64,000 bases of DNA, from assembly GCA_019694435.1 (NCBI GenBank), contig JAIBBZ010000011.1, positions 1 through 64,000 on the forward strand, in the 5' to 3' direction. The translations under genes were made by a program, and so were the position numbers. This document shows, piece by piece, positions 1-64,000 of the stretch; position 1 is the stretch's first letter; the number at the start of each line of letters is the position of its first letter. Source of the stretch: Pirellulales bacterium (GTDB taxonomy: Bacteria; Planctomycetota; Planctomycetia; Pirellulales; JAEUIK01). The notes beneath the pieces were generated by a model. The model did not search any database, was not told where the DNA came from, and saw only the letters and a list, made by a program, of their open reading frames with translations.

Positions 1-177
1 CGCGAGCGTCTACGGCACGTGCAGCAGCTCGCCTCGGGCGGGTTTCTCAATCCCGGCGCCAAGCTGCTCAAGCAGAAGCAAGGCACCGGCAAACGGTTGA
101 GCAACTCGGAAAAGGCCCGGCTGCGCAAGCAGCGCGAAAAAGAAGCCCGCAAGCGCCGTCGCGGCGATCGCGGATGA
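1..177 (+). CDS. ffh: Signal recognition particle protein Ffh, C-terminal end (partial)
   Basis: The window opens inside a reading frame whose last 58 residues are visible before a TGA. The piece contains GGFLNPGAKLLKQKQGTGKRLS and ends in a strongly basic tail (KEARKRRRGDRG). This fits the end of the SRP54 M domain and tail as found in planctomycete Ffh. Ffh is the GTPase that binds 4.5S RNA and delivers ribosomes making membrane proteins to FtsY. The call also rests on context, because ffh-rpsP-trmD-rplS is a widely conserved order and rpsP starts 58 bases downstream. The GTPase domain lies outside the window, so the assignment uses the tail and synteny only. Confidence 0.78.
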   Translation, partial: RERLRHVQQLASGGFLNPGAKLLKQKQGTGKRLSNSEKARLRKQREKEARKRRRGDRG

Positions 178-235
178 TCTCACAGCCCCACGACAAAAAA
201 CCAGCAATTACGTTCACCAAAAGCGAGGAGATTCT

Positions 236-679
236 GTGGCAGTACGCATTCGCATGAAACGATTCGGCCGGAAGCACCGCTCGTTCTTCCGCATCTGCGC
301 GACCAACTCGCGGCAGCCGCGCGACGGCGAGGTGTTGGAAGAATTGGGCACGTATGACCCGATGGTGCCGGACACCGACGCCCGGGCCCTGCTCGACGGC
401 GAGCGGATCAAGTACTGGCTTAGCGTCGGCGCGCAGCCCAGCGACAAGGTGCGCGTGCTGATCAAGAAGTACGGTCTCGACGGCACGCACGTCGCGGCAC
501 AGACCGACGCCCGCGCGCGGCTGGCCATGCCGAAGGTCGTACCGCCGGCACCGCCGCTGCCCGAGCCGCCGAAGAAGCCCGAACCGGAAGCCGTTGCCGA
601 GGTTAGTGACGAGTCCGGCCCGACCGATGCCGCGGAAGCCGCGGCCGCGGAACCGGCCGCCGAGGAGGCCGCCGGCTGA
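236..679 (+). CDS. rpsP: Small ribosomal subunit protein bS16 with long acidic/Ala-rich tail
   Basis: The N-terminus [20 protein letters not shown] followed by an ELGTYDP segment and [11 protein letters not shown] is diagnostic of ribosomal protein S16, which binds 16S rRNA and helps 30S assembly. The GTG start at 236 is preceded by a good Shine-Dalgarno sequence (GAGGAG, 5 bases upstream). S16 is usually 80-90 residues; this one has 147. From about residue 95 it carries a low-complexity tail rich in Pro, Glu and Ala that is probably disordered. It lies between ffh and trmD. The rimM gene normally found directly downstream is absent, and only 44 bases separate rpsP from trmD. Confidence 0.97.
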
Positions 680-723
680 GCGCCTGCCCGGAGGGGCGCT
701 ATTGCGGCGGTTGCAGACGCGCC

Positions 724-1467
724 ATGCGGTTCGATGTCTTGACCCTGTTTCCCGGGATGTTCTCGGGCTACTTGAACGAGAGCCTGTTGAAGGCCGCGAT
801 CGAGCAAGGGTTGATCGACGTTCGGTTGCACAACATCCGCGACTGGGCAGAGGGCAAACATCAGCGCGTCGACGATCGGCCCTATGGCGGTGGACCCGGC
901 ATGGTCCTGATGGTCAAGCCGGTGGTGGAGTGTGTCGAAGCGGTGCAGGCCGAATCAGGCACGCAACCAGGCCATGTCGTGCTGCTGCGGCCGCAAGGCC
1001 GCCGGCTGACGCAGGCGGTGATCGAGGAACTGGCCGAGAAGCCACGGCTCGTACTGATTTGTGGGAGATACGAAGGATTTGACGAACGCGTGATCGACAT
1101 CCTCGCGCCCGACGAGGTGTCGATCGGCGACTATGTGCTCAACGGGGGCGAAGTCGCTGCGATGGTTGTGATCGACGCGGTCATGCGATTGCTGCCCGGC
1201 GTGTTAGGACACGAAGACAGTAGCCGCGAGGATTCGTTTTCGGGCACAGAACGACTCTTGGAGCATGAACAATACACCCGGCCGCGCGAGTTCCGCGGCC
1301 GAAGCGTGCCCGAGATCCTGCTGACTGGCAACCACGGCCAGATCGCCCAATGGCGCCGTCAGCAACAGGAGCTCCGGACGCGCAGTCGCGAGGCGCAGCC
1401 GCCGGGCATCCATCCGGCACAGCCCGAAGCGGCCTCCCCGAACCAACCTGAAGAAAGGACCCCCTGA
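724..1467 (+). CDS. trmD: tRNA (guanine-N1-)-methyltransferase TrmD
   Basis: TrmD uses S-adenosylmethionine to methylate G37 next to the anticodon of several tRNAs, which prevents frameshifting. The 247-residue protein has the family signatures in order: GGGPGM at 55-60, [10 protein letters not shown] at 113-122 and [11 protein letters not shown] at 133-143. These last two form the trefoil-knot AdoMet site. YTRP follows at 184-187, then a C-terminal tRNA-binding region. The C-terminus has a short Pro/Ala-rich extension. It ends one base before rplS, so the two are almost certainly co-transcribed. Confidence 0.97.
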
Positions 1468-1468
1468 G

Positions 1469-1852
1469 ATGACACACAAGATTCTTTCGCTCGTGGAGAA
1501 ATCGAGCCTCCGCCCGGACAAGCCGAAATTCGAGATCGGCGACACGGTCGACGTCCATACCCGGATCTTGGAAGGCGACAAGGAGCGAATCCAGATCTTC
1601 AATGGTGTGGTGATCGCCCGCGCCGGGGCCGGCAGCCGCGAGACGTTTACCGTGCGCCGCATCGTGCAGGGCGAAGGGGTGGAGCGCAAGTTCCCCTTGC
1701 ACTCGCCGAAAATCGCCAAGATCGAGGTCAAGCGCTCGGGTGTTGTCCGCCGGGCCAAGCTCTACTACCTGCGCGACCGCGTGGGCAAGGCGGTGCGGCT
1801 GACCGAGAAGCGCACCGATCGAGGCGGCAAGGACAAGAAGGCCAGCGTGTAA
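1469..1852 (+). CDS. rplS: Large ribosomal subunit protein bL19
   Basis: A 127-residue protein with the L19 pattern: [20 protein letters not shown] near residue 20, then [38 protein letters not shown] and a final [16 protein letters not shown]19 sits at the 30S-50S interface. The ATG at 1469 follows the trmD stop by one base and is preceded by GAAAGGA. It is the last gene of the ffh-rpsP-trmD-rplS group. Length matches the family closely. Confidence 0.98.
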
Positions 1853-1889
1853 TTCGACCCGTCCTGACCGGCGGGACGGGGCAGTCAGC

Positions 1890-2336
1890 ATGCAGGGCCA
1901 CGCAACCGGAAACACGTTGGGCTGGATGCTGCGGCTCGTCCCGGAAGCCTGGCGGCAATCGCTGCCCTTGGGGCGACGCGGTGAGCGCGCCGCGGCGCGC
2001 TATTTGCGCCGGCTGGGCTACAAGATCGTGGCTCAGGGCGACCGTTCGCGACCAGGCGAACTCGACTTGGTGGCGGTCGACGGCCGCACCGTCGTGTTTG
2101 TCGAAGTGAAGACGCGCAGCTCGCATCGCCGGGGCCACCCTGCCGAGGCGGTTGGTCCGGAAAAACAACGCCGCCTGGCACGCCTTGCGCTGGTTTATCT
2201 CAAGGCACACGGCCTCTTGGCGTGCGCCGCACGGTTCGACGTGGTTGCCGTGACCTGGCCGGCGGGCAGGCGGCCGTCGATCGAGCATTTTCGCAATGCC
2301 TTCTCGCCGCCGGGACGCGGGCAGCTCTACAGCTGA
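1890..2336 (+). CDS. yraN: YraN/UPF0102 family endonuclease-like protein
   Basis: The 148-residue product contains GRRGERAAARYLRRLGYKI, then RPGELDLVAVDGRTVVFVEVKTR. This is the signature of the UPF0102 (YraN) family, a small PD-(D/E)xK nuclease-fold protein. The putative metal ligands Glu and Asp of GELDL and the Glu and Lys of VEVKTR are all present. Its physiological role is not established in bacteria. YraN genes often sit close to rplS and rnhB, and this one starts 37 bases after rplS on the same strand. The start could also be an internal Met, since the first 25 residues are not typical of the family. Confidence 0.9.
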   Translation: MQGHATGNTLGWMLRLVPEAWRQSLPLGRRGERAAARYLRRLGYKIVAQGDRSRPGELDLVAVDGRTVVFVEVKTRSSHRRGHPAEAVGPEKQRRLARLALVYLKAHGLLACAARFDVVAVTWPAGRRPSIEHFRNAFSPPGRGQLYS

Positions 2337-2357
2337 CCGGTTCGGCCGCAGCCTCGG

Positions 2358-4763
2358 TTAGCTCCCGGCCTCGATCCGCTGCAGGTCCTGCCTGGCGGCC
2401 GTGTAGTTGGGCGCGATTTCGATGGCCTTGCGCAAATGAGCGAGCGCCTCGTTGCGCCGTCCTTGCTGGTCGAGCAACAGTGCCAGTTGATGATGTGCCA
2501 GCGCCGAATCGGGATGGTCGGCCAGGGCTCGTTGCGACTCGGCCACGGCTGCGGCCAGTTGTCCCAGCGATGCCAAGGTCGCGGCCAGCGAGAGTCGCGC
2601 TTCGAGCAACGTGGGCTGGGCGTCCAGTGCGGCACGAAACTCGGCCGCAGCCGCGGCGTGCTGCCCCCGGCGCGAGAGGATCGCCCCCAGGTTGTAGTGT
2701 GCGTTCGCATCGCGAGGGTGTTCGTGCAATGTGGCCCGCAGCTCGCGCTCGGCCTCGTCGGCGCGGCCCATTTGCAACAAGGCGGTGGCCAGATTGATGC
2801 GCAGCTCTGTGCGCTGGGGCGCCAAACGGCAGGCTCGACGCAGATGATCCACGGCTGCGTCTGTCCGATTGGTCTGCAGCAGCACCTGGGCCAGCTGCGC
2901 GTGCATCGCCGGGTCGCGCGTATCGAGGCGCAGCGCGGCGCGGAAGCAGGCCTCGGCTTCGGTCGGTTGCCCGGCCTGGACCCAGAGCAACGCAGCACGC
3001 GAGTAGAGGCTCGCGGTCTGGTCGCGTCGGGCGGCGTCGTTCATCTCGCGGGCCGCTTGCGAAAAGTCCCCCGTCGCGGCGAGCGCGTCGGCCAGATTGA
3101 TTCGGGCATAGACATAGCTGGGGTCGGCCGCCAACACCCGGCGAAACATCTCGATCCCCTGCACAAGCTCGCCGCGAGCGGCCCGTGCCATGCCGACGGA
3201 ATTCATGATCCGCGTTTGCCCGGGCGCCAGAGCCAGGGCTCGCTCGTAACAGGCGAATGCGTCGTCGAACTGGCCCGCGTTGTGGTACCACTTGCCCAGG
3301 TTGTGCAAGGCACTGAGACTCTGCGGGTTTCGCCGAGCGGCCTCTTGGTAAAGTGCGGCCGCTACCGCAGGGTCGTCGTCGAGTTGCTCTGCCCGAATCG
3401 ACGCAAAGATCCAACTCGCTGGGTTTGTGCGCAAGACTCCTTCGGCCAGCGTAACGGGATCTCGCCAGAGGCTCTGCTGCTGGAAGGAGACCCCGGCCAG
3501 CAGTACCAGGCAGCCGCCAAGCACGAGGGTCCAGCGGGCGTTCTCCGCACGGCGATGATCGACGACGAGTGCCAAGAGCCACGCGACGGGAAGCATGGCG
3601 AGATACAAATAACGGTCGGCCACGGTTGAAATGTCTTGATGGCCGAACGTCACGAGCCCGAGCACCGGTGCCACTGACAACGCAAACACCACGGGAACGA
3701 TCCAGGCGGCGCGGTTGCGAGTCTTCCAGGCGAGCACGGCCGAGCCAAGCACCACGAGCACGGTTGCCGCGATGTAACCACTCTGCGCCGGCAGCGCGGC
3801 AATCAGTGCCTGGGGCGTGCGGCCGTAGTCCGGGACCAATCGCCAGGGCCAGACCAGGCAGGCGAGATAGAACCCCAGGGCATCGAGCGCGATCACCGGC
3901 CTCCAAGGCCAGGGATTTGCGAGCAGCATCGAGGCGTCGGTCTGCTCGCCGATCGTGACGCAAGTCACGGCGAATGCCGCGCCCAGCCAGGGCAACAGCA
4001 GGGCCAAGGCCGATTGCCAGGGACGCCGAAACCAGGCGACATCGAGCAGACCCACGATCGCCGGCACCATTACGACCAGCGGCTTGGCGACGGTCGCCAA
4101 CACGAACAGCGCCGTCGCAGCTGCATAGCGTCCCCCGGCGACGCCACGCACCGTTCGACCGTGGCTGGTAGCAGCGCGCAAATCAAGAAACAGAATCATC
4201 GCCCCCAGTGCGAGGCACGTGCCAAGCAGCCCTGGCAGCCCGGAAATCCACGCCACGCTTTCCACCTGCACCGGGTGCACAGCAAACAAGGCTGCGCCGC
4301 AACCTGCTGCACGGCGCGATGTGCCGAGGCGCGTCAGGAGCGCAAACACCAGGACCGTGGCCAGGGCATGCAGGGCGACAGCCGCGGCATGAAAGAGGAG
4401 CGGGTCGGCCGTCTCGCGCGTGCCGTGGCCCAGGGCCACGGCTGCCGCCGAGATCGCCAGGTACAGCGAATATCCGGCCGGGATGTATACACCGTGATAT
4501 GGCGCCGTCCAGAAGGCGGCGAACGCCCCCCAAGAAGGCCGCATCACGCGCTCGTTGGCGCTAACATAGACCTGATCGTCATAGCCGCAGAAGTCGAACG
4601 CGAGCGTGCGGCCGAACACGACGACCACGACCAACGCCAACGCGAGCGGCGCGTAACGCAGTTCGCGGCGAACCGTCTGCTTGCCGGCGGTACTTGACAC
4701 GATGCGTTCCATCACGGGTTCGACGCCGCGGCCAGCACGCCGGCGGTGCGATGCTGCCATCAT
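2358..4763 (-). CDS. TMTC-like membrane protein with C-terminal TPR repeats (801 aa)
   Basis: Residues about 35-460 form a multi-pass membrane domain and residues about 470-795 are eight or more TPR repeats. The first predicted non-cytoplasmic loop carries an acidic motif (YDD, 61-63), and HPVQVESVAWISGL follows near 160. This matches the bacterial relatives of eukaryotic TMTC proteins, which belong to the GT-C glycosyltransferase fold and use acidic residues in that loop. A transferase acting outside the cytoplasmic membrane is therefore plausible, but donor and acceptor are unknown. It starts four bases after the stop of the next upstream paralogue, so the two are probably translationally coupled. 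MERIVSS (residue 18) is an alternative start. Confidence 0.8.
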   Translation of the reverse strand: MMAASHRRRAGRGVEPVMERIVSSTAGKQTVRRELRYAPLALALVVVVVFGRTLAFDFCGYDDQVYVSANERVMRPSWGAFAAFWTAPYHGVYIPAGYSLYLAISAAAVALGHGTRETADPLLFHAAAVALHALATVLVFALLTRLGTSRRAAGCGAALFAVHPVQVESVAWISGLPGLLGTCLALGAMILFLDLRAATSHGRTVRGVAGGRYAAATALFVLATVAKPLVVMVPAIVGLLDVAWFRRPWQSALALLLPWLGAAFAVTCVTIGEQTDASMLLANPWPWRPVIALDALGFYLACLVWPWRLVPDYGRTPQALIAALPAQSGYIAATVLVVLGSAVLAWKTRNRAAWIVPVVFALSVAPVLGLVTFGHQDISTVADRYLYLAMLPVAWLLALVVDHRRAENARWTLVLGGCLVLLAGVSFQQQSLWRDPVTLAEGVLRTNPASWIFASIRAEQLDDDPAVAAALYQEAARRNPQSLSALHNLGKWYHNAGQFDDAFACYERALALAPGQTRIMNSVGMARAARGELVQGIEMFRRVLAADPSYVYARINLADALAATGDFSQAAREMNDAARRDQTASLYSRAALLWVQAGQPTEAEACFRAALRLDTRDPAMHAQLAQVLLQTNRTDAAVDHLRRACRLAPQRTELRINLATALLQMGRADEAERELRATLHEHPRDANAHYNLGAILSRRGQHAAAAAEFRAALDAQPTLLEARLSLAATLASLGQLAAAVAESQRALADHPDSALAHHQLALLLDQQGRRNEALAHLRKAIEIAPNYTAARQDLQRIEAGS

Positions 4764-4766
4764 AGC

Positions 4767-6356
4767 TCAGGGGCCGGAACGTACCTGGCCCAGCCGCTGG
4801 AGGGCCTCGATGGCCTTGGGGTAATCGGGCCGGAGGACGAGAGCCTTGCGGTAGTAGGCGACGGCCTCGTCGGTGTGCCCTTGCAGTTCGCAGATTCGTC
4901 CAAGGTTGACGTAGGCTCCCGCGGCAGCGGGCTGAATCGCCGCGGCCTCTCGGTACCAGCGTTCGGCCTCGGACCATTCGCCGCGACGGACGGCCGCGTG
5001 ACCAAGCGCATTGCAAGCGACCCAACTGCGCGGATTCAGCTCATAAGCATGCTGGAACAGCGCTCGGTCGTCGTGCCAAAGCAAGGTCTGCCGAAAGCTC
5101 AGCACACTGAGCGTGACAAGGAGCAGCACGCCGATGGTCGCCAGCCATCTTCGCGGCAGGCGAGCGCAGACGGCCGCGACCATCCATGCCGGCGCAATCA
5201 ACGCCAGGTAGGCGTAGCGATCGGCGGTGGTAGAAAACTGCTGGTAGTTGAACGGCACCAAGCCCAGAACCGGCAACAGCGCCGCCACGAAGATCAGCCA
5301 GGCCGCCAGCCAGCGCTTTCGCCCCGGGAGCAAGAAGGCTGCGCAAGTCACGGCGACCGGCACGGCGAAATCGAGCGCGCTGGCCGTGGCGAGCACTTGC
5401 TGCGGCGTGGCGCCGTAATCCGGCGAGAGTCCGGCGGGTGCGACCGTCTTGACGACGTAAAATCGCAAGGCCGTTGCGGCAACTTGCGCGCGCTCGCCGA
5501 AGCCGAGCTTGGGCAATTCGGTGACCAGTGTCGTTTGGATTTGCTGAGTGATCAGCGAGCACAGCGCGGCGGCCAGCAGCCACGGCGCGACGCTCGCCAG
5601 GCTGCGCCGCGCCGGGCGGACCGCCAGGAAGCGGTCGATTGCCAACGCGATCAGCGGCACGACAACTGCTGAGGGTTTGGCAAGCAGGCTGAGAACGTAA
5701 CTCGCCAGCGCCCACCCAGGGCGATGCTGACAGCGGTTCGCCGGCTCAGTTCGTACCTCGGCCGGCAGCCACAAGACGATGGCCCATACGGCAAACGCTG
5801 CCGAGAGCAAACCCTTGGCTTCGGTGACCCAGGCGACGCTTTCGACGTGCAACGGATGCAGGGCAAAACACAATGCGCCGACCAGGGCTGCCAGACGATG
5901 GTGGACCAGGTACCGCAGGAGTTGCCAGACGCCGCAGGACGCCAGCGCATGCCACACCAGGTTTGCGCCGTGGAACAAGACCGGGCGTTGTGCGATCTCG
6001 TCGGCCGCGACACCGAAGGCCAGTTCGGTGAGCCGCGACTCGATCAACCAGGAGGTATAGGTGACAGGCACGTAGAGATCGGCAAACGGCCGGGTCCAGA
6101 AGTACGCCAGGGCCACGTACCACGGTTGGTGCAGGACCTTATTCGAGGTGACGTTGACCGGGTCGTCCCAGCTGATGAACTCGGCAGTCAGCGCCGTGCC
6201 GTAGACGAGCAAAATCGCCGCGCAGATGACCGCGGCCGCTACTTGCCACGACGGACTTGCGGACGGCGGCGGATCGGCAAGACGGGGCGTTGCGGTCACG
6301 GGCGATTCCAAGACGCTTGAGGGCGAGCCAACCGGGCCGATTGGCGCGGCTCGCAC
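4767..6356 (-). CDS. TMTC-like membrane protein with short C-terminal TPR region (529 aa)
   Basis: A second member of the same family as its downstream neighbour. It has a leading transmembrane segment, an acidic WDD motif in FISWDDPVNVTSNK in the first external loop, and HPLHVESVAWVTEAKGLLSA. About ten hydrophobic segments follow, then only two or three TPRs (from ELNPRSWVACNALG to the end). It is about 270 residues shorter than the 801-residue paralogue, and the difference lies in the repeats. The GTG at 6356 gives the longest form; a GTG at VTATPRL about 18 codons inside is possible. It diverges from another paralogue starting near 6500. Function is inferred only from the GT-C-like fold. 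Confidence 0.78.
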   Translation of the reverse strand: MRAAPIGPVGSPSSVLESPVTATPRLADPPPSASPSWQVAAAVICAAILLVYGTALTAEFISWDDPVNVTSNKVLHQPWYVALAYFWTRPFADLYVPVTYTSWLIESRLTELAFGVAADEIAQRPVLFHGANLVWHALASCGVWQLLRYLVHHRLAALVGALCFALHPLHVESVAWVTEAKGLLSAAFAVWAIVLWLPAEVRTEPANRCQHRPGWALASYVLSLLAKPSAVVVPLIALAIDRFLAVRPARRSLASVAPWLLAAALCSLITQQIQTTLVTELPKLGFGERAQVAATALRFYVVKTVAPAGLSPDYGATPQQVLATASALDFAVPVAVTCAAFLLPGRKRWLAAWLIFVAALLPVLGLVPFNYQQFSTTADRYAYLALIAPAWMVAAVCARLPRRWLATIGVLLLVTLSVLSFRQTLLWHDDRALFQHAYELNPRSWVACNALGHAAVRRGEWSEAERWYREAAAIQPAAAGAYVNLGRICELQGHTDEAVAYYRKALVLRPDYPKAIEALQRLGQVRSGP

Positions 6357-6395
6357 GTTTATACAGGGCCAAACCGCCCCATTGGACCGATCGCT

Positions 6396-6425
6396 TTGAC
6401 AGTCCTCAATGGCGGTTCTTAAAGT
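6396..6425 (+). promoter_or_regulatory. Probable sigma-70 promoter for the divergent TMTC-like gene
   Basis: TTGACA at 6396-6401 is a perfect -35 box, followed after 18 bases by TAAAGT at 6420-6425, a 4/6 match to the -10 box. Transcription would begin near 6432. This supports a start codon well inside the longest open frame, which reaches back to 6257 into the oppositely oriented neighbour. Confidence 0.45.
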
Positions 6426-6499
6426 GGGTTTTTCGCAGTCTTGCCCGTCTCACGGTCATTGCCGCCCGTCGCCGGGGGTGTCCGCTGGCTCGTCGAGGT

Positions 6500-8221
6500 T
6501 TGCACCGCAAAGCCGATCGCGCGGCGCAGGCAACCGCCCCCGGGGCAAGCCGGCCTACGCTGTTCCTCTGGGCAATTTCGCTCGCATTGGCATTGACCAC
6601 CGTGGCGTTGTATGCCCGAGTGGCCACTTACCCCTTCCTGGAGTACGACGATCAAGACTACGTCTGGCGAAACGACATGGTCAGCCATGGTTTTTCAACG
6701 GCAGGCTGGCGGTGGGCCTGGACGACTCGGCATGCCGGCAATTGGCACCCGCTGACCTGGTTGTCGCATATGCTCGACTGCCAATTGTTCGGCGTTGAGC
6801 GCCCGGGTGCCCACCATTTGGTCAATGTTGGGCTGCATGCGGCAAACGCGTATCTGGTATTTGCCGTCTTGGTGTCGTTGACCAGAACGGTCGGGTCGAG
6901 CGCCCTGGTCGCCGCGCTGTTTGCGGTGCACCCACTTGCGGTCGAAAGCGTGGCCTGGGTGGCCGAGCGCAAGAACCTGCTGGCGATGATGTTTTGCCTG
7001 CTGGCCATCGGGGCCTATACGCGCTTCGCCCGCGGTGGTGGGCCGCGTTGGTACGGGGTCGTGTGGCTGTGCTTTGCCTTGAGCCTCATGGCCAAGCCGA
7101 CTTGGGTCACCTTGCCGATGGCTCTCCTACTGCTTGACTATTGGCCGCTGGAGCGCCTGGGTACATCGACCTGGCGAAGCCGGGTTGTCGAAAAGCTGCC
7201 GTTGTTGGTGCTCACCCTGGCCTCTTGCTGGCTCACGCTCGACGCACAACAGGTTGCTCGAGCCGATACCGAGACACTGCCGCTGGCCGTGCGGCTCGCC
7301 AACGCATCCGTGGCATACGTCGAGTATCTTCGTCAAGCGATCTGGCCCGTGGATCTGGCCGTGCTCTATCCGCATGCGCGCGGCGGGTTGCCGGCCTGGC
7401 AGGTGGTTGGTAGTGGCGCGGTGCTCGTGTTGATTACCGTCGCGGCTTGGTCGCAGCGAAAGCCGCGCCCTCAACTCCTCGTCGGGTGGCTGTGGTACTT
7501 GGGGACCCTGGTGCCAGTGATGGGCGTTGTGCAGGTCGGGATGCAGGCGCACGCCGATCGGTATACGTATGGTCCGCTTCTGGGCGTTTTTGGCGCGGTG
7601 GTCTGCCTGGCGGCCGAGTTGGCCCGTCGTGGGCGGCTCTGGCGAATGGCCGTGGTCGCCGTAGCGAGCGCGGCCGTCGTCTCGCTGGCTGCAGTGACCT
7701 ACGTGCAAGCGGGCTATTGGCGCGCTGAGCATGCCCTGTTTCAGCGCTGTCTCGACGTGGGCCAGGAGAGCGGCGTTGCGCACATGAACGTGGCTCTCGC
7801 GCTATTGCGCGAGCGCCAGCCGGCTGAGTCGATTGCCCACTTCGAGGCGGCCGCCCGACTGGAGCCGGGTCGCCTCGAAATCCACCTGGCCCTGGCCCAG
7901 GCGCTGCTGGAACTGGGCAATCCGGCCGCGGCCCATCGTGCGCTCGATCGGGCCTTCGAACTCGATGCGGATAGTGCCCGCGCCTGGTTTTTCCGCGGTC
8001 AGGCTTTTCGCGCCGAGAATCGTTTGCTTGAAGCAGAACAAGCATTTGCGCGCGCCGTCGAGCTGGGCCTCGGCAACGTAGCCGGCTATTTCAACTTGGG
8101 GATCGTCCGGCTGAGTTTGGGCGATCGGGCCGGCGGTGTCGCCGCGCTCGAAGAGGCCTTGCGACAGGCACCCGACGATGCGGAAATCCAGGCGATTCTG
8201 GCCCGCGAGCGCGGCCGCTAG
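6500..8221 (+). CDS. TMTC-like membrane protein with C-terminal TPR repeats (about 573 aa)
   Basis: This is the most canonical of the three TMTC-like proteins here. It has YPFLEYDDQDYVWRND in the first external loop, then GNWHPLTWLSHMLD, an HHLVN segment, and HPLAVESVAWVAERKNLLAM. A late membrane block and four TPRs follow (from HMNVALALLRERQPAESIAHF to the C-terminus). The start is uncertain because no ATG exists upstream of the first membrane segment. A TTG at 6500 is chosen because it lies downstream of a likely promoter and leaves a short basic N-terminus. A TTG at 6257 would overlap the divergent gene. An extracytoplasmic glycosyltransferase role is inferred from the family; the substrate is unknown. 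Confidence 0.78.
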   Translation: MHRKADRAAQATAPGASRPTLFLWAISLALALTTVALYARVATYPFLEYDDQDYVWRNDMVSHGFSTAGWRWAWTTRHAGNWHPLTWLSHMLDCQLFGVERPGAHHLVNVGLHAANAYLVFAVLVSLTRTVGSSALVAALFAVHPLAVESVAWVAERKNLLAMMFCLLAIGAYTRFARGGGPRWYGVVWLCFALSLMAKPTWVTLPMALLLLDYWPLERLGTSTWRSRVVEKLPLLVLTLASCWLTLDAQQVARADTETLPLAVRLANASVAYVEYLRQAIWPVDLAVLYPHARGGLPAWQVVGSGAVLVLITVAAWSQRKPRPQLLVGWLWYLGTLVPVMGVVQVGMQAHADRYTYGPLLGVFGAVVCLAAELARRGRLWRMAVVAVASAAVVSLAAVTYVQAGYWRAEHALFQRCLDVGQESGVAHMNVALALLRERQPAESIAHFEAAARLEPGRLEIHLALAQALLELGNPAAAHRALDRAFELDADSARAWFFRGQAFRAENRLLEAEQAFARAVELGLGNVAGYFNLGIVRLSLGDRAGGVAALEEALRQAPDDAEIQAILARERGR

Positions 8222-8305
8222 TTTTCAGCACGATCGACGCACCGTCGCCTAACGCCATTGATTGCAGAACTGATTTCGACAGATTTCGCAGGAACCTCGC
8301 ACGCC

Positions 8306-10963
8306 ATGTCTCAAGCCAAACGCTATTTCGATGCGTTGACCGGCGTGCGCGCAGCGATGATGTACCTGGTATTCCTCTGCCACTACAACTTTGTCGACCC
8401 GCGGATTTTCGGCGAGGTGCTCTACCGTTTCTCGCGCGAGTTCCACGTCGGCGTGCCGGTCTTCTACGTGCTGAGCGGGTTCTTGATCTACTACCGCTAC
8501 GGGCATCAATTGACGCGCATGTCGTGGCGCTGGGGCCTGCAGTACCTGCAAAACCGCGCCGCGCGGATCTACCCGATCTACTTCTTCGCGTTGACCTACA
8601 CCTACCTGGTGCGCGGCCTGCCACGCTGGTTCGACCACGGCTACTTGCGCGTTGATTGGCGCGAGACGCTCGTCACCTATACGCTCACCCAGTCGTTCTT
8701 CCCCGACCTGGTGCACAAAGGCATCGCCCAGGCCTGGACGCTGACGATTGAAGAGACGTTCTACTTCCTGGCACCCGTATTATTCCTGCTGGCCCACCTG
8801 GGCATTAATTTGCTGGGCCGGGGCATGAAGCCGCTGGCCGTCCAGGCACGCTGGGCGGCAGACGTCGTCGATGGTCTCTCGATCGCCGGCGTGTGCTTCT
8901 TGGTGGGGGCTTCGGGCGTGGCGCTGGCCGAGGTCTACCGGGCGTACTTTCCGCAATACGATCCGCTGAAGCATGTCTACGGTCGCACGTTGTGCGGCAC
9001 GATCGCCTGTTTCGGCAGCGGTATGTACCTGGCGCGCGTGGTGCTGCGCTACGGGCGCGAATTGCCCTCCGGAAGGCGGCCCTATTGGACGTACCTAGGC
9101 GCGTGCGCAGCGATCGGCGTCGTGTTTATCACGTCGCAGCTCTGGGTCTTTGTCGACCCGGCAACGCTGTCCGCGGGCAAAGTTCCCCGCGGGGTCGATC
9201 ACCCCTTGGGTGCGATCCTGGTATTCTGGGTGTTCCCGGTGTTCGTGGCCAGTACGATGTGGGGCCTAATGACCGAGGAGAGCCGGCTGCGGCGAGTGCT
9301 CGGCCACCCGCTGCTGGTCCTGCTGGGGGGAAGTTCCTATGTTTTCTACCTGATCCACTTGGGGGTGGTGCACGATCAGATTCAGCAGCGCGTCACCGAG
9401 AATTACGTGCTGCGGTTCTTGTTGTTGAACCTGATCGCGGTGACCGGGTTCGTGCTGGTGGAGCGGCCGGCCAACCTGTTTCTCAAGCACCTCGGGCACC
9501 GCCGGCCCGAGGGTCAGGACAAATCGACTGACGGCGAGCAAGGGTTTTTGCACATGTCGAGTCTCGTGTTTCCTTGGCCGGTCTACCTGGTGATCGCGGG
9601 CATCGTCCTGACGATCGAAATGCTGCCGCGGTTCCTGGCCGCTGAATACTCGCCGAGCAAGGTCGACGGCTGGCTGTTTCGCGAGGACGGCGTTTACGAG
9701 TCGGCCGAGGCCGTGCTGTGTCTTTTGGGGGCCGTGGCCTTCCTTTGGATCGCCGCCCGCGTACGCAGCGGTGAAGGCGACGAGCCACCCCAGCGGAACG
9801 ACCGCATCTGGCATTATGTGTTTGGCGCCGTCTGCATTTTCATGTTCGGCGAGGAAATCAGTTGGGGGCAGCGACTGTTGGGATTCAGCACGCCCGATTG
9901 GATGAACCGTCAGAATTTTCAGGGTGAGTTCACGCTGCACAATATGAAGGTTTTTCAGCCGGGCCAGACGACCAACGTCATGCAGGCCACGTGGTTATTA
10001 GGGATGCTTTTCTACCTGGGGATCTTGCCCTGGGCGCGGTTTGCCTTTGCGCCCGTGCGCGAGCTCCTGGACCGTTGGGGAATCCCCGTGCCCAGTTGGC
10101 CCATTGCGCTAGTGACTCTGGGTTGGTTCATCATCTACGCCTCTGGAGGCTATACGAGCAGCGAAGTCCTCGAGTTGGTCATCGTCTTTCTGTTCGGCTG
10201 CGTGGCGGCCGAGTCGTTCTTCCGCTTTCGCGGCGCACTGGGTGTTCAGGAAGCGCGCATCCTGGGGGCCACGTTGGCCGTGGTTGCCGCACTGTTTCTG
10301 GTGTCGATCCCCTTGCAAGGTGGCGACTCGGACCTGCCCAGCGTGCGCAGTATGAATCTCACCCGCCAGGCGGCCGACGAGTACAAGGAGAACAACCTCG
10401 ACGACGCGCGCCAGCACTACGAAGAGGCCCTGAAAATCTGGGAAGGCAACGGTATGGCGTGTTACGGGCTGGGCCGGGTCTTGATGTTGCAAGGCGACAC
10501 AGCCAAGGCCATCGAACAGTTTGGCAGAGCCGTGCAGCTCGAGCCCGAATACCAAGAGGCCAAAGAGCAATTGGCCTTGGCCTACTGGAAAGACGGCCGC
10601 GTGGCGGATGCCATCCGCACGCTGCAGTCGATCATCGCCGAAAACGAACAGCATCTTGGCGCGACGAACTTCCTGGCATGGCTTTGGGCGACCACTCCCG
10701 ATCAGTCGCTGCGCAATGGCAAGCAGGCCGTCGAGCTGGCGCGGCGCGTGTGCAACGCCGGCAAGCAGACTCCTGCCACTTATCTCGACACTTTGGCGGC
10801 AGCGCTTGCCGAGACGGGCGATTTTGAAAGCGCAATCAGCACGGCCCGACGTGCGGTCCAGGTGGCGCTCGAAGAAGGCAACGTGGCCTTGGCTGCGAAA
10901 ATCCAAGACCGGGTCGCGTTGTACGAGATCAAGCAGCCCTATCGTGAGGTATCCGGCAAATGA
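8306..10963 (+). CDS. Acyltransferase-3 / GEEISWGQR-domain / TPR fusion protein
   Basis: Three parts can be read in 885 residues. Residues 1-400 are an integral-membrane acyltransferase 3 (O-acyltransferase) domain, with the conserved His26 in FLCHYNF, VPVFYVLSGFLIYY near 51-63 and Glu149/150 in WTLTIEETFYF. Residues 425-670 are a second membrane domain containing REDGVYES (459-466), GEEISWGQR (515-523) and NFQGEFTLHNM (537-547). Residues 685-885 are TPRs ending in a distinctive helical module. The first part should move an acyl group onto a surface carbohydrate or lipid; the second has no function known to me. ATG 8306 is chosen because RYFDALTGVRA is the usual family start; a TTG exists at 8258. 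It overlaps the next gene by 4 bases. Confidence 0.85.
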   Translation: MSQAKRYFDALTGVRAAMMYLVFLCHYNFVDPRIFGEVLYRFSREFHVGVPVFYVLSGFLIYYRYGHQLTRMSWRWGLQYLQNRAARIYPIYFFALTYTYLVRGLPRWFDHGYLRVDWRETLVTYTLTQSFFPDLVHKGIAQAWTLTIEETFYFLAPVLFLLAHLGINLLGRGMKPLAVQARWAADVVDGLSIAGVCFLVGASGVALAEVYRAYFPQYDPLKHVYGRTLCGTIACFGSGMYLARVVLRYGRELPSGRRPYWTYLGACAAIGVVFITSQLWVFVDPATLSAGKVPRGVDHPLGAILVFWVFPVFVASTMWGLMTEESRLRRVLGHPLLVLLGGSSYVFYLIHLGVVHDQIQQRVTENYVLRFLLLNLIAVTGFVLVERPANLFLKHLGHRRPEGQDKSTDGEQGFLHMSSLVFPWPVYLVIAGIVLTIEMLPRFLAAEYSPSKVDGWLFREDGVYESAEAVLCLLGAVAFLWIAARVRSGEGDEPPQRNDRIWHYVFGAVCIFMFGEEISWGQRLLGFSTPDWMNRQNFQGEFTLHNMKVFQPGQTTNVMQATWLLGMLFYLGILPWARFAFAPVRELLDRWGIPVPSWPIALVTLGWFIIYASGGYTSSEVLELVIVFLFGCVAAESFFRFRGALGVQEARILGATLAVVAALFLVSIPLQGGDSDLPSVRSMNLTRQAADEYKENNLDDARQHYEEALKIWEGNGMACYGLGRVLMLQGDTAKAIEQFGRAVQLEPEYQEAKEQLALAYWKDGRVADAIRTLQSIIAENEQHLGATNFLAWLWATTPDQSLRNGKQAVELARRVCNAGKQTPATYLDTLAAALAETGDFESAISTARRAVQVALEEGNVALAAKIQDRVALYEIKQPYREVSGK

Positions 10964-12195
10964 CCGGTGACCTGCGCGAGGTCGCTGGCGCAACGGGCCG
11001 CGCGCCGCGCGCCGCGCCGTGGCGCTCCGTCATGCTGCTGGCGGCTGGGGCACTGGTGCTGGTCGTGGTGTTGATCCAGGCGCTCGTGCCCTGGCTCCAT
11101 CGAATCGACCGTACCGACTGGGCCGCGGCCGTGGTGCGCGAAGATGGCCTGTTCGAGTCCCTCGGCGCGATGGCATGCCTCGTGGCGTCGGTTGGCTGTT
11201 TCGCCACGGCCGCTGCGCTGCGCCGGCACGTGCCTGCGGCGTCCATGTCTCGGGTTGCCGCTTGGGTGGCCTTGGGCGCGATGCTGTTGCTGATGTTCGG
11301 CGAAGAGATCAGTTGGGGACAACGCGTCCTGGGGTTCGCCACGCCCGAGTGGGCACGCAAGGGCAACATCCAACGCGAGTTCAATCTGCACAATCTGCGG
11401 TTCTTCCATCCCGCGCTGAACTTGAATTGGCTGAAACTGCTGTGGAGCCTGGCGAGCGTCGTTTACTTGGGGCTGGCGCCGCTCGCTTTCGCCCTGGTGC
11501 GCCGCCGGGCGACACCCAACGTCGGGCACGCGGTGCCCGTCGCCGGTCCGGTCATTGGCGCATGCATGGTCGCCAGCTTCATCCGCTATTGGGTCGGGAC
11601 GCAGTCGGCGATTCGTGCCAACGACAATTTCGGCGGCCACGAGATTGGCGAGGCCTTCGAGGCGACCATCGAGCTGCTCTACCTGGCCTTGGTCGTCGAA
11701 GGTTTTCTTGCCTTGCGCGAGAATGGCTGGAATCTGCCCGTCGCCCGCTGGCTGCGCGCGCTGGGAGTAGCAGTCTCTGTGGGGTTGGTGATCTGCACGA
11801 TCGGCTGGTGGCGCTCGCCGGAGCTCGATTCCGAGGCCCTGGCCGGGATCCATTACCGTCGTGGCCGCTACCTGCTCGATCAGGGACGCCTGGGTGAGGC
11901 TTGTGAGGAGTTTCGCCTGGCCTCGCAGGCAGTCCCCGACGCCGCCATCGTGTATCTCGATTGGGCCAATGCACTCGCGTTGAACCACCGCGACAGTGAA
12001 GCGGCAGCGCATTACGAAGACTACTTGCGCTACTTCCCCGACTCGCCACTGGTCTGGCAGCAACTGGGATTGGCCCGGCTGCGGCTCGGGCAGCGCGGCC
12101 CGGCCGTGGCCGCGTTTGAACAGGCGATCGCACGCGGCGGCGACTCGCCGGAGAATCGGGCCAACCTCGAACGAGCCCAGGCGCTGTTGCCTTGA
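10960..12195 (+). CDS. Membrane protein with stand-alone GEEISWGQR domain and TPRs
   Basis: The 411-residue protein repeats the middle domain of its neighbour. It has REDGLFES at 60-67, GEEISWGQR at 114-122, NIQREFNLHNL at 136-146 and six to seven hydrophobic segments. Two or three TPRs follow from about residue 295. Its ATG overlaps the stop of the previous gene (ATGA), indicating translational coupling and probably a shared complex. The invariant acidic, Gln, Arg, Asn and His residues look like an active site in or near the membrane, but I cannot name a biochemical activity. The similarity to the fusion partner suggests a domain duplication within the locus. Confidence 0.82.
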   Translation: MTGDLREVAGATGRAPRAAPWRSVMLLAAGALVLVVVLIQALVPWLHRIDRTDWAAAVVREDGLFESLGAMACLVASVGCFATAAALRRHVPAASMSRVAAWVALGAMLLLMFGEEISWGQRVLGFATPEWARKGNIQREFNLHNLRFFHPALNLNWLKLLWSLASVVYLGLAPLAFALVRRRATPNVGHAVPVAGPVIGACMVASFIRYWVGTQSAIRANDNFGGHEIGEAFEATIELLYLALVVEGFLALRENGWNLPVARWLRALGVAVSVGLVICTIGWWRSPELDSEALAGIHYRRGRYLLDQGRLGEACEEFRLASQAVPDAAIVYLDWANALALNHRDSEAAAHYEDYLRYFPDSPLVWQQLGLARLRLGQRGPAVAAFEQAIARGGDSPENRANLERAQALLP

Positions 12196-12236
12196 CGAAG
12201 CGCGCTGGCGACGCGCTTGCGCAGGGCGCCGAGCGT

Positions 12237-14912
12237 TTACTGCGGGCGTTCGTGGTACGGAAGCTGATCCCGGTAAAGCGCCAACCGCGCTTGGTAGGTT
12301 CGCACGGCTGTTTCGTCGCCGTGTTGACGGGCCAGGTCGATCGCGCGGGTCGCGGTGGCGATCGCGGTCGCGAAATCCCCCGCTTCGGCATAGGCTGCGG
12401 CCAACGTGTCGAGCATACCCGCGCTGGGATGGTCAGTCTGCCGGCACATCGACTCGGCCAGCGCGACGGCTTGCGCGCCATCGCGCTGCGGCGCCGACGG
12501 GCAAGTCGCCAGCAGCCAGGCCAGGCGGTTGAGCGCTGCGACCCAGCCTGGGCGCAACGCCAGGGCTCGCTGGTAGTGATCCAGGGCTCGATGGAAATCG
12601 CCGGTCTGGGCCAGCAGATCGCCCCAACCGAGATCCACGGCCGGATTCTCGCTCTCCAGTTGTCGGGCGCGCTCGAGCCGGCTGCGCGCCTCGTCGAAAC
12701 GCTTTGATTTCACGAGCACGCTTGACGCCAGGAGATACCCGGCGGCACGATCGTTGGCCCGGGCTGCAAGTCGCTCAAACGCGGCGAGCGCCAGCTCCGT
12801 ACGGCCCGATTGAAGGTAGACATTGCCGAGCAGTTCTTCGACCTGCACGTCGTCGGGCGCGAGTTGCTGGACCATTTGCAGCTGCTGCTCGGCCGCGGAA
12901 AAATCGCGCTCGGCGAGCGCAATCTCGGCCAACAGCTTGCGCGGCGCAGTTTCCTTCGGCCGGTCGGCCAGGATCCGCTGCAACTGCTCTCGGGCGCGCG
13001 CGTGGTCGCCGTCCTGCAACAGCAGCCGCGCCAGCTCAAACCGGGTTTCGTGGCGCGTGGGATCGAGCCGCAAGGCGAGCTCGAACATTTGCCTGGCGCG
13101 CTGGCGTTGGCCGAGGCCGGCCAGATAGCGGCCGCGAGCGTGTAACCGGTCGACCGGCCAGAGCGTCGTCACGATGCGCAGTCCGGCGTCGCTGGCCGCT
13201 GCCGGAATGTATCTCTCGTAGATGAGCAGTGGCGAACCGGGAAAGCCATCGCGAAACAGCACGCGATCGCGAGGATCGGGCAGCGGAATCTCGCCCGTCG
13301 CGTTTTGTCGAAAGCGGTTGTTGAGATACACGAAGACCGGATCGGTAGGCGCGTCGTCGAGCACGGTATCGGCCGGCCGAAACGTGGACGTGGTAAACGA
13401 GTTCACCGACACGCCCGACAACGGGCGAGCCACATATCCCAAGCGCGGCAGCGACAGGAAATGCACCAGGGGGTTGCCCGCCACGATCGGGCGGCTACTG
13501 CAATGTTCGGCCAGGTAGCGCACCGCTAACTGATTGGCGCGGTGGTCGAGCAAATATTCGCGGCTCCGCTCGAGCACCGCGCCGGTGCGCAGATCGACGG
13601 CGGCCTCCGTGGGAATGGCCGGAAAAAACCGGCCGTCGGAGTTGGCGAGATTCAGACCGATGACGACCGCCAAGGCGGCCGACCCCAGCGTTCGTGTCCA
13701 CGCTGTGCGCCCCAGCAACGTGCCGACGATCAGATATACGCAGACCAGCGGCAGGCAGAGATATCGGGGGATCGTGTAGGCCACGGCCAGGGCCACGACC
13801 ATCAGCGCGACAATCAGCCACGCGAACAAATACAGCGGCTCGTTCAGGACGAGCGCCTGCCAGAGTCCGATGAGACGCCGGCTGGCGGTGAGTTCGCGTC
13901 TGCGGCGATGCCGCCCGGCAATGACGCCAGCCGCGACCAGGGTGCCCAAGAGGGCGACGGCGGCAACCGACAGAATGTCGGGGCACCAATACGGCAGGTC
14001 CGCCATCACGGCCATGCCGCGCGTGGTGTCGTGCTCGTAGTTTTCGGCCTGGCTTGTCGCCTGGGTCGACAGATAGACGACCAACAGCACCAGGCCATCG
14101 ACCAACAACAGGCTGGTGCCCAGGGCCAGCCACAAGCGCCGCCGCCAATGCGCGGTTGCGCGTGGATAGCGCGCGGCCGTGGCCACGACGAGATAGGCGA
14201 ACCAGGCCGCGCCGACGATCGCGCCGATCATCTTGCAGGCCGCGGCGACGAGCACCAGTCCGAACGCCGTGAAATTGCGCCCTTCTAGCATCGCCCCGAT
14301 GGCCAGCAAGGCGCAGAACACCATCGGTACGTCCATTCCCAACATGTCGATCTGCGTGGCCAGCAGGGGCGTCGTCAACGCGGCGGCGGCCGAGAGGACG
14401 GCCACGAGCGCTCCCGACCGCCGACGGACGATGGCAAACATCGTCAACGCGATCCCCGCGGCGCACGCAAACGTCAGCAGGTGATAGGCGATGAACACGT
14501 CGCGGGGCGCGGGCAGCGTCTTCATCAGCGCCGCCACGACGGTCGGCAACACGCTGATGAGATAAATCGCCGAGCCCCCTTCGACGAATCGCTTTTCCTG
14601 CAGCCACAGGCGCGGGTAGTCGAAGTTCGTGTCGGCCAGAAAATTGGCCTCGAGAAACAGCCCCATCGCCGAGTCCCAATAGGGCGGCGAAGCGACGATC
14701 TCGAAGCGCCAGGCCGTGATCAGCGCGAAGACAAACAGGAACGCCACCCCTCTGCTCAGCCGGGGGTGGCGCTGAACCCAACGAACCGTCGGGCCGGCAG
14801 CCGTACCAGATTCATCGGTCGTGGGCCGCGCGGCTCGATTCGGCATCGCCGGAGAACTGGAGACAGCCATCGGCGAATTGCGGCCCGGGAGCCAGGGACA
14901 AATTCGACTCAT
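12237..14912 (-). CDS. PMT/ArnT-like (GT-C) membrane protein with C-terminal TPRs (891 aa)
   Basis: Residues about 45-560 form a membrane domain of the dolichyl-phosphate-mannose/ArnT-like (PMT_2) type. A basic N-terminus leads into a first membrane segment, then an external loop YWDSAMGLFLEANF with an acidic residue where GT-C enzymes place their catalytic Asp. Ten or more hydrophobic stretches follow. Residues about 590-880 are seven or more TPRs, ending with LNRLAWLLATCPSAPQRDG and GMLDTLAAAYAEAGDFATA. The same end module is found in the acyltransferase fusion and the multiheme protein nearby. It converges with the gene ending at 12195. A sugar transfer from a lipid carrier is inferred from fold only. 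Confidence 0.82.
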   Translation of the reverse strand: MSRICPWLPGRNSPMAVSSSPAMPNRAARPTTDESGTAAGPTVRWVQRHPRLSRGVAFLFVFALITAWRFEIVASPPYWDSAMGLFLEANFLADTNFDYPRLWLQEKRFVEGGSAIYLISVLPTVVAALMKTLPAPRDVFIAYHLLTFACAAGIALTMFAIVRRRSGALVAVLSAAAALTTPLLATQIDMLGMDVPMVFCALLAIGAMLEGRNFTAFGLVLVAAACKMIGAIVGAAWFAYLVVATAARYPRATAHWRRRLWLALGTSLLLVDGLVLLVVYLSTQATSQAENYEHDTTRGMAVMADLPYWCPDILSVAAVALLGTLVAAGVIAGRHRRRRELTASRRLIGLWQALVLNEPLYLFAWLIVALMVVALAVAYTIPRYLCLPLVCVYLIVGTLLGRTAWTRTLGSAALAVVIGLNLANSDGRFFPAIPTEAAVDLRTGAVLERSREYLLDHRANQLAVRYLAEHCSSRPIVAGNPLVHFLSLPRLGYVARPLSGVSVNSFTTSTFRPADTVLDDAPTDPVFVYLNNRFRQNATGEIPLPDPRDRVLFRDGFPGSPLLIYERYIPAAASDAGLRIVTTLWPVDRLHARGRYLAGLGQRQRARQMFELALRLDPTRHETRFELARLLLQDGDHARAREQLQRILADRPKETAPRKLLAEIALAERDFSAAEQQLQMVQQLAPDDVQVEELLGNVYLQSGRTELALAAFERLAARANDRAAGYLLASSVLVKSKRFDEARSRLERARQLESENPAVDLGWGDLLAQTGDFHRALDHYQRALALRPGWVAALNRLAWLLATCPSAPQRDGAQAVALAESMCRQTDHPSAGMLDTLAAAYAEAGDFATAIATATRAIDLARQHGDETAVRTYQARLALYRDQLPYHERPQ

Positions 14913-15173
14913 AGCGGATAAACCCTCAGTCTAGAGCGCTGCGGCTGGGGCGGACAAGCTTCATCGGCCGATCCGCGGTGGGTGCACATGCCGCGCTGCG
15001 CACGGCGACGAACGCGACGCTTGCCCGACACGAACGCCGCAGCCGCAACCGGAGGCCAGTCCAGGGGGTTGCTGGTCCGCGACCTGACCCGATGTTACAA
15101 GAGAACCTGCAGCGGCCGGTCAATCGATGGCCCTCGCGGCGCGCCGGTCGAGACAACTTTTCGCCCAGATCTT

Positions 15174-17090
15174 GTGATAGAACTCCGCCAATCATTGATC
15201 GTCGCGGCGTTGCTCGCCGTTACCTTGGGCGCTGCTCGATGGTTCGGACCCGAGGCGGTGGCGCTTGCGCCTCAGGCGGCGCCCGCGGTTCCCACGCCTG
15301 ATGTGCGGCATGCCCAGTTTGTCGGACTCGAAACTTGCGCCGAATGCCATGCGGACAAGGCAGCCGGTTTCACGACGACGGGGCACTACCTGGCCATGCG
15401 GTTGCCCGAGCCGCGGCTGCTAGAGCAGGCGCTCGCCACGGCAGGCCCGACGATGGTGACTCGCTCGGAGAAGCTCGTTTACGAATTCACGCGTCAGAGC
15501 GACCAGTTTGCCTGGACTTCGGTCGACACGGTCGATGGCCCTCTGAACAAGCGCAGCGAGCCGGTGGCGCTCGTGATGGGCTCGAACAAAATGGGACTGG
15601 CCTTTTTCTATCGTCAAGGGACGGCGCTGTTCCAGATGCCCGTGATGTACGCGGCCTGCATCGACAAATGGAGCAATCCGCCAGGCTATCTCGACACCTG
15701 GGCCCGTTGGGACCGTTCGATCGATGCCCGCTGCCTGGAATGTCACTCGACCTACTTCGAGCAGATTCGCGGCTCGCAGAACTGCTACTACCCGGAAACG
15801 GCCATCCTTTCGATCACCTGCGAAAAATGCCACGGGCCCGGCAGTGCGCACGTGGCCCATCATCGCGAGGTGCCCGACGCCGAGAGCGGCGCGCATATCG
15901 TCAACCCGGCCCGGTTGTCGCGTGCGCGGCAGCTCGACGTCTGCGCCCAGTGCCACGGCGAGGTTGGGCAATCGCTGCAGCCCGAGTTCTCGTATCTGCC
16001 GGGCGAGCCGCTCGAGCAGTACATGGCTTTTACCGGCGACGAGGAACACTCGAACAAGGTCCACACGGTCAACCAGACGGCACGGCTGGCCAAGTCGGCC
16101 TGTTTTCAGCACAGCGAAATGAATTGCGCCACGTGCCACGACCCGCATGCGGACGAGCGCGGCAACGTTGCGCTGTTTTCCGGCCGCTGCCTGGAATGTC
16201 ACCAGGTGGCGCAGTGCGGCGTCTCGGCGCGTTTGGGCGATTCGATCGCGCGCAATTGCGTCGATTGCCACATGCCGATCCAGGACGACCAGAGCCTGCC
16301 GATGTACAACCTGGTCGGCGACAAAATGCGGCTGTTGCAGTTGCGAGACCACTTTGTGGCCGTCTATCCGCGCGAGTCGCAGGCCGTCGAGGCGGCGTGG
16401 AATTCGCCCGAAATGCAGCTCGACCCGCTCGAGCGAAGTTACCGCCTGGCCCGGCAACGGATCGCCGAAGCGGGCAGCCAGCGAGCCGCCGACCTGCTGG
16501 CCGCAGGCGACCGGCCGCAGGCCGAATGGGTCTGGCGGCAGACGATCGCGATGGTGCCGCACGAGCTGCTCCCTCGCACGCGCTACGCGCAATATTTGAA
16601 CGAGCAAGGGCGTTTCGGCGACGCCGCTGCGGCGCTCGAACCGCTGGCCGAGGCGGCTGCGACCGACGCCGGGGCAGTCGAGGCTTGGGGGTGGGCATTG
16701 ACGGGCACCCAGCAGACCGCCCGGGCCGTGGCGGCCTATCGCCAGGCGGTCGAACAGGGCATGGCGACTCCGGCGACCCGTTTGCGGCTGGCCTGGCTGT
16801 TGGCGACCGATGCTGATGACGCGCTACGAAACGGTGCCGAGGCGCTGGCTCTGGTCGAACCGCTGCTCAAGGCGGACTCGAACAGTTGGGCCCTGCTCGA
16901 CACGCAGGCCGCGGCCTTGGCCGAACTCGGCCGGTTCGACGAAGCGGTCGCCGCCGCCGAAGCTGCGCGACAGATGGCCGTCGCCCAACAACGTGCCGAC
17001 CTGGTGGCCGAGAGCGAAGAACGCCTCAAGCAGTTCCGCGAGGGCAAGCCGCATCGCCGGCGAAACCTTCGCGCTGGCGATGTGAAGTAA
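15174..17090 (+). CDS. Seven-heme cytochrome c fused to TPR repeats
   Basis: From the proposed GTG start at 15174 the protein has 638 residues. A signal anchor (LIVAALLAVTLGAARWFG) is followed by seven CxxCH heme-binding motifs: CAECH (55-59), CLECH, CEKCH, CAQCH, CATCH, CLECH and CVDCH. From about residue 420 there are TPRs ending in LRLAWLLATDADDALRNG and LLDTQAAALAELGRFDEA. The motifs predict covalent heme c and an electron-transfer or reductase role in the periplasm, with no closer assignment possible. An in-frame GTG at 14982 would add a basic stretch without a usual signal peptide. No strong ribosome-binding site precedes either start. Confidence 0.85.
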   Translation: MIELRQSLIVAALLAVTLGAARWFGPEAVALAPQAAPAVPTPDVRHAQFVGLETCAECHADKAAGFTTTGHYLAMRLPEPRLLEQALATAGPTMVTRSEKLVYEFTRQSDQFAWTSVDTVDGPLNKRSEPVALVMGSNKMGLAFFYRQGTALFQMPVMYAACIDKWSNPPGYLDTWARWDRSIDARCLECHSTYFEQIRGSQNCYYPETAILSITCEKCHGPGSAHVAHHREVPDAESGAHIVNPARLSRARQLDVCAQCHGEVGQSLQPEFSYLPGEPLEQYMAFTGDEEHSNKVHTVNQTARLAKSACFQHSEMNCATCHDPHADERGNVALFSGRCLECHQVAQCGVSARLGDSIARNCVDCHMPIQDDQSLPMYNLVGDKMRLLQLRDHFVAVYPRESQAVEAAWNSPEMQLDPLERSYRLARQRIAEAGSQRAADLLAAGDRPQAEWVWRQTIAMVPHELLPRTRYAQYLNEQGRFGDAAAALEPLAEAAATDAGAVEAWGWALTGTQQTARAVAAYRQAVEQGMATPATRLRLAWLLATDADDALRNGAEALALVEPLLKADSNSWALLDTQAAALAELGRFDEAVAAAEAARQMAVAQQRADLVAESEERLKQFREGKPHRRRNLRAGDVK

Positions 17091-17169
17091 GCGCAAACCG
17101 CTTGTTCTTTGCTCAAAGGGCAGGAGCTACTGACTCGGAGGCAAGTGTGCCAATCGAATCGCCAGCCCG

Positions 17170-17895
17170 CTACACCCCGAGTGGCCAATTCCTCCCCAAA
17201 GTTTTGCGCTGAAACTTGCCCAGCGTCGTGATGCCGCCGCGGGCCAGTTTGAGCAGAGCGGCCAGTTGCTTTTCGCTGAACGTGCTGCCTTCGCCGGTGC
17301 CTTGCACCTCGACGAACTGGCCTGCGCCGGTCATGACGACGTTCATGTCGACCTCGGCGCGCGAGTCTTCCTGGTAGTCGAGGTCGAGCACCGGGCGGCC
17401 CGCCACGATGCCCACGCTGATGGCCGCGACGCTATCGCGAAGCACCGGTGCCGGCGAGACGGGTTCGAGCGTCGCCAGGGCATCGGCCAGGGCGAGCCAG
17501 GCGCCGGTGATGCTCGCGGTGCGCGTGCCGCCGTCGGCTTCGAGCACGTCGCAATCGACGGTGATCGTTCGCGGGCCCAGGGCGGCGAGGTCGACGACGG
17601 CACGCAGGCTGCGGCCGATCAGTCGTTGGATCTCGGTGGTGCGGCCGTCGACACTGCCGCCCCGATCGCGGCGTTTGCGCGGGCTGGTGCTGCCGGGCAG
17701 CATGTTGTACTCGGCCGTGACCCAGCCCCGGTTTTCATCCTTCATCCAGGGCGGCACCTGCAAATCGACGCTGGCCGTGCAGAGCACGGTCGTACGGCCG
17801 GCTTGGAGCAGCACGCTGCCGGGGGCCGAACGCGTGTAGCGCCGCTTGACGCGCAGGGTTCGGAGCTGGTCGGGAGCGCGTCCGTCGGGTCGCAT
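17170..17895 (-). CDS. rph: Ribonuclease PH
   Basis: RNase PH removes nucleotides from tRNA 3' ends by phosphorolysis. The 241-residue protein starts [12 protein letters not shown] and contains [21 protein letters not shown], then [19 protein letters not shown] with the conserved Arg residues that bind phosphate and RNA. It continues with [23 protein letters not shown] and [10 protein letters not shown]. Length is typical. ATG 17895 is chosen because the family begins there; the frame is open upstream into the end of argF. It is the last gene of the argB-argD-argF run, 49 bases after argF. Confidence 0.96.
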
Positions 17896-17944
17896 GCGTG
17901 ACCGTGGCCTGTCTGGTTGAGGAGGAGCGAGGGGGGCCGTTCGG

Positions 17945-18865
17945 TTAGCGTGCCTGGGGGCCCAGCAGCCAGGCGAGGATCCCCTTTTGCACATGCAACC
18001 GGTTGCCTGCCTGTTGCACGACGACGCTCTGATCGCCGTCGATTACCTCGGCGGAGACCTCCTCGCCGCGGTGCGCGGGGAGGCAATGCATGAACAACGC
18101 GTCGCGCGGCGCGGCCTGCATGAGCCGCTCGTTTACCTGGAACGGAGCGAAGGCCTGGCGCCGCAGATCGCGCTGTGCCTCTTGGCCCATGCTGGTCCAG
18201 ACGTCGGTATAGACGACCGTCGCGCTGCGTACCGCGGCTTGGGGATCGCGCGTGACGGTCAGTTGCAGCTCGGGTACCTGGCGACGGCAGATCTCCAGAA
18301 AATCGGCGTCGAACTCATAACCGTCGGGCGCGGCCAGGACGAACGGCATCCCCAGTTTCCCACAGCAGATGGCCAGGCTCCGCGCCACGTTGTTGCCGTC
18401 GCCGATGAAGGCCACGGTGTGTCCGGCGAGGCAGCCAACGCGCTCGCGGACCGTGTACAGATCGGCCAGCGATTGGCACGGGTGGAAATAGTCGGTCAGG
18501 CCGTTGATGACCGAGCAGGTGCAATAGCTGGCCAGGTCGAGAACCGTCTGATGGCGATAGGCACGAACGACGACTACGTCGACATACTCGCTGAGCACGC
18601 GGCCGAAATCGGCCACGCTCTCGCGCGAGCCCCAGCCGACGTCGTTCCCTAAGAACAGGCTGCTGCCGCCGAGGTGGATCATCGCGGCTTCGAAGCTGAC
18701 GCGCGTCCGCAGCGAGGGTTTTTCGAAGAGCAAGGCCATCACGCGGCCCGGCAGAATCGACTCGCGCAGACCATCCTGGAACTTGGACTTGAGGTCCTCG
18801 GTAATGGCGAAGATGTGCTCCATCTCCGCCGCCTTGAGATCGGCCGTCGTAATGAGGTGCCGCAT
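17945..18865 (-). CDS. argF: Ornithine carbamoyltransferase
   Basis: This enzyme joins carbamoyl phosphate to ornithine to give citrulline in arginine biosynthesis. The 306-residue protein carries the carbamoyl-phosphate loop [13 protein letters not shown], the HPCQSLAD segment, YTDVWTSMG and the ornithine-binding/catalytic [13 protein letters not shown] 18865 is preferred because AGAGGA lies 8 bases upstream. An ATG at 18904 that overlaps the argD stop would add 13 residues ([13 protein letters not shown]). It follows argD by 35 bases on the same strand. CarA, which supplies the carbamoyl phosphate, is encoded elsewhere in this window (56490-57626). Confidence 0.96.
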
Positions 18866-18900
18866 GGCACGCGATCCTCTTGAAATAGCCGTGCTGGCCG

Positions 18901-20100
18901 TCATCCGGCCAGACCCTTGATGACATCGCCCAGGATGTCGCAGCCCTCGTGGGCCTGCGCAGGCGTGAGATTCATTGCCGGGAGCAGGCGGATAACGACG
19001 CCCTGGGTGCAATTGACGAGCAGCCGCCGTTCGAGACATGCCTTGACGACCGGCGCGCCTTCGACGGCCAGCTCGATGCCGATCATCATGCCGCAGATGC
19101 GCACCTGCCGGACCAGGTCGGTCTGATCGGCCAGCTCGTCGAGCCGCTGACGAAAGACGGCGCTGAGCTTGTGGACATTGTCCAACAAATGCTCCTGTTC
19201 GATCGTTTCCAGCGTGGCGATGCCGGCCCGCGCCGCGAGCGGATTGCCGCCAAAGGTGGCTGCGTGCATGCCGGGCCGCAGGCTGGGGGCGATTTCCCGG
19301 GTCGTCAGCAGCGCTGCGCCCGCTACGCCGCCGCAAAGCGATTTGGCCAGCGTCATGACGTCGGGTGTGACGCCGAAATGCTGGTAGGCGAACCAGTTGC
19401 CCGTGCGCCCGCAGCCCGACTGGACCTCGTCGAAGATCAACAGCAGGTCGTGCTCGTCGCAGAGCTGGCGGAGACCGGCCAGAAAGCCGTCGGGCGGAAT
19501 CTTGATCCCGCCTTCGCCCTGGATCGGCTCGATCATGATCGCGGCCGTCTCGTCATCGATCAGCTTGGCCACCGCATCGAGATCGCCGTACGGGGCGTAG
19601 GTGAAGCCGGCCATCAACGGGCCCAGGCCCTCGTGATACTTGGGCTGAGCGGTCGCGGTTACGGCCGCAAAGGTGCGGCCGTGGAACCCGCCTTCGAACG
19701 TGATGATCTTGTAGCGCTGCTTCGGCGTGTGCAGCCGGGCGAGCTTGATCGCCGCTTCGTTGGCTTCGGCGCCGGAGTTACAGAAAAACGCCTGGCCGCC
19801 GAAGCTCCGCTGGCTGAGCATCTGGGCCCAGCGCCCTTGCCACTCGGTGTACCAGGTGTTGGGCACGTGAATCAGCGTGGCGACTTGTTCCTGGATGGCG
19901 CGGACGACCGGCTCGGGACAGTGCCCCAGCAGATTGCAGCCCCAACCGGGGAAGAAGTCGAGGTAGCGGTTTTCTTCTGCGTCCCAGACGTAGGAACCCT
20001 CGCCGCGCGTCAGGCACACCGGGTAGCGCGTATAGTTGGGCACCACGTACTGGGCGAACAACGCGACGACATCGGCCGACGAGAGCATGCTGGTTGCCAC
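18901..20100 (-). CDS. argD: Acetylornithine aminotransferase
   Basis: A 399-residue class-III PLP aminotransferase. [31 protein letters not shown] (phosphate-binding loop), [35 protein letters not shown] (Asp binding the PLP ring nitrogen) and TLAKSLCGG (Schiff-base Lys) are all present. In arginine synthesis it converts N-acetylglutamate semialdehyde to N-acetylornithine. It may also act in lysine synthesis, as ArgD does in other bacteria. It lies between argB and argF, which fixes the ArgD name over related ornithine or GABA transaminases. Confidence 0.95.
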
Positions 20101-20211
20101 GGCAAGGATTCCTGGAAGGGGGGAATTCTGGAAGTCAGGCGATGCTCACCAAGAGGTTCTCGGCGCAATTCGGTTCGCGCGGGCGAGTGGTGGGATAGTC
20201 GCGCAGACCGT

Positions 20212-21111
20212 TCAGACGCGATCCTGGATGATTTCTGTGCCGACCCCTTTACTCGTGTAAATCTCCAACAGCAGCGAGTGCCGCAGCCGGCCGTCGATAA
20301 TGTGCACCTTGGGCACGCCGCGGCCGAGCGTCTCGAGGCAGGCTTCGACCTTGGGGATCATGCCCGAATCGACCGCACCCGAGCGGATCAATTCGCGGGC
20401 TTCGCTGGCCGTCAACGAATGAATCAGTGAATACGGATCACGCTTGTCGCGGCGCACGCCGTTCACGTCGCTCAAGAACACCAGCTTCTCGGCGTTCAGG
20501 CACTGGGCCACGGCCGTGGCGGCGGTGTCGGCGTTGACGTTGAGCTTTTCCCCCGCTTCGCCGATACACATCGACGGCAGCACCGGCACGATGCCCGCGG
20601 TGCAGAGATTGCGAATCGTCGCCTGATCGACACGGTTGACCTCGCCGACGAAGCCGAGATCGATCGGCTCGTCGCTGCCGTCTTCGCCGGGCAGCATCAA
20701 ACGGCGGCCGAACAAGACATTGGTCGTCTTAAAATTCAGTGCCGCGGCGCGTCCACCCAGGTCCTCGATCATGCGGAAGATCTGGTCGTTTGTTTCGTAG
20801 GCGAGCACTTGCTCGACGATGTCGCGCGTCGCCTCGTCGGTGAAGCGGCGACCCTGGATGAACCGTGGCTCGATCCCCGCGGCGTTCATCGCGCGGCTGA
20901 TGGCGGCGCCGCCGCCGTGCACGATGATCGGCCGCATGCCGACCGTCTCCATAAACACCACGTCGATCAACAGGTGGCGGAGCGCCTCGGGCGTCTCCAT
21001 GACGCTGCCGCCGAGCTTGATCACGACGATGGTGTCGCGAAACTGGCGAATCCAGCGGAGGGCCTCGATCAGGACGTCGGCTTTTTCAATCGCGACCTGG
21101 TTGTCTTCCAA
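20212..21111 (-). CDS. argB: Acetylglutamate kinase
   Basis: The second enzyme of arginine synthesis, which phosphorylates N-acetylglutamate. The protein has [11 protein letters not shown] (phosphate loop), [12 protein letters not shown], the [10 protein letters not shown] substrate-site segment, [15 protein letters not shown] and VFLSDVNGV, all in the amino-acid-kinase order. No ATG fits. A TTG at 21111 with GAGGG 8 bases upstream gives 299 residues, the normal length; a GTG about nine codons further upstream is an alternative. The GRRFTDE region and an N-terminal helix ([19 protein letters not shown]) resemble arginine-inhibited forms, so feedback control by arginine is possible. It heads the argB-argD-argF run. 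Confidence 0.95.
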
Positions 21112-21283
21112 CAGTCCGACCCTCGAACCGCAAGTGCCCACGCGCGGCGGGCAGCCGCTGGCCGGGCGGCAAACAGTTGCCACCAGTGGAACGCGCGCCG
21201 GTGGGCGCCAAACCGACGATTTTAAGGCGTCGGCCGGGGGTGTCAACGCACGCAGTTCGACGGTCAACGCCGGGCCCGTGCCG

Positions 21284-23395
21284 TCAAGAATCGCGGGGCG
21301 TGGTCGCGGCACGCGGGGCGACGCGCTGCGGCATCGCCCGCGGGGCCGCTGCAGGTGCACCCCCCGGAGGCGTCGCCGGGCGGGTATTCGCCGCGGGGGT
21401 CATGGCCGTGCCTGCCCGGGCCGCACGTGCCGTCCGCGGCTCGGCCGGCGCGGGGCCCAGCGGGTTTTGCAGCGCGTCGTAGGGCGACTGCGAGGTGCCC
21501 GCCAGCATGTTGTCGACCTGGGCTTCCTGCTGGAGCTGATCGAACATTTCGGCCATCGCCAGGCGAGTCTTTTTCTCTTGGATATCTTCTTGCAGCAGCT
21601 CACGTACCTCGTCCATCTTCACGACGGTCGGCTGCGTGAAGCCCTCGCACAACAGAATTACGTACTTGTCGCCCACCTGAATGATGCCCGAGAGTTCCCC
21701 CGGCTTGAGCGAGAACGCTTCCTTTTCCAGTACGGGCTGACCGCACCAGCGCTGAATCGGGGGCACCTCCCCGCGCAGGGCGCGGCTGCCCGCTTCGATC
21801 GAATACTGTTCGGCGAGGTCGCCGAAGTAGTCGGGCGTCGGGTTCGCGCGGGCCATTTCCCACACCTGTTGTGCGCGGCGATTGTTGTTCAACACGATGG
21901 CCCGGCAACGGACTCGGGCGCCGTAGTTGGCCTCGAAGCCCTTCTGTAGGTCCTCCGAGGTAACTTGCACCTGACCACCCACCAGCTTCTTGAGCGCGAC
22001 GGTGGGCCAAACGGTGTCGTGAACGTAGATCTCGGTGCTGAGTCCCTGCTCTTCCTTGATTTTCGCAAGCCACGTCGGCACGTCGGGGTTGCCGGCGTCA
22101 TCCCGGCAGCCCATCGCCTTGGCGGCGCGGGCGATTTCTTCCTGGATCTCCGCCTGCGAGACCGTGACGTTCTGCTTCTTGCATTCCTGTTCAAGCAGCT
22201 TGCGGCTGATCATGCCGTCGAGCGTCTCGATGCCGTGCCGGGTGATGCATTCTTCCGACAATTCGCGGATCGTAACCTGGCGGCCATTGATGATCGCCGC
22301 GATGCCCGGGTGCGCCGCGCGCTGCTGCTCGTCGTTGAAGATGTTTTCGACTTGGGCCTGACTCTGCAGGCGGCGCAGCAGCGTGTCGGCCGCCTCGCTC
22401 AGCTTGCGATCCTTCAGCGCCGACACGAGTGCCGGCTGCACCTGGTCGAGCGGCACCTTGCGGGCCGGAATGATCTGTTCGCACTTCAAGATCAAGAACT
22501 GCTGCTCGTAGCTCAACACGTCCGAAACCTGTCCGGGCTTCAGATTGAACGCGACCTGTTCGATTTCCTTGGGGCCCGCGTTGCGGCGTATCGGCTGGAT
22601 CAGGCCCTTGGAGCTGGCGCTGGCGTCGACCGAGTGTTCCTTGGCCAGATTGCCGAAATCGTCCGGATTGGCGACGGCCAGCGCCTGCACGTTCTTGGCC
22701 TTGGCCGCGTCGGGGCACACGATCAGCCGGGCTTGGACGGAAGGACCGAATTCACTTTCGTAGGCGGCCTGAATCTCGGCCGGCGACACGGCCAGTTGCG
22801 GCGCTGCGAGCTTTTCCAGGGCCAGCTTCGGCCAGAGGATGTCGTCGGCGTACTGATGAGCCGTAATGTGCCGCTCGCTCTTCAGCAAGTTGAGCCACTG
22901 ATCGACAGGCAGATTGAAGCTCTTGGCGACGCGCTCGATCTCCTGCTTCACCTCGACAGGCGTGACCGAGACCTTTTGCCGTTGGCATTCCTGCTCGATG
23001 AGTTGCTTGTTGACCACGCTTTCGAGCACCTGCTCGCCAAAGTGCCACAGGCACTCCCGGCCCAAGTCATTGCGACTGATTTCCTCGCCGTTCACCACGG
23101 CCACGAGATTCTGCTCGGGCTGCGGCGCGGCCTGATTCGGGGCGTTCGACGGGGCCGCGCTGGTCGCGGGCGCCGCGGCCGCGCGCTTGGCCGGCGCCGT
23201 GGCAACGGGCGTGACCGCGCGACGTGGCGCCGTGCTGGCCGGTGGCGTCTTGGGCGATTGCGCGTTGGCCTCGTGGCCACCTCCTTGCCCGCGCACCAAC
23301 AGGCAGATCGCCAACACGGCGAGGCACGCAACGATGAAGCCGACGAGTCCGCGGCGCGAAGGGGGCGAGGCAGGAAGCGTATCGATCGACGCCAT
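21284..23395 (-). CDS. Secreted SurA-like peptidyl-prolyl isomerase with two tandem units
   Basis: The 703-residue protein has an N-terminal membrane anchor ([19 protein letters not shown]) and an Ala/Pro-rich linker. It then has two copies of a SurA-type unit: a helical chaperone part ([40 protein letters not shown]) followed by a parvulin domain ([16 protein letters not shown]... [41 protein letters not shown]... [22 protein letters not shown]). It is expected to help outer-membrane or periplasmic proteins fold. ATG 23395 has an excellent ribosome-binding site (GGAGGAA, 5 bases away). It lies between frr and argB on the same strand. Parvulin active-site residues are not fully typical, so isomerase activity is uncertain. 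Confidence 0.9.
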
Positions 23396-23575
23396 GAGGG
23401 TTCCTCCATGAACCGTTAGCGCGTGCCAGTCAGCCGATGGCCCGACCTCGTGCCGGAACCGTTGCGGCGGGGGAGTATAGCGCCAGGGCAAACAGCCGAT
23501 CAAGGTCGGCCTGCCGCAATTGCTCGCAGGGCGAAGCGCGCGGCGCCAGCAGTGCCAGCAAGGAACAACGCGCGG

Positions 23576-24136
23576 CTAGTTTTCCATCACCTCGGCCTCG
23601 CGGACCTTGGCCATGTCGCCGGCTTGTTGTTCGTACTTCTTCGTGAGGTCTTGCACCTCTTCCTTGACGCGCTTGGCATCGTCCTCGGTGAGCACCTTGT
23701 CCTTCTCGGCCTGCTCGACGGCCTTGTTGCCATCGCGGCGGACGTTGCGAATCGCGACGCGGGCCTCCTCGGTAAGGTCCTTGATCCGCGTGACCATCTT
23801 CTTGCGGACCTCGGTCGACAGCGGAGGCACGATCAGGCGGATATTCTTGCCGTCGTTCTGCGGGTTGAAGCCCAGGTCCGCCGCTTGAATCGCCTTTTCG
23901 ATGTCCTTGATCGTCCCCGGGTCGTAGGGACGGATCAGGATTTGATTGGGCTCGGGTACCCCGACCGAGGCGAGTTGCTTGATCGGCGTCGGCGAGCCGT
24001 AGACCTCGACCCGGAGCGTGTCGACCAGGCCCGGGTTGGCCCGGCCTGTGCGAATGCCGGCCAAGGCATGCTTGAGCACGTCGATGGCCTTCTCCATGCG
24101 TTCTTCGACGTCGAAGAGGATTTCGTCGGCGGTCAT
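23576..24136 (-). CDS. frr: Ribosome recycling factor
   Basis: RRF splits post-termination ribosomes together with EF-G. The 186-residue sequence is full length, with MEKAIDVLKHALAGIRTGRANPGLVD, YGSPTPIKQLASVGVPEP, IRPYDPGTIKDIEKAI, LIVPPLSTEVRKKM and the C-terminal helix KKYEQQAGDMAKVREAEVMEN. The ATG has GAGGA 7 bases upstream. It is the last gene of the conserved rpsB-tsf-pyrH-frr order, 115 bases after pyrH. Confidence 0.98.
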   Translation of the reverse strand: MTADEILFDVEERMEKAIDVLKHALAGIRTGRANPGLVDTLRVEVYGSPTPIKQLASVGVPEPNQILIRPYDPGTIKDIEKAIQAADLGFNPQNDGKNIRLIVPPLSTEVRKKMVTRIKDLTEEARVAIRNVRRDGNKAVEQAEKDKVLTEDDAKRVKEEVQDLTKKYEQQAGDMAKVREAEVMEN

Positions 24137-24251
24137 GTTCGGTCCTCGTGCGGGGCGCGTCGGCCAAACGCGCTAGGGGGTTCAGCGGAACTTGGATTCA
24201 GCGTGTTCTGCTATCGATTCACGACCGCCCTGCACCGGGTTTTTCGGAGCA

Positions 24252-25010
24252 CTAACCCGCGGTGCCTTGGCTGTTGATGATCGTGCCGATCCGCTCGCCC
24301 CGGACGGCACGCTCGATGTTGCCTTCTTTCTTGTAATTGAACACCAGGATCGGCATCTCGTGTTCCATGCAATGGGCGATGGCCGTGGCATCCATGACGC
24401 GCAGATTCTGTTGCCGCACCTGCTGGAAGCTCAACTCGCGATAGAGCACCGCATGCGGGTTTTTCTCCGGGTCGTCGGTGTAGACGCCGTCAACCCGCGT
24501 GGCCTTCATCAGCACATCGGCGTCGAGCTCCAAGGCGCGTTGCGCAGCGGCGGTGTCGGTCGTGACAAACGGGCTGCCGGTGCCGGCGGCCAGGATCACG
24601 ATGCGGCCTTTTTCCAGGTGGCGTTTGGCGCGGCGACGGATATACGGCTCGGCGACGCCTTCCATGCGGATGGCCGTCTGGAGCCGCGTCTCGCAGCCGA
24701 GCGATTCCAGGGCATCTTGCAGGGCGAGGCCGTTGATCACCGTGGCCAGCATCCCCATGTAATGGGCCGTGGCTTCCTGAATGCTCTGCTGGCCGGCGGT
24801 GAACTGGGCCCCGCGAAGGATGTTGCCGCCGCCAATGACGATGGCGATCTGCACGCCTTGGGCCGCAGCCTTCTGCGTCTGGCGGGCGATCAGCAACACC
24901 TCGGGCATGCTGATGCCGCGCTCGGCGCCGTGGCCGAAACTCTCGCCGGAGATCTTGAGCACCACCCGTTTGAAAGGCTGGTGCGACGAAGCGGCCGATT
25001 CAGCGGTCAT
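24252..25010 (-). CDS. pyrH: UMP kinase
   Basis: Bacterial UMP kinase makes UDP from UMP and ATP. The 252-residue protein has [11 protein letters not shown] (phosphate loop), [15 protein letters not shown], a segment rich in regulatory contacts ([21 protein letters not shown]), [34 protein letters not shown] and [12 protein letters not shown]. The ATG has AAGGAG 6 bases upstream. It lies in the rpsB-tsf-pyrH-frr block. Confidence 0.98.
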
Positions 25011-25074
25011 ACAACTCCTTCTTCACCCCAACGCACGCACCGCAAACCACTCTCGATCCAGCACGGCCGAGAAC

Positions 25075-25902
25075 TTATTCCTTGCCGAGCTGCCAGAGGA
25101 CGTAGCGCAGGACCTTGGCCTTGTTCTGGCCGGCGTACTTGCCGACGGTCTGCTTGTCGTCCTTGACGAAGGGCTGCTCATTGAGCACGCGCTCGCTGTA
25201 GAACACGCGCAACCGGCCTTCGACCATCTTTTCCAGGATGTTCTCCGGCTTGCCTTCCTGACGCGCGGCGGCCAGCAGAATCTCGCGCTCCTTGGCGACC
25301 ACTTCGGCGGGCAGGTCTTCCTTGTTGACGACCATGGGCCGCATGGCCGCGACGTGCATGCTGATCTCGTTGGCGACCTGTTGATTGCCGCCTTCGATTT
25401 CGACCAGCACGCCAAAGTCGCCGCTGTGATGCGCATAGCCGCCGCAGGGGCTTTGGATCCGCACCAGCCGGGCCAAGCGAAACACCTCGCGAATCTTGTT
25501 CGCCAGGTCGTCCCATTGCTCTTGCAGCGTGCCCGCGCGGCTGGGCGATTTCTGGGCGAGCAGTTCCTCGGCCGTGGCGGCCCCGGGCCCGGTCGCCAGC
25601 TGCGTGACCAGATCGTTACCGAGCTGGATGAACTCTTCGTTCGAAGCCACGGGTGCGCTTTCGCACTGCAGTTCGACCATGGCGCCGACCTTTTTGGCCA
25701 CGTCGGCCAGCACGAACAACCGCCCCGAGGCCGTCTCGCGGTCGCTGCGGGCGGCCATGGTCTTCTTGCCGGCCTTGCGCAACAGCTCGATGGCGGCCTG
25801 CTCGTCGCCGTTGGCCTCCATCAGCGCCTTCTTGCATTCCATCATCGGCAGGCCGGTCTTGTCGCGAAACGCTTTGACGGCGGCTGCGGAAATCTCGCTC
25901 AT
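25075..25902 (-). CDS. tsf: Elongation factor Ts
   Basis: EF-Ts reloads EF-Tu with GTP. The 275-residue protein starts with the family signature VKAFRDKTGLPMMECKKALMEANGD, then AIELLRKAGKKTMAARSDRETASG. The second half has dimerisation-core sequence (GGYAHHSGDFGVLVEIEGG, MHVAAMRPMVVNKEDLP). The region around 60-140 is somewhat atypical in sequence but continuous. ATG 25902 has GAGAGGAG 7 bases upstream. It follows rpsB as usual. Confidence 0.97.
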   Translation of the reverse strand: MSEISAAAVKAFRDKTGLPMMECKKALMEANGDEQAAIELLRKAGKKTMAARSDRETASGRLFVLADVAKKVGAMVELQCESAPVASNEEFIQLGNDLVTQLATGPGAATAEELLAQKSPSRAGTLQEQWDDLANKIREVFRLARLVRIQSPCGGYAHHSGDFGVLVEIEGGNQQVANEISMHVAAMRPMVVNKEDLPAEVVAKEREILLAAARQEGKPENILEKMVEGRLRVFYSERVLNEQPFVKDDKQTVGKYAGQNKAKVLRYVLWQLGKE

Positions 25903-26069
25903 CGTAAACTCCTCTCTCGCAACCGACCGCGACCGGCCGGCTGGCGTGAAACTCGGTATCAGTAGATTGCGGGAACCGCCGGCCAGCGTTGCACGGCGCC
26001 ACCGCTCGACGGCGCTCGTGGCCAGACGCAAGATCGGGGCCCGGTGAACTTCGTCGGCGAACGATGCGA

Positions 26070-26819
26070 CTACGACGCGGGCGCCGCGTCCTTGTCGACC
26101 GGGGCGGCTTCGCCTTTGGCGGCCAAACCGCCGGCGGCGTTGTTGCGGCCCTTGAGGATCGCGTCGGCCATTTGCTGCAGCACGATCTCGATCGAGCGGA
26201 TGCTGTCGTCGTTGCCCGGAATCGGCAGATCGACCCAGTCCGGATCGCTGTCCGTATCGATCAGTGCGACCGTGGTGACCCCCAGCTTGCGCGCCTCTTT
26301 CACCGCGTTGTGTTCCTTGCGCGGATCAATGATGATCATGGCCTCGGGCAACCGGCTCATCGTCCGCATGCCGTCGAGGTTGCGGAGCATCTTGCGGTGC
26401 TCGCGATTCAGGGCCGACTGCATCTTCTTCGAGTACATGTTGAACTTGTCGCCCGCCTTGAGGGCTTCCAGCTCTTGCAACCGCGTCAACCGGCTACGGA
26501 CCGTGCGGTAGTTGGTCAGCGTGCCGCCGAGCCAACGCTCGTTCACATAGGGCATGCCGGCACGCTTCGCCTCGCGTTCGACCGTCTCGGCCGCTTGCCG
26601 CTTGGTGCCGACCACCAGGATCAAGCTGTTGTTCGCGGCGACCTGTTCGAGATACTTGCGGGCCCGCAGCAGACCGCGGACCGTTTCGCGCACGTCGATA
26701 ATGTGAATCAGGTTGCGCCGAGCGTAGATGTACGGGCGCATCTTGGGGTTCCAGCGGCTGGCACGATGGCCAAAATGGACCCCCGCTTCGATCAGTTGTT
26801 CGACCAGGGCACTCGACAC
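26070..26819 (-). CDS. rpsB: Small ribosomal subunit protein uS2
   Basis: The 249-residue protein has [73 protein letters not shown] and [24 protein letters not shown], all characteristic of S2. The start is a GTG at 26819 with GAGGAG 6 bases upstream. The last 25 residues form a short Ala/Lys/Asp-rich tail. It heads the translation block transcribed leftwards. The gap of 223 bases to the divergent DUF547 gene should contain its promoter, but I could not identify boxes with confidence. Confidence 0.97.
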
Positions 26820-27042
26820 GAAAGACTCCTCGGAGCTGGATGGCACACCGGCTCTTGGCCGCGCGACCCACGGAGGGTCGGGGCGTCCGGCGTTCGGACC
26901 GACTTCGGCCTGACAGGGGTGCCCAGCGTGCCGGGAAGGCAATACAAAGTACGCTGGCGCCACGGCTTGGGCCGCTCGAACCGTGACAAGCCCCTAATGC
27001 TACCGGTCGGCTGAGGAAATTGTCAATTCGGGGGTGATGGCG

Positions 27043-27885
27043 ATGCGGAACCGCTTGTCGGGCTTGATGTTGGTGCTCGCCGCATGGTGCGGCGAGGAAG
27101 CCGTCGTCGAAGCGGCGGAGACTTGGACCGTCGGCCGCGAGGTGCCCGCCGGTGAGCTGGTGTCGATGGATCAGGTCGACCATCGTCCCTGGGACGCTCT
27201 GCTCAAGCGCCGAGTCGATGCCCAGGGCCGAGTCGATTACACCGGGTGGAAAGCCAGCGCGGCGGATCAGCAGGCCCTCGACCAATACCTGGCGGCCCTC
27301 TCGGCGGCCGGTCCAAGGCTGGCGGCGAGTCTCCAGGGACGCGTGGCGTTTTGGATCAACGCCTACAACGCCCTGACGATCCGGGGCATTCTGCGCGAGT
27401 ACCCCACGGCCAGCATCCGCAATCACACGGCGGCGCTGTTCGGCTACAACATCTGGAAGCACCTGCTGCTGCGCGTGGGCGGCGAGGAGTACTCGCTCGA
27501 TGCGATCGAACACCAGGTGCTGCGGAAAATGGGCGAGCCGCGGATTCACTTCGCGATTGTCTGCGCGTCGGCCGGCTGTCCGCCGCTACGGAACGAAGCC
27601 TATCAGTCCGATCGGCTCGACGGACAGTTGACCGAGAACGCCCGGGCCTTCTTTGCCTCTCCGGCGCGGTTCGCCTACGACGTCCGGCAGCGGCGGATCG
27701 AGGTCTCGCCGATTCTGAAATGGTTCGCCAAGGATTTCGGCGCCGACGCGGCCGCGCAAATGGCCACGATCGCGCCGTACCTGCCGACGGCCGAGGCCCG
27801 CGAGCTCGCCGCCGGCGGCCAAGCGCGGGTGAGCTATCTGGATTACGACTGGTCGCTGAACGAGCGAAAGACCTTGCCCCGGTGA
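27043..27885 (+). CDS. Secreted DUF547 domain protein
   Basis: After a signal peptide (MRNRLSGLMLVLAAWCGEEAVVEAA) comes a DUF547 domain: VDYTGWKASAADQQALDQYL, RVAFWINAYNALTIRGIL, SIRNHTAALFGYNIWK, YSLDAIEHQVLRKMGEPRIHFAIVCASAGCPPLR and a closing SYLDYDWSLN. The His, Cys and Glu residues of the IEHQ and CASAGCPPL motifs are the conserved core of this family, whose activity is unknown to me. Two earlier in-frame starts exist (GTG 27034, ATG 27037); 27043 has a G-rich element at a suitable distance. It diverges from rpsB and converges with the broken ATPase gene. Confidence 0.88.
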   Translation: MRNRLSGLMLVLAAWCGEEAVVEAAETWTVGREVPAGELVSMDQVDHRPWDALLKRRVDAQGRVDYTGWKASAADQQALDQYLAALSAAGPRLAASLQGRVAFWINAYNALTIRGILREYPTASIRNHTAALFGYNIWKHLLLRVGGEEYSLDAIEHQVLRKMGEPRIHFAIVCASAGCPPLRNEAYQSDRLDGQLTENARAFFASPARFAYDVRQRRIEVSPILKWFAKDFGADAAAQMATIAPYLPTAEARELAAGGQARVSYLDYDWSLNERKTLPR

Positions 27886-27901
27886 TGGCGGCACTTGCGC
27901 C

Positions 27902-29349
27902 TCAGCAGGCTTCGCAATCTGCGCCGACGGCGCCGAGCAGGACCCGGTTGAGCGATCCTCCGGCGGTGAGCATCTCATCGAGCGCCAGATCGACGTCGGC
28001 CATCTCGATGCTGCCGCCGCCGTTGCGTTCCAGTTGGAATTGAAGTGAACGCCGCATCAGCTCTTTGATAAACGCGGCGCTACACCGTTCGGTGCGGCGG
28101 ACAAGCGAGTCGACCGTGTCGTCGGTAAGCGCTGCGCCGGCCGCGTACAGGCGAATCAGTTTCTTACGGCCCAAGGCGTCGGGCAGTGGAAACTCGATGG
28201 CCTGATCGATACGTCCGGGGCGCGCGGCGAGGGCCGCTTCCATCGCCTCGGGCCGATTCGTCGTCGGATGAACAGAATGTCGGCGTCCTCGCGCAAACCG
28301 TCCATCTCGTTCAGCAGCTTGTTGAGCAAAACCTCTTCGATCGTCTCCATCTGCGTTCGTTCGCGGGCAATCAGGTCGGCATCTTCGATCACGACAATGC
28401 TGGGCTGCAGCAGCCGCGCAAGGGTCATGTACTCGCCGAGATTTCCCACCTGTTCGGCCGCGATCAACAGCGTCGTATGGCCGCGAAGCTCCTTGCTCAG
28501 GTAGTGAATTGTATGGGTCTTCCCGGTGCCAGGCGGGCCGTAGAACAGCAGTCCCTTCTTGGTCGGCATGTGCACCCGACGCAAAGCCTCGCGCTGCTCG
28601 ACGAAGCGGAGCACATTGCGATCGAGCAGTTCCAAGGTGGCCTGCGGCAGGATCACCTGGTCGCGCATGACGGTGCGCAACCGGTGAACGGTGATGCCCG
28701 AGTGGGTGCCTTGGTACGAGTCGCGGCTCTCGAAGGAAAGCACCCTGCCGCGGTACGACGCGGAACGCTGCACGGCCTCATCCAGCACGGCAAAGATCCG
28801 CTCACAAAGTTGATGCCCGCTGTCGCCTTCAGGTACGCAGATTTGCACGTTGATGCGATTGATGACTCCGCAGCGTCCGTATGCCGCCGCCTGCGTGACG
28901 AGTAACGCCAGCTTGTCGCTGCCCGCGGTGCCAATCCATAAACCTGTTCTCAGGCAGCGCACCGGTCGTTCGTCGCCCGTGTCGAAGTCGTCGTATTTGG
29001 GCGTTCCCGCATAACAAGTGTTGTGCGTCTCGATCAGCAACTACGACAGCTCAGGGGCACTATGGCCTTCATACGCCTGCGTCACACCGCAAAATCGCTC
29101 CACCTGGAGCAATTCGGCGACCACGCTGTCGAGTGCGATTTGGAGGTCGGGGCGAATGCGCTCCGAGTACGTGCGTTGGCGAATCGTCAGGTCAGGGACG
29201 CCTAATGGATAGAAATGGCGGTAGAGGAGATGCGGGACTAATTCCCAGGTCGACGAAGCCTTCCACTGACGTCTCAGCCTGACGATGGCTGCCACGATTC
29301 CCGCGGCAACTCCAAGGATCACTGCAATTTCGGCGAACGTTTCCAGCAT
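27902..29349 (-). pseudogene. AAA+ ATPase gene broken by an in-frame amber codon and a one-base deletion
   Basis: Three pieces form one AAA+ ATPase. The first (29349-29044, 102 residues) has an N-terminal membrane segment and ends in EGHSAPELS before TAG at 29041-29043. The same frame continues at once with LLIETHNTCYAGTPKYDDFD, then Walker A YGPPGTGKTH, Walker B SIVVIEDADLIA and LLNEMDGLREDADILFI. Here one base is missing (between plus-strand 28265 and 28266). In the shifted frame the sensor-1 and arginine-finger region continues as LTTNRPEAMEAALAARPGRID to the stop at 27902. Restoring a T on the coding strand gives ILTTNRPE exactly. Either the gene is decaying or the assembly has errors at both points. 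Its substrate is unknown. Confidence 0.8.
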
Positions 29350-29416
29350 GCGGCAATGCCCCGAAACATCAGGACTCGAACGACTGTCTTCTTCGTAACG
29401 CTCCTTGGCAGGATTG

Positions 29417-30847
29417 TCACGCGAGAAGTTCGCTGACCACCTGCGCCTGGGTGACGACCTCGTCCGTCAGGCTGTCGTCGCGGCCGTCGTGGGGCCAAGT
29501 GAGCCGCATATGGTCGAGGCCCAGGGCATCTAAGAGCGTGGCGTGCAGATCGTGGACGCTCACGCGGTTTTCCGTGGCTGCATAGGCAAATTCGTCGGTC
29601 GCCCCGTGGACGTACCCCGCGCGGAAACCGCCGCCGGCCAGCCAGAGCGAGAAGGCATGGCGGTTGTGATCGCGGCCGTCGGTGCCCTGCGAGATCGGTT
29701 GCCGGCCGAATTCACCGGTCCACATCACGATGGTCGAATCCAAGAGCCCGCGACGGGCCAGATCGATCACCAGGGCGGCGCTCGGCTGATCGGTCCTTGC
29801 GCACAGGCCGCGGAGGCTCTCGGCATTCTTGTTGTGCGTGTCCCAGGGCTGACCATTGAGGAACAGTTGCACGAACCGCACGCCGCGCTCGACCAGCCGC
29901 CGGGCCAACAGGCACCGCGCGCCATACTCCTGGCTTTCCTTGCGATCGAGCCCGTACAGTTCGCGCGTTTCGGCCGTCTCGTCGGAGAAATCCATGACCT
30001 CAGGCACGGCCGACTGCATGCGGGCCGCGGTCTCGTACTGGCTGATCCGCGCGGCGAGTTCGCCGTTTTCCGGGAAGCGTGCCAGGTGTTCGGCGTTGAG
30101 CTCGTCGAGCAAGCGGCGCTGTGCTGCCCGTGCAGCGGGCGTTACTTCGCCCGGCGTGTTCAGGTTCAAGACCGGCGAATCGCCGGAGCGGAAGGGCGTG
30201 CCTTGATACTGCGCCGGCAGCCAGCCGCTGGCCCAGTTGTTCACGCCGTCGATCGGCAGGCCTTGCGGATCGGCCAGCACGACATAGGCCGGCAGGCTCT
30301 CGTTTTCGGTGCCCAGCCCGTAGATCGACCATGCACCCCAGGTCGGTCGGCCGGGAAACGCCTTGCCGGTGTGGATCAAACGCAGCGCCGCTTCGTGGTC
30401 GACGGAAAAGGTGTGCATCGACCGGACGAGGGTGATGCGGTCGGCGATCGATGCGGTATGCGGCAGCAGCTCGGACAGCTCCATGCCGCATTGCCCCGCC
30501 GGCGTGAAGGTGAACGGCGAGCCGAGCAGTTTGCCGCGCTGGTTCTTGAAGTGAATCTCGAACTTGTCGCTCCCCTCTTCGCCGTTGCGGCGGACCAGCT
30601 CGGGCTTGGGATCGAACAGGTCCATCTGGCTGGGGCCACCGTGCTGGAACAGGCAGATCACGGACTTGGCCCGGGCCTTGCGGGGCGGCACGGCCGACTC
30701 TGCCGCGCGGGCCTCGCGCTGGGCCAGATGCGCAAGGGCCAGGCTGCCGAGCGAGCCGCAAGAACTGCCCAGGAACGCCCGTCGCGTCAGGGCGGTCAGA
30801 CGGGCCAGATCGCCATCATGCCGGCGAGATTGAAGCAGCATCGGCAT
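29417..30847 (-). CDS. DUF1501 family protein with Tat-type signal
   Basis: The 476-residue protein starts with a twin-arginine motif (RRAFLG, 22-27) and hydrophobic stretch. ICLFQHGGPSQMDLFDPKPEL, ADRITLVRSMHTFSVDHEAA and MWTGEFGRQPISQGTDGRDHN follow, which define DUF1501. This family sits in the alkaline-phosphatase/sulfatase-like fold and is greatly expanded in planctomycetes. It is nearly always encoded next to a PSD1 cytochrome, as here, where it starts 3 bases after that gene. The pair is thought to act in the periplasm on an unidentified, probably polysaccharide-derived or sulfated, substrate. Confidence 0.95.
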   Translation of the reverse strand: MPMLLQSRRHDGDLARLTALTRRAFLGSSCGSLGSLALAHLAQREARAAESAVPPRKARAKSVICLFQHGGPSQMDLFDPKPELVRRNGEEGSDKFEIHFKNQRGKLLGSPFTFTPAGQCGMELSELLPHTASIADRITLVRSMHTFSVDHEAALRLIHTGKAFPGRPTWGAWSIYGLGTENESLPAYVVLADPQGLPIDGVNNWASGWLPAQYQGTPFRSGDSPVLNLNTPGEVTPAARAAQRRLLDELNAEHLARFPENGELAARISQYETAARMQSAVPEVMDFSDETAETRELYGLDRKESQEYGARCLLARRLVERGVRFVQLFLNGQPWDTHNKNAESLRGLCARTDQPSAALVIDLARRGLLDSTIVMWTGEFGRQPISQGTDGRDHNRHAFSLWLAGGGFRAGYVHGATDEFAYAATENRVSVHDLHATLLDALGLDHMRLTWPHDGRDDSLTDEVVTQAQVVSELLA

Positions 30848-30850
30848 GTT

Positions 30851-33418
30851 TTATTCCACGTAAAGAAACGCGTTGCTCGCCAACAGCATGTGGCAAAAAT
30901 CGACCAGCGCAGGATCCCCGTCCGGGGGCGTCTCGCCCGCTTCGGCCGGGGGATACTCGGCGAAAAATCGCGCCGCGGCACTGCGTTCGGTCGCCCGCGG
31001 GGCACGGCCCATGGCCAGCAGGAAAGCCTGCTCGACCTGTTGCTCTCGCACAGGCCCGATCGCCGCTGCGCGCGAGGCCAGGCCGGCCGCGCGGCGGCGG
31101 ACAAAGTCGGCATTCATCAAGGCCAGCGCCTGCAGCGGCACCGTGGCTTGCGAACGACGCGTGCAACTGGCGACGATCGACGGCGCGTCGAAGACTTCCA
31201 GCAGGCTGGCGACCTGCGTGCGACGTTGCTGTAGGTAGATCGATCGCCGCAGCGCACCGGGCACATCCTCGGCAACCACCACGTTGCCGTCTTCCGCGCG
31301 CTTGCTCGGGATGTAGGGCCCGCCCACGGCGCGATCCAATTCGCCCCCCGCGGCAAGCATCGAGTCGCGCAAGGCCTCGGCATCGAGCCGGCGCAGGGGA
31401 AAACGGCTCAGCAGCCGGTTCTCCGGATCGACCGCCGGCGGCGATTCGCCCGGGCGGCTCGATTGGCGATAGACGGCCGAGTGCATGATTTGCCGGTGCA
31501 TGTCCTTGAGTCGCCAGCCGCCTTGCTGGATCGCCACGGCCAGGTAATCGAGCAATTCGGGGTGCGACGGCTCGGCGCCGGTGTAGCCGAGATTCTCGGT
31601 CGTTTCGACCAGCCCGCGGCCGAAATGCTGCTGCCAGACTCGATTCACCAGGACGCGCGCCGTGAGCGGCTGCTCGGGCGAGACGAGCCAACGAGCGAAT
31701 TCGAGCCGCCGCGTGGCGCCCGTGGCATCGTGTGGCTCGAACTTGTTGCCGGCGGTACACAGGCCGGCCGGCACGCCCGGCCCGACGACCTCGCCGGGCT
31801 GCGTGTGGACGCCGCGCTGGCTGACGTGATGTTCGACGACCACGTCCGGCTGATCGTAGAACACGGCCAGCTCCTCGAGTGGCGCGGGCCGTTCGGCCTG
31901 GGCCGCTTCGATCGCCGCGGCCGTTTCTGCTTTCGCCGTGCCCAACTCGGAAAAGGCCTCGGCCAGTTGCTCGTCGGTCACCTCGACCGTCGCTTGATGC
32001 TCGGCCAGCAGGGCGGTCTGCGCCTCGTTGCGTTGATCCTCCGGCGTCGCGAGCGCCGCGCGCAGCGCATCGGCCAGTGAGCTGTCCAAGGCAGCCAGAC
32101 GCTGATCGCGCAATTGTTCGGTGAGCTTTGCCTTGCGTTCGGCCAGCGCGCCTTCGAGCTGTTTGATGCGCTCGTCGATCGCCTGGTTGGCGGCCGCGTG
32201 CGTCTCGCGCTCGGCGACCGTGCCGACCTGCACGACGCGCTGGTTGGGCTTGAGCCAATGCTCCGGGCTATAGGTCGGCAGCAGGATGGCTTGCAGCTCG
32301 TAATATTCGCGCTGGGTGATCGGCTCGAATTTGTGATCGTGGCACTTGGCACACGCCACGGTCATGCCGAACAAGGCCGCGCCGAACATGTTGACCGTGC
32401 CCTCGAGCACGGTCATCCGATCGTTGAGCACTTCTTCGTCGTTGCCGTCGCTTTCGCCCGTGCCGTCAGGCGAGTTGCGCAAGAAATGTGTCGCCACGAG
32501 CAGCTCGACGTCGTCGGGCAGGATGTCGCCGCCGGACGTGTATCCGGCCAGCGCGTCGCCGGCGATCTGCTCGCGCAGGAATTGATCCCAGGGCTTGTCG
32601 GCGTTGAAGCTGGCGACGACGTAATCGCGATAGCGCCAGGCGAGCGGGCGATCGGTGTCGGCGTTGAAATAGCCGTTCGAGTCGGCATAGCCGGCCGCGT
32701 CGAGCCAGTACTTGCCCCAGCGCTCGCCGTAATGGGGCGACGCCAAATAGCGATCGACCATCCGCTCGTAGGCGCCGGGCTCCGCGTCGCTGAGGTACAG
32801 GGCGATTTCTTCCGGCGTTGGCGGCAGTCCGGTCAGATCGCAGGCCACGCGGCGAACGAGCGTGGTGCGATCGGCCTCGGGTGCGAGCTGCAATCCTCGT
32901 TCGGCGAGCGCGGCAATCACAAAGGCGTCGATCGGCGTGCATACCGGACCGGGGTCGGCGACCAGAGGCACCGGGGGCATGACGGGTGGAGTGAAAGCCC
33001 AATGGTCCGCGCCGTCGCGGCGTTGGTCCTCGCTGAGACGCGGCATCTGCGGCGCGCCGGCGGCGATCCAGGCGCGGAGCAGTTCTTTTTCTTCGGCGGA
33101 CAGCGGCTGCTCGGGCGGCATTTCGTCGTCGGCGACGCGCTGCCACAAGGAGCTGTTGTCGGGTTCGCCCGGCACGACCGCGGGTCCGCCGTCGCCGCCG
33201 CGGGCAATCCCCGCCGGCGTGACCAGATTGAGCTTTGCCGCGCGCTTGCTCTTGGAATGGCAGCTTCCGCACCGCTCGATGAGCAGCGGTGCGACCTCGC
33301 GGTCAAAATCGGGCACTGACGAAGGCTCGGCGGCCTGCAGTCCCGACTGGCCCAGACAAACGACCACCCCCAGCACCAGGCAAGCAATCAGCGGCAGGAG
33401 GGGTGAGCGGGCGGGCAT
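30851..33418 (-). CDS. PSD1 / DUF1549 / DUF1553 planctomycete cytochrome
   Basis: The 855-residue protein has a signal peptide ([17 protein letters not shown]) and a planctomycete cytochrome C domain with one heme site (C50-G-S-C-H54). It then has DUF1549 (about 160-360, with [21 protein letters not shown]), a second heme-like motif [12 protein letters not shown] and a DUF1553 (PSD1) domain ending near 800 ([30 protein letters not shown]). A coiled-coil stretch around 410-500 separates the halves. The architecture is a hallmark of planctomycetes. With its partner DUF1501 protein it probably forms a periplasmic redox unit; the reaction is not known. Confidence 0.95.
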
Positions 33419-33484
33419 GGACCTATTGAAGCCGGCACAGGCCCGCAGGGCAAGAAAATCACTCGCCCCGTCCCCGGGCTGTAC

Positions 33485-34603
33485 TTAGCGCGACTCGCAG
33501 ACGAGGTGTCGCCGGACGAACTCTTCGTCGAGCGTCACTCCCAGGCCAGGCCGGTCGGGCACCGTGATCCAGCCATCGACGGCCTGGAGTTTCTCGTGCG
33601 TCAGGTCATGCCGCAGCGGCAGGTCCTCGACGCAATCCTCGAACAGAAACGCATCGCGGCAGGTAGCCAACCAATGCAGACTCGCTGCGACGGTGATCGG
33701 GCTCGTGTAGCAATGGTTGCAGAGCCGGGCACCGATTTCCTCGACCCGGGCCCGGACATACGCGGCATCGGTAAAGCCGCAGCGCGAGATGTCGACCTGG
33801 TAAACATCGAGCGCCCGGCGATCGACCAGCGGCCGAAACGCCACCCGGCCGCATTCTTCTTCGCCGGCGGCGATCGGAATCGGCGAGCGGTCGCGTAGCC
33901 AGACGTACCCCTCGACGTCGTCGGGGCGCAGCGGCTCTTCCAGCCACTCGACGCCGTAATCGGCAAACGCAGTTGCCCGCCGTAGCGCCGTACGTGCGTC
34001 CCAGACGCAACCCGCGTCGACCAGCAGCGTGGCATTGCCAAGCCCTTCGCGGGCTCCGCGCACTAGGTCGAGATCGACCGCTTCGCTTGCGCCCATCGGT
34101 TCCCAGCCGAACTTGACGGCCGTATAGCCGGCCGCGGTCCAGCGGCGGGCGATTTCGGCCGTCGCGCGGCCGTCACGCCCGAACAAGATCGAGGCATAGG
34201 CCCGGAACCGATCGTGCTGCTTACCGCCCAGCAGGCGGTGAATCGGCTCGCCGAAGTGGCGTCCCTTGAGGTCCCAGAGCGCCATGTCAACCGCGGCCAT
34301 GGCCGTGAGCGTGACGGACGAGCGGCCGAAGTAGAGGGTGCCGCGAAACATCTTTTGCCAGAGCCGTTCGATCTCAAGCGGATTCTCGCCGAGCAAGAGG
34401 CCGCGCAAGCCGCAGGCGATGTTGTGGCTGAAGGGGGCGTCGATGATGGCTTTGACGACCTCGGGCGAGGAGTCGGCTTCGCCGATGCCTTCGAGTCCGT
34501 TGTCGGTGCGGATGCGCACCAGCACGGCGTCCTGGGTGCTGGCCGTCTTGGCGGCCACGGTGCCGACGCGCAGCACTTGGCAAACAACTTCGGTGATCTT
34601 CAT
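33485..34603 (-). CDS. Mandelate racemase/muconate lactonizing-type enolase superfamily enzyme
   Basis: The 372-residue protein has the two-domain enolase-superfamily layout. Metal ligands can be assigned as Asp196 (LLVDAGCVWD), Glu222 (WLEEPL) and Glu248 (IAAGEEE). Lys164 (AVKFGW) is the likely general base; Asp271 and His297 lie in the positions of the opposing acid/base. The usual KxK motif is reduced to V-K-F. Members abstract a proton next to a carboxylate and then dehydrate or racemise sugar acids or related compounds, so a sugar-acid dehydratase is the best guess. It lies 66 bases upstream of the PSD1 gene on the same strand. Confidence 0.9.
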   Translation of the reverse strand: MKITEVVCQVLRVGTVAAKTASTQDAVLVRIRTDNGLEGIGEADSSPEVVKAIIDAPFSHNIACGLRGLLLGENPLEIERLWQKMFRGTLYFGRSSVTLTAMAAVDMALWDLKGRHFGEPIHRLLGGKQHDRFRAYASILFGRDGRATAEIARRWTAAGYTAVKFGWEPMGASEAVDLDLVRGAREGLGNATLLVDAGCVWDARTALRRATAFADYGVEWLEEPLRPDDVEGYVWLRDRSPIPIAAGEEECGRVAFRPLVDRRALDVYQVDISRCGFTDAAYVRARVEEIGARLCNHCYTSPITVAASLHWLATCRDAFLFEDCVEDLPLRHDLTHEKLQAVDGWITVPDRPGLGVTLDEEFVRRHLVCESR

Positions 34604-34627
34604 GCTGGGTGGCTCGAGGGCGGGTGC

Positions 34628-35638
34628 CTAGTGGGGCAAGACCGCCATCTTACACCGCCGCAGCCACGAACCAGCGCCGCGCCGGGCCTTGCCTAGCAAA
34701 CCGGACGCACGGCCCGGGCGAAAGGCCTCGGGAACCGCTTCGAGCAACCGCCGCGTTCGGCGCGAGGTATTCGCTTGATCGCCGAGCTGCGTCTGCCACC
34801 AGCTCCGGGGCGGATAGATGGGCCGCTCGGCCAGCAGCGCGGCCAGATCGGGGCGAGACGGCCGCGGCTCGTGCCATGCGGCGCTCGGCGCGACGTGCCA
34901 GAGGTCGCGTGGCAGGCGTCTCGGGCCGGTCACCTGGCCCAGACTTTGAAGCGTGCGGCCAGGGAAAGCGTTGCGCAGACACGGCTCGATCGGCCCGATC
35001 GCACGGAGCACTTCGGGCCGGCCTACGCCGGTCTCGTCTGCGGCCGGGTATTCGACGAACACGTGGCCGGCCGAACGATGAAGCAGTTGCAGAATCGATG
35101 CGTAGTCCGGCAGCCAGTGCAAAATCGACAAGAGCAAGACCGCATCGAAACGCTGACCGGCCGCGATGAGTCGCTCGAGCGTGCCCGCGCGAAACGTACG
35201 CGTCAGCAGGGCCACCCGCGTGGCGTGATGCGACGCGAGCACCAGGTATTGGACAGCGGCCGAGCGTTCGTCCGCCTCGAAACTGGCGACCAGCATTTCC
35301 GGCCGGCATTGCGCGGTCTGGAGGGCGAACCAGCCAAAGTTCGAGCCGACGTCGAGCACCGTACCCGAATGCGGGAGATACGGCTCGATCAGCGCCCACC
35401 GCGCCGGGCAATCACGCTCTCCGGCGGCCACGGTTTCGCCGGCCAGGACAATATCCTGGTAGATGGAAATTCCGGCAGTGAGCGAAGTGATGTCGTCAGT
35501 CACGAGGGGGATTGTTGCCGGCCCGATGCCATTGGGCCAACACCAGCCTGGACCTGATTTCGATTGTGCAATTCGGGAAACCGTTGCCGGCACGCCAAAT
35601 TTACGAAACTCGGCCTCGGTACCGGGGTTAAACCCCAT
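34628..35638 (-). CDS. Class I SAM-dependent methyltransferase-like protein
   Basis: Residues of the AdoMet fold are readable: SGTVLDVGSNFGWFAL (motif I), MLVASFEADERSA (acidic end of strand 2), RFDAVLLLSILHWLPDYASI (motif IV and following helix) and HVFVEYPA. Downstream the C-terminal third is rich in Arg and Pro, ending with a basic segment. The acceptor is unknown. ATG 35638 (MGFNPG) is used; a GTG at 35662 adds eight residues, and neither has a clear ribosome-binding site. Its start lies only about 40 bases from the divergent pseudopilin start, so their promoters must overlap coding sequence. Confidence 0.75.
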   Translation of the reverse strand: MGFNPGTEAEFRKFGVPATVSRIAQSKSGPGWCWPNGIGPATIPLVTDDITSLTAGISIYQDIVLAGETVAAGERDCPARWALIEPYLPHSGTVLDVGSNFGWFALQTAQCRPEMLVASFEADERSAAVQYLVLASHHATRVALLTRTFRAGTLERLIAAGQRFDAVLLLSILHWLPDYASILQLLHRSAGHVFVEYPAADETGVGRPEVLRAIGPIEPCLRNAFPGRTLQSLGQVTGPRRLPRDLWHVAPSAAWHEPRPSRPDLAALLAERPIYPPRSWWQTQLGDQANTSRRTRRLLEAVPEAFRPGRASGLLGKARRGAGSWLRRCKMAVLPH

Positions 35639-35679
35639 GGGCACGCTGCGCGCCAAGGCCACCGAGGGATCTACTGGTC

Positions 35680-36246
35680 ATGCGATTGCCGAACGACTAC
35701 CGCACCACGCCAGCCAATGGCCGAACCCCGGGCTTTACGATCATTGAGCTATTGGTCGTGATCGCCATTGTGGGAATTATCCTGGGGCTCTTGATGGTGG
35801 CACTCTCCGGTGCCCGCCAGACGAGCCGCAGGGCCCAGTGCCGTTCGCAACTCCGGCAGTTGGGCCTGGCCTTGGACCAATACATCGAGCTCAACGGCGG
35901 AGCGGCCGGCGTGTTGCCCTGGGCGGCTAAATTGCCCAGTGTGACGCCCGAGCGTCCAAGCATGGTCAAGCTCCTCGGGCCCTGGATCGAGAACAACCTG
36001 GCTGTCTACGAGTGTCCCGACGATCGGTACTACTTCGACCGCGAGGGGCTGAGTTACGAATATCGCGCGGAGTTCCTCGAGGGTCGGACGCGCATCCAGG
36101 CCCGTCGCCGCCGCGGCCGCGACGAAGACCTTTTGCCTTCGAGCGAAGTGTTGGTGATGTACGACTTCGAGCCGATCCACGGCGAGCTCGGCACTCCCGC
36201 CGCGCGGAACGCGCTGTTTCTCGATTGGCACGTCGAGGGTCTCTAG
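35680..36246 (+). CDS. Type II secretion/type IV pilin-like protein with prepilin cleavage site
   Basis: The 188-residue protein has a prepilin peptidase site (TPGFTIIELLVVIAIVGIIL): cleavage after the Gly, a methylated Phe and Glu at +5. A 20-residue hydrophobic helix follows, then QCRSQLRQLGLALDQYIELNGG. The C-terminus HGELGTPAARNALFLDWHVEGL resembles the H-x9-D-x-H-V end of DUF1559 proteins, which are numerous in planctomycetes. It is probably an exported pseudopilin-like surface or secretion component. GAGGGA lies about 10 bases before the ATG. The middle contains a basic Arg-rich stretch (ARRRRGRDED). Confidence 0.85.
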   Translation: MRLPNDYRTTPANGRTPGFTIIELLVVIAIVGIILGLLMVALSGARQTSRRAQCRSQLRQLGLALDQYIELNGGAAGVLPWAAKLPSVTPERPSMVKLLGPWIENNLAVYECPDDRYYFDREGLSYEYRAEFLEGRTRIQARRRRGRDEDLLPSSEVLVMYDFEPIHGELGTPAARNALFLDWHVEGL

Positions 36247-36281
36247 CCGAACCGACAGCGCAGGCCGAACCGACAGCGCAG
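36246..36281 (+). repeat. Perfect 18-bp tandem duplication after the pseudopilin gene
   Basis: GCCGAACCGACAGCGCAG occurs twice in direct succession (36246-36263 and 36264-36281). The first copy begins at the last base of the pseudopilin stop codon. No third copy is present. Confidence 0.9.
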
Positions 36282-36417
36282 GCGGTCGCGAGGCATTTTC
36301 GCTAGACCGTGAGAGCCACAAGTGTAAACGTATTTGGGGGGCAGCGAGCGATCGCGGCCCGCGTCCATTCACTGCCGAGCGTGTAAGCTGGCCCACTTCC
36401 ATCGCAGGAGTCGAACC

Positions 36418-36999
36418 ATGATCAAGCGCGTGCTGCTGGTGTGCTCCTTGATGGTGGCCGCAGGATTGACCTGGTACTTCTTCTTCCGCGAAACGCCCAC
36501 CGATCGCATCGAGGCGCTCGAGGCGAGGTTGCGCGACAACTCGGAACAGGCGCCCAACCGTGAACAGCGCCGCGAGATTTACGAACAGATCCGCAAGGAG
36601 TACGACCAGCTTTCGCCGGCGCAACGCCGGACCATGGCGCTCGAGCGGGAAAAGGACTCGTGGTTCCAGAAGGATATCGACGCCTATTACGCCTTGCCGG
36701 TGGAGCAGCGCCCCGCCTATCTCGATAAGCGGATCGACGACATGATGGCCATGCGCGAACGTTGGATGGCACAGCGCGAGGGCGGCAGCGGCGACGGTGG
36801 CGGTCGCGAGGGCGGCCGGGGTGATCGCGGTGGTCCGGGCGGCTGGGGTGGCGGCGGATTCCGTACGCCTGAGGAGCGCAATGCCCGGCGGCGCGAAATG
36901 CTCGACAATTCCAGCCCTGAAGGTCGCGCCAGACGGCACGGCTATTTCCAGGACCTCCGCGCGCGGATGAACGAACGCGGAATGGGCTTCGGCCGCTAG
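36418..36999 (+). CDS. Membrane-anchored hypothetical protein with Gly/Arg-rich segment
   Basis: I do not recognise this 193-residue protein. It has one N-terminal membrane segment (VLLVCSLMVAAGLTWYFFF) and then a charged helical region (TDRIEALEARLRDNSEQAPNREQRR) with LPVEQRPAYLDKRIDDMMAMRERW. A glycine/arginine-rich run of about 30 residues follows, then an Arg-rich C-terminal helix. The layout resembles other planctomycete proteins with Gly/Arg-rich runs, probably facing the periplasm. ATG 36418 has AGGAG 8 bases upstream, which excludes the longer frame from 36334. It stands alone between the pseudopilin and acylase genes. Confidence 0.78.
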   Translation: MIKRVLLVCSLMVAAGLTWYFFFRETPTDRIEALEARLRDNSEQAPNREQRREIYEQIRKEYDQLSPAQRRTMALEREKDSWFQKDIDAYYALPVEQRPAYLDKRIDDMMAMRERWMAQREGGSGDGGGREGGRGDRGGPGGWGGGGFRTPEERNARRREMLDNSSPEGRARRHGYFQDLRARMNERGMGFGR

Positions 37000-37156
37000 C
37001 CGCTCCTTTTCTGACCGTGCTTGCTGCGGCCATGCCTTTTCCGGCCCTGGCCGGTGGTCCGCAGCCCGGGGGCTGACTCGCTACGCCGGGCGGACTACGA
37101 TGGGCGTTTTCGTCCGGGGCGGTTCTGTTGTCTTGGTGGAAAGTGAGCCTGTTGTG

Positions 37157-39394
37157 ATGCGCCGATGGCTATGGTCGGGTGCGATGGCGTTGCTTTGCTC
37201 GTTGGCTTTCTCGGGCCGGGCCGCGGCCGATAACGACCCGCTGAGCGTGGATCCCGCTCAGTTGGCCGCCCAGGTCGTCGTCTATCGCGATCCTTACGGC
37301 GTACCGCACATCGACGCCAAGAACGACGAGGCGGCGATGTTCGCCTTCGCCTATTGCCAGGCCGAGGATTATCTCTGGCAGATCGAGGATTCCTATGTCA
37401 TGGGGCTGGGACGCTTTGCCGAGCTGTATGGCAAGAAGGTCCTCGAAAAGGACATCACCAACCGGGCGTTCGAGATTCCGCAACGTTCGCAGGCCGATTT
37501 CAAGCAGCTCGATGCCAAGTCACAACGCTACTGCGTGGCGTTCACCGCCGGGTTGAATTACTACCTCGCCAAACATCCGCAAGTGAAGCTGCGGCTGCTG
37601 GAGCGATTCGAGCCGTGGTACATGCTGGCCTTCGGTCGTGCGGCGATGATCGAGCTGGGCGGCGGGCATTTGCACACCAGCCGCGAAGTGCCGGAGTCGT
37701 ATGCCGACGCCACGGAGCGTCAACTGCAATCGGAACTCAAGGTGGCCATCGGCAGCAATGCCTGGGCCATCGGCCCCCAGAAGACCAAAGACGGACACGC
37801 GATGCTGTTCGTCAACCCGCATCAGCCCTATTACGGCTTCGGTCAGTTCTACGAAGGGCACATCCGCAGCGGCGACGGTTGGAATTTCATCGGGGCCACG
37901 TTTTTCGGCAGCCCCGTGCCGACCTTGGGGCATAACGAACATTGCGGCTGGGCCTTTACGGTGAACGAGCCGGATATCGGCAGCGCGTGGATCGAGACGT
38001 TTGACGACCCCAAGGAGCCGCTCAACTATCGCTATGGCGACGGCTATCGCAAGGCGGTCGAATGGACCGACACGATCAAGGTCAAGAAGGGCCGCGGCTT
38101 CGAGGAAGTCAAGCGGACCTTCCGCAAGACGCATCATGGCCCGATTCTGCGCCGTCACGGCCAGAATCAATTTGTCGCGGCGATGCTCGGCAAGCTGTAC
38201 GACGCGCTGCTCTCGCGCCAGAGCATCGAAATGCTCAAGGCGAAGAATCTGCAGGATTTCCGCCGCGCGATGAACATGATCGAACTGCCGATCTTCAATA
38301 CGGTGTACGCCGACGTCGAGGGAAATATCTATTACGTTTACAACGGCATCATTCCCCGGCGCGATCCGTCGTTCGATTGGAGCAAGCCGGTCGACGGCAG
38401 CGATCCCCGCACCGAATGGCAGGGCTACCATTCGCTCGACGATTTGCCCCAGATGCTCAATCCTCCGTCGGGCTACATCCAGAGCTGCAACTCGACTCCG
38501 TTCACCACCTCGGACGACGGTAACCCGGCGATGGGTGACTTCCCGGAATACATGGTGACCGACAAGCATGACGACAAGCGCAGGGCCAAGGTCTCGCGCT
38601 ACCTGCTGCGCGACGTCCAGAATGCCACGTTCGACGACTGGCTGAAGCTGATCTTCGATACGACGATCTACTGGGCGCGTACCGAATTGCCGGTGTATGG
38701 CCGCAAGCTCGAAACGCTCAAGGAGACCAACCCGGACCTGGCCGCTAAGGCCGAGCCGTACTTGAAGCACTTGCTCGATTGGGACGGCCGTGGCGACATC
38801 ACCTCGACCCAGACGACGCTGTGCATGGCCTGGTACGAAGAGCTCTACGGCTTCGGCTACCCGGCCGAAACGCTCAAGCGCGAATTCGTCGGCAATCCGG
38901 CCGGGCAGTTCGAGGCCCTGATTACGGCGGCCCGCAAACTGCAAGACACCTTCGGCGATTGGAAAGTGGCTTGGGGCGACGTCAACCGCCTGCAACGGCA
39001 CGCGAACGTGTCGGACTTCTTCTTGATTCCGTTCAGCGACAATTTGCCGAGCATTCCCAGCGCCGGCCTGCACGGCCCGCCGGGCGTGGCGTTCACGATG
39101 TATTTCACGCCGACGGTCTACGTGCCGCCGCTGAAGATCATGAAGAAGCACTACGCCGTGGTGGGCACCAGCTACATCTCGGCGGTCGAATTCGCCCCGA
39201 AGGTGAAGAGCCAGACGCTGGTTCAGTACGGCGTGAGCAGCGATCCGAAGTCGCCGCACTTTTTCGACCAGGCCAAGCTGCTCTCGGAACGCAAGCTGAA
39301 GCCGAGCTATTTCGATTGGGAAGAAGCCAAGGCCCACGCCGAACGGACCTACCATCCGGGCGAAGAAGTGAACCTCGAGACGGCGGGCAAATAG
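37157..39394 (+). CDS. Penicillin acylase family (Ntn-hydrolase) protein
   Basis: The 745-residue precursor has a signal peptide (WSGAMALLCSLAFSGRAAA) and an alpha-subunit region (VVYRDPYGVPHIDAKNDEAAMFAFAYCQAEDY). The autoprocessing site is GSNAWAIGPQKTKDG, where Ser200 would become the N-terminal nucleophile of the beta subunit. PVPTLGHNEHCGWAFTVNEPD, MNMIELPIFNTVYADVEGNIYYVYNG and LLDWDGRGD further match the family. Members cleave amide bonds in beta-lactams, acyl-homoserine lactones or related acylated compounds; the substrate here is unknown. An upstream in-frame start at 37100 would place extra residues before the signal peptide. A strong terminator follows. Confidence 0.93.
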   Translation: MRRWLWSGAMALLCSLAFSGRAAADNDPLSVDPAQLAAQVVVYRDPYGVPHIDAKNDEAAMFAFAYCQAEDYLWQIEDSYVMGLGRFAELYGKKVLEKDITNRAFEIPQRSQADFKQLDAKSQRYCVAFTAGLNYYLAKHPQVKLRLLERFEPWYMLAFGRAAMIELGGGHLHTSREVPESYADATERQLQSELKVAIGSNAWAIGPQKTKDGHAMLFVNPHQPYYGFGQFYEGHIRSGDGWNFIGATFFGSPVPTLGHNEHCGWAFTVNEPDIGSAWIETFDDPKEPLNYRYGDGYRKAVEWTDTIKVKKGRGFEEVKRTFRKTHHGPILRRHGQNQFVAAMLGKLYDALLSRQSIEMLKAKNLQDFRRAMNMIELPIFNTVYADVEGNIYYVYNGIIPRRDPSFDWSKPVDGSDPRTEWQGYHSLDDLPQMLNPPSGYIQSCNSTPFTTSDDGNPAMGDFPEYMVTDKHDDKRRAKVSRYLLRDVQNATFDDWLKLIFDTTIYWARTELPVYGRKLETLKETNPDLAAKAEPYLKHLLDWDGRGDITSTQTTLCMAWYEELYGFGYPAETLKREFVGNPAGQFEALITAARKLQDTFGDWKVAWGDVNRLQRHANVSDFFLIPFSDNLPSIPSAGLHGPPGVAFTMYFTPTVYVPPLKIMKKHYAVVGTSYISAVEFAPKVKSQTLVQYGVSSDPKSPHFFDQAKLLSERKLKPSYFDWEEAKAHAERTYHPGEEVNLETAGK

Positions 39395-39457
39395 CCGTCC
39401 GCATCGCCGCGCTGCCTGGCACGCGATGGGCGATGTTGGACACGAGCGCAATCAGCT

Positions 39458-39494
39458 GCCCCCGGCGATTCCAGGCGAATTGCCGGGGGCTTTT
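39458..39494 (+). terminator. Intrinsic terminator after the acylase gene
   Basis: GCCCCCGGC (39458-39466) pairs with GCCGGGGGC (39482-39490), with four further pairs (ATTC/GAAT) inside after one mismatch and a 5-base loop. CTTTTG follows the stem. The signal reads rightwards, 64 bases after the acylase stop. Confidence 0.8.
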
Positions 39495-39510
39495 GCGTTG
39501 AGTCGCCGTG

Positions 39511-42500
39511 CTATCGCCGGGCGAAGATTCGTTCGACGGCGCCCACAGTCGGCAGCCGGCGGACTCCGGGCAGGATGCGGTCGGCCATGATGTCGTCGGC
39601 CAGGGGGCCCAGGTCGTCGAGCCCGGCAACGTGACCCAACTCGTGGGCCAGCACCGAGAGCAAGTCGAGCTTGCCGCTGGCCCAGGGCGAGTTGGCCGCA
39701 AGCCCGGCGGCCGTCGCGAGGAATTCTTCGTCGGCACCCGGCGTCGAATCGACGAACCAACCGTGGCCCGCCGCGTTGAGGTCGATGTAGATGCGGTCGC
39801 CGACGGTGCGCGCCAGTTGCGTGCCCGGCAGGTCGGCGATCTGTAACGAGACGTTGCCGAACTTCGACGCCACGGTGGGGCTGATCCCGGCGGCCGCCCA
39901 TCGGGCCACGGCCTCGCTGATGATCGCCGGCACTTCGGCCGCGGTCAGCGTCGGGGCCCATTCGGCCTTGACCACCTTGGTGTCGAGCGAGTTGCCGCCG
40001 GCCTCGACCACCGCCTGCCAATGGCCGATCACGGGCTGCCAGCCCGGGGCGCCATAGGCAAAGACGGGCACGTCGCTGCCACCCCAGGTGTTCGCATTGC
40101 GCAGGTAGAACTGGGCCGTATTCGGGTTGAACACGCCGATGGTGTCGAAGCCGTCGCCGTTGAAATCGCCCGAGACGGGCATCCACCCCGGGGCACCGAA
40201 GGCGAACGCTGGCGTGTCGAGGCCGCCGGCATCGTTCGAATTGCGGATATAAAACACGGCCGTCCGCGGATCGTAGACGCCGATCGTATCGACCTGATCG
40301 TTGTTCCAGTCGCCCACGACCGGAACAAAACCCGGGGCACCAAAGCGGAACGCCGCGACGTCGGTCAAGCCACTGTCGTTCGAATTGCGTAGATAGAAGC
40401 TCGCGGTGGTCGGGTCGTAGACGCCGACGGTGTCGATTCCGTCGCCGTCCCAGTCGCCGGCCAAAGGCACCCAGCCCGACGCACCGTAGTTGAATGCCGG
40501 CACGTCGGCCACGCCGCGCTCGTTGGCGTTGCGCAGGTAGAACGTCGCCGTGGCCGAGTGGTACAGGCCCACGGTCTCGCTGCCGTCGCCGTCCCAGTCG
40601 CCGGAGATGGCAACCCAGCCCGGCTGGCCATAGTTGAACGGCGCGATATCGGGCCAACCCGGCGTCGCGGTGTCGCGCAGGAAGAACGTGGCCGTCTGCG
40701 GATTGAATACGCCGATCGCGTCGAGCGATTTCGGCGTCGGCAGGACGACGGGTGTGGTCGTCAATTGCACGTCGACATCGGGATTCGATCCTTCGACGCG
40801 CACCAGCACGGCCTGGCCTGGCTGCCCTTGGTAGCTGACCGCCGCGCGGCCAGGAGTGTTCGAGGTGGCCAGCCGCTGCAGAGCGGCGTTGTAGACCGAG
40901 ATGGTCGCGCCCCCCAAGGCGGGGTTCGACGTGGCGACGGCGTTCAACGTGCCGCCTACGCCACCGTCGAACGAATACCAAACGTCGCCCGCGGCCGTGT
41001 TGAGATTCTGGAAGCCGCCGCCACCGTTCAATTGCATGACGCCGAAGGCATCCGTGGCCAGGAAGAAGCGATCGGTCTGGTAGGCGGTGAGGAATTCGAC
41101 GCGAATGCCCCGCTCGCCAAACGTGAAATTGTTCGCCGCAACTCCGGCGGGCACGTAGATGTCGAACCGGTCGTTGGTCGGTGAAAACTTCGGGAAGCCG
41201 GGGTCCGGCGCGCCGACCAGCACGCCCAAGGCGTCGAGTCCGTCGACCCAGGCCGCGGGCTGCGTTTCCACGATCGAGTACACGCCGGCCGGCATCAAGA
41301 CCGACAGGTCGCCCGGCTCGCTCAGGGCGTAGTTGCCGTTGTCGTCCGTGAGCAGCGTCTGATCCAAGGCTACATCGGCGTTGTGCACCGTCACCGCGAC
41401 ATTCGGAATGCCCGGCTCGCCCGGGTTGCGGACGCCGTCGCCGTTGGCGTCGTGGAACACGCTGCCTTGGATCGAAACGGCATTGCCGACGCGCACGCGC
41501 GCCGTGGCGATGTTCGAAAGGTTGTTGTTCGTGTCGCGCAGCCGGTACTGGATCGCTTCGCCGCCGACATAGTTCGGGTCGGGCGTGTAGACGATGTTGC
41601 CGGCGACGATCTGTACCGAGCCGTGCTTGGCGCCGGCCACGATGATCACCTGCGCCGTGGCGATCGGATTGTCTGGGTCGGTGTCGTTGGCGCGGACATT
41701 GATGGCCACCGGTGCATTGACCGGCGTAATCGCGACGTCGTCGAGGGCAAACGGCGGATCGTTCACGCCGTAGACCTGAATGCTCACGTTCGCGGCATTC
41801 GAGACCGCGCCGCGCTTGTCGGACACAACGTATTGGAACGAATCGGCTCCCGAGTAATTCGGGCTGGGTGTGTAGCTCACTCGACCCGTCGCCGGATCGA
41901 CGACCGCGGTGCCGAATTGCGGCTGCACGGTGATCACGACCGACTGCGGGAGCAGGTTGCCGTTGGTGTCGGTGTCGTTGGCCACGACGTTGATGACAAT
42001 CGTCGTGTCTTCGAGCAGGAAGGCGTTGTCAGGATTGGCCACCGGCGGCTCGTTAGGATCGAGCAGCGTCAACGCGGCCACCGCATCGAGCAAACCGGCT
42101 CCCGTGTCGAAATCGAAGCCCGGGGTGCCCATGTCGATGGCCGTGGCGCGGAAGCCGGCGTAGATCTCTTGCGGCGTGGCGTTTGGCGCAAACTGCCGGA
42201 CCAACGCGGCCAGGGCCGCAGCGTGTGGCGCAGCGGCCGAAGTGCCGAAAAAGTTCGGAAAACCGTTGAAGTCGGCGTCGAAACCGAAAAAGGTCGTATC
42301 GGTCCCGTCGACGGCCGTGAAGTCGGGCTTGTTGCGCACCTCGTTGATCGGATCGCCCGTCGGCGTAAAGAAGATCGGCGTGCCACCGGCCGAAGAAAAC
42401 GACTCGAGCTCCGGCGGTGAGGTGCCGAATGCAGGCGTGTCGACATACCAGGCGGCGCCCACGCCGGCCGCGCCTGCGGCGTTCGGGTGCCCAAACAGCG

Positions 42501-43863
42501 TGCTGCTGTTGGTGAAGTACTCGTTGATGACCGGATTGCCGTTCCAGAGCAGGTACTTCAAATGGCCGGGCACGGGCCCGCCGTTGCTGGTGATGATGAT
42601 GTTGAACGAGCTCGCGTCCGTGTCGTTGACGAAGACGACGAACTCGAAGGCATCGTTGCCGATGTTCTGGTTGACACCCGAGGCAAGGATGGTCGTCCCG
42701 GCGGCGTCCATAATGAAGAAATCGACGTTGTTCGTCGCGCCGCCGACCGTACCCGCCGAAGCGAACGGTGAATCCCATTGGAAAGCGAAGACCGCGAAGC
42801 TGCCGATGGGCACGGTAAACTGCTGCATCGTGTCGACGCCCGGACCGGGATCGAAATCGTGCGCGAGCCCGACGTCCTGGCCGCCGAGATTGATAGTCTG
42901 GCCCGAATTGCGGAAATCGCTTTCGTACGAGTCGCGAGCGCTATTGCCGGCCGACGAGAAGTACGGCACGCCTTGGGCGGCCACCTGGTCGACGGCCTGC
43001 GCTACGATCCCGTCCTGAAAAAACGGCTCGGTCGCATAGCCGACGTCGTCTACGATCACGTCGGCACCGGCGGCCGCGAGATCGAGAATGCCCTGGGCAA
43101 AATTTGCTTCAGAGATGAACGCCGTGTGAAACAACAACCCCGCGCCGGGCGCGAGATCGTGGACCAGTTCCAACATCGCGCGGCCTTCATCCGAACCGGA
43201 CGCCAGGTCCTGGAGCACCTGCACGCCGGCGGGCAAGTCGCCCGTGGCTACGCCGGACGCCGCGCCGCCCAGGGCGTTGTAGGTGTCGGACAGCACACCC
43301 ACGTCGATGCCCGTACCATCGACGCCGAACAGGGCTCGGGCTTGGTCGACCTGCATGGCCACGTCGGCCTGCGAAGTGACTGCGCCAACGCTGGTGCGGG
43401 CATGCGACATCCGTACCGTACGCATCGATGCCAGGTCGGCGATCGACGCCAGGGCATCGACCGGCAACTGCCCGCCGACGACCTGGCCAAAGGCCGCGCC
43501 GTTGATCAACCCGGCGTTCGTCAGGTCCTGTAACAGTTGATTGGAGTTACCCGAGGCGATCGCCGAAACGCTGACATAGCCTCCATAGAGGGGTACCTCG
43601 GGCGTGCTGGTCTGGAAGGCGGATCTTTCCGCGGTGGGGTGGGCCGTTGCGAAGGCCGCGTATTGCGAGGCCAGATCGTAGAGTTCAAAGCTCAGCTTCG
43701 TCTGGTCGCGGACCGCCAGGTAGTCGAGCGTCTTCTGCTGGGCCGAGGCGTTGAGGATGTCGGGATAGGGGATGAAAAACATCCACCGGGTTTCAAGTCG
43801 TTCAAGACGCGGGCCACCGAAGCGGCGGTTGCGACGTCGATGCGGATCTGGCCGAAGCCCCAT
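39511..43863 (-). CDS. Giant surface protein with sedolisin/subtilisin-like and zinc metalloprotease domains
   Basis: A 1450-residue protein. The N-terminus has the planctomycete LExR-type motif (RLERLETRWMFF) in place of an ordinary signal peptide. Residues about 180-600 are a serine peptidase-like domain with Asp193 (VGVLSDTYN), GSDEGRAMLELVHDLAPG and Ser542 (FFGTSAAAPH). Glu226 takes the position of the subtilisin His, as in S53 sedolisins. Two or three cadherin-like/VCBS-type modules follow (EPPVANPDNAFLLEDTT; NDPPFALDD), then an SdrD-B-like domain (FHDANGDGVRNPGEPG) and five near-identical repeats of about 48 residues (GDWDGDGIDTVGVYDPTTASFYLR type, FG-GAP-like). The protein ends with a matrixin-like HELGHVAGLDD zinc site. 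It is probably secreted and possibly self-processing. Confidence 0.85.
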   Translation of the reverse strand: MGLRPDPHRRRNRRFGGPRLERLETRWMFFIPYPDILNASAQQKTLDYLAVRDQTKLSFELYDLASQYAAFATAHPTAERSAFQTSTPEVPLYGGYVSVSAIASGNSNQLLQDLTNAGLINGAAFGQVVGGQLPVDALASIADLASMRTVRMSHARTSVGAVTSQADVAMQVDQARALFGVDGTGIDVGVLSDTYNALGGAASGVATGDLPAGVQVLQDLASGSDEGRAMLELVHDLAPGAGLLFHTAFISEANFAQGILDLAAAGADVIVDDVGYATEPFFQDGIVAQAVDQVAAQGVPYFSSAGNSARDSYESDFRNSGQTINLGGQDVGLAHDFDPGPGVDTMQQFTVPIGSFAVFAFQWDSPFASAGTVGGATNNVDFFIMDAAGTTILASGVNQNIGNDAFEFVVFVNDTDASSFNIIITSNGGPVPGHLKYLLWNGNPVINEYFTNSSTLFGHPNAAGAAGVGAAWYVDTPAFGTSPPELESFSSAGGTPIFFTPTGDPINEVRNKPDFTAVDGTDTTFFGFDADFNGFPNFFGTSAAAPHAAALAALVRQFAPNATPQEIYAGFRATAIDMGTPGFDFDTGAGLLDAVAALTLLDPNEPPVANPDNAFLLEDTTIVINVVANDTDTNGNLLPQSVVITVQPQFGTAVVDPATGRVSYTPSPNYSGADSFQYVVSDKRGAVSNAANVSIQVYGVNDPPFALDDVAITPVNAPVAINVRANDTDPDNPIATAQVIIVAGAKHGSVQIVAGNIVYTPDPNYVGGEAIQYRLRDTNNNLSNIATARVRVGNAVSIQGSVFHDANGDGVRNPGEPGIPNVAVTVHNADVALDQTLLTDDNGNYALSEPGDLSVLMPAGVYSIVETQPAAWVDGLDALGVLVGAPDPGFPKFSPTNDRFDIYVPAGVAANNFTFGERGIRVEFLTAYQTDRFFLATDAFGVMQLNGGGGFQNLNTAAGDVWYSFDGGVGGTLNAVATSNPALGGATISVYNAALQRLATSNTPGRAAVSYQGQPGQAVLVRVEGSNPDVDVQLTTTPVVLPTPKSLDAIGVFNPQTATFFLRDTATPGWPDIAPFNYGQPGWVAISGDWDGDGSETVGLYHSATATFYLRNANERGVADVPAFNYGASGWVPLAGDWDGDGIDTVGVYDPTTASFYLRNSNDSGLTDVAAFRFGAPGFVPVVGDWNNDQVDTIGVYDPRTAVFYIRNSNDAGGLDTPAFAFGAPGWMPVSGDFNGDGFDTIGVFNPNTAQFYLRNANTWGGSDVPVFAYGAPGWQPVIGHWQAVVEAGGNSLDTKVVKAEWAPTLTAAEVPAIISEAVARWAAAGISPTVASKFGNVSLQIADLPGTQLARTVGDRIYIDLNAAGHGWFVDSTPGADEEFLATAAGLAANSPWASGKLDLLSVLAHELGHVAGLDDLGPLADDIMADRILPGVRRLPTVGAVERIFARR

Positions 43864-44589
43864 GTGCCGTACCTCGATGCAGCGAAAAAAATCGATCTTG
43901 GTCCCGTACCTACGAAAAATCCCCGAAAATTGGGACCAGCAGCAATTCTGATTGGACCCTCCAACGCCGTCAAATTAGGAGGGTCCCGAAGACAATTCGG
44001 GCCTGGAAGGCGGCAATCTTCCCGACTCCGGGCGGGCCTGGCGATGGCGACAGTAGCCGACACGGTCCGAAAGAGGGGAAGCACCACCCAGAGTGACCGC
44101 GCTCCTCACATTCATCCATCGCTAACGCAATCCAACTCGATCGACCCGGTGGTGGGGCTCACCGCGATCTTCGACCGTTCGGCGATGACGGTCACCTAGC
44201 CGGGGCGACCCTGATTTCGCCGCGAAGATAGGGCTAGCCGTTTAGCGGTGTCGGGAAAAAATCTGCGGTCTTGCCGGATTTTTCTTGTAGTTAATGCCAG
44301 CGATCGGGTAGTATTCCCCACGTTTGGGTGAGCAAGGCCTTGTTCCAACGCGCCTCGGCCGGCGTGAAGGACGTAGGGGAGGCTTGCTACCGCAAACGAT
44401 TAAAGGTGGGGAATTCAATTCCTCGCGCCCGTTGGTTCGGGAGCGAGTCGTTGACGTGCGCGCTCGGATTGATTGACTGGTTGCCAGTCGACCGTCTGCG
44501 AGATTCACCGCCAGTGAAGCTCGCAGCGCCGCGTCGAAATTGATGCCCCCGCCGAACAACATTGGCTTCGGCAATTGGGGGCTCGATCG
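43864..44589. other. Divergent intergenic region with several hairpins
   Basis: No convincing gene was found in these 726 bases. Next to the giant surface-protein start lie TGGTCCC/GGGACCA arms, GGACCCTCC (43954-43962) with GGAGGGTCC (43978-43986), and CCCGAA (43985-43990) with TTCGGG (43996-44001). Together they could fold as a leader RNA of the leftward gene. A rough GAAAAATC/GATTTTTC dyad lies near 44257-44285. TTGTAG at 44285-44290 and TAGTAT at 44309-44314 (18-base spacing) may be a weak promoter for the radical SAM gene. The rest shows nothing recognisable. Confidence 0.4.
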
Positions 44590-46167
44590 ATGCTTGATCG
44601 TGCGCCGATCCGTGTCTTGTTGGTTAAGTGCTACCGTCCGACGACTTCCGACATTGTTTCCCCTCCTTTGGGGCTACTCTACCTGGCCGCCTCATTGCGG
44701 CGGCAATTCGGCGACGACGTTAAAATTCGCGTCGTCGATCGTGGATTGTCCCGGGCGCGTTGGGACACAGCGGCCGCACTGGCCGAGGATTTCCAGCCCG
44801 ACGTCGTAGGCTTCTCGGCGTTGAATTGGGACGCCGAGGAATGCTGCCGATCGGCCCTGGAAATTCGCCGGGCCTGTCCCCAGGCGATTCTGGCCCTCGG
44901 CGGACCTTTCGCGCACTCGAATGCGAATCGCATCTGCGCGTTGAACCTGTTTGATTGGATCTTCGACGGCGAAGCCGACCTGTCGTTTCCGCTGGCGATC
45001 GAGCGCAGGTTTCGAGGTGACGGCAGCTTGGACGACGTCGTCGGCCTGACGTGGCGCATGGCCGAGGGCTATTGTAACAACGCCGAGGCGGCGGCCGTCG
45101 GGAAACCGATGGTTGGCGTTGTCGAGGATCTCGACACCCTGCCGTTTCCAGCGTGGGATCTGGTCGATTTCGCGGCGTATGCGCGCGAAACGCCGATCAA
45201 TCACATGCTCAGAGGCAAGCGTTACGCCCCGGTGTTCACATCGCGCGGCTGTCCCTTCCTGTGCACTTATTGCCATGACATTTTTGGCAAGCGTTTCCGG
45301 TGGCGATCGCCGGAAAACGTCGCCGCCGAGGCCCGGTTGCTGCGTGAAAAATACGGCGTCGACGAGTTGGCCATCGTCGACGACATCTTCAACATGAATT
45401 CGGCGCGGATGAAAGCCGTGTGCCGCGAGTTGGTTCCGCTGGATTTGCACCTGTGCTTCCCGAATGGCCTGCGGTTCGACATTCTCGATGAAGAGGGCGT
45501 CGAGGCGTTGGTCGAGGCCGGGACTTATGCTGCGTGCGTAGCTGTCGAAACGGTCACGCCGCGCTTGCAAGAGCTCATCAAGAAACGCCTGCACCCGGAA
45601 CGGACGATGCAAGCGATCGGCTGGATGGCCGAGCGTGGCGTGATGGTGCGCGGGTTTTTCATGATCGGGTTTCCCACGGAAACGCGGGAAGAGATCGACG
45701 CCACGATCGATTTTGCCTGCCGGTCTCAACTGTCGCAGGCCATTTTCTTCAAAGTCTGCCCGCAGCCAGGCACGCCGATCTTTGAGCTTGCCAAGCAAAT
45801 TGCGCCCGATGCCCTCGAGGACCAGCACACGCAGGAATACGGCTCGTCACACAGTTGGTATGCCGCGGCCTACGGCGTGAACCTGGCCAAGATTCAACGC
45901 GCCGCTTTTCTGCGGTTCTACTTCGCGACGCCGCGGCGGGTATGGCGGCTCTTCTGGGGGCTGTCAATTCGCCAGCGCATACGCCAGTTCAGCGTGTTTT
46001 TGCGCCTCTTGCACACCGGGCGCGGCGAAGACGTCGCGGCCTTGCCCGAAGCACTGCAGCCGTTGGGCTCCGTGAGTGCGCCCGATCCGCAGCCGGTGAC
46101 CAGCGCCGTACTGCTCCATGGGCGGCGGCGTGCTGCGGTCCCGGGCATCGTCGCCAACATCGCGTAG
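44590..46167 (+). CDS. B12-binding-domain radical SAM protein
   Basis: The 525-residue protein has an N-terminal Rossmann-type cobalamin-binding-like domain (RVLLVKCYRP, SPPLGLLYLAASLRRQFG, PDVVGFSALNWDAEECCRSALEI). It then has a radical SAM core with the cluster motif CPFLCTYCH (C-x3-C-x2-C) and the usual downstream elements (DELAIVDDIFNMN; YAACVAVETVTPRLQELIKKRL; MVRGFFMIGFPTETREEID). Such enzymes methylate or rearrange unactivated carbons in lipids, hopanoids or antibiotics; the substrate here is unknown. The His of a typical DxHxxG B12 motif is not evident, so cofactor use is uncertain. ATG 44590 follows a TGGGGG element; a TTG at 44575 is possible. Confidence 0.88.
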   Translation: MLDRAPIRVLLVKCYRPTTSDIVSPPLGLLYLAASLRRQFGDDVKIRVVDRGLSRARWDTAAALAEDFQPDVVGFSALNWDAEECCRSALEIRRACPQAILALGGPFAHSNANRICALNLFDWIFDGEADLSFPLAIERRFRGDGSLDDVVGLTWRMAEGYCNNAEAAAVGKPMVGVVEDLDTLPFPAWDLVDFAAYARETPINHMLRGKRYAPVFTSRGCPFLCTYCHDIFGKRFRWRSPENVAAEARLLREKYGVDELAIVDDIFNMNSARMKAVCRELVPLDLHLCFPNGLRFDILDEEGVEALVEAGTYAACVAVETVTPRLQELIKKRLHPERTMQAIGWMAERGVMVRGFFMIGFPTETREEIDATIDFACRSQLSQAIFFKVCPQPGTPIFELAKQIAPDALEDQHTQEYGSSHSWYAAAYGVNLAKIQRAAFLRFYFATPRRVWRLFWGLSIRQRIRQFSVFLRLLHTGRGEDVAALPEALQPLGSVSAPDPQPVTSAVLLHGRRRAAVPGIVANIA

Positions 46168-46216
46168 TGCGGTTGGTGCCGGGTGCGCGCTTGCGCTCTT
46201 CCCGAGTGGCAGAGGA

Positions 46217-46279
46217 ATAAAAATGCCCTCGGGACTTGGATTAGCCGCAGGCGGTACGACAATCCAAGCCCGAGGGCAT
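46217..46279 (-). terminator. Strong intrinsic terminator of amtB
   Basis: ATGCCCTCGGGACTTGGATT (46223-46242) and AATCCAAGCCCGAGGGCAT (46261-46279) are inverted copies with only one bulged A, giving a 19-bp stem with an 18-base loop. Read leftwards, the stem is followed by a TTTTTATT tract. It lies 64 bases beyond the amtB stop, between two convergent genes, and could also stop the radical SAM transcript. Confidence 0.85.
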
Positions 46280-46342
46280 CCTTCTGGGCGTAAGGAGTGC
46301 ACGGCCCGTTACCTGGGTGGCATCGGTCCGTGCCCGCAAGCT

Positions 46343-47929
46343 TTAGGTGGCCATGGCCTGACCGCCGGCAGGAGCGACTGCGGCACCAGGGGCGAACATC
46401 GAACCACCGGTTACGGGGCTCACTGAAGTGGTTTCCGAGTTGGCGATCCAGCCTGGCGGATAGGCCGACATCCCGTGTTCGTGCAGGTCGAGGCCTTCGA
46501 TCTGCTCCAGATCGCTGACGCGCAATCCAAGCGTGGCCTTGATCAGCAGGAAGATGGCACCGCTGACGCTGAACGACCAGACGAACGCGGCACCACAGCC
46601 GATCAATTGGGTGACGAGCAGGTCGACGCCTCCGCCGTGTACCAGCCCAATCTCCTTGGCAAACAGTCCGACGCAGATCGTGCCGAAGCAACCGCAGACC
46701 CCGTGAACGGAGATGGCACCCACGGGATCATCGATGCGAATCTTGTCGAAGAACACGCACGCGCCGACAACCAACACGCCCGCGAGGAAGCCGGTCAAGA
46801 GCGCGTAGGGCACCGGGATGATGTCGCAGCCCGCAGTGATGGCCACGAGGCCCGCGAGCGTTCCGTTGAGCGTGAACGAGACGTCAGGCTTTTTGAAGGC
46901 GATCCACGACGCGAGCATGGCGCCAATGGCGCCTCCGGCGGCGGCGATATTCGTCGTGACGGCGATGAAGGCGAAGTTTCCGTTCCCGACGGCCGTGGTG
47001 CTGCCCGGATTGAAGCCGAACCACCCCAGCCAGAGGATGAACACGCCAATCGCGCCCAGCGGAATACTGTGACCGGGAATCGGCATGGCTTTGCCATTGA
47101 CGAACTTGCCGATCCGAGGACCGACGACGAGCGCACCGGCTAGTGCGGCCCAGCCGCCGATCGAATGCACCACGGTCGAGCCGGCGAAATCGTGGAAGCC
47201 GCGTTCAGCCAGCCATCCTCCGCCCTGCCACAGGTTGCCCCACGCCCACGAGCCGAAGACCGGGTACACGATCGCGGTGATGAAGACGGTGTAGATCAAG
47301 TAGCTGGAGAACTTCGTGCGTTCGGCCATGGCGCCGCTGACGATCGTCGCGGCCGTGGCACAAAACACCGTTTGGAAGATCAGGAACGCCCAGCCAAACG
47401 AGACCTTGTCCGGCGAGGCAACTTCGGGATCGAAGAAGAAGTTGTTGGTGCCGACCAGATTGTGATACGTCGCGCCGAACATCAGGCCGAAGCCGACGAT
47501 CCAGAAAGCGACGCTGCCCAGGCAGAAATCCAGCAGGTTCTTCATCAGGATGTTGCAGGTGTTCTTCGCACGCGTGAAGCCTGCTTCGACCGTGGCGAAA
47601 CCAGCCTGCATGAAGAACACGAGGAACGCCGCGATACACGTCCAGAGAGTATCGGCGTCGGCATAGACGGTCGAAGTGACGGTGCCGGCGTCGTCGGTCT
47701 TGAGCGACGCATCCTTCAACGCCGCGAGTTTCTCATCGACCGACATCGCGTCCCATGTTTTTGCAGCTTCGGCCGCTTCCTCGGGCGCGGTCTCTGCGGG
47801 CGGCGCTTCGACCGGCGCAGCAGCTTCCGCCGGGGGGGCGGCCTCCTGTGCCCGCACGAGCGCCGGTAAGTAAACGAGGGCTCCCAGTAGAACGCTGCAT
47901 CGCAGCAAGCCTGCACAGAAGGATCTCAC
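46343..47929 (-). CDS. amtB: Ammonium transporter Amt
   Basis: The 528-residue protein has a signal peptide (GLLRCSVLLGALVYLPALVRA) and a Pro/Ala/Glu-rich N-terminal extension. Eleven membrane segments of the Amt/MEP/Rh family follow. FMQAGFATVEAGFTRAKNT, FGSWAWGNLWQGGGWL, the twin-His pore residues (FAGSTVVHSIGGW and SVHGVCGCFG) and the C-terminal GLDLHEHGMSAYP are all present. It conducts ammonium into the cell. The start is a GTG at 47929, chosen for the signal peptide; the frame extends further upstream without a sensible start. A sigma-54 promoter lies about 100 bases upstream, consistent with nitrogen control. No glnK neighbour is visible. Confidence 0.95.
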   Translation of the reverse strand: MRSFCAGLLRCSVLLGALVYLPALVRAQEAAPPAEAAAPVEAPPAETAPEEAAEAAKTWDAMSVDEKLAALKDASLKTDDAGTVTSTVYADADTLWTCIAAFLVFFMQAGFATVEAGFTRAKNTCNILMKNLLDFCLGSVAFWIVGFGLMFGATYHNLVGTNNFFFDPEVASPDKVSFGWAFLIFQTVFCATAATIVSGAMAERTKFSSYLIYTVFITAIVYPVFGSWAWGNLWQGGGWLAERGFHDFAGSTVVHSIGGWAALAGALVVGPRIGKFVNGKAMPIPGHSIPLGAIGVFILWLGWFGFNPGSTTAVGNGNFAFIAVTTNIAAAGGAIGAMLASWIAFKKPDVSFTLNGTLAGLVAITAGCDIIPVPYALLTGFLAGVLVVGACVFFDKIRIDDPVGAISVHGVCGCFGTICVGLFAKEIGLVHGGGVDLLVTQLIGCGAAFVWSFSVSGAIFLLIKATLGLRVSDLEQIEGLDLHEHGMSAYPPGWIANSETTSVSPVTGGSMFAPGAAVAPAGGQAMAT

Positions 47930-48025
47930 GGTGATATCGCCTTTTGCACGAGTGCACGCGCCGCCACCTCTGCACGCTGCGAGGGAAGGATGGGACTCGC
48001 CCGGCGGAGCGTCTTCGCCAGCGCA

Positions 48026-48042
48026 GGCAATGACCGTGCCAC
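48026..48042 (-). promoter_or_regulatory. Sigma-54 (-24/-12) promoter of amtB
   Basis: Read leftwards the sequence is TGGCACG, four bases, then TTGCC, an almost perfect match to the RpoN consensus TGGCACG-N4-TTGCW. Transcription would begin near 48015, leaving an 86-base leader before the GTG start. Ammonium transporter genes are commonly sigma-54 and NtrC dependent, so context supports the site. Confidence 0.75.
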
Positions 48043-48152
48043 ATGCCAGCACCGCCCCATTCGGACGCGCGGCGGAGGATGGCAAAGCCAAGTCGTGCTT
48101 TGTCCTTAAGAATTGTTCAAGGAATTCGGTCGGTACCCGGAAAGTATGGGTT

Positions 48153-48169
48153 TGCCCAGCATTTGGGCA
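48153..48169. promoter_or_regulatory. 17-bp dyad, candidate NtrC-like enhancer site
   Basis: TGCCCAGCATTTGGGCA is a perfect inverted repeat of TGCCCA with a 5-base spacer. This is the same length and end bases as the NtrC site (TGCACC-N5-GGTGCA). It lies about 125 bases upstream of the -12 element, a normal distance for an enhancer-binding activator. Confidence 0.45.
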
Positions 48170-48343
48170 GGGAGTTGACCTGTTCCTGCGCAACGGAATT
48201 CTCAGAGAAATCCGCACTTCGCCACCCCTAGGCCGAACGTGCCGCTATGTCTGCGGCGGACCTAGCGCAGCGACCGCGGCGGGATGAACCTGCGGTCGGG
48301 AGATCGCACTTGAGAATGCCCGCAGGTTGAAGGGGTTGCCAAG

Positions 48344-48417
48344 CACGCCCGGCAGGAATCGAACCTGCAACCTGCGGATTAGAAGTCCGCTGCTCTATCC
48401 GATTGAGCTACGGGCGC
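48344..48417 (-). tRNA. tRNA-Arg (anticodon TCT)
   Basis: Read leftwards the gene begins GCGCCCGTAGCTC and has an anticodon arm GCGGA-CTTCTAA-TCCGC with anticodon TCT, which reads AGA. The T arm is GCAGG-TTCGATT-CCTGC and the acceptor end is CGGGCGT. Acceptor pairs 2-7 are Watson-Crick and pair 1-72 is G-U. CCA is not encoded. Confidence 0.93.
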
Positions 48418-48451
48418 ATCTGTCTATTCTGACTAGTTTCTCGCCGATCTC

Positions 48452-49003
48452 CTACTGGCTGGCTTGCTCGACCTGGTTGGCCTGCTGAACCTGGGCGAGT
48501 TGCGTGTAAAAGCGCTCCCAGTCGTGGGCGTCGGGAGGGTCTTGTTGTTTGAGCAGTGCGGCGAACTCGGCGGCTTCGGCAGCCGTGATCGATTCGCGCG
48601 GGACAAATCTGACGCCTGCTGGCGGCTGGTCGAAGGCAATCCGCAGGCATTGGTCGATAGGCAGCTCCAGCCCCAGGTCGGGATGCTCTCGCTCGGGATG
48701 CGATTGGTTGAACGGCGGCAACGGGAACGTGTGCTGCACGGACTGACCAAACTCCGACAGCCATGCCAGGGCCCGCAACTCGGGCAAAACCGTGCGCCAC
48801 CGCAGCGTCCATTCCGCCGCCGCGGGCAAGTTCGAGGAGATCACCAGTGTCGTGGCCGCCGCGACGTCGGCATCGGTCTCCTGGTCGGTTGAAACGATCT
48901 GCACATGCGGCAAGCCGGCCGGAAACTCCAAGACCCTCAGCGCCGAGAGCGGATAGAACACCGGTTGAAAGTACGGCGGGACCGCCAGTGGCAATTCCGG
49001 CAC
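48452..49003 (-). CDS. Hypothetical protein (183 aa)
   Basis: I do not recognise this protein. It has no signal peptide or membrane segment. The sequence (YPLSALRVLEFPAGLPHVQIVSTD, then WRTVLPELRALAWLSEFGQSVQH, then DWERFYTQLAQVQQANQVEQASQ) suggests a soluble mixed alpha/beta protein with a helical, Gln-rich C-terminus. The start is a GTG and no clear ribosome-binding site is seen. It lies immediately upstream of the tRNA-Arg gene on the same strand. Coding is supported by the long uninterrupted frame and a codon pattern like its neighbours. Confidence 0.6.
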   Translation of the reverse strand: MPELPLAVPPYFQPVFYPLSALRVLEFPAGLPHVQIVSTDQETDADVAAATTLVISSNLPAAAEWTLRWRTVLPELRALAWLSEFGQSVQHTFPLPPFNQSHPEREHPDLGLELPIDQCLRIAFDQPPAGVRFVPRESITAAEAAEFAALLKQQDPPDAHDWERFYTQLAQVQQANQVEQASQ

Positions 49004-49418
49004 TCGAATTATGCTGTCGTGCCGTCGGCGCGTGAAGCAGGCCTTTCGCGTACATGATTACAACAGCCGTACTGGCGAGGCTGTGCGGTTCCCTACGCGC
49101 CGCGTCGCGAGTAAATCAGTCTGATCGTCGTCGTGCTCGATCGCTTGAGTGTACATCGCCCGGTGGTGAAGCGACTGCAGGCCCGTCGAGCTGGACCAGG
49201 GGTAGAATCGGGCCGCTGCTTCTGCTGGCAGAAGCAGCCATCCGGCGGCTCACCTTAAGCCGGGGGGAATTGCCAACCCCCAAGATGCCCGCGTGCGACG
49301 TCGATTCGTTGCGGTCGACCTCTCAGCCAACCGAGTAGATCGAGTTCGCGGCCATGCGCTAGAATCGCGTATGTGAAGGCAAGTTTAACCTCTAGACAGT
49401 TCGGATGGCGGTCGACTC
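49004..49418. other. Intergenic region with palindromes, no gene seen
   Basis: This 415-base gap separates the hypothetical gene from the SGNH hydrolase gene, which diverge here. It contains the 24-base palindrome at 49215-49238 and a GGGGG/CCCCC hairpin about 25 bases further on (around 49262-49281). I see no convincing open reading frame, RNA gene or clear promoter boxes. Confidence 0.5.
49215..49238. repeat. 24-base near-perfect palindrome
   Basis: GCTGCTTCTGC (49215-49225) and GCAGAAGCAGC (49228-49238) are exact inverted copies separated by TG. The site could be an operator bound by a dimeric regulator or the stem of an RNA hairpin. No U tract follows. Confidence 0.7.
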
Positions 49419-50501
49419 ATGCGCAGGATTCGCTCGCGGCTGCTTTTGAGCATGGTCACCCTGATATCCGCCTTCTTGGTGCTGGAAGCGGGCCTTCGTC
49501 TGTATGCAAGGTGGATCAATGCCTTGACGGTGGTGCAACTCGACCCGCAGCTTGGCTGGCGGTTGATTCCTCAAGCTCGCCGACACGTTGACAGCGAAAC
49601 CGAGCCCTACGACATAGCTATCAATTCAGCGGGATGGCGCGATGGCGAGTTCTCGACCGAAAAGCCGCGAGGAGTCTATCGCATCCTGCTGTTGGGCGAC
49701 TCGTTTCTATTTGCGACGGGGGGCGTCGATTACGGTTTACGCTATTCGGAGATTCTTGAACAGCGTCTTCCGAGTCTAGAGGCACTGAACTTCGGCGTGC
49801 CCGGCTTTGATCTGGCGCAAGAGTACCTGTTGCTTGAGCGCGAGGGCCTCAATTACGATCCCGATCTCGTTGTCGTCTGTCTCTACTGGAACGACGATCT
49901 GGAGTCTTTTCTCGGCTATCACCCGAAAATGGCCCATGCCAAGCCGTGCTTGCGGAGGGAAGGCGGTGAGTTGGTCATCCGTCCCCCCGCGCATAGCCTG
50001 TTTGCGCGAGCCGTGGAGTCGAGTGCTGCGATTTCGTGGGTCGAGCGGCGTCTGGCTACGCTTACTGCCAAACGCGACGCACTTCCAGAGCGAGACATCC
50101 CCGACGAAGAACGCGCGTTCTGCTTCCGACAGATCTTTCGTCGATTTGTTCAAGGATCGCTGCTCGAAGGCGCCGACCTTGCCGTGACCTATTTGCCTCA
50201 TCCGTGGGACGCAAACGCGCAACCAAACCTAATGCAGGTCTCGGTCCGCGACTCGGCCAAGGAACTTGGATTTGTTTGGGTCGACTTGACACCGCGGTTG
50301 GGCCCCGGCAACGCCAAAGAGCCCTATTTCTTCGCCGTGAACGGGCATCTAAATCGCCGGGGCCACGAGGTCGTAGCAGCCGAGCTGCAAGCGATGATCA
50401 AATCGTTACCTTCCTGGAGCCGTTTTCAAAGCCAGACAGCAAACTCAGGTCTAGATGTTCAGCCGAAGGCCTATGGTGTTGTCTCCACTTCGCAACCCTG
50501 A
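49419..50501 (+). CDS. Membrane-anchored SGNH/GDSL hydrolase-like protein
   Basis: The 360-residue protein has an N-terminal membrane anchor (RLLLSMVTLISAFLVLEAGLRLY). A DPQLGWRLIPQ segment follows, as is usual in bacterial SGNH proteins of surface loci, and then the nucleophile block ILLLGDSF with Ser95. FGVPGFDLAQEYLLLE, VVVCLYWNDDLES (the catalytic Asn-type block) and a C-terminal VNGHLNRRGHEVV give the remaining blocks. The Asp expected two residues before the catalytic His is Asn here. It may de-acylate an extracellular polysaccharide or lipid. Its 3' end overlaps the convergent membrane-protein gene by 31 bases. Confidence 0.82.
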   Translation: MRRIRSRLLLSMVTLISAFLVLEAGLRLYARWINALTVVQLDPQLGWRLIPQARRHVDSETEPYDIAINSAGWRDGEFSTEKPRGVYRILLLGDSFLFATGGVDYGLRYSEILEQRLPSLEALNFGVPGFDLAQEYLLLEREGLNYDPDLVVVCLYWNDDLESFLGYHPKMAHAKPCLRREGGELVIRPPAHSLFARAVESSAAISWVERRLATLTAKRDALPERDIPDEERAFCFRQIFRRFVQGSLLEGADLAVTYLPHPWDANAQPNLMQVSVRDSAKELGFVWVDLTPRLGPGNAKEPYFFAVNGHLNRRGHEVVAAELQAMIKSLPSWSRFQSQTANSGLDVQPKAYGVVSTSQP

Positions 50502-50878
50502 CGGCGCTGCGAAGACCAATGCAGGATCACGCCCGCGAACGTGACGATCATGGCCGGCGCCGTCCAGGGGCGTCGCCCGAGGCCGCACGACCAGGGTTCA
50601 AGACAAAAGGCCGTCAACAGCAGCAACGGGGCGGCCAGCAAGGCCGCGCTGCCCACCTTTTGCCACATGCCCCGACGGCCCGAAGCGGGCTGCAGATACA
50701 ACCCCAAGGTGACATTGATCAAGCCGACGAGGAGCAGATAGACGTGATCTGAACGCAGCAGCAGGCGAACGACGTCGGGCTGCGAATCGATGCCACCCAG
50801 GCCGAATCGCAGGTACAGACCCGTGGCAAGAAATGCCACGACCGACAAGAGGCCCACGAAATGATGTGCGCGACGCAT
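50471..50878 (-). CDS. Small four-helix membrane protein
   Basis: The 135-residue product begins MRRAHHFVGLLSVVAFLATGLYL and has about four hydrophobic segments (the second in YLLLVGLINVTLGLYL, the third in SAALLAAPLLLLTAFCL and the fourth in MIVTFAGVILHW). The spacing suggests a compact membrane protein with both ends inside. I cannot name its family. ATG 50878 follows GGTGG at a suitable distance; the frame is open further upstream but that part overlaps the prs gene. It lies 89 bases downstream of prs on the same strand. Confidence 0.65.
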   Translation of the reverse strand: MRRAHHFVGLLSVVAFLATGLYLRFGLGGIDSQPDVVRLLLRSDHVYLLLVGLINVTLGLYLQPASGRRGMWQKVGSAALLAAPLLLLTAFCLEPWSCGLGRRPWTAPAMIVTFAGVILHWSSQRRQGCEVETTP

Positions 50879-50967
50879 GCCACCGTGGACAGTCCGAGTC
50901 GCGCGGGGGTTCGCTGCCCGTACGGCCCGGCACACGCAACCGGTTCCTGGTCGATCAACCAAGTCGA

Positions 50968-51912
50968 TCAGCCGAACAGCCGGCTGACCGACTCGTTGCG
51001 ATGAATCCGCTTGATGGCCTCGCCCAACAACGGCGCGACGGTGCGGACCTTGATCTTGGGCAGCAACTGGTGCGGCTTGAGCGGAATGCTGTCGGTGATC
51101 ACCACGCTTTGGATCGGTGCCGACTCGAGCCGTTGCACCGCCGGACCACACAGCACGCCGTGCGTGGCGGCCACGTGGATTTCCCGGGCCCGGGCTTCGT
51201 GCAGCACTTGTGCCGCGCCGCAGATCGAGCCGGCCGTGCTGATCATATCGTCGAACATCAGGCAGATTTTGCCTTCGACCGGCCCGCCGATGATGTTCTC
51301 GTGGCGGACTTCTTCGGCGCTCGTGCGTCGCTTGTCGACGATCGCCAACCGGCCGCCGAGCCGCTTCACGTGCCCCAGGGCGCGCTTGATGCTGCCTTCG
51401 TCCGGGCTGACGATCACGATGTCGTCGGTCTTGAAGCCCATCGCCTGGAAATACTCATTGAGTACCGGCGAGGCATAGAGGTGGTCGACCGGGACGTCGA
51501 AAAACCCTTGAATCTGCGCGGCGTGCAGGTCCATGGTCAGCACCCGGTCGGCGCCGGCCCGGGTGATGACGTCAGCGACGAGCTTGGCGGTGATCGGTAC
51601 CCGGCCCGAGTCCTTGCGGTCCTGGCGGGCATAGCCGTAGTAGGGGATCACGGCGGTGATCCGCTCGGCGCTGGCCCGCCGGCAACTGTCGATCATGATC
51701 AACAGTTCCATCAGGTTTTCATTGACCGGCGGGCAGGTCGGCTGCACGAGAAACACGTCGCGGCCGCGGACGTCCTCGTCGATCTTGCAGGAGATCTCGC
51801 CGTCGGGAAAGTTGCCGATCGAGATATGGCCGAGCGGCAAGCCCAGGTACTCGCAAATCCGCGAAGACAACTCCGGGTTTGCCCGACCGCTAAAGATTTT
51901 CAAGTCGTTCAT
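50968..51912 (-). CDS. prs: Ribose-phosphate pyrophosphokinase
   Basis: PRPP synthetase makes phosphoribosyl pyrophosphate from ribose 5-phosphate and ATP for purine, pyrimidine, His and Trp synthesis. The 314-residue protein is full length, with KIFSGRANPELSSRI, NFPDGEISCKIDEDVRG, VIPYYGYARQDRKDSGR, VLTMDLHAAQIQGFFD and the PRPP-binding loop LMFDDMISTAGSI. ATG 51912 is chosen because the family begins with the NDLKIFSG segment. It follows the glmU-like gene in the order glmU-prs seen in many bacteria, with a 168-base gap. Confidence 0.97.
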   Translation of the reverse strand: MNDLKIFSGRANPELSSRICEYLGLPLGHISIGNFPDGEISCKIDEDVRGRDVFLVQPTCPPVNENLMELLIMIDSCRRASAERITAVIPYYGYARQDRKDSGRVPITAKLVADVITRAGADRVLTMDLHAAQIQGFFDVPVDHLYASPVLNEYFQAMGFKTDDIVIVSPDEGSIKRALGHVKRLGGRLAIVDKRRTSAEEVRHENIIGGPVEGKICLMFDDMISTAGSICGAAQVLHEARAREIHVAATHGVLCGPAVQRLESAPIQSVVITDSIPLKPHQLLPKIKVRTVAPLLGEAIKRIHRNESVSRLFG

Positions 51913-52080
51913 GGCGCCGTTGCCACCGAAAGCATGATCCGTTTCGTGCCGGAGCCCGAAGGCATGGCCGCGGTGAATTCGCTGCGGAATCGAACCTATC
52001 GTCATGGCGTCGGACGTAACGAAAGTCGTATCCGGGCAGCGGGCGCGGTGCAGGTGAACCGCCAACTGCCGGTGCGGCCG

Positions 52081-52824
52081 CTAATGCGTCAAAGTACGCA
52101 TGGCGGCCTCCACCGCCGCCAACTCATCGGGGGTATTGATCGACAGCGCCTCGATGGGCTGTAGCACCGGCAACGCGCGCACGTCTTTGCCTTCGCGCAG
52201 CAGCACGCCGGGACAATCGGTCAAATAGTATTCGCGCTGAGCGTTGTCGGCTCGAATATGATCGAGCGCGTGCAGCAGCTCGGCCGCGTCGAACACGTAG
52301 GTGCTCAAGTTGACTTCGGTGATTTGCCGCTGCTGGGGCGAGGCGTCTTTCTCCTCGACGATGCCGACAAAGCGGCCTGCATCGTCGCGGAGGATGCGGC
52401 CCAAGCCTTGGGGGTTTTCCTTGTGCGCGGTGCCCAGCAGGCACGCCGGGCGCGTCCGTTCGAACTCGTCGAGCAGGGCCCGCACGCTGGCGGGCTGCAG
52501 CATAGGCGAGTCGCCGGCGACGACGAGGACGGGGCCCTGGTGCGCCGCGAGAAAGTCGCGGCACATCATCACGGCATGCCCGGTGCCCAATTGTTCGCGC
52601 TGTTCGCAGAACAACAGGCCGCTGCGTCCCGCGAGGGTCTCGCGGACCAGCTCCGCCCGATAGCCCACGACGACGGCGATCTGCTCGACCCCGCCGGCGA
52701 CCAGGGCGTCGAGACAGAAATCGACCATGGGCCGGCCCGCGACAGGGATCAGCACCTTGGGCAGCTCGGACTTCATCCGGGTGCCCTTGCCGGCAGCCAT
52801 CACGACCGCAACGCTTCTTCCCAT
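52081..52824 (-). CDS. GlmU-like nucleotidyltransferase lacking the acetyltransferase domain
   Basis: The 247-residue protein is a sugar-nucleotide pyrophosphorylase: VAVVMAAGKGTRMKSELPKVL (nucleotide loop), QLGTGHAVMMCRDFL, VLVVAGDSPML (metal-binding Asp), GLGRILRDDAGRFVGIVEEKDA and TEVNLSTYVFDAAEL. This corresponds to the uridyltransferase half of GlmU, which makes UDP-GlcNAc from GlcNAc-1-phosphate. The left-handed beta-helix acetyltransferase half (about 220 residues) is absent and the gene simply stops. GlcN-1-P acetylation must then be done by another protein. The neighbouring prs supports a GlmU-type role; other UTP- or CTP-sugar synthases are less likely. Confidence 0.88.
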   Translation of the reverse strand: MGRSVAVVMAAGKGTRMKSELPKVLIPVAGRPMVDFCLDALVAGGVEQIAVVVGYRAELVRETLAGRSGLLFCEQREQLGTGHAVMMCRDFLAAHQGPVLVVAGDSPMLQPASVRALLDEFERTRPACLLGTAHKENPQGLGRILRDDAGRFVGIVEEKDASPQQRQITEVNLSTYVFDAAELLHALDHIRADNAQREYYLTDCPGVLLREGKDVRALPVLQPIEALSINTPDELAAVEAAMRTLTH

Positions 52825-53027
52825 TGCTGGGGTGCTTCTCCCGTCGGCGATACGGCGCCTGTCCGCCCCAAGCGGCGGCGCCCCTGCATCATTCTTACCA
52901 CCGACAGCGCAGCCAAGCGTGCCGGCCGGAGCAAACGGCTATCTTGGCAGGTAGGCGTGGGGCATGCCAGTGGGTGGCCGGCCGAAACTTGCGGGCACCG
53001 CGGCACTGGCGCCGGCGGGGGATTTGT

Positions 53028-53057
53028 CCTGCCGGCAAAAAATGCACAACCGGCAGG
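53028..53057. repeat. Inverted repeat in the leader of the following gene
   Basis: CCTGCCGG (53028-53035) and CCGGCAGG (53050-53057) are exact inverted copies around a 14-base A-rich spacer. They lie 44 bases before the ATG of the secreted-protein gene and may form an operator or leader hairpin. Confidence 0.6.
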
Positions 53058-53100
53058 TTCGATCCTTGCCGCTGTCGATTCCGCGTGAGGAGACGAGACG

Positions 53101-53781
53101 ATGAAACGGTACTTGCGACGCTTGGCAGTGGTGCTTGCCGTCACCGGTGCTGGCTGGGTTTGTGCGGCAGGGCGCGTGTTGCCTCCGCGTCAGTTTGAGG
53201 TGTCGATCAATGGCGAGACTTTTCAAGTCGAGGCCGACCGCCGGACGACACTCACGAGCCGCAAGACGCCCGGCACCAAGTACGAGGTGGCCGTGCGCGT
53301 GGCGCCCGCACAACGGGCGTCGTTGGGGCGGCTACGACTGAGCTACGATCGCGGGTTCGTCGCGTCGCTCGATGCCGAGCCGCCGGGGGCAACGCTGACG
53401 CTGACCCACGAGTTGGGGTTTACGGTGACGATCGCGGAATTGGGCCCGGCACACGACGAAACAGCGCAGCGGCGCGTGCTGAGCCAGTTGGTGGACGTCA
53501 TGCGCGCGGCGTCGGCCAAGGCCGCCCAGGGCGACGTGCAGGTCGGATCTCCCGCGGATACCGACACCGATCACGGTTCCGGGCAGGTGGTGACGCTACG
53601 ATTTCGCGACCGGAGCGAACAAGATCGCGTCTGCGCGGTCTATGTGTTGAATGTCGGCCGCGTCGCCTGCTCCTGCGTCGCCCAGGTGGCCGATGAGGTG
53701 GCGGAGGACGCCCAACCCTTGGTCGACGCGGTGCTCGATTCGCTCGAGGAGGAGCGTTCCGGCCAAAACGGCAATCCGTAA
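53101..53781 (+). CDS. Secreted hypothetical protein (226 aa)
   Basis: I do not recognise this protein. It has a signal peptide (YLRRLAVVLAVTGAGWVCAAG) and then a beta-rich body (PRQFEVSINGETFQVEADR, TKYEVAVRVAP, TLTLTHELGFTVTIAEL). A region with two Cys (VGRVACSCVAQVADEV) and an acidic C-terminal helix follow. It may be a small periplasmic protein of the type found in many planctomycetes. The ATG at 53101 is the first in frame and follows GAGGAG at a normal spacing (GAGGAGACGAG before the start). No operon partner is obvious. Confidence 0.75.
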   Translation: MKRYLRRLAVVLAVTGAGWVCAAGRVLPPRQFEVSINGETFQVEADRRTTLTSRKTPGTKYEVAVRVAPAQRASLGRLRLSYDRGFVASLDAEPPGATLTLTHELGFTVTIAELGPAHDETAQRRVLSQLVDVMRAASAKAAQGDVQVGSPADTDTDHGSGQVVTLRFRDRSEQDRVCAVYVLNVGRVACSCVAQVADEVAEDAQPLVDAVLDSLEEERSGQNGNP

Positions 53782-53889
53782 GACCCTGTGGCCTGCGCGA
53801 TCCTTGGCCCGCGGCCCTGCGCGCGGGTATTCTTGATTTGGGGATCCATTGACCGACCGATCGCAGCTTCCGGCAACCTGACGGCATCC

Positions 53890-55191
53890 ATGACCGAACC
53901 CAGCGCCCCGAACGGAACGCCCGCCGACTCCCGCCCCCTGGAGATCCAAGTCTCGGAACGGGTGAAGCGATTGCCGCCCTATTTGTTTGCGCGGATCAAT
54001 GCGCTGAAGTACCAGAAACGCCGCGCGGGAGCCGATGTCATCGATCTGGGCATGGGCAATCCCTCGGATCCGCCCGCGCAGATCGTGATCGAAAAACTGG
54101 CCGAGGCAGCGCGCGACGAGCGCAACCACGGCTATTCGCAAAGCCTGGGCATTCTGAACCTGCGTCGCGAGGTGGCGGCCAAGTATCTCAAGCGCTGGGG
54201 GCGACGGCTCGACCCCGAAAGTGAAATCGTCGTCTGCCTGGGCTCGAAGGAAGGCTTCAGCCACATGTGTCTGGCCCTGCTGGGGCCGGGCGACACGGCG
54301 ATTGTGCCGGCACCTTCGTATCCGGCGCACATGTACGCCGTGGCGTTGGCCGGAGCGAACGCGATTCAGCTCGAGGTGGCCGATAGCGAGAAGTACCTCT
54401 CGAACGTGGCTTACACCTGCGAACATCTCTATCCGCGGCCGAAACTGCTGATCCTCAACTACCCGCACAATCCTTCGGCCGTCACGGTCGATCCGGAGTT
54501 TTACGCCGATGCCGTGAAGCTGGCGAAAAAATACGGGCTGATGGTGATCAGCGACCTGGCCTATGCCGACTTGTGCTTCGACACGTATCAGGCCCCCAGC
54601 TTCCTCTCGGCGCCTGGTGCGCTCGACGTGGGCGTCGAGTTCACGACGATGAGCAAGGGCTACAACATGGCCGGCTGGCGCGTCGGCTATTGCGCCGGTA
54701 ACTCGCAGATGGTCCGCGCGCTGTCGACGATCAAGGGCTATTACGATTACGGCATGTTCTTGCCGATTCAGGTGGCCGCGATCGTGGCCCTGCGCCATAC
54801 CGATGCCGAGGTCGAGGCGCAATCGAAGATCTATCAGCGCCGCCGCGACGTGCTCTGCGAAGGGCTGCGCCGCTTGGGCTGGCAAATGGAGACGCCGCGC
54901 GCCGGCATGTTTGTCTGGGCGCAGATCCCTGAATACTGGCGCAAACAGATGGACTCGATCGACTTCGCCATGAAGCTGCTCGAAGAAGGCGACGTAGCCG
55001 TCGCGCCGGGGGGCGGATTCGGACCGGCGGGAGAGGGTTTTCTGCGACTGGCCATGGTCGAGAACGAGAATCGGCTACGGCAAGCAGTCCGACATATTGG
55101 CCGCTGCCTGGGCAGCGAGGTGGATCGGGCGGCAGATGTGCCTGGCTCGGGCGATTCGGGCGTCCTGCAGGGCGGCAAGGCCGTGAGCTAG
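53890..55191 (+). CDS. Class I/II PLP aminotransferase, AlaC-like
   Basis: The 433-residue protein has [84 protein letters not shown] and the Schiff-base lysine block [16 protein letters not shown]. These fit the AlaC/glutamate-pyruvate aminotransferase branch of class I aminotransferases. LL-diaminopimelate aminotransferase is the nearest alternative. It is cytosolic and probably makes alanine or related amino acids. ATG 53890 matches the family start. The C-terminal 20 residues are a Gly/Asp-rich extension. Confidence 0.92.
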
Positions 55192-55265
55192 GCTTGCTTG
55201 CGGCGCCCGATGTGCGATGTGTACATAAGTGCACTTAATGGGCGCCCCCCGCAGGCGGGCCGCCC

Positions 55266-56114
55266 ATGCAGATCGACCAATTTGAGCTCCATGCCCGGAT
55301 CGAGCAACGCCATTGGTGGTTTGTTGCCCGGCGGCAAATCGTCCGCAGTCTCATCGAGCAGGTGGTCCCCCCGCACCAGGGCCATCTGGTGCTCGACGTT
55401 GGTTGCGGCACCGGGGCCAATCTAGCCGCCTTGTCCGATGGGTACCGTTGCGTGGGGGTCGATACCTCGGCCGATGCCGTGCATCTCGCGGCACGGAGGT
55501 TTCCCTGGATCGATTTCGTCCATGGATTTGCCCCGGATGATGTGCCCGAGGCGATCGAGCAGGCCAGCCTGGTGATGCTCAACGACGTACTGGAGCACGT
55601 GCCGGACGATTTCGAGCTAATGTCGCGATTGCTGGCGGCGGTGAGGCCGGGTACGCATCTGCTGGTCACGGTGCCGGCCGATATGTGGCTCTGGTCGCCG
55701 CACGACGAGAGTTTCGGGCATTTTCGACGTTACGAGCAGTGGCGATTCGAGCGCGTTTGGGCAGGGCTGCCTGTCGAACCGCTGCTGGTCTCGTACTTCA
55801 ACAGCCGGCTGTACCCCGTCGTGCGCTGGGTACGCGAACGGAACCGCCGCCGCGGCAGTGTACAAGGCGAAGCGGGCACCGACTTTCGCATGCCCCCGGC
55901 ACCGATCAATGCGGTGCTGACCCGCTGGTTCGCCGGAGAAGGCAACGTGTTGCTTCGGGCCCTGCAGCGGCGTCAAGGCGGCTACCGCACGGGGGTGAGC
56001 CTGATTGCCCTGCTACGACGCGGGGAAGGCGTCTGCGAGCTTCAGCACCGGCCGGCCGACGTCGAGGAAGACGTGCATTTCCCGCTGCACGCCGAATTGT
56101 CGGCGGCGCACTGA
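55266..56114 (+). CDS. SAM-dependent methyltransferase (282 aa)
   Basis: The protein has HWWFVARRQIV at the start, then HLVLDVGCGTGANLAALS (motif I), YRCVGVDTSADAV, QASLVMLNDVLEHVPDDFELMSRLLAAVRPG and LLVTVPADMWLWSPHDESFGHFRRY. This is the UbiE/methyltransferase-11/12 pattern common in surface-polysaccharide and lipid modification loci. The acceptor is unknown. The C-terminal part (VVRWVRERNRRRGS, RWFAGEGNVLLRALQRRQGGY) is a basic region that may lie against the membrane. It follows the aminotransferase by 74 bases. Confidence 0.85.
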   Translation: MQIDQFELHARIEQRHWWFVARRQIVRSLIEQVVPPHQGHLVLDVGCGTGANLAALSDGYRCVGVDTSADAVHLAARRFPWIDFVHGFAPDDVPEAIEQASLVMLNDVLEHVPDDFELMSRLLAAVRPGTHLLVTVPADMWLWSPHDESFGHFRRYEQWRFERVWAGLPVEPLLVSYFNSRLYPVVRWVRERNRRRGSVQGEAGTDFRMPPAPINAVLTRWFAGEGNVLLRALQRRQGGYRTGVSLIALLRRGEGVCELQHRPADVEEDVHFPLHAELSAAH

Positions 56115-56489
56115 ATCGCTTGCACACCGCGTCGTGCCTGCTGGTCAACGTGCGCCCGCGCGGATAGACTTGAGCCCGTCTGCGGTTGCGCGCCCGCGCA
56201 ATAAAAAAGAGGGCTCTTGTTCGCCGGTACAAGAACCCTCTCAAAGAGGCTGTCCGAACTTTGCAAACCAAGGTTTGCTCGGCCCGGAGACCCACAGCCG
56301 TAACTGGGGTATCGGGCAAACGTGGCCGCCGACTTGAGTACGGCGTGATCCGCGGACGCCGAGCGTGTTTGCAGGGAGGCCGGCGGTGGCACGCAGGCGA
56401 CAGGCCGGCAGGGGTTATGCGGCCTGCAGCGATTGCGCTGCCGGCGACACAAACCAACAAGTCCAACTCAGCGAGGAACCAGCGCAGCG
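56115..56489. other. Intergenic region upstream of carA with hairpins
   Basis: No gene was seen in 375 bases. TTGCGCGCCCGCGCAA (near 56186-56201) is a short hairpin followed by A-rich sequence. A second hairpin lies at 56208-56241. GCAAACCAAGGTTTGC (about 56263-56278) is a third. The following 120 bases upstream of carA contain G/C-rich segments with no recognised riboswitch. A leader-type control of carA is conceivable but not shown. Confidence 0.4.
56208..56241 (-). terminator. Hairpin with A/T tract, possible leftward terminator
   Basis: AGAGGGCTCTTGT (56208-56220) pairs with ACAAGAACCCTCT (56229-56241) with one mismatch and an 8-base loop. Read leftwards the stem is followed by a run of T residues (complement of ATAAAAAA). 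No leftward gene is known here, so it may instead be a leader element of the rightward transcript. Confidence 0.4.
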
Positions 56490-57626
56490 ATGAGCATCCC
56501 CGCCAAACTCGCCCTGGAAGACGGCACGATCTTTCGGGGCATTTCTTTCGGTGCCCAAGGCGAGGTCGACGGCGAGGTGTGCTTCAACACCTCGATGACG
56601 GGGTACCAGGAGATTTTGACCGATCCGAGCTACCGGGGTCAGATCGTCACGATGACCTACCCGGAGATCGGCAACTACGGCGTCAATCACGAAGACGTCG
56701 AGAGTTCGAAGCCGCATCTGGCCGGGTTCATTGTACGCGAGTACAGCCGCCGCAAAAGTAATTTCCGCGCCGACGGCGATTTGCACGATTACCTGGCGCA
56801 ATACGGAGTTCCAGGTTTGGCGGGCATCGATACCCGTGCCTTGGTCCGTCGCCTGCGCATGCGCGGTGCGCTGAAAGGCGTGCTGTCGAGCACCGACCTG
56901 GACGAAGGCCGGCTGGTGGCCAAGGCGCAGCGCAGTCCCGGCCTGGTGGGGCGCGACCTCGTGCAGGAAGTGATTCCAGCGCAGGCCCGCGAGTGGTCCG
57001 AGCCGCTCAGCACTTGGACGCATCTCGACGGTGCCCCGAGCGTCGAGGCAGGGGCCGGCGATCGGCCGCACGTCGTAGCTCTCGACTATGGGATGAAGTG
57101 GAACATTGCGCGGCACCTGGTCGATCAGGGATTTCGCGTCACGGTGCTACCTGGCAAGGCCACGGCCGAAGACGTGCTGCGGCTGGAGCCCGACGGGGTG
57201 TTCCTGTCGAATGGTCCCGGCGATCCGGAGCCGCTCGAATATGCGATCCAGACCATTCGCGGCATCATGGGCAAGCAACCGATCTTCGGTATCTGCCTGG
57301 GGCATCAATTGTTGTCGCTAGCCTGCGGTGCAAAGACCTTCAAGCTGAAATTTGGACATCGCGGCGCCAATCAGCCGGTGATGAATCAGCAGACGGGCTG
57401 CGTCGAGATCACCTGCCAGAACCACGGCTTTGCGGTTGACGAGTCGTCGTTGCCCGACGAGCTGGAAGTCACGCACCGGAATTTGAACGACCAGACGGTC
57501 GAGGGCGTGCGCCACCGACAATACCCGGCGTTCAGCGTACAGTATCACCCCGAGGCATCGGCCGGCCCGCACGACAGCCACTACTTGTTCCGGCATTTCC
57601 GCGAATTGGTCATCGCCGCGCGGTAG
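56490..57626 (+). CDS. carA: Carbamoyl-phosphate synthase small subunit
   Basis: CarA supplies ammonia from glutamine to CarB to make carbamoyl phosphate for arginine and pyrimidine synthesis. The 378-residue protein has ALEDGTIFRGISFGAQGEVDGEVCFNTSMTGYQEILTDPSY, GIDTRALVRRLR, LDYGMKWNIARHL, FLSNGPGDPEPLEYA and the amidotransferase triad block GICLGHQ with Cys, then QYHPEASAGPHDS. Translation probably starts at ATG 56490, which gives the family N-terminus. It is followed within 8 bases by a glycosyltransferase-like gene. carB is not present in the window. Confidence 0.97.
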   Translation: MSIPAKLALEDGTIFRGISFGAQGEVDGEVCFNTSMTGYQEILTDPSYRGQIVTMTYPEIGNYGVNHEDVESSKPHLAGFIVREYSRRKSNFRADGDLHDYLAQYGVPGLAGIDTRALVRRLRMRGALKGVLSSTDLDEGRLVAKAQRSPGLVGRDLVQEVIPAQAREWSEPLSTWTHLDGAPSVEAGAGDRPHVVALDYGMKWNIARHLVDQGFRVTVLPGKATAEDVLRLEPDGVFLSNGPGDPEPLEYAIQTIRGIMGKQPIFGICLGHQLLSLACGAKTFKLKFGHRGANQPVMNQQTGCVEITCQNHGFAVDESSLPDELEVTHRNLNDQTVEGVRHRQYPAFSVQYHPEASAGPHDSHYLFRHFRELVIAAR

Positions 57627-57633
57627 GGTGCGC

Positions 57634-59421
57634 ATGCAACGCAAGCGTTCCAGTTCTCCGCGTGCGCCTCAATCCCATTCGCCGGCGGATCGGTCCGTTG
57701 CACCAGCGGGCGCCCGGTCTTGGCTGCGGCAGCACGGCGCCGAGTTGGGGCTGACGCTGTTGGCGGCCCTTTTGATCCTGCCGAATCTGGGCGGCACTTG
57801 CCTGTGGGCCGACGAGGGTGACACCGCCGTATTTGCCCAGAGCATTCTGGTCAACGGCGTGCCGAAGGCCTGGGACGGCCGGACGTTTACCGACTCGGAC
57901 GGCGGCAAACGTCTCAACGAGCAGTTGATCCAAGTGGTGCATCCATGGGTGCCGTTCTACCTGGCGGCCGCTTCGATCGGTCTGTTGGGCGATACGAGTT
58001 TCGCGGCGCGGTTGCCGTTTGCTTTGGCGGGCATCGCTACGGCGCCGCTGCTCTATTGGCTGGGCCGCCGGCTGGGCATGAATCGCCGCACGGCTTGCCT
58101 GGCGGTCGTGCTCCTGCTGCTGAGCGTGCAGTTTCTGATCTATACCCGCCAGGCGCGCCACTATTCGCTCAACATGATGTTGAGTTGCCTGATGTTGTAC
58201 CTGGCTCTCGACCTGGACAAACGCTGGGGGCGCGTGGCGTTCGCCGTCACCGCCATCGTGTTGTTCCACTGTCATCCGCTGCCGGCCTTGGCGCTGCTGG
58301 GCGCGGTCGGCTGCCTGGCTGTTGCGGTTCCCGAGCTACGAAAATACGCGGTCGGGTGCGTCTGGACGTTTCCGGTGATCGTGCTGTGTACCGTGCCTTG
58401 GCTCACGTTGAGCGTCGTAGGTCTGCAACAAAACTCGGCATTTCCGCAGCGGTTCGAGGTCGTAGGCTATCGCCTTTGGCAGTTTTTCGTTGAGATCAGC
58501 GATCTGCTTCCCTGGCTGCTCTGGCTGGCGCTGCTGCCTTGGGTGCTCTGGCGCGGCGATCGCGCCGTGCGAACCAGGCTGGCGATTATCCTCGTGGCCC
58601 TGGCCGCGATTATGGCCGTCACCGTCGCCACGCAGAGCTGGTATCACATGTGGGACCTGGGGCTGCGATATGCGTGTGCCTGGCTCCCGTTGGGGGCGCT
58701 CGTGACGGCCACGCTGATTGCCGAGGTGTCGCGCGGGGCGGTCTGGATCGAGGTCGTCCTCGTGGCCATCTGCACGCTGACGCACTGGTTCGACGACGCG
58801 CTCCCCTGGCTGGTGCTCAAGCCACGGACGGCCATCGAATACCAGTTCCACCTGCCCGGCACGATCACGTCACGACTGTTTCGCACCGAGGTGCCGGCCT
58901 TCCTGCCCGAATACTGGTCGCGCAACGCGGGCGTCGTGACCAGCCTGTCGGCCTACCTGCGCGGCCATGCGAAGCGGGACGATCTGCTGATCACCAATTA
59001 CGAATGGGAGCCGCTGTATTTCCATACCGGGTTGAAGCAGGCCTATAAGGTGCTTCCTCAGTACGACTGCGTGGGCGCCGCACGCCGTCACAACCTGCCG
59101 GAGTATGTGTTCAGCACTCAGGGCGCGCGGTGGGTCGTCTGGCGGCCGATCTGGGACGGATACATGGACTATCGCCTGACCCAGGTGCGGCAAGAACTCG
59201 AGCAGCAGGGGGCCCGATTGCAACTGGTTCACGACGTGCGCGACACGCGTTGGGAAAACCGCGAAGGGGTGCATTTCCGCCGCTTTCCAAACGTCGGCCA
59301 ACTGTATTTCGTCTGGCTGGGCCCCGGAAAGCTGGGAGTGAACCCCGATTGGGGCCGGGCACAGATCTATCGCGTGACTTGGCCGGACGCGAATCCAAGC
59401 CAGCCACGGACCAGCGATTAG
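57634..59421 (+). CDS. ArnT/PMT-like GT-C glycosyltransferase membrane protein
   Basis: The 595-residue protein has a basic N-terminus, a first membrane segment (LGLTLLAALLILPNL) and an external acidic loop LWADEGDTAVFAQSIL. That loop matches the catalytic DEG/D motif of lipid-carrier-dependent GT39/GT83-type transferases. About ten further membrane segments follow, with a soluble C-terminal domain from about 430 (DDLLITNYEWEPLYFHTG...). A transfer of a sugar from a lipid phosphate carrier to a surface molecule is inferred; substrate unknown. Unlike the block at 2358-17090 it has no TPRs. A GTG at 57628 is an alternative start. Its TAG overlaps the stop of the convergent GAP1 gene. Confidence 0.88.
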   Translation: MQRKRSSSPRAPQSHSPADRSVAPAGARSWLRQHGAELGLTLLAALLILPNLGGTCLWADEGDTAVFAQSILVNGVPKAWDGRTFTDSDGGKRLNEQLIQVVHPWVPFYLAAASIGLLGDTSFAARLPFALAGIATAPLLYWLGRRLGMNRRTACLAVVLLLLSVQFLIYTRQARHYSLNMMLSCLMLYLALDLDKRWGRVAFAVTAIVLFHCHPLPALALLGAVGCLAVAVPELRKYAVGCVWTFPVIVLCTVPWLTLSVVGLQQNSAFPQRFEVVGYRLWQFFVEISDLLPWLLWLALLPWVLWRGDRAVRTRLAIILVALAAIMAVTVATQSWYHMWDLGLRYACAWLPLGALVTATLIAEVSRGAVWIEVVLVAICTLTHWFDDALPWLVLKPRTAIEYQFHLPGTITSRLFRTEVPAFLPEYWSRNAGVVTSLSAYLRGHAKRDDLLITNYEWEPLYFHTGLKQAYKVLPQYDCVGAARRHNLPEYVFSTQGARWVVWRPIWDGYMDYRLTQVRQELEQQGARLQLVHDVRDTRWENREGVHFRRFPNVGQLYFVWLGPGKLGVNPDWGRAQIYRVTWPDANPSQPRTSD

Positions 59422-60716
59422 CGCGGACCAGCCGACGGGTTCGGTGCCGCGTCGCCTAGCAGCACTTCGATCACTTCGAGCGCCGCCAGTCCGCGCTCAG
59501 GAGTCGAGCGATCGTCGCCTGCGTTGAAGTGCTCCCAAACGGCCAGCGCGTGCCGCAGGTATTGCGCCTTCGACTCTTCGATCAGGTTGGGACCCAGCCG
59601 TTCGAGCACGGTGGGCCAAAGTTGCTTGAGCGCGGCCAAAGCGGCCTGCTTGCCGGCGATGGCCTCGAAGACCACGTCGTCGAGCTGTTCGAGCGCCTGG
59701 AGTGCCCGTGGACAATGGACGGCCAGTTGTTGCGAAGGATCGCTGTACAGATCGTCCCGCGCGGCCAGCTCGCTCACCGCGGCAACGACTGCAGCCGGCG
59801 AGGTCGCATGCGACTTGTCGCGGCGCCCCGTGCGAACCGCACGGTGGGCGCTCGCGCCCGCAGCCGGCGCCTTGGGCTGCTGACCCGCGCCGGCTGCGAC
59901 CGACTTGGCCGATTGGCCGATGGCGCCAATCAAGGTCTCCCAATCGCGGCGCGCCAGGCAATGGTGCACGAGTTGCCCCCAGGTGGAACGGGGCGCGACG
60001 CCAGCTTCGTTCGCAGAGAGCACCGTCCAGCGCTCGCGCCGGGCATGTCGCAACTCCTCGCTCCGAGTCGACCAGCAATGCACCAGGAACGGTCTGCGCG
60101 AGGAGTACCTCAGCCCAGTCGTAAACGTGCAACGCAGCCGCGCCTCGAGCGGCAAGCATGCGACGGCCGCCGCGAGAAAACGCTGGGGCCGCTCGGGCAG
60201 CACCAGTGCCAGGTGGCCGCCCTGCGACAGCACTTCGACCGTGGCGGCCAGCAGGTCGTGGCCCAAGCCGCTCACGACGTCGGCCACGAGGTCGGTGTCG
60301 ATCGCGGCGGCCTTGCCCGCCAGGCTCAGGGCCGGCAGTTCGGCCGGTGGGTCGGGCAACACTGTCCATATGCCCTGGGCGAGCAGGGCCCTGGCCAGCA
60401 CCAAGGGCTGCCGCGCGAAGCGCGCCAAGAGGTCGTCGTCCAGGATCAGGCATTGCGTGTAGATGGCCGAGCCCCCGCGAGCGCTGTACTCGCTTCCGGC
60501 GGCCACGCTGCGCGACAAGCACCAGTTGCCGCTGGGCAGCCCGTGGAAATTGAAGCACTCGGCGTCCGTGGCCTGGCTGTCGAGCGCGTCGTGCGACGGA
60601 CACCACGTGGCCAGCGCCTTGGCGTCGGCGTCGGACAAACCGCGGCTGCGCGCAACGAGGTGATAGCCGGCCGCGTGGGCCGTCTGGCGCGACGTAAAAA
60701 TTGCTTGCTCGATCAA
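59418..60716 (-). CDS. GAP1-like GTPase-associated protein
   Basis: The 432-residue protein begins IEQAIFTSRQTAHAAGYHLVARSRG, followed by WCPSHDAL, FHGLPSGNWCLSRSVAAGSEYSARGG and YTQCLILDDDLLARFARQPL. I recognise this from memory as the N-terminal domain of GTPase-associated protein 1 (GAP1), which accompanies double-GTPase proteins in predicted NTP-dependent conflict systems. A low-complexity Ala/Arg linker near 275-305 leads to a helical C-terminal domain (LAARDDLYSDPSQQLAVHCPRALQALEQL). No enzymatic motif is evident. It starts 33 bases after the GTPase gene, which strengthens the call. Regulation of GTPase output is the likely role. Confidence 0.7.
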   Translation of the reverse strand: MIEQAIFTSRQTAHAAGYHLVARSRGLSDADAKALATWCPSHDALDSQATDAECFNFHGLPSGNWCLSRSVAAGSEYSARGGSAIYTQCLILDDDLLARFARQPLVLARALLAQGIWTVLPDPPAELPALSLAGKAAAIDTDLVADVVSGLGHDLLAATVEVLSQGGHLALVLPERPQRFLAAAVACLPLEARLRCTFTTGLRYSSRRPFLVHCWSTRSEELRHARRERWTVLSANEAGVAPRSTWGQLVHHCLARRDWETLIGAIGQSAKSVAAGAGQQPKAPAAGASAHRAVRTGRRDKSHATSPAAVVAAVSELAARDDLYSDPSQQLAVHCPRALQALEQLDDVVFEAIAGKQAALAALKQLWPTVLERLGPNLIEESKAQYLRHALAVWEHFNAGDDRSTPERGLAALEVIEVLLGDAAPNPSAGPR

Positions 60717-60749
60717 GTGCGTGTCACTCCGCAGCGCGTCGGCTTGGCG

Positions 60750-61661
60750 CTATGCCCGCAGCCGCTCCATCAACCAGGAGAACGGTTCGACGACGCCGCG
60801 GGGCTCGATGCGCAGCGGAATGCGCTGCAGATTCCCGCTGGGCAGGTGGCGATAAGCGCAGGCGCCGGCCACGCTGGTGGCGAAGAACCGGAACTGCTTA
60901 TAGCGCTGCGCGCAAATCTGCCAGGCCCCGGAGAGTTGGGTCTGGGCAAAGGCGAGCGGGTCGTCGAAGCAGGAGGCCGACTGATCGGCCTTGGTAAAGA
61001 CCAGCGCGACGGGGCGCTGGGACCAGCCGTTCTTGGGGTCGTCGTTCAATTCGACGAGATACGACAGCAGCTTCATCGCGAAGTAATCCTGGTTGCGATG
61101 GCCCTCGAGCGCCTGCGAAGCGTCGACCAGGACCAGCACGCCGGCGCATTTGTGCAACAGCGACTGGATGACGGGATACGTGTGCGGATGATCGACCTCT
61201 TCGAGCAGCGCCTCGCCGGCCAGGTCGGGCATCACAAGTTCGGCCGGTCGCCGCAGCTTCGGGTCGCGAATATGACAGTGGACCCAGTTCCAGCGGTCGG
61301 GCTCGTTGGGGGTCTTGTCCGGAAACTGGCATTGTTCGAGCGCGGCGATCGTCGTCTGCTGCAGGGTGACGGAAAAGGCGCCGCGGGCCAGCAATTGCAA
61401 GTCGGGCGTCTGCCGCGACAGGATGTCCATCAGCATGCCCAAATACACCGTCTTGCCGACGCCGCTGGCCCCCAGCGTGGCGATCAGCCGCGGTTGCACC
61501 TTTTGATGCGCGGCCTGGTGGCTGACCGCCATCGGCGCGCAGCAGTGTCGGCAATACTCGGCATCAAAAGTGTTTGGACCGTCGCAGATGTAGCACGGCA
61601 CCTGGACCGCGTATTGCGCCAGGCGATACGAATCGAGTTCGAGCGTGACTTCGCGATTCAT
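60750..61661 (-). CDS. Zn-ribbon GTPase of the double-GTPase (DO-GTPase) type
   Basis: The 303-residue protein carries a Cys4 metal-binding motif (C23-x2-C26 ... C37-x2-C40) in front of a GTPase-like domain. It has Walker A GASGVGKT (64-71), a G3-like D146-L-A-G-E and a G4 motif TKAD (223-226). LVLVDASQALEGHRNQD gives the usual strand before G4. The sequence resembles the DO-GTPase2 family found with GAP1 partners. The ATG at 61661 overlaps the stop of the FGE-domain gene (ATGA). A longer frame starts at 61691 but lacks this coupling. The GTP-hydrolysing glutamine is not obvious, so catalytic competence is uncertain. Confidence 0.75.
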   Translation of the reverse strand: MNREVTLELDSYRLAQYAVQVPCYICDGPNTFDAEYCRHCCAPMAVSHQAAHQKVQPRLIATLGASGVGKTVYLGMLMDILSRQTPDLQLLARGAFSVTLQQTTIAALEQCQFPDKTPNEPDRWNWVHCHIRDPKLRRPAELVMPDLAGEALLEEVDHPHTYPVIQSLLHKCAGVLVLVDASQALEGHRNQDYFAMKLLSYLVELNDDPKNGWSQRPVALVFTKADQSASCFDDPLAFAQTQLSGAWQICAQRYKQFRFFATSVAGACAYRHLPSGNLQRIPLRIEPRGVVEPFSWLMERLRA

Positions 61662-62959
61662 GCATGCATCTCCGCCAGGGTTTCGGCGCACCGCGGGTCA
61701 GCGCTTGCGCAACCCGCGGCGATCGATTCGTCTGCAAGGTCTGCGGCGGCCGGCAGATCGACGGGATTCAGCTCTTCGCCGGCGCCGGCGTCACTGCCCA
61801 TGGCCAGCTCGCCCATGCTCACGGCGCACCGAAAGCCCACGTTGTGTTTGCGGGCCAACGGGTCGTCGCCGCTGCGGAACTGGCAAGTGGCCTGGCACGG
61901 GAAGTAAGTGTCGAAGGCGCCACCCCGTAGATTACGCAGCGGTGCGGCCAGAATCAGGTCGTCCTGGTCGTCGCCGTAGGCGCCGGCGGTCCATTCCCAC
62001 ACGTTGCCGACCATCTGGTGGACACCGCCCACGCTGACGCCCGTGGCGAAATCTTGCACTGCGGCCGTGCCGGTGCGCGCGCCCCACAGGTTGGCGCGGT
62101 TGCGCTCGAAGCCATCGCCCCAGGGGAATTTGCGGCCCGGCCGTGTGTTGCCCGAGCGTTGCGCGGGCCAACTGGCGGCCTTTTCCCACTCGGCATCGGT
62201 GGGGAGCCGCTTCCCGGCCCAGCGTGCATAGGCGCAGGCCTCGTACCAGCACACCCCGACGACGGGATGATCGTCTTCGCCCTCGGGATAGTTGCCGTCG
62301 TGCCAGCCGCGCGGCCCGGGATGGCCTGTCCGATCGGTGAAATCGAGCACCCCGGGCCAAATCTGTGGATCCCACAGTCCCATCTGCTCGTAGCCTCCGT
62401 CGGCGATGAAGGCGCGGTACTGCGCGTTGGTCACGGCGAAGCGATCGATCAGATACGAAGCGACGCGCACCACGCGCCCCTGTGGGATCGTTTCGGGGCT
62501 GTAGCACTCGGCGCCGGACGTCGATCCGTCGCCGACCCAGACTTCGCCTTCGGGCACGAGGGCCATCTGGTCGGCCAATTCGGCGAGCGTGCGCTCAAGC
62601 TGTTCGGCCGTGAGATTCTCGACGATCTCGGGACGCAGCAAGAGCGCATGACGGCCGTGCCGCAATAATTGATCAATGAGTTGTGCGGAAGAGTTGCCCG
62701 GCTTTTCGGCCACGGGCGGCGGCGCTGCCTTGGCCGGCGCGCTGGCGCGGCAGGCCACGGGTTGGGCGACTTTGCGCCAAACTGCCGCCAATCGCCAACC
62801 GCTGTAGACCAGGCCCACGCAGCCGGCAACGACGGGAAGCAATTGCTGTTTGCCGAGGCCCAACGCGCAGGCGGCGAGGCTCGCTGCCAAGGCGACCAGC
62901 AACACGACACGACGACGTCGGCAATAGCACCACTCGGCGAATTGGCGGAGGCGCGTCAT
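61658..62959 (-). CDS. Membrane protein with FGE-sulfatase (SUMF1-like) domain
   Basis: The 433-residue protein has two N-terminal membrane segments (VVLLVALAASLAACALGL; LLPVVAGCVGLVYSGWRLAAVW) and a helical linker. An FGE-sulfatase domain follows at about 131-380: MALVPEGEVWVGDGS, YLIDRFAVTNAQYRAFIADGGY, HPVVGVCWYEACAYARWAGKRLPTDAEWEKAA, VGNVWEWT and HNVGFRCAV. Cys355 and Cys359 lie close to where true formylglycine-generating enzymes have their Cys pair, but the spacing is C-x3-C rather than C-x4-C. Many bacterial FGE-domain proteins act as non-enzymatic ligand-binding or signalling modules. ATG 62959 is chosen with AGGAG about 10 bases upstream; a start at 63046 would overlap the preceding gene. 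Confidence 0.8.
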   Translation of the reverse strand: MTRLRQFAEWCYCRRRRVVLLVALAASLAACALGLGKQQLLPVVAGCVGLVYSGWRLAAVWRKVAQPVACRASAPAKAAPPPVAEKPGNSSAQLIDQLLRHGRHALLLRPEIVENLTAEQLERTLAELADQMALVPEGEVWVGDGSTSGAECYSPETIPQGRVVRVASYLIDRFAVTNAQYRAFIADGGYEQMGLWDPQIWPGVLDFTDRTGHPGPRGWHDGNYPEGEDDHPVVGVCWYEACAYARWAGKRLPTDAEWEKAASWPAQRSGNTRPGRKFPWGDGFERNRANLWGARTGTAAVQDFATGVSVGGVHQMVGNVWEWTAGAYGDDQDDLILAAPLRNLRGGAFDTYFPCQATCQFRSGDDPLARKHNVGFRCAVSMGELAMGSDAGAGEELNPVDLPAAADLADESIAAGCASADPRCAETLAEMHA

Positions 62960-62999
62960 GGCAAACCGGCTCCTGTGCGTGGTCGTTTCCGAAAGGATG

Positions 63000-63866
63000 C
63001 TAATCTGTCGGCGTACCGGCCGACTCGCGGCCTCGTCGTCGGGCACGATCTTTTTGCAGCTTTTCGAACTGCAACATCACGGCATTGATCGCCGGATCGC
63101 GCTGCGCGACGGCCACGGCGCCATAAACCTCGGTCGTCGCCGAGATGCATCGCGCGCCGGCCTGCACGGCTGATTCGTGATCGGCGACGAGCATCGCCTG
63201 GCGTTCGAGCACTTTGCGCAACTGCCGCAGCTCGCCGGCCCATTCGGCGCGCTCTTCGGCCATCTTGCGGCGCTCGAGCGTGAGGTTTTCGGCCATCTCC
63301 GCGGTGCGGTTGCGGACCGCTTCCAGCTCGGCTTCCAGGGTGTCGCGCTCGTGTTCGACGGCGGCCAGGCGCTCGACGATTTCGGCTGGTGGCGCCGCCG
63401 CCTCGGCGGCGAAGTGCTCGGATTGGCGTGCCAGCTCTTGCTGGGCACTTAACAGATCGGCCAAGGCGGTGTCGCGCTGAATGGCAACGGCCTCGCATCG
63501 CTCGGCCAGTTCGTCGCAGCGCTGCGCAAGTTCGGTGTGTTGCCGCTCGCCTTGGGCTTGCAGCTCGGTTTGGCGGCGTTCGATCTCCGCTCGCAGCTCG
63601 ACCAGTTCTGTCTGCTGGGCGAGCAGACGTTGATCCTCGGTGTCGAGGCGCGCTTCACGCAGCTCGAGCTGCGACTGGCGCTGGAGCAATTGGTCACGCA
63701 ACGCCGCCAGCTCGGCCAGTTGCTCGTCGACAACCTGCCGAAAGCGGTTGCCGTCAGACAACAGCTCGGCAAACACCTCGCTGACCGGGCTCCACGAACG
63801 AATTGGTTCGCGCCCGGCTACGGGCTCGCTCGACGCGCAGCGGCGTTCATCTGCGACAAGCGTCAC
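63000..63866 (-). CDS. Coiled-coil protein (288 aa)
   Basis: Residues about 40-225 are an almost continuous heptad-rich helix, dominated by Glu, Gln, Arg, Ala and Leu (QLAELAALRDQLLQRQSQLELREARLDTEDQ, ERLAAVEHERDTLEAELEAV). A short non-coiled C-terminal region follows (GARCISATTEVYGAVAVAQRDPAINAVM) and a basic tail. No membrane segment or enzymatic motif is visible. It is probably a structural or scaffolding partner for the products of the genes downstream. The start is a GTG at 63866, six bases after the stop of a gene entering from the right edge. Confidence 0.7.
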   Translation of the reverse strand: MTLVADERRCASSEPVAGREPIRSWSPVSEVFAELLSDGNRFRQVVDEQLAELAALRDQLLQRQSQLELREARLDTEDQRLLAQQTELVELRAEIERRQTELQAQGERQHTELAQRCDELAERCEAVAIQRDTALADLLSAQQELARQSEHFAAEAAAPPAEIVERLAAVEHERDTLEAELEAVRNRTAEMAENLTLERRKMAEERAEWAGELRQLRKVLERQAMLVADHESAVQAGARCISATTEVYGAVAVAQRDPAINAVMLQFEKLQKDRARRRGRESAGTPTD

Positions 63867-63872
63867 GGTATG

Positions 63873-64000
63873 TTAGGCCTCGATGGCCGTGCAGCGGAAC
63901 CGCATTGGTCCGCCGGCGGCCGACCGTGCCAACATGGCTCGGGCGAGCGCCGGAGTGCGGGCCTGGACCAGAAAGGGAACCCGCTTTCGGAAACCTAGGT
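63873..64000 (-). CDS. C-terminal end of an unidentified gene (partial)
   Basis: Reading leftwards from the window edge the frame is open and encodes about 41 residues, ending QARTPALARAMLARSAAGGPMRFRCTAIEA before a TAA at 63873-63875. The stop lies six bases before the coiled-coil gene start, as expected for an operon. I cannot name the family from this piece, and a chance open frame in GC-rich DNA cannot be excluded. Confidence 0.4.
   Translation of the reverse strand, partial: LGFRKRVPFLVQARTPALARAMLARSAAGGPMRFRCTAIEA

Follow-up and report, generated by a model that had tools for sequence, protein, structure and literature searches.

A seven-gene block of TPR-tailed membrane and redox proteins in a Pirellulales bacterium, a candidate locus for O-glycosylation and glycan acylation of surface proteins

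Introduction

The animal O-mannosyltransferases TMTC1-4 (CAZy GT105) and TMEM260 (GT117) act on Ig-like folds, and their TPRs have been proposed to recruit the substrate (PMC11292533). The TPRs of TMTCs are luminal, and full-length TMTC-like proteins with TPRs have already been reported in prokaryotes (PMC7801869). Proteins of the acyltransferase-3 family (PF01757; OafB, PglI, OatA) move acyl groups to the outer side, in many cases to SGNH (PMC9833829).

We analyzed a 64,000-nucleotide stretch of DNA from a Pirellulales bacterium (the window; contig JAIBBZ010000011.1, positions 1 to 64,000), in which seven genes with unlike front domains and TPR tails stand in a row. Three of their products resemble the animal TMTCs in the GT-C domain, about 11 TM segments, an acidic pair in the first extracytoplasmic loop and C-terminal TPRs; they differ in their large paralogous expansion in the host and in lying together with genes for an acyltransferase, GEEISWGQR proteins and a cytochrome. 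The acyltransferase of the block has the R-X10-H motif and a Pfam match above the cut-off as in acyltransferase-3 proteins, but its C-terminal partner is a GEEISWGQR domain with a TPR instead of an SGNH domain in fusion; in the corresponding cluster of relatives, SGNH is a separate gene. That cluster is also tied to an exosortase/EPS operon and contains a PEP-CTERM protein, as in the PEP-CTERM/exosortase (XrtA/EpsH) system, although the GT-C-TPR, acyltransferase-GEEISWGQR-TPR and cytochrome-TPR proteins are not among the components named in those parts of the system's founding paper drawn on here (PMC1569441). With a probability of roughly 0.5, we read the block as one functional locus for the periplasmic O-glycosylation, and the acylation of the resulting glycan, of exported surface proteins.

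Results

Seven TPR genes fill the interval between yraN and rph

The window was examined to 26 kb, together with a tRNA-Arg gene at 48343-48417. Both the ORF list and a Pfam search agree with an earlier note on this DNA, which had described seven consecutive genes with C-terminal TPRs at 2358-17090 and had named their front domains. The genes (g1-g7, oriented - - + + + - +) and their borders are as follows.

724..2336, + strand: left border, trmD, rplS and a yraN-like gene (1890-2336), contiguous with rph/argF in six relatives
2358..4763, - strand: g1, TMTC-like GT-C glycosyltransferase, about 11 TM segments, about 10 C-terminal TPRs, 801 aa
4767..6356, - strand: g2, TMTC-like GT-C with 2 TPRs, 529 aa, 3 bases upstream of g1
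6440..8221, + strand: g3, TMTC-like GT-C with 3 TPRs; start codon putative, the ORF opening at 6257
8306..10963, + strand: g4, acyltransferase-3 (R-X10-H), GEEISWGQR multi-TM domain and TPR with the terminal module
10960..12195, + strand: g5, GEEISWGQR multi-TM domain with 3 TPRs
12237..14912, - strand: g6, PMT/ArnT-like GT-C and TPR with the terminal module
14982..17090, + strand: g7, membrane-anchored seven-heme cytochrome c (C554-like) with the terminal TPR module
17170..21360, - strand: right border, rph, argF, argD and argB

The two coupled pairs that had been pointed out earlier are correct, g4 and g5 overlapping by 4 bases and g2 and g1 being separated by a 3-base gap. The block is not a single operon and comprises four transcription units, (g2,g1), (g3,g4,g5), g6 and g7.

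The genes trmD, rplS, the yraN-like gene, rph, argF, argD and argB are neighbors in six further genomes of the order, with 28-2142 bp from rplS to rph, compared to 15,318 bp in the window genome, where this gap holds the seven TPR genes and yraN. The seven genes lie exactly between the end of yraN (2336) and the start of rph (17170); in G003 the yraN-like gene stands on the opposite side of rph. The block is bounded, its left edge following yraN, the last old gene on that side. Insertion as a mobile element was considered and drew no support from the borders or the composition: a comparison of the two borders for direct and inverted repeats of at least 8 bp gave none, and the base composition of the seven genes is unshifted and native.

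By hand count, the 6.13 Mb window genome holds at least about 70 distinct TPR_19-positive ORFs, so that seven in a row would be unexpected at random. With TMTC-TPR, PMT-TPR and other TPR genes so numerous in the family of the host, such a run might nevertheless be the product of duplication and drift at a site that tolerates them, with no shared function. Most of the TMTC-like genes (about 23) and PMT-like genes (9) of the genome have TPRs, and they often come in pairs or triplets; other TMTC-TPR and PMT-TPR clusters are also present, and the terminal TPR module described below is generic, all of which would suit such a history. However, the front domains of the block come from unrelated families, and orthologous g3 and g4, as well as g6 with a TMTC and a cytochrome gene, are linked elsewhere in the chromosomes of other genera. 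We consider a chance assembly improbable and already weakened by these linkages.

Two kinds of predicted GT-C glycosyltransferase

The front of g3 is, as modeled, a GT-C fold closest to STT3/PglB and Pmt: its AlphaFold model (pLDDT 90) gave a Foldseek probability of 1.00 to structures of oligosaccharyltransferase STT3/PglB and of Pmt. The acidic pair (YDD/WDD) and the ADRYxY motif are present in g1, g2 and g3, the fronts of g1 and g2 are 37% identical, and the two acidic residues, D49 and D50, are invariant among 29 TMTC-like homologues. None of these 29 matches Pfam DUF1736, and the consensus of the TMTC-like alignment has K-P at the K-E position of the animal M4 motif, KE(T/Q)xxT, which is absent; for these two reasons we have not filed the window genes under GT105.

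The g6 product appears distantly PMT_2-like. Six of 21 homologues of its type match PMT_2 (PF13231) at E values up to 0.1, while g6 itself has no match at E 0.1 and, as a further difference from the PMT/ArnT family, carries a TPR tail. To our knowledge, ArnT and Pmt have no such tail.

With the N-terminus inside, hydropathy counts of 11 TM segments for g1 (a false segment within the TPRs being left out), 9 for g2 and 7 for g5 place the predicted C-terminus outside, and the single TM segment of g7 would leave its heme domain outside. For g3 and g6 the count is 10, an even number, and the simple count leaves the side of the TPRs unsettled. The count is unreliable for g4, in which a 10-TM acyltransferase followed by a 7-TM domain would predict a C-terminus outside.

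An acyltransferase fused to a domain of predicted enzymatic character

The match of g4 to Acyl_transf_3 (PF01757) scores 49.5 bits (cut-off 31), the R-X10-H motif reads RAAMMYLVFLCH, and orthologues occur in G001, G002 and G006. Behind its acyltransferase g4 has the GEEISWGQR domain, which is also the front of g5 and matches no family in Pfam or NCBIfam. In a model of g5 (pLDDT 87), a membrane domain made of helices precedes the array of TPRs; the best 50 matches in a fold search of the PDB involve the TPR part only, and a profile of the domain found no match among PDB sequences. Eight residues of the domain are invariant (E116, P129, N136, E140, H144, N145, E231 and E234) and two nearly so (E115 and Q138), and these suggest an enzyme. 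Like the cpCone clade of the Lipocone superfamily (PTDSS-like; PMC12419801), the domain pairs an invariant His with a nearly invariant Gln that precedes it by six residues, and has two invariant Glu with two residues between them; the likeness is one of residue spacing (Gln-x5-His, Glu-x2-Glu) without a match in sequence or fold, and we treat membership of that clade as a lead only.

The domain occurs in 36 of 392 genomes of the phylum, mostly as a stand-alone protein of 220-330 aa without TPR or acyltransferase, and was for that reason discarded as a phylum-wide marker of the cassette when taken by itself. Every copy found in the family of the host is TPR-fused, and the acyltransferase-GEEISWGQR fusion was seen in that family only, with full-length alignment in two named genomes only. 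Given the short, unfused form that prevails across the phylum, the fusions seem to be characteristic of this family.

The terminal TPR module is shared well beyond the block

In Pfam the TPR of g7 is weak (TPR_14, E 0.002). Its C-terminal residues, about 95 in number, form a TPR module that also ends g4 and g6 (39% identity to g6 for g7 and 46% for g4) and is missing from the other four of the seven genes. The window genome has 27 copies of this module, and it is present in all 10 genomes tested, including one from another family of the class. Copies of the same front class are no more alike than copies of different classes (36.0% versus 37.4% identity); outside the cluster, the module is found mostly on proteins with N-termini resembling signal peptides. 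It also ends a 1709-aa protein (L222, G010:C1:784100-790200) and a GYF-trypsin-TPR protein (L212, G000:C3:73700-77000), a use wider than exported enzymes.

The earlier note had proposed that the TPRs bring the enzymes together on a common scaffold or substrate and had suggested a comparison of TPR phylogenies. The first idea is not supported as it was put: the terminal module is scattered over the genome and the order, its copies inside the locus resemble one another no more closely than others do, and four of the seven genes lack it. Nor does the comparison reveal a TPR lineage of the locus: the terminal-module tree is poorly resolved and does not group g4, g6 and g7. The wide occurrence of the module, with no closer likeness within a front class, speaks for an interaction module of general use, mostly extracytoplasmic, and against a scaffold restricted to the locus. 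By analogy, recruitment of a protein substrate, as proposed for the animal TMTCs, would fit better than a shared scaffold.

Most of the gene set recurs in two other genera

Seven genomes of the family were compared, the relatives being draft assemblies. Two of them, G001 (a Pirellulales bacterium of genus JAIESQ01) and G006, represent two other genera of the family and have most of the set elsewhere in the chromosome, in similar order.

G001:C150: PMT (-), SGNH (+), TMTC (-), TMTC (-), repeat surface protein (+), TMTC of the g3 type (+), acyltransferase-GEEISWGQR-TPR (+), UpxY (-)
G006:C47/C125/C83: exosortase/EPS operon, PMT, seven-heme cytochrome, TMTC, SGNH, repeat surface protein, TMTC of the g3 type, acyltransferase-GEEISWGQR-TPR, UpxY

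The order in G006 is one that we infer from overlaps of exactly 127 bp between the three contigs. In phylogenetic trees, g3 groups with the TMTCs of G001 and G006 that adjoin the acyltransferase-GEEISWGQR genes (SH-aLRT 95), and g6 groups with the cluster PMTs of the same genomes (99/91). An assignment of g1 and g2 to the G001 TMTC pair found no support: both fall outside the clade of that pair, at poorly resolved positions. The earlier note had proposed looking for conserved neighborhoods in other planctomycetes. The clusters in G001 and G006 bear this out in part; three of the seven family genomes, on the other hand, have no GEEISWGQR genes, the stand-alone GEEISWGQR-TPR gene lies outside the cluster in both G001 and G006, and the cytochrome is placed elsewhere in G001 (C182). 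Apart from these clusters, G001:C101:5019-18666 (L111) holds five PMT-like genes in 14 kb, one of them with TPRs by a quick scan.

The product of g7 has seven CXXCH motifs and matches Cytochrome_C554 at 30.8 bits (cut-off 20.8), and orthologues with seven CXXCH each are found in G001, G002 and G006. The cytochrome might itself be the point of the locus, which would then serve to mature or position it at the surface, with the glycosyltransferases decorating the cytochrome or a partner. In G006 its gene overlaps a TMTC gene by 4 bases and adjoins the PMT gene, and a TMTC and the cytochrome are near neighbors in G002 (C362) too; its separation from the cluster in G001 counts against such a redox module, which we regard as very unlikely. 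In the glycosylation scheme that we prefer, the cytochrome has no place and is unexplained.

The surface protein encoded in the cluster ends in a PEP-CTERM-like tail, CLPEPSTWVAILLSGGALAFFHRRKKRKT in G001 and CVPEPTTWVVIALSGGAMALATRLRRRKSA in G006; the latter passes the Pfam PEP-CTERM cut-off, and the former is not among the matches listed. At 26.7 bits, the match between the repeats of this protein and an Ig-like domain of Pfam falls just short of the cut-off of 27. A separate locus of G006 (C14:28617-34715) has seven PEP-CTERM matches about 1 kb apart on one strand in open frames of 2427 aa; these represent sorted surface proteins in a tandem array or repeat.

The operon linked to the cluster encodes an exosortase, a chain-length/tyrosine autokinase, an EPS polyprenyl glycosylphosphotransferase and an XrtA-type polysaccharide deacetylase. 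It adjoins the cluster in G006, and its homologue in G001 (C179) adjoins the stand-alone GEEISWGQR-TPR gene, the counterpart of g5. Both clusters also have an UpxY-type antiterminator beside them. Such antiterminators usually occur at polysaccharide loci. These linkages favor the main rival, in which the cassette modifies exopolysaccharide or an outer-membrane glycolipid instead of proteins: the GT-C enzymes would transfer sugar, as ArnT does, onto lipid-linked or lipid A glycans, g4 would acylate them, and the TPRs would assemble the enzymes with the EPS machinery. Against modification of EPS or lipid A stand the PEP-CTERM surface protein gene inside the cluster in both G001 and G006 and the precedent for protein glycosylation by GT-C enzymes with luminal TPRs (PMC11292533). 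We judge this alternative possible but on balance unlikely.

PEP-CTERM, exosortase and SGNH genes are dispersed in the window genome

An exosortase and a PEP-CTERM protein encoded together with the cluster were found in G006 and partly in G001, and not in the window genome. There, the one exosortase lies on contig C17 near an UpxY gene, the closest homologue of the surface protein, with PEP-CTERM, is on C15, and SGNH homologues are found on C3, C5, C6 and C43. Those on C3 (TPR-fused) and C43 are within about 4 kb of TMTC genes. By a hand count over three genomes, 5 of about 10 SGNH loci of the cluster type are at most 4 kb from a TMTC gene, a proximity that is suggestive only, as two of the five loci defined the query.

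Across the window genome, PEP-CTERM matches lie within 5 kb of 7 of 23 TMTC genes versus 3.2 expected (p 0.03, assuming independence), with no enrichment at 2, 3 or 10 kb and none beside PMT genes; limited to one distance and to TMTC genes, the enrichment is not convincing, and we set it aside. Individual loci include three TMTC-TPR genes with two PEP-CTERM matches between them (L064, G000:C16:57989-67230) and a same-strand run of a PMT-TPR gene of the g6 clade, a TMTC-TPR gene and a PEP-CTERM gene (L063, G000:C22:22521-29493).

Discussion

Two observations lead us to read the block as one functional locus: it is bounded, and most of its set is clustered in two other genera. The earlier suggestion of an envelope modification locus, as opposed to unrelated neighbors, is borne out by the yraN-rph borders and by the recurrence of the set with SGNH, a PEP-CTERM protein and an exosortase/EPS link.

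In our preferred scheme, the TMTC-like g1-g3 and the PMT-like g6 would transfer sugars in the periplasm from polyprenyl-phosphate carriers to Ser/Thr of exported proteins. The acceptor protein would be recruited by the TPR tails of these enzymes, on the periplasmic side, in the manner put forward for TMTC and TMEM260 of animals. The glycan would be O-acylated with an acyl group brought through the membrane by the acyltransferase-3 part of g4, with SGNH as its partner in relatives, and the GEEISWGQR domain of g4 and g5 may be a membrane-bound enzyme whose substrate is a lipid carrier or a lipid head group. The likely client in relatives would be the repeat surface protein with its PEP-CTERM sorting signal, encoded in the cluster. 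In the window genome, the enzyme block stands alone between yraN and rph, the genes comparable to those partners being dispersed. We infer all of the activities, the donor sugar, the client, the detailed topology and the role of the TPRs in the cassette.

Several findings speak against proteins as the target. The window genome has no PEP-CTERM client, exosortase or SGNH gene near the block, the operon linked in relatives is an EPS operon, and lipopolysaccharide or exopolysaccharide can also be the target of GT-C and acyltransferase-3 enzymes. Moreover, few relatives have the cluster, and all are draft assemblies.

A bolder form of the protein reading, which we hold to be doubtful, is a bacterial counterpart of the animal TMTC pathway, in which the expanded set of GT-C-TPR enzymes would O-glycosylate the beta-sandwich (Ig-like) repeats of exosortase-sorted surface proteins and the glycan would be finished by the acyltransferase and by GEEISWGQR as a new class of membrane enzyme, the whole forming a relocatable cassette.

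The locus links prokaryotic TMTC-type enzymes, the PEP-CTERM/exosortase system and an unclassified membrane domain, none of them well understood. If our preferred reading is right, the g3-type TMTC and the adjoining PEP-CTERM repeat protein in two genera would be a candidate enzyme-client pair, and the targets of bacterial TMTC glycosylation and the binding partners of the TPRs would become testable.
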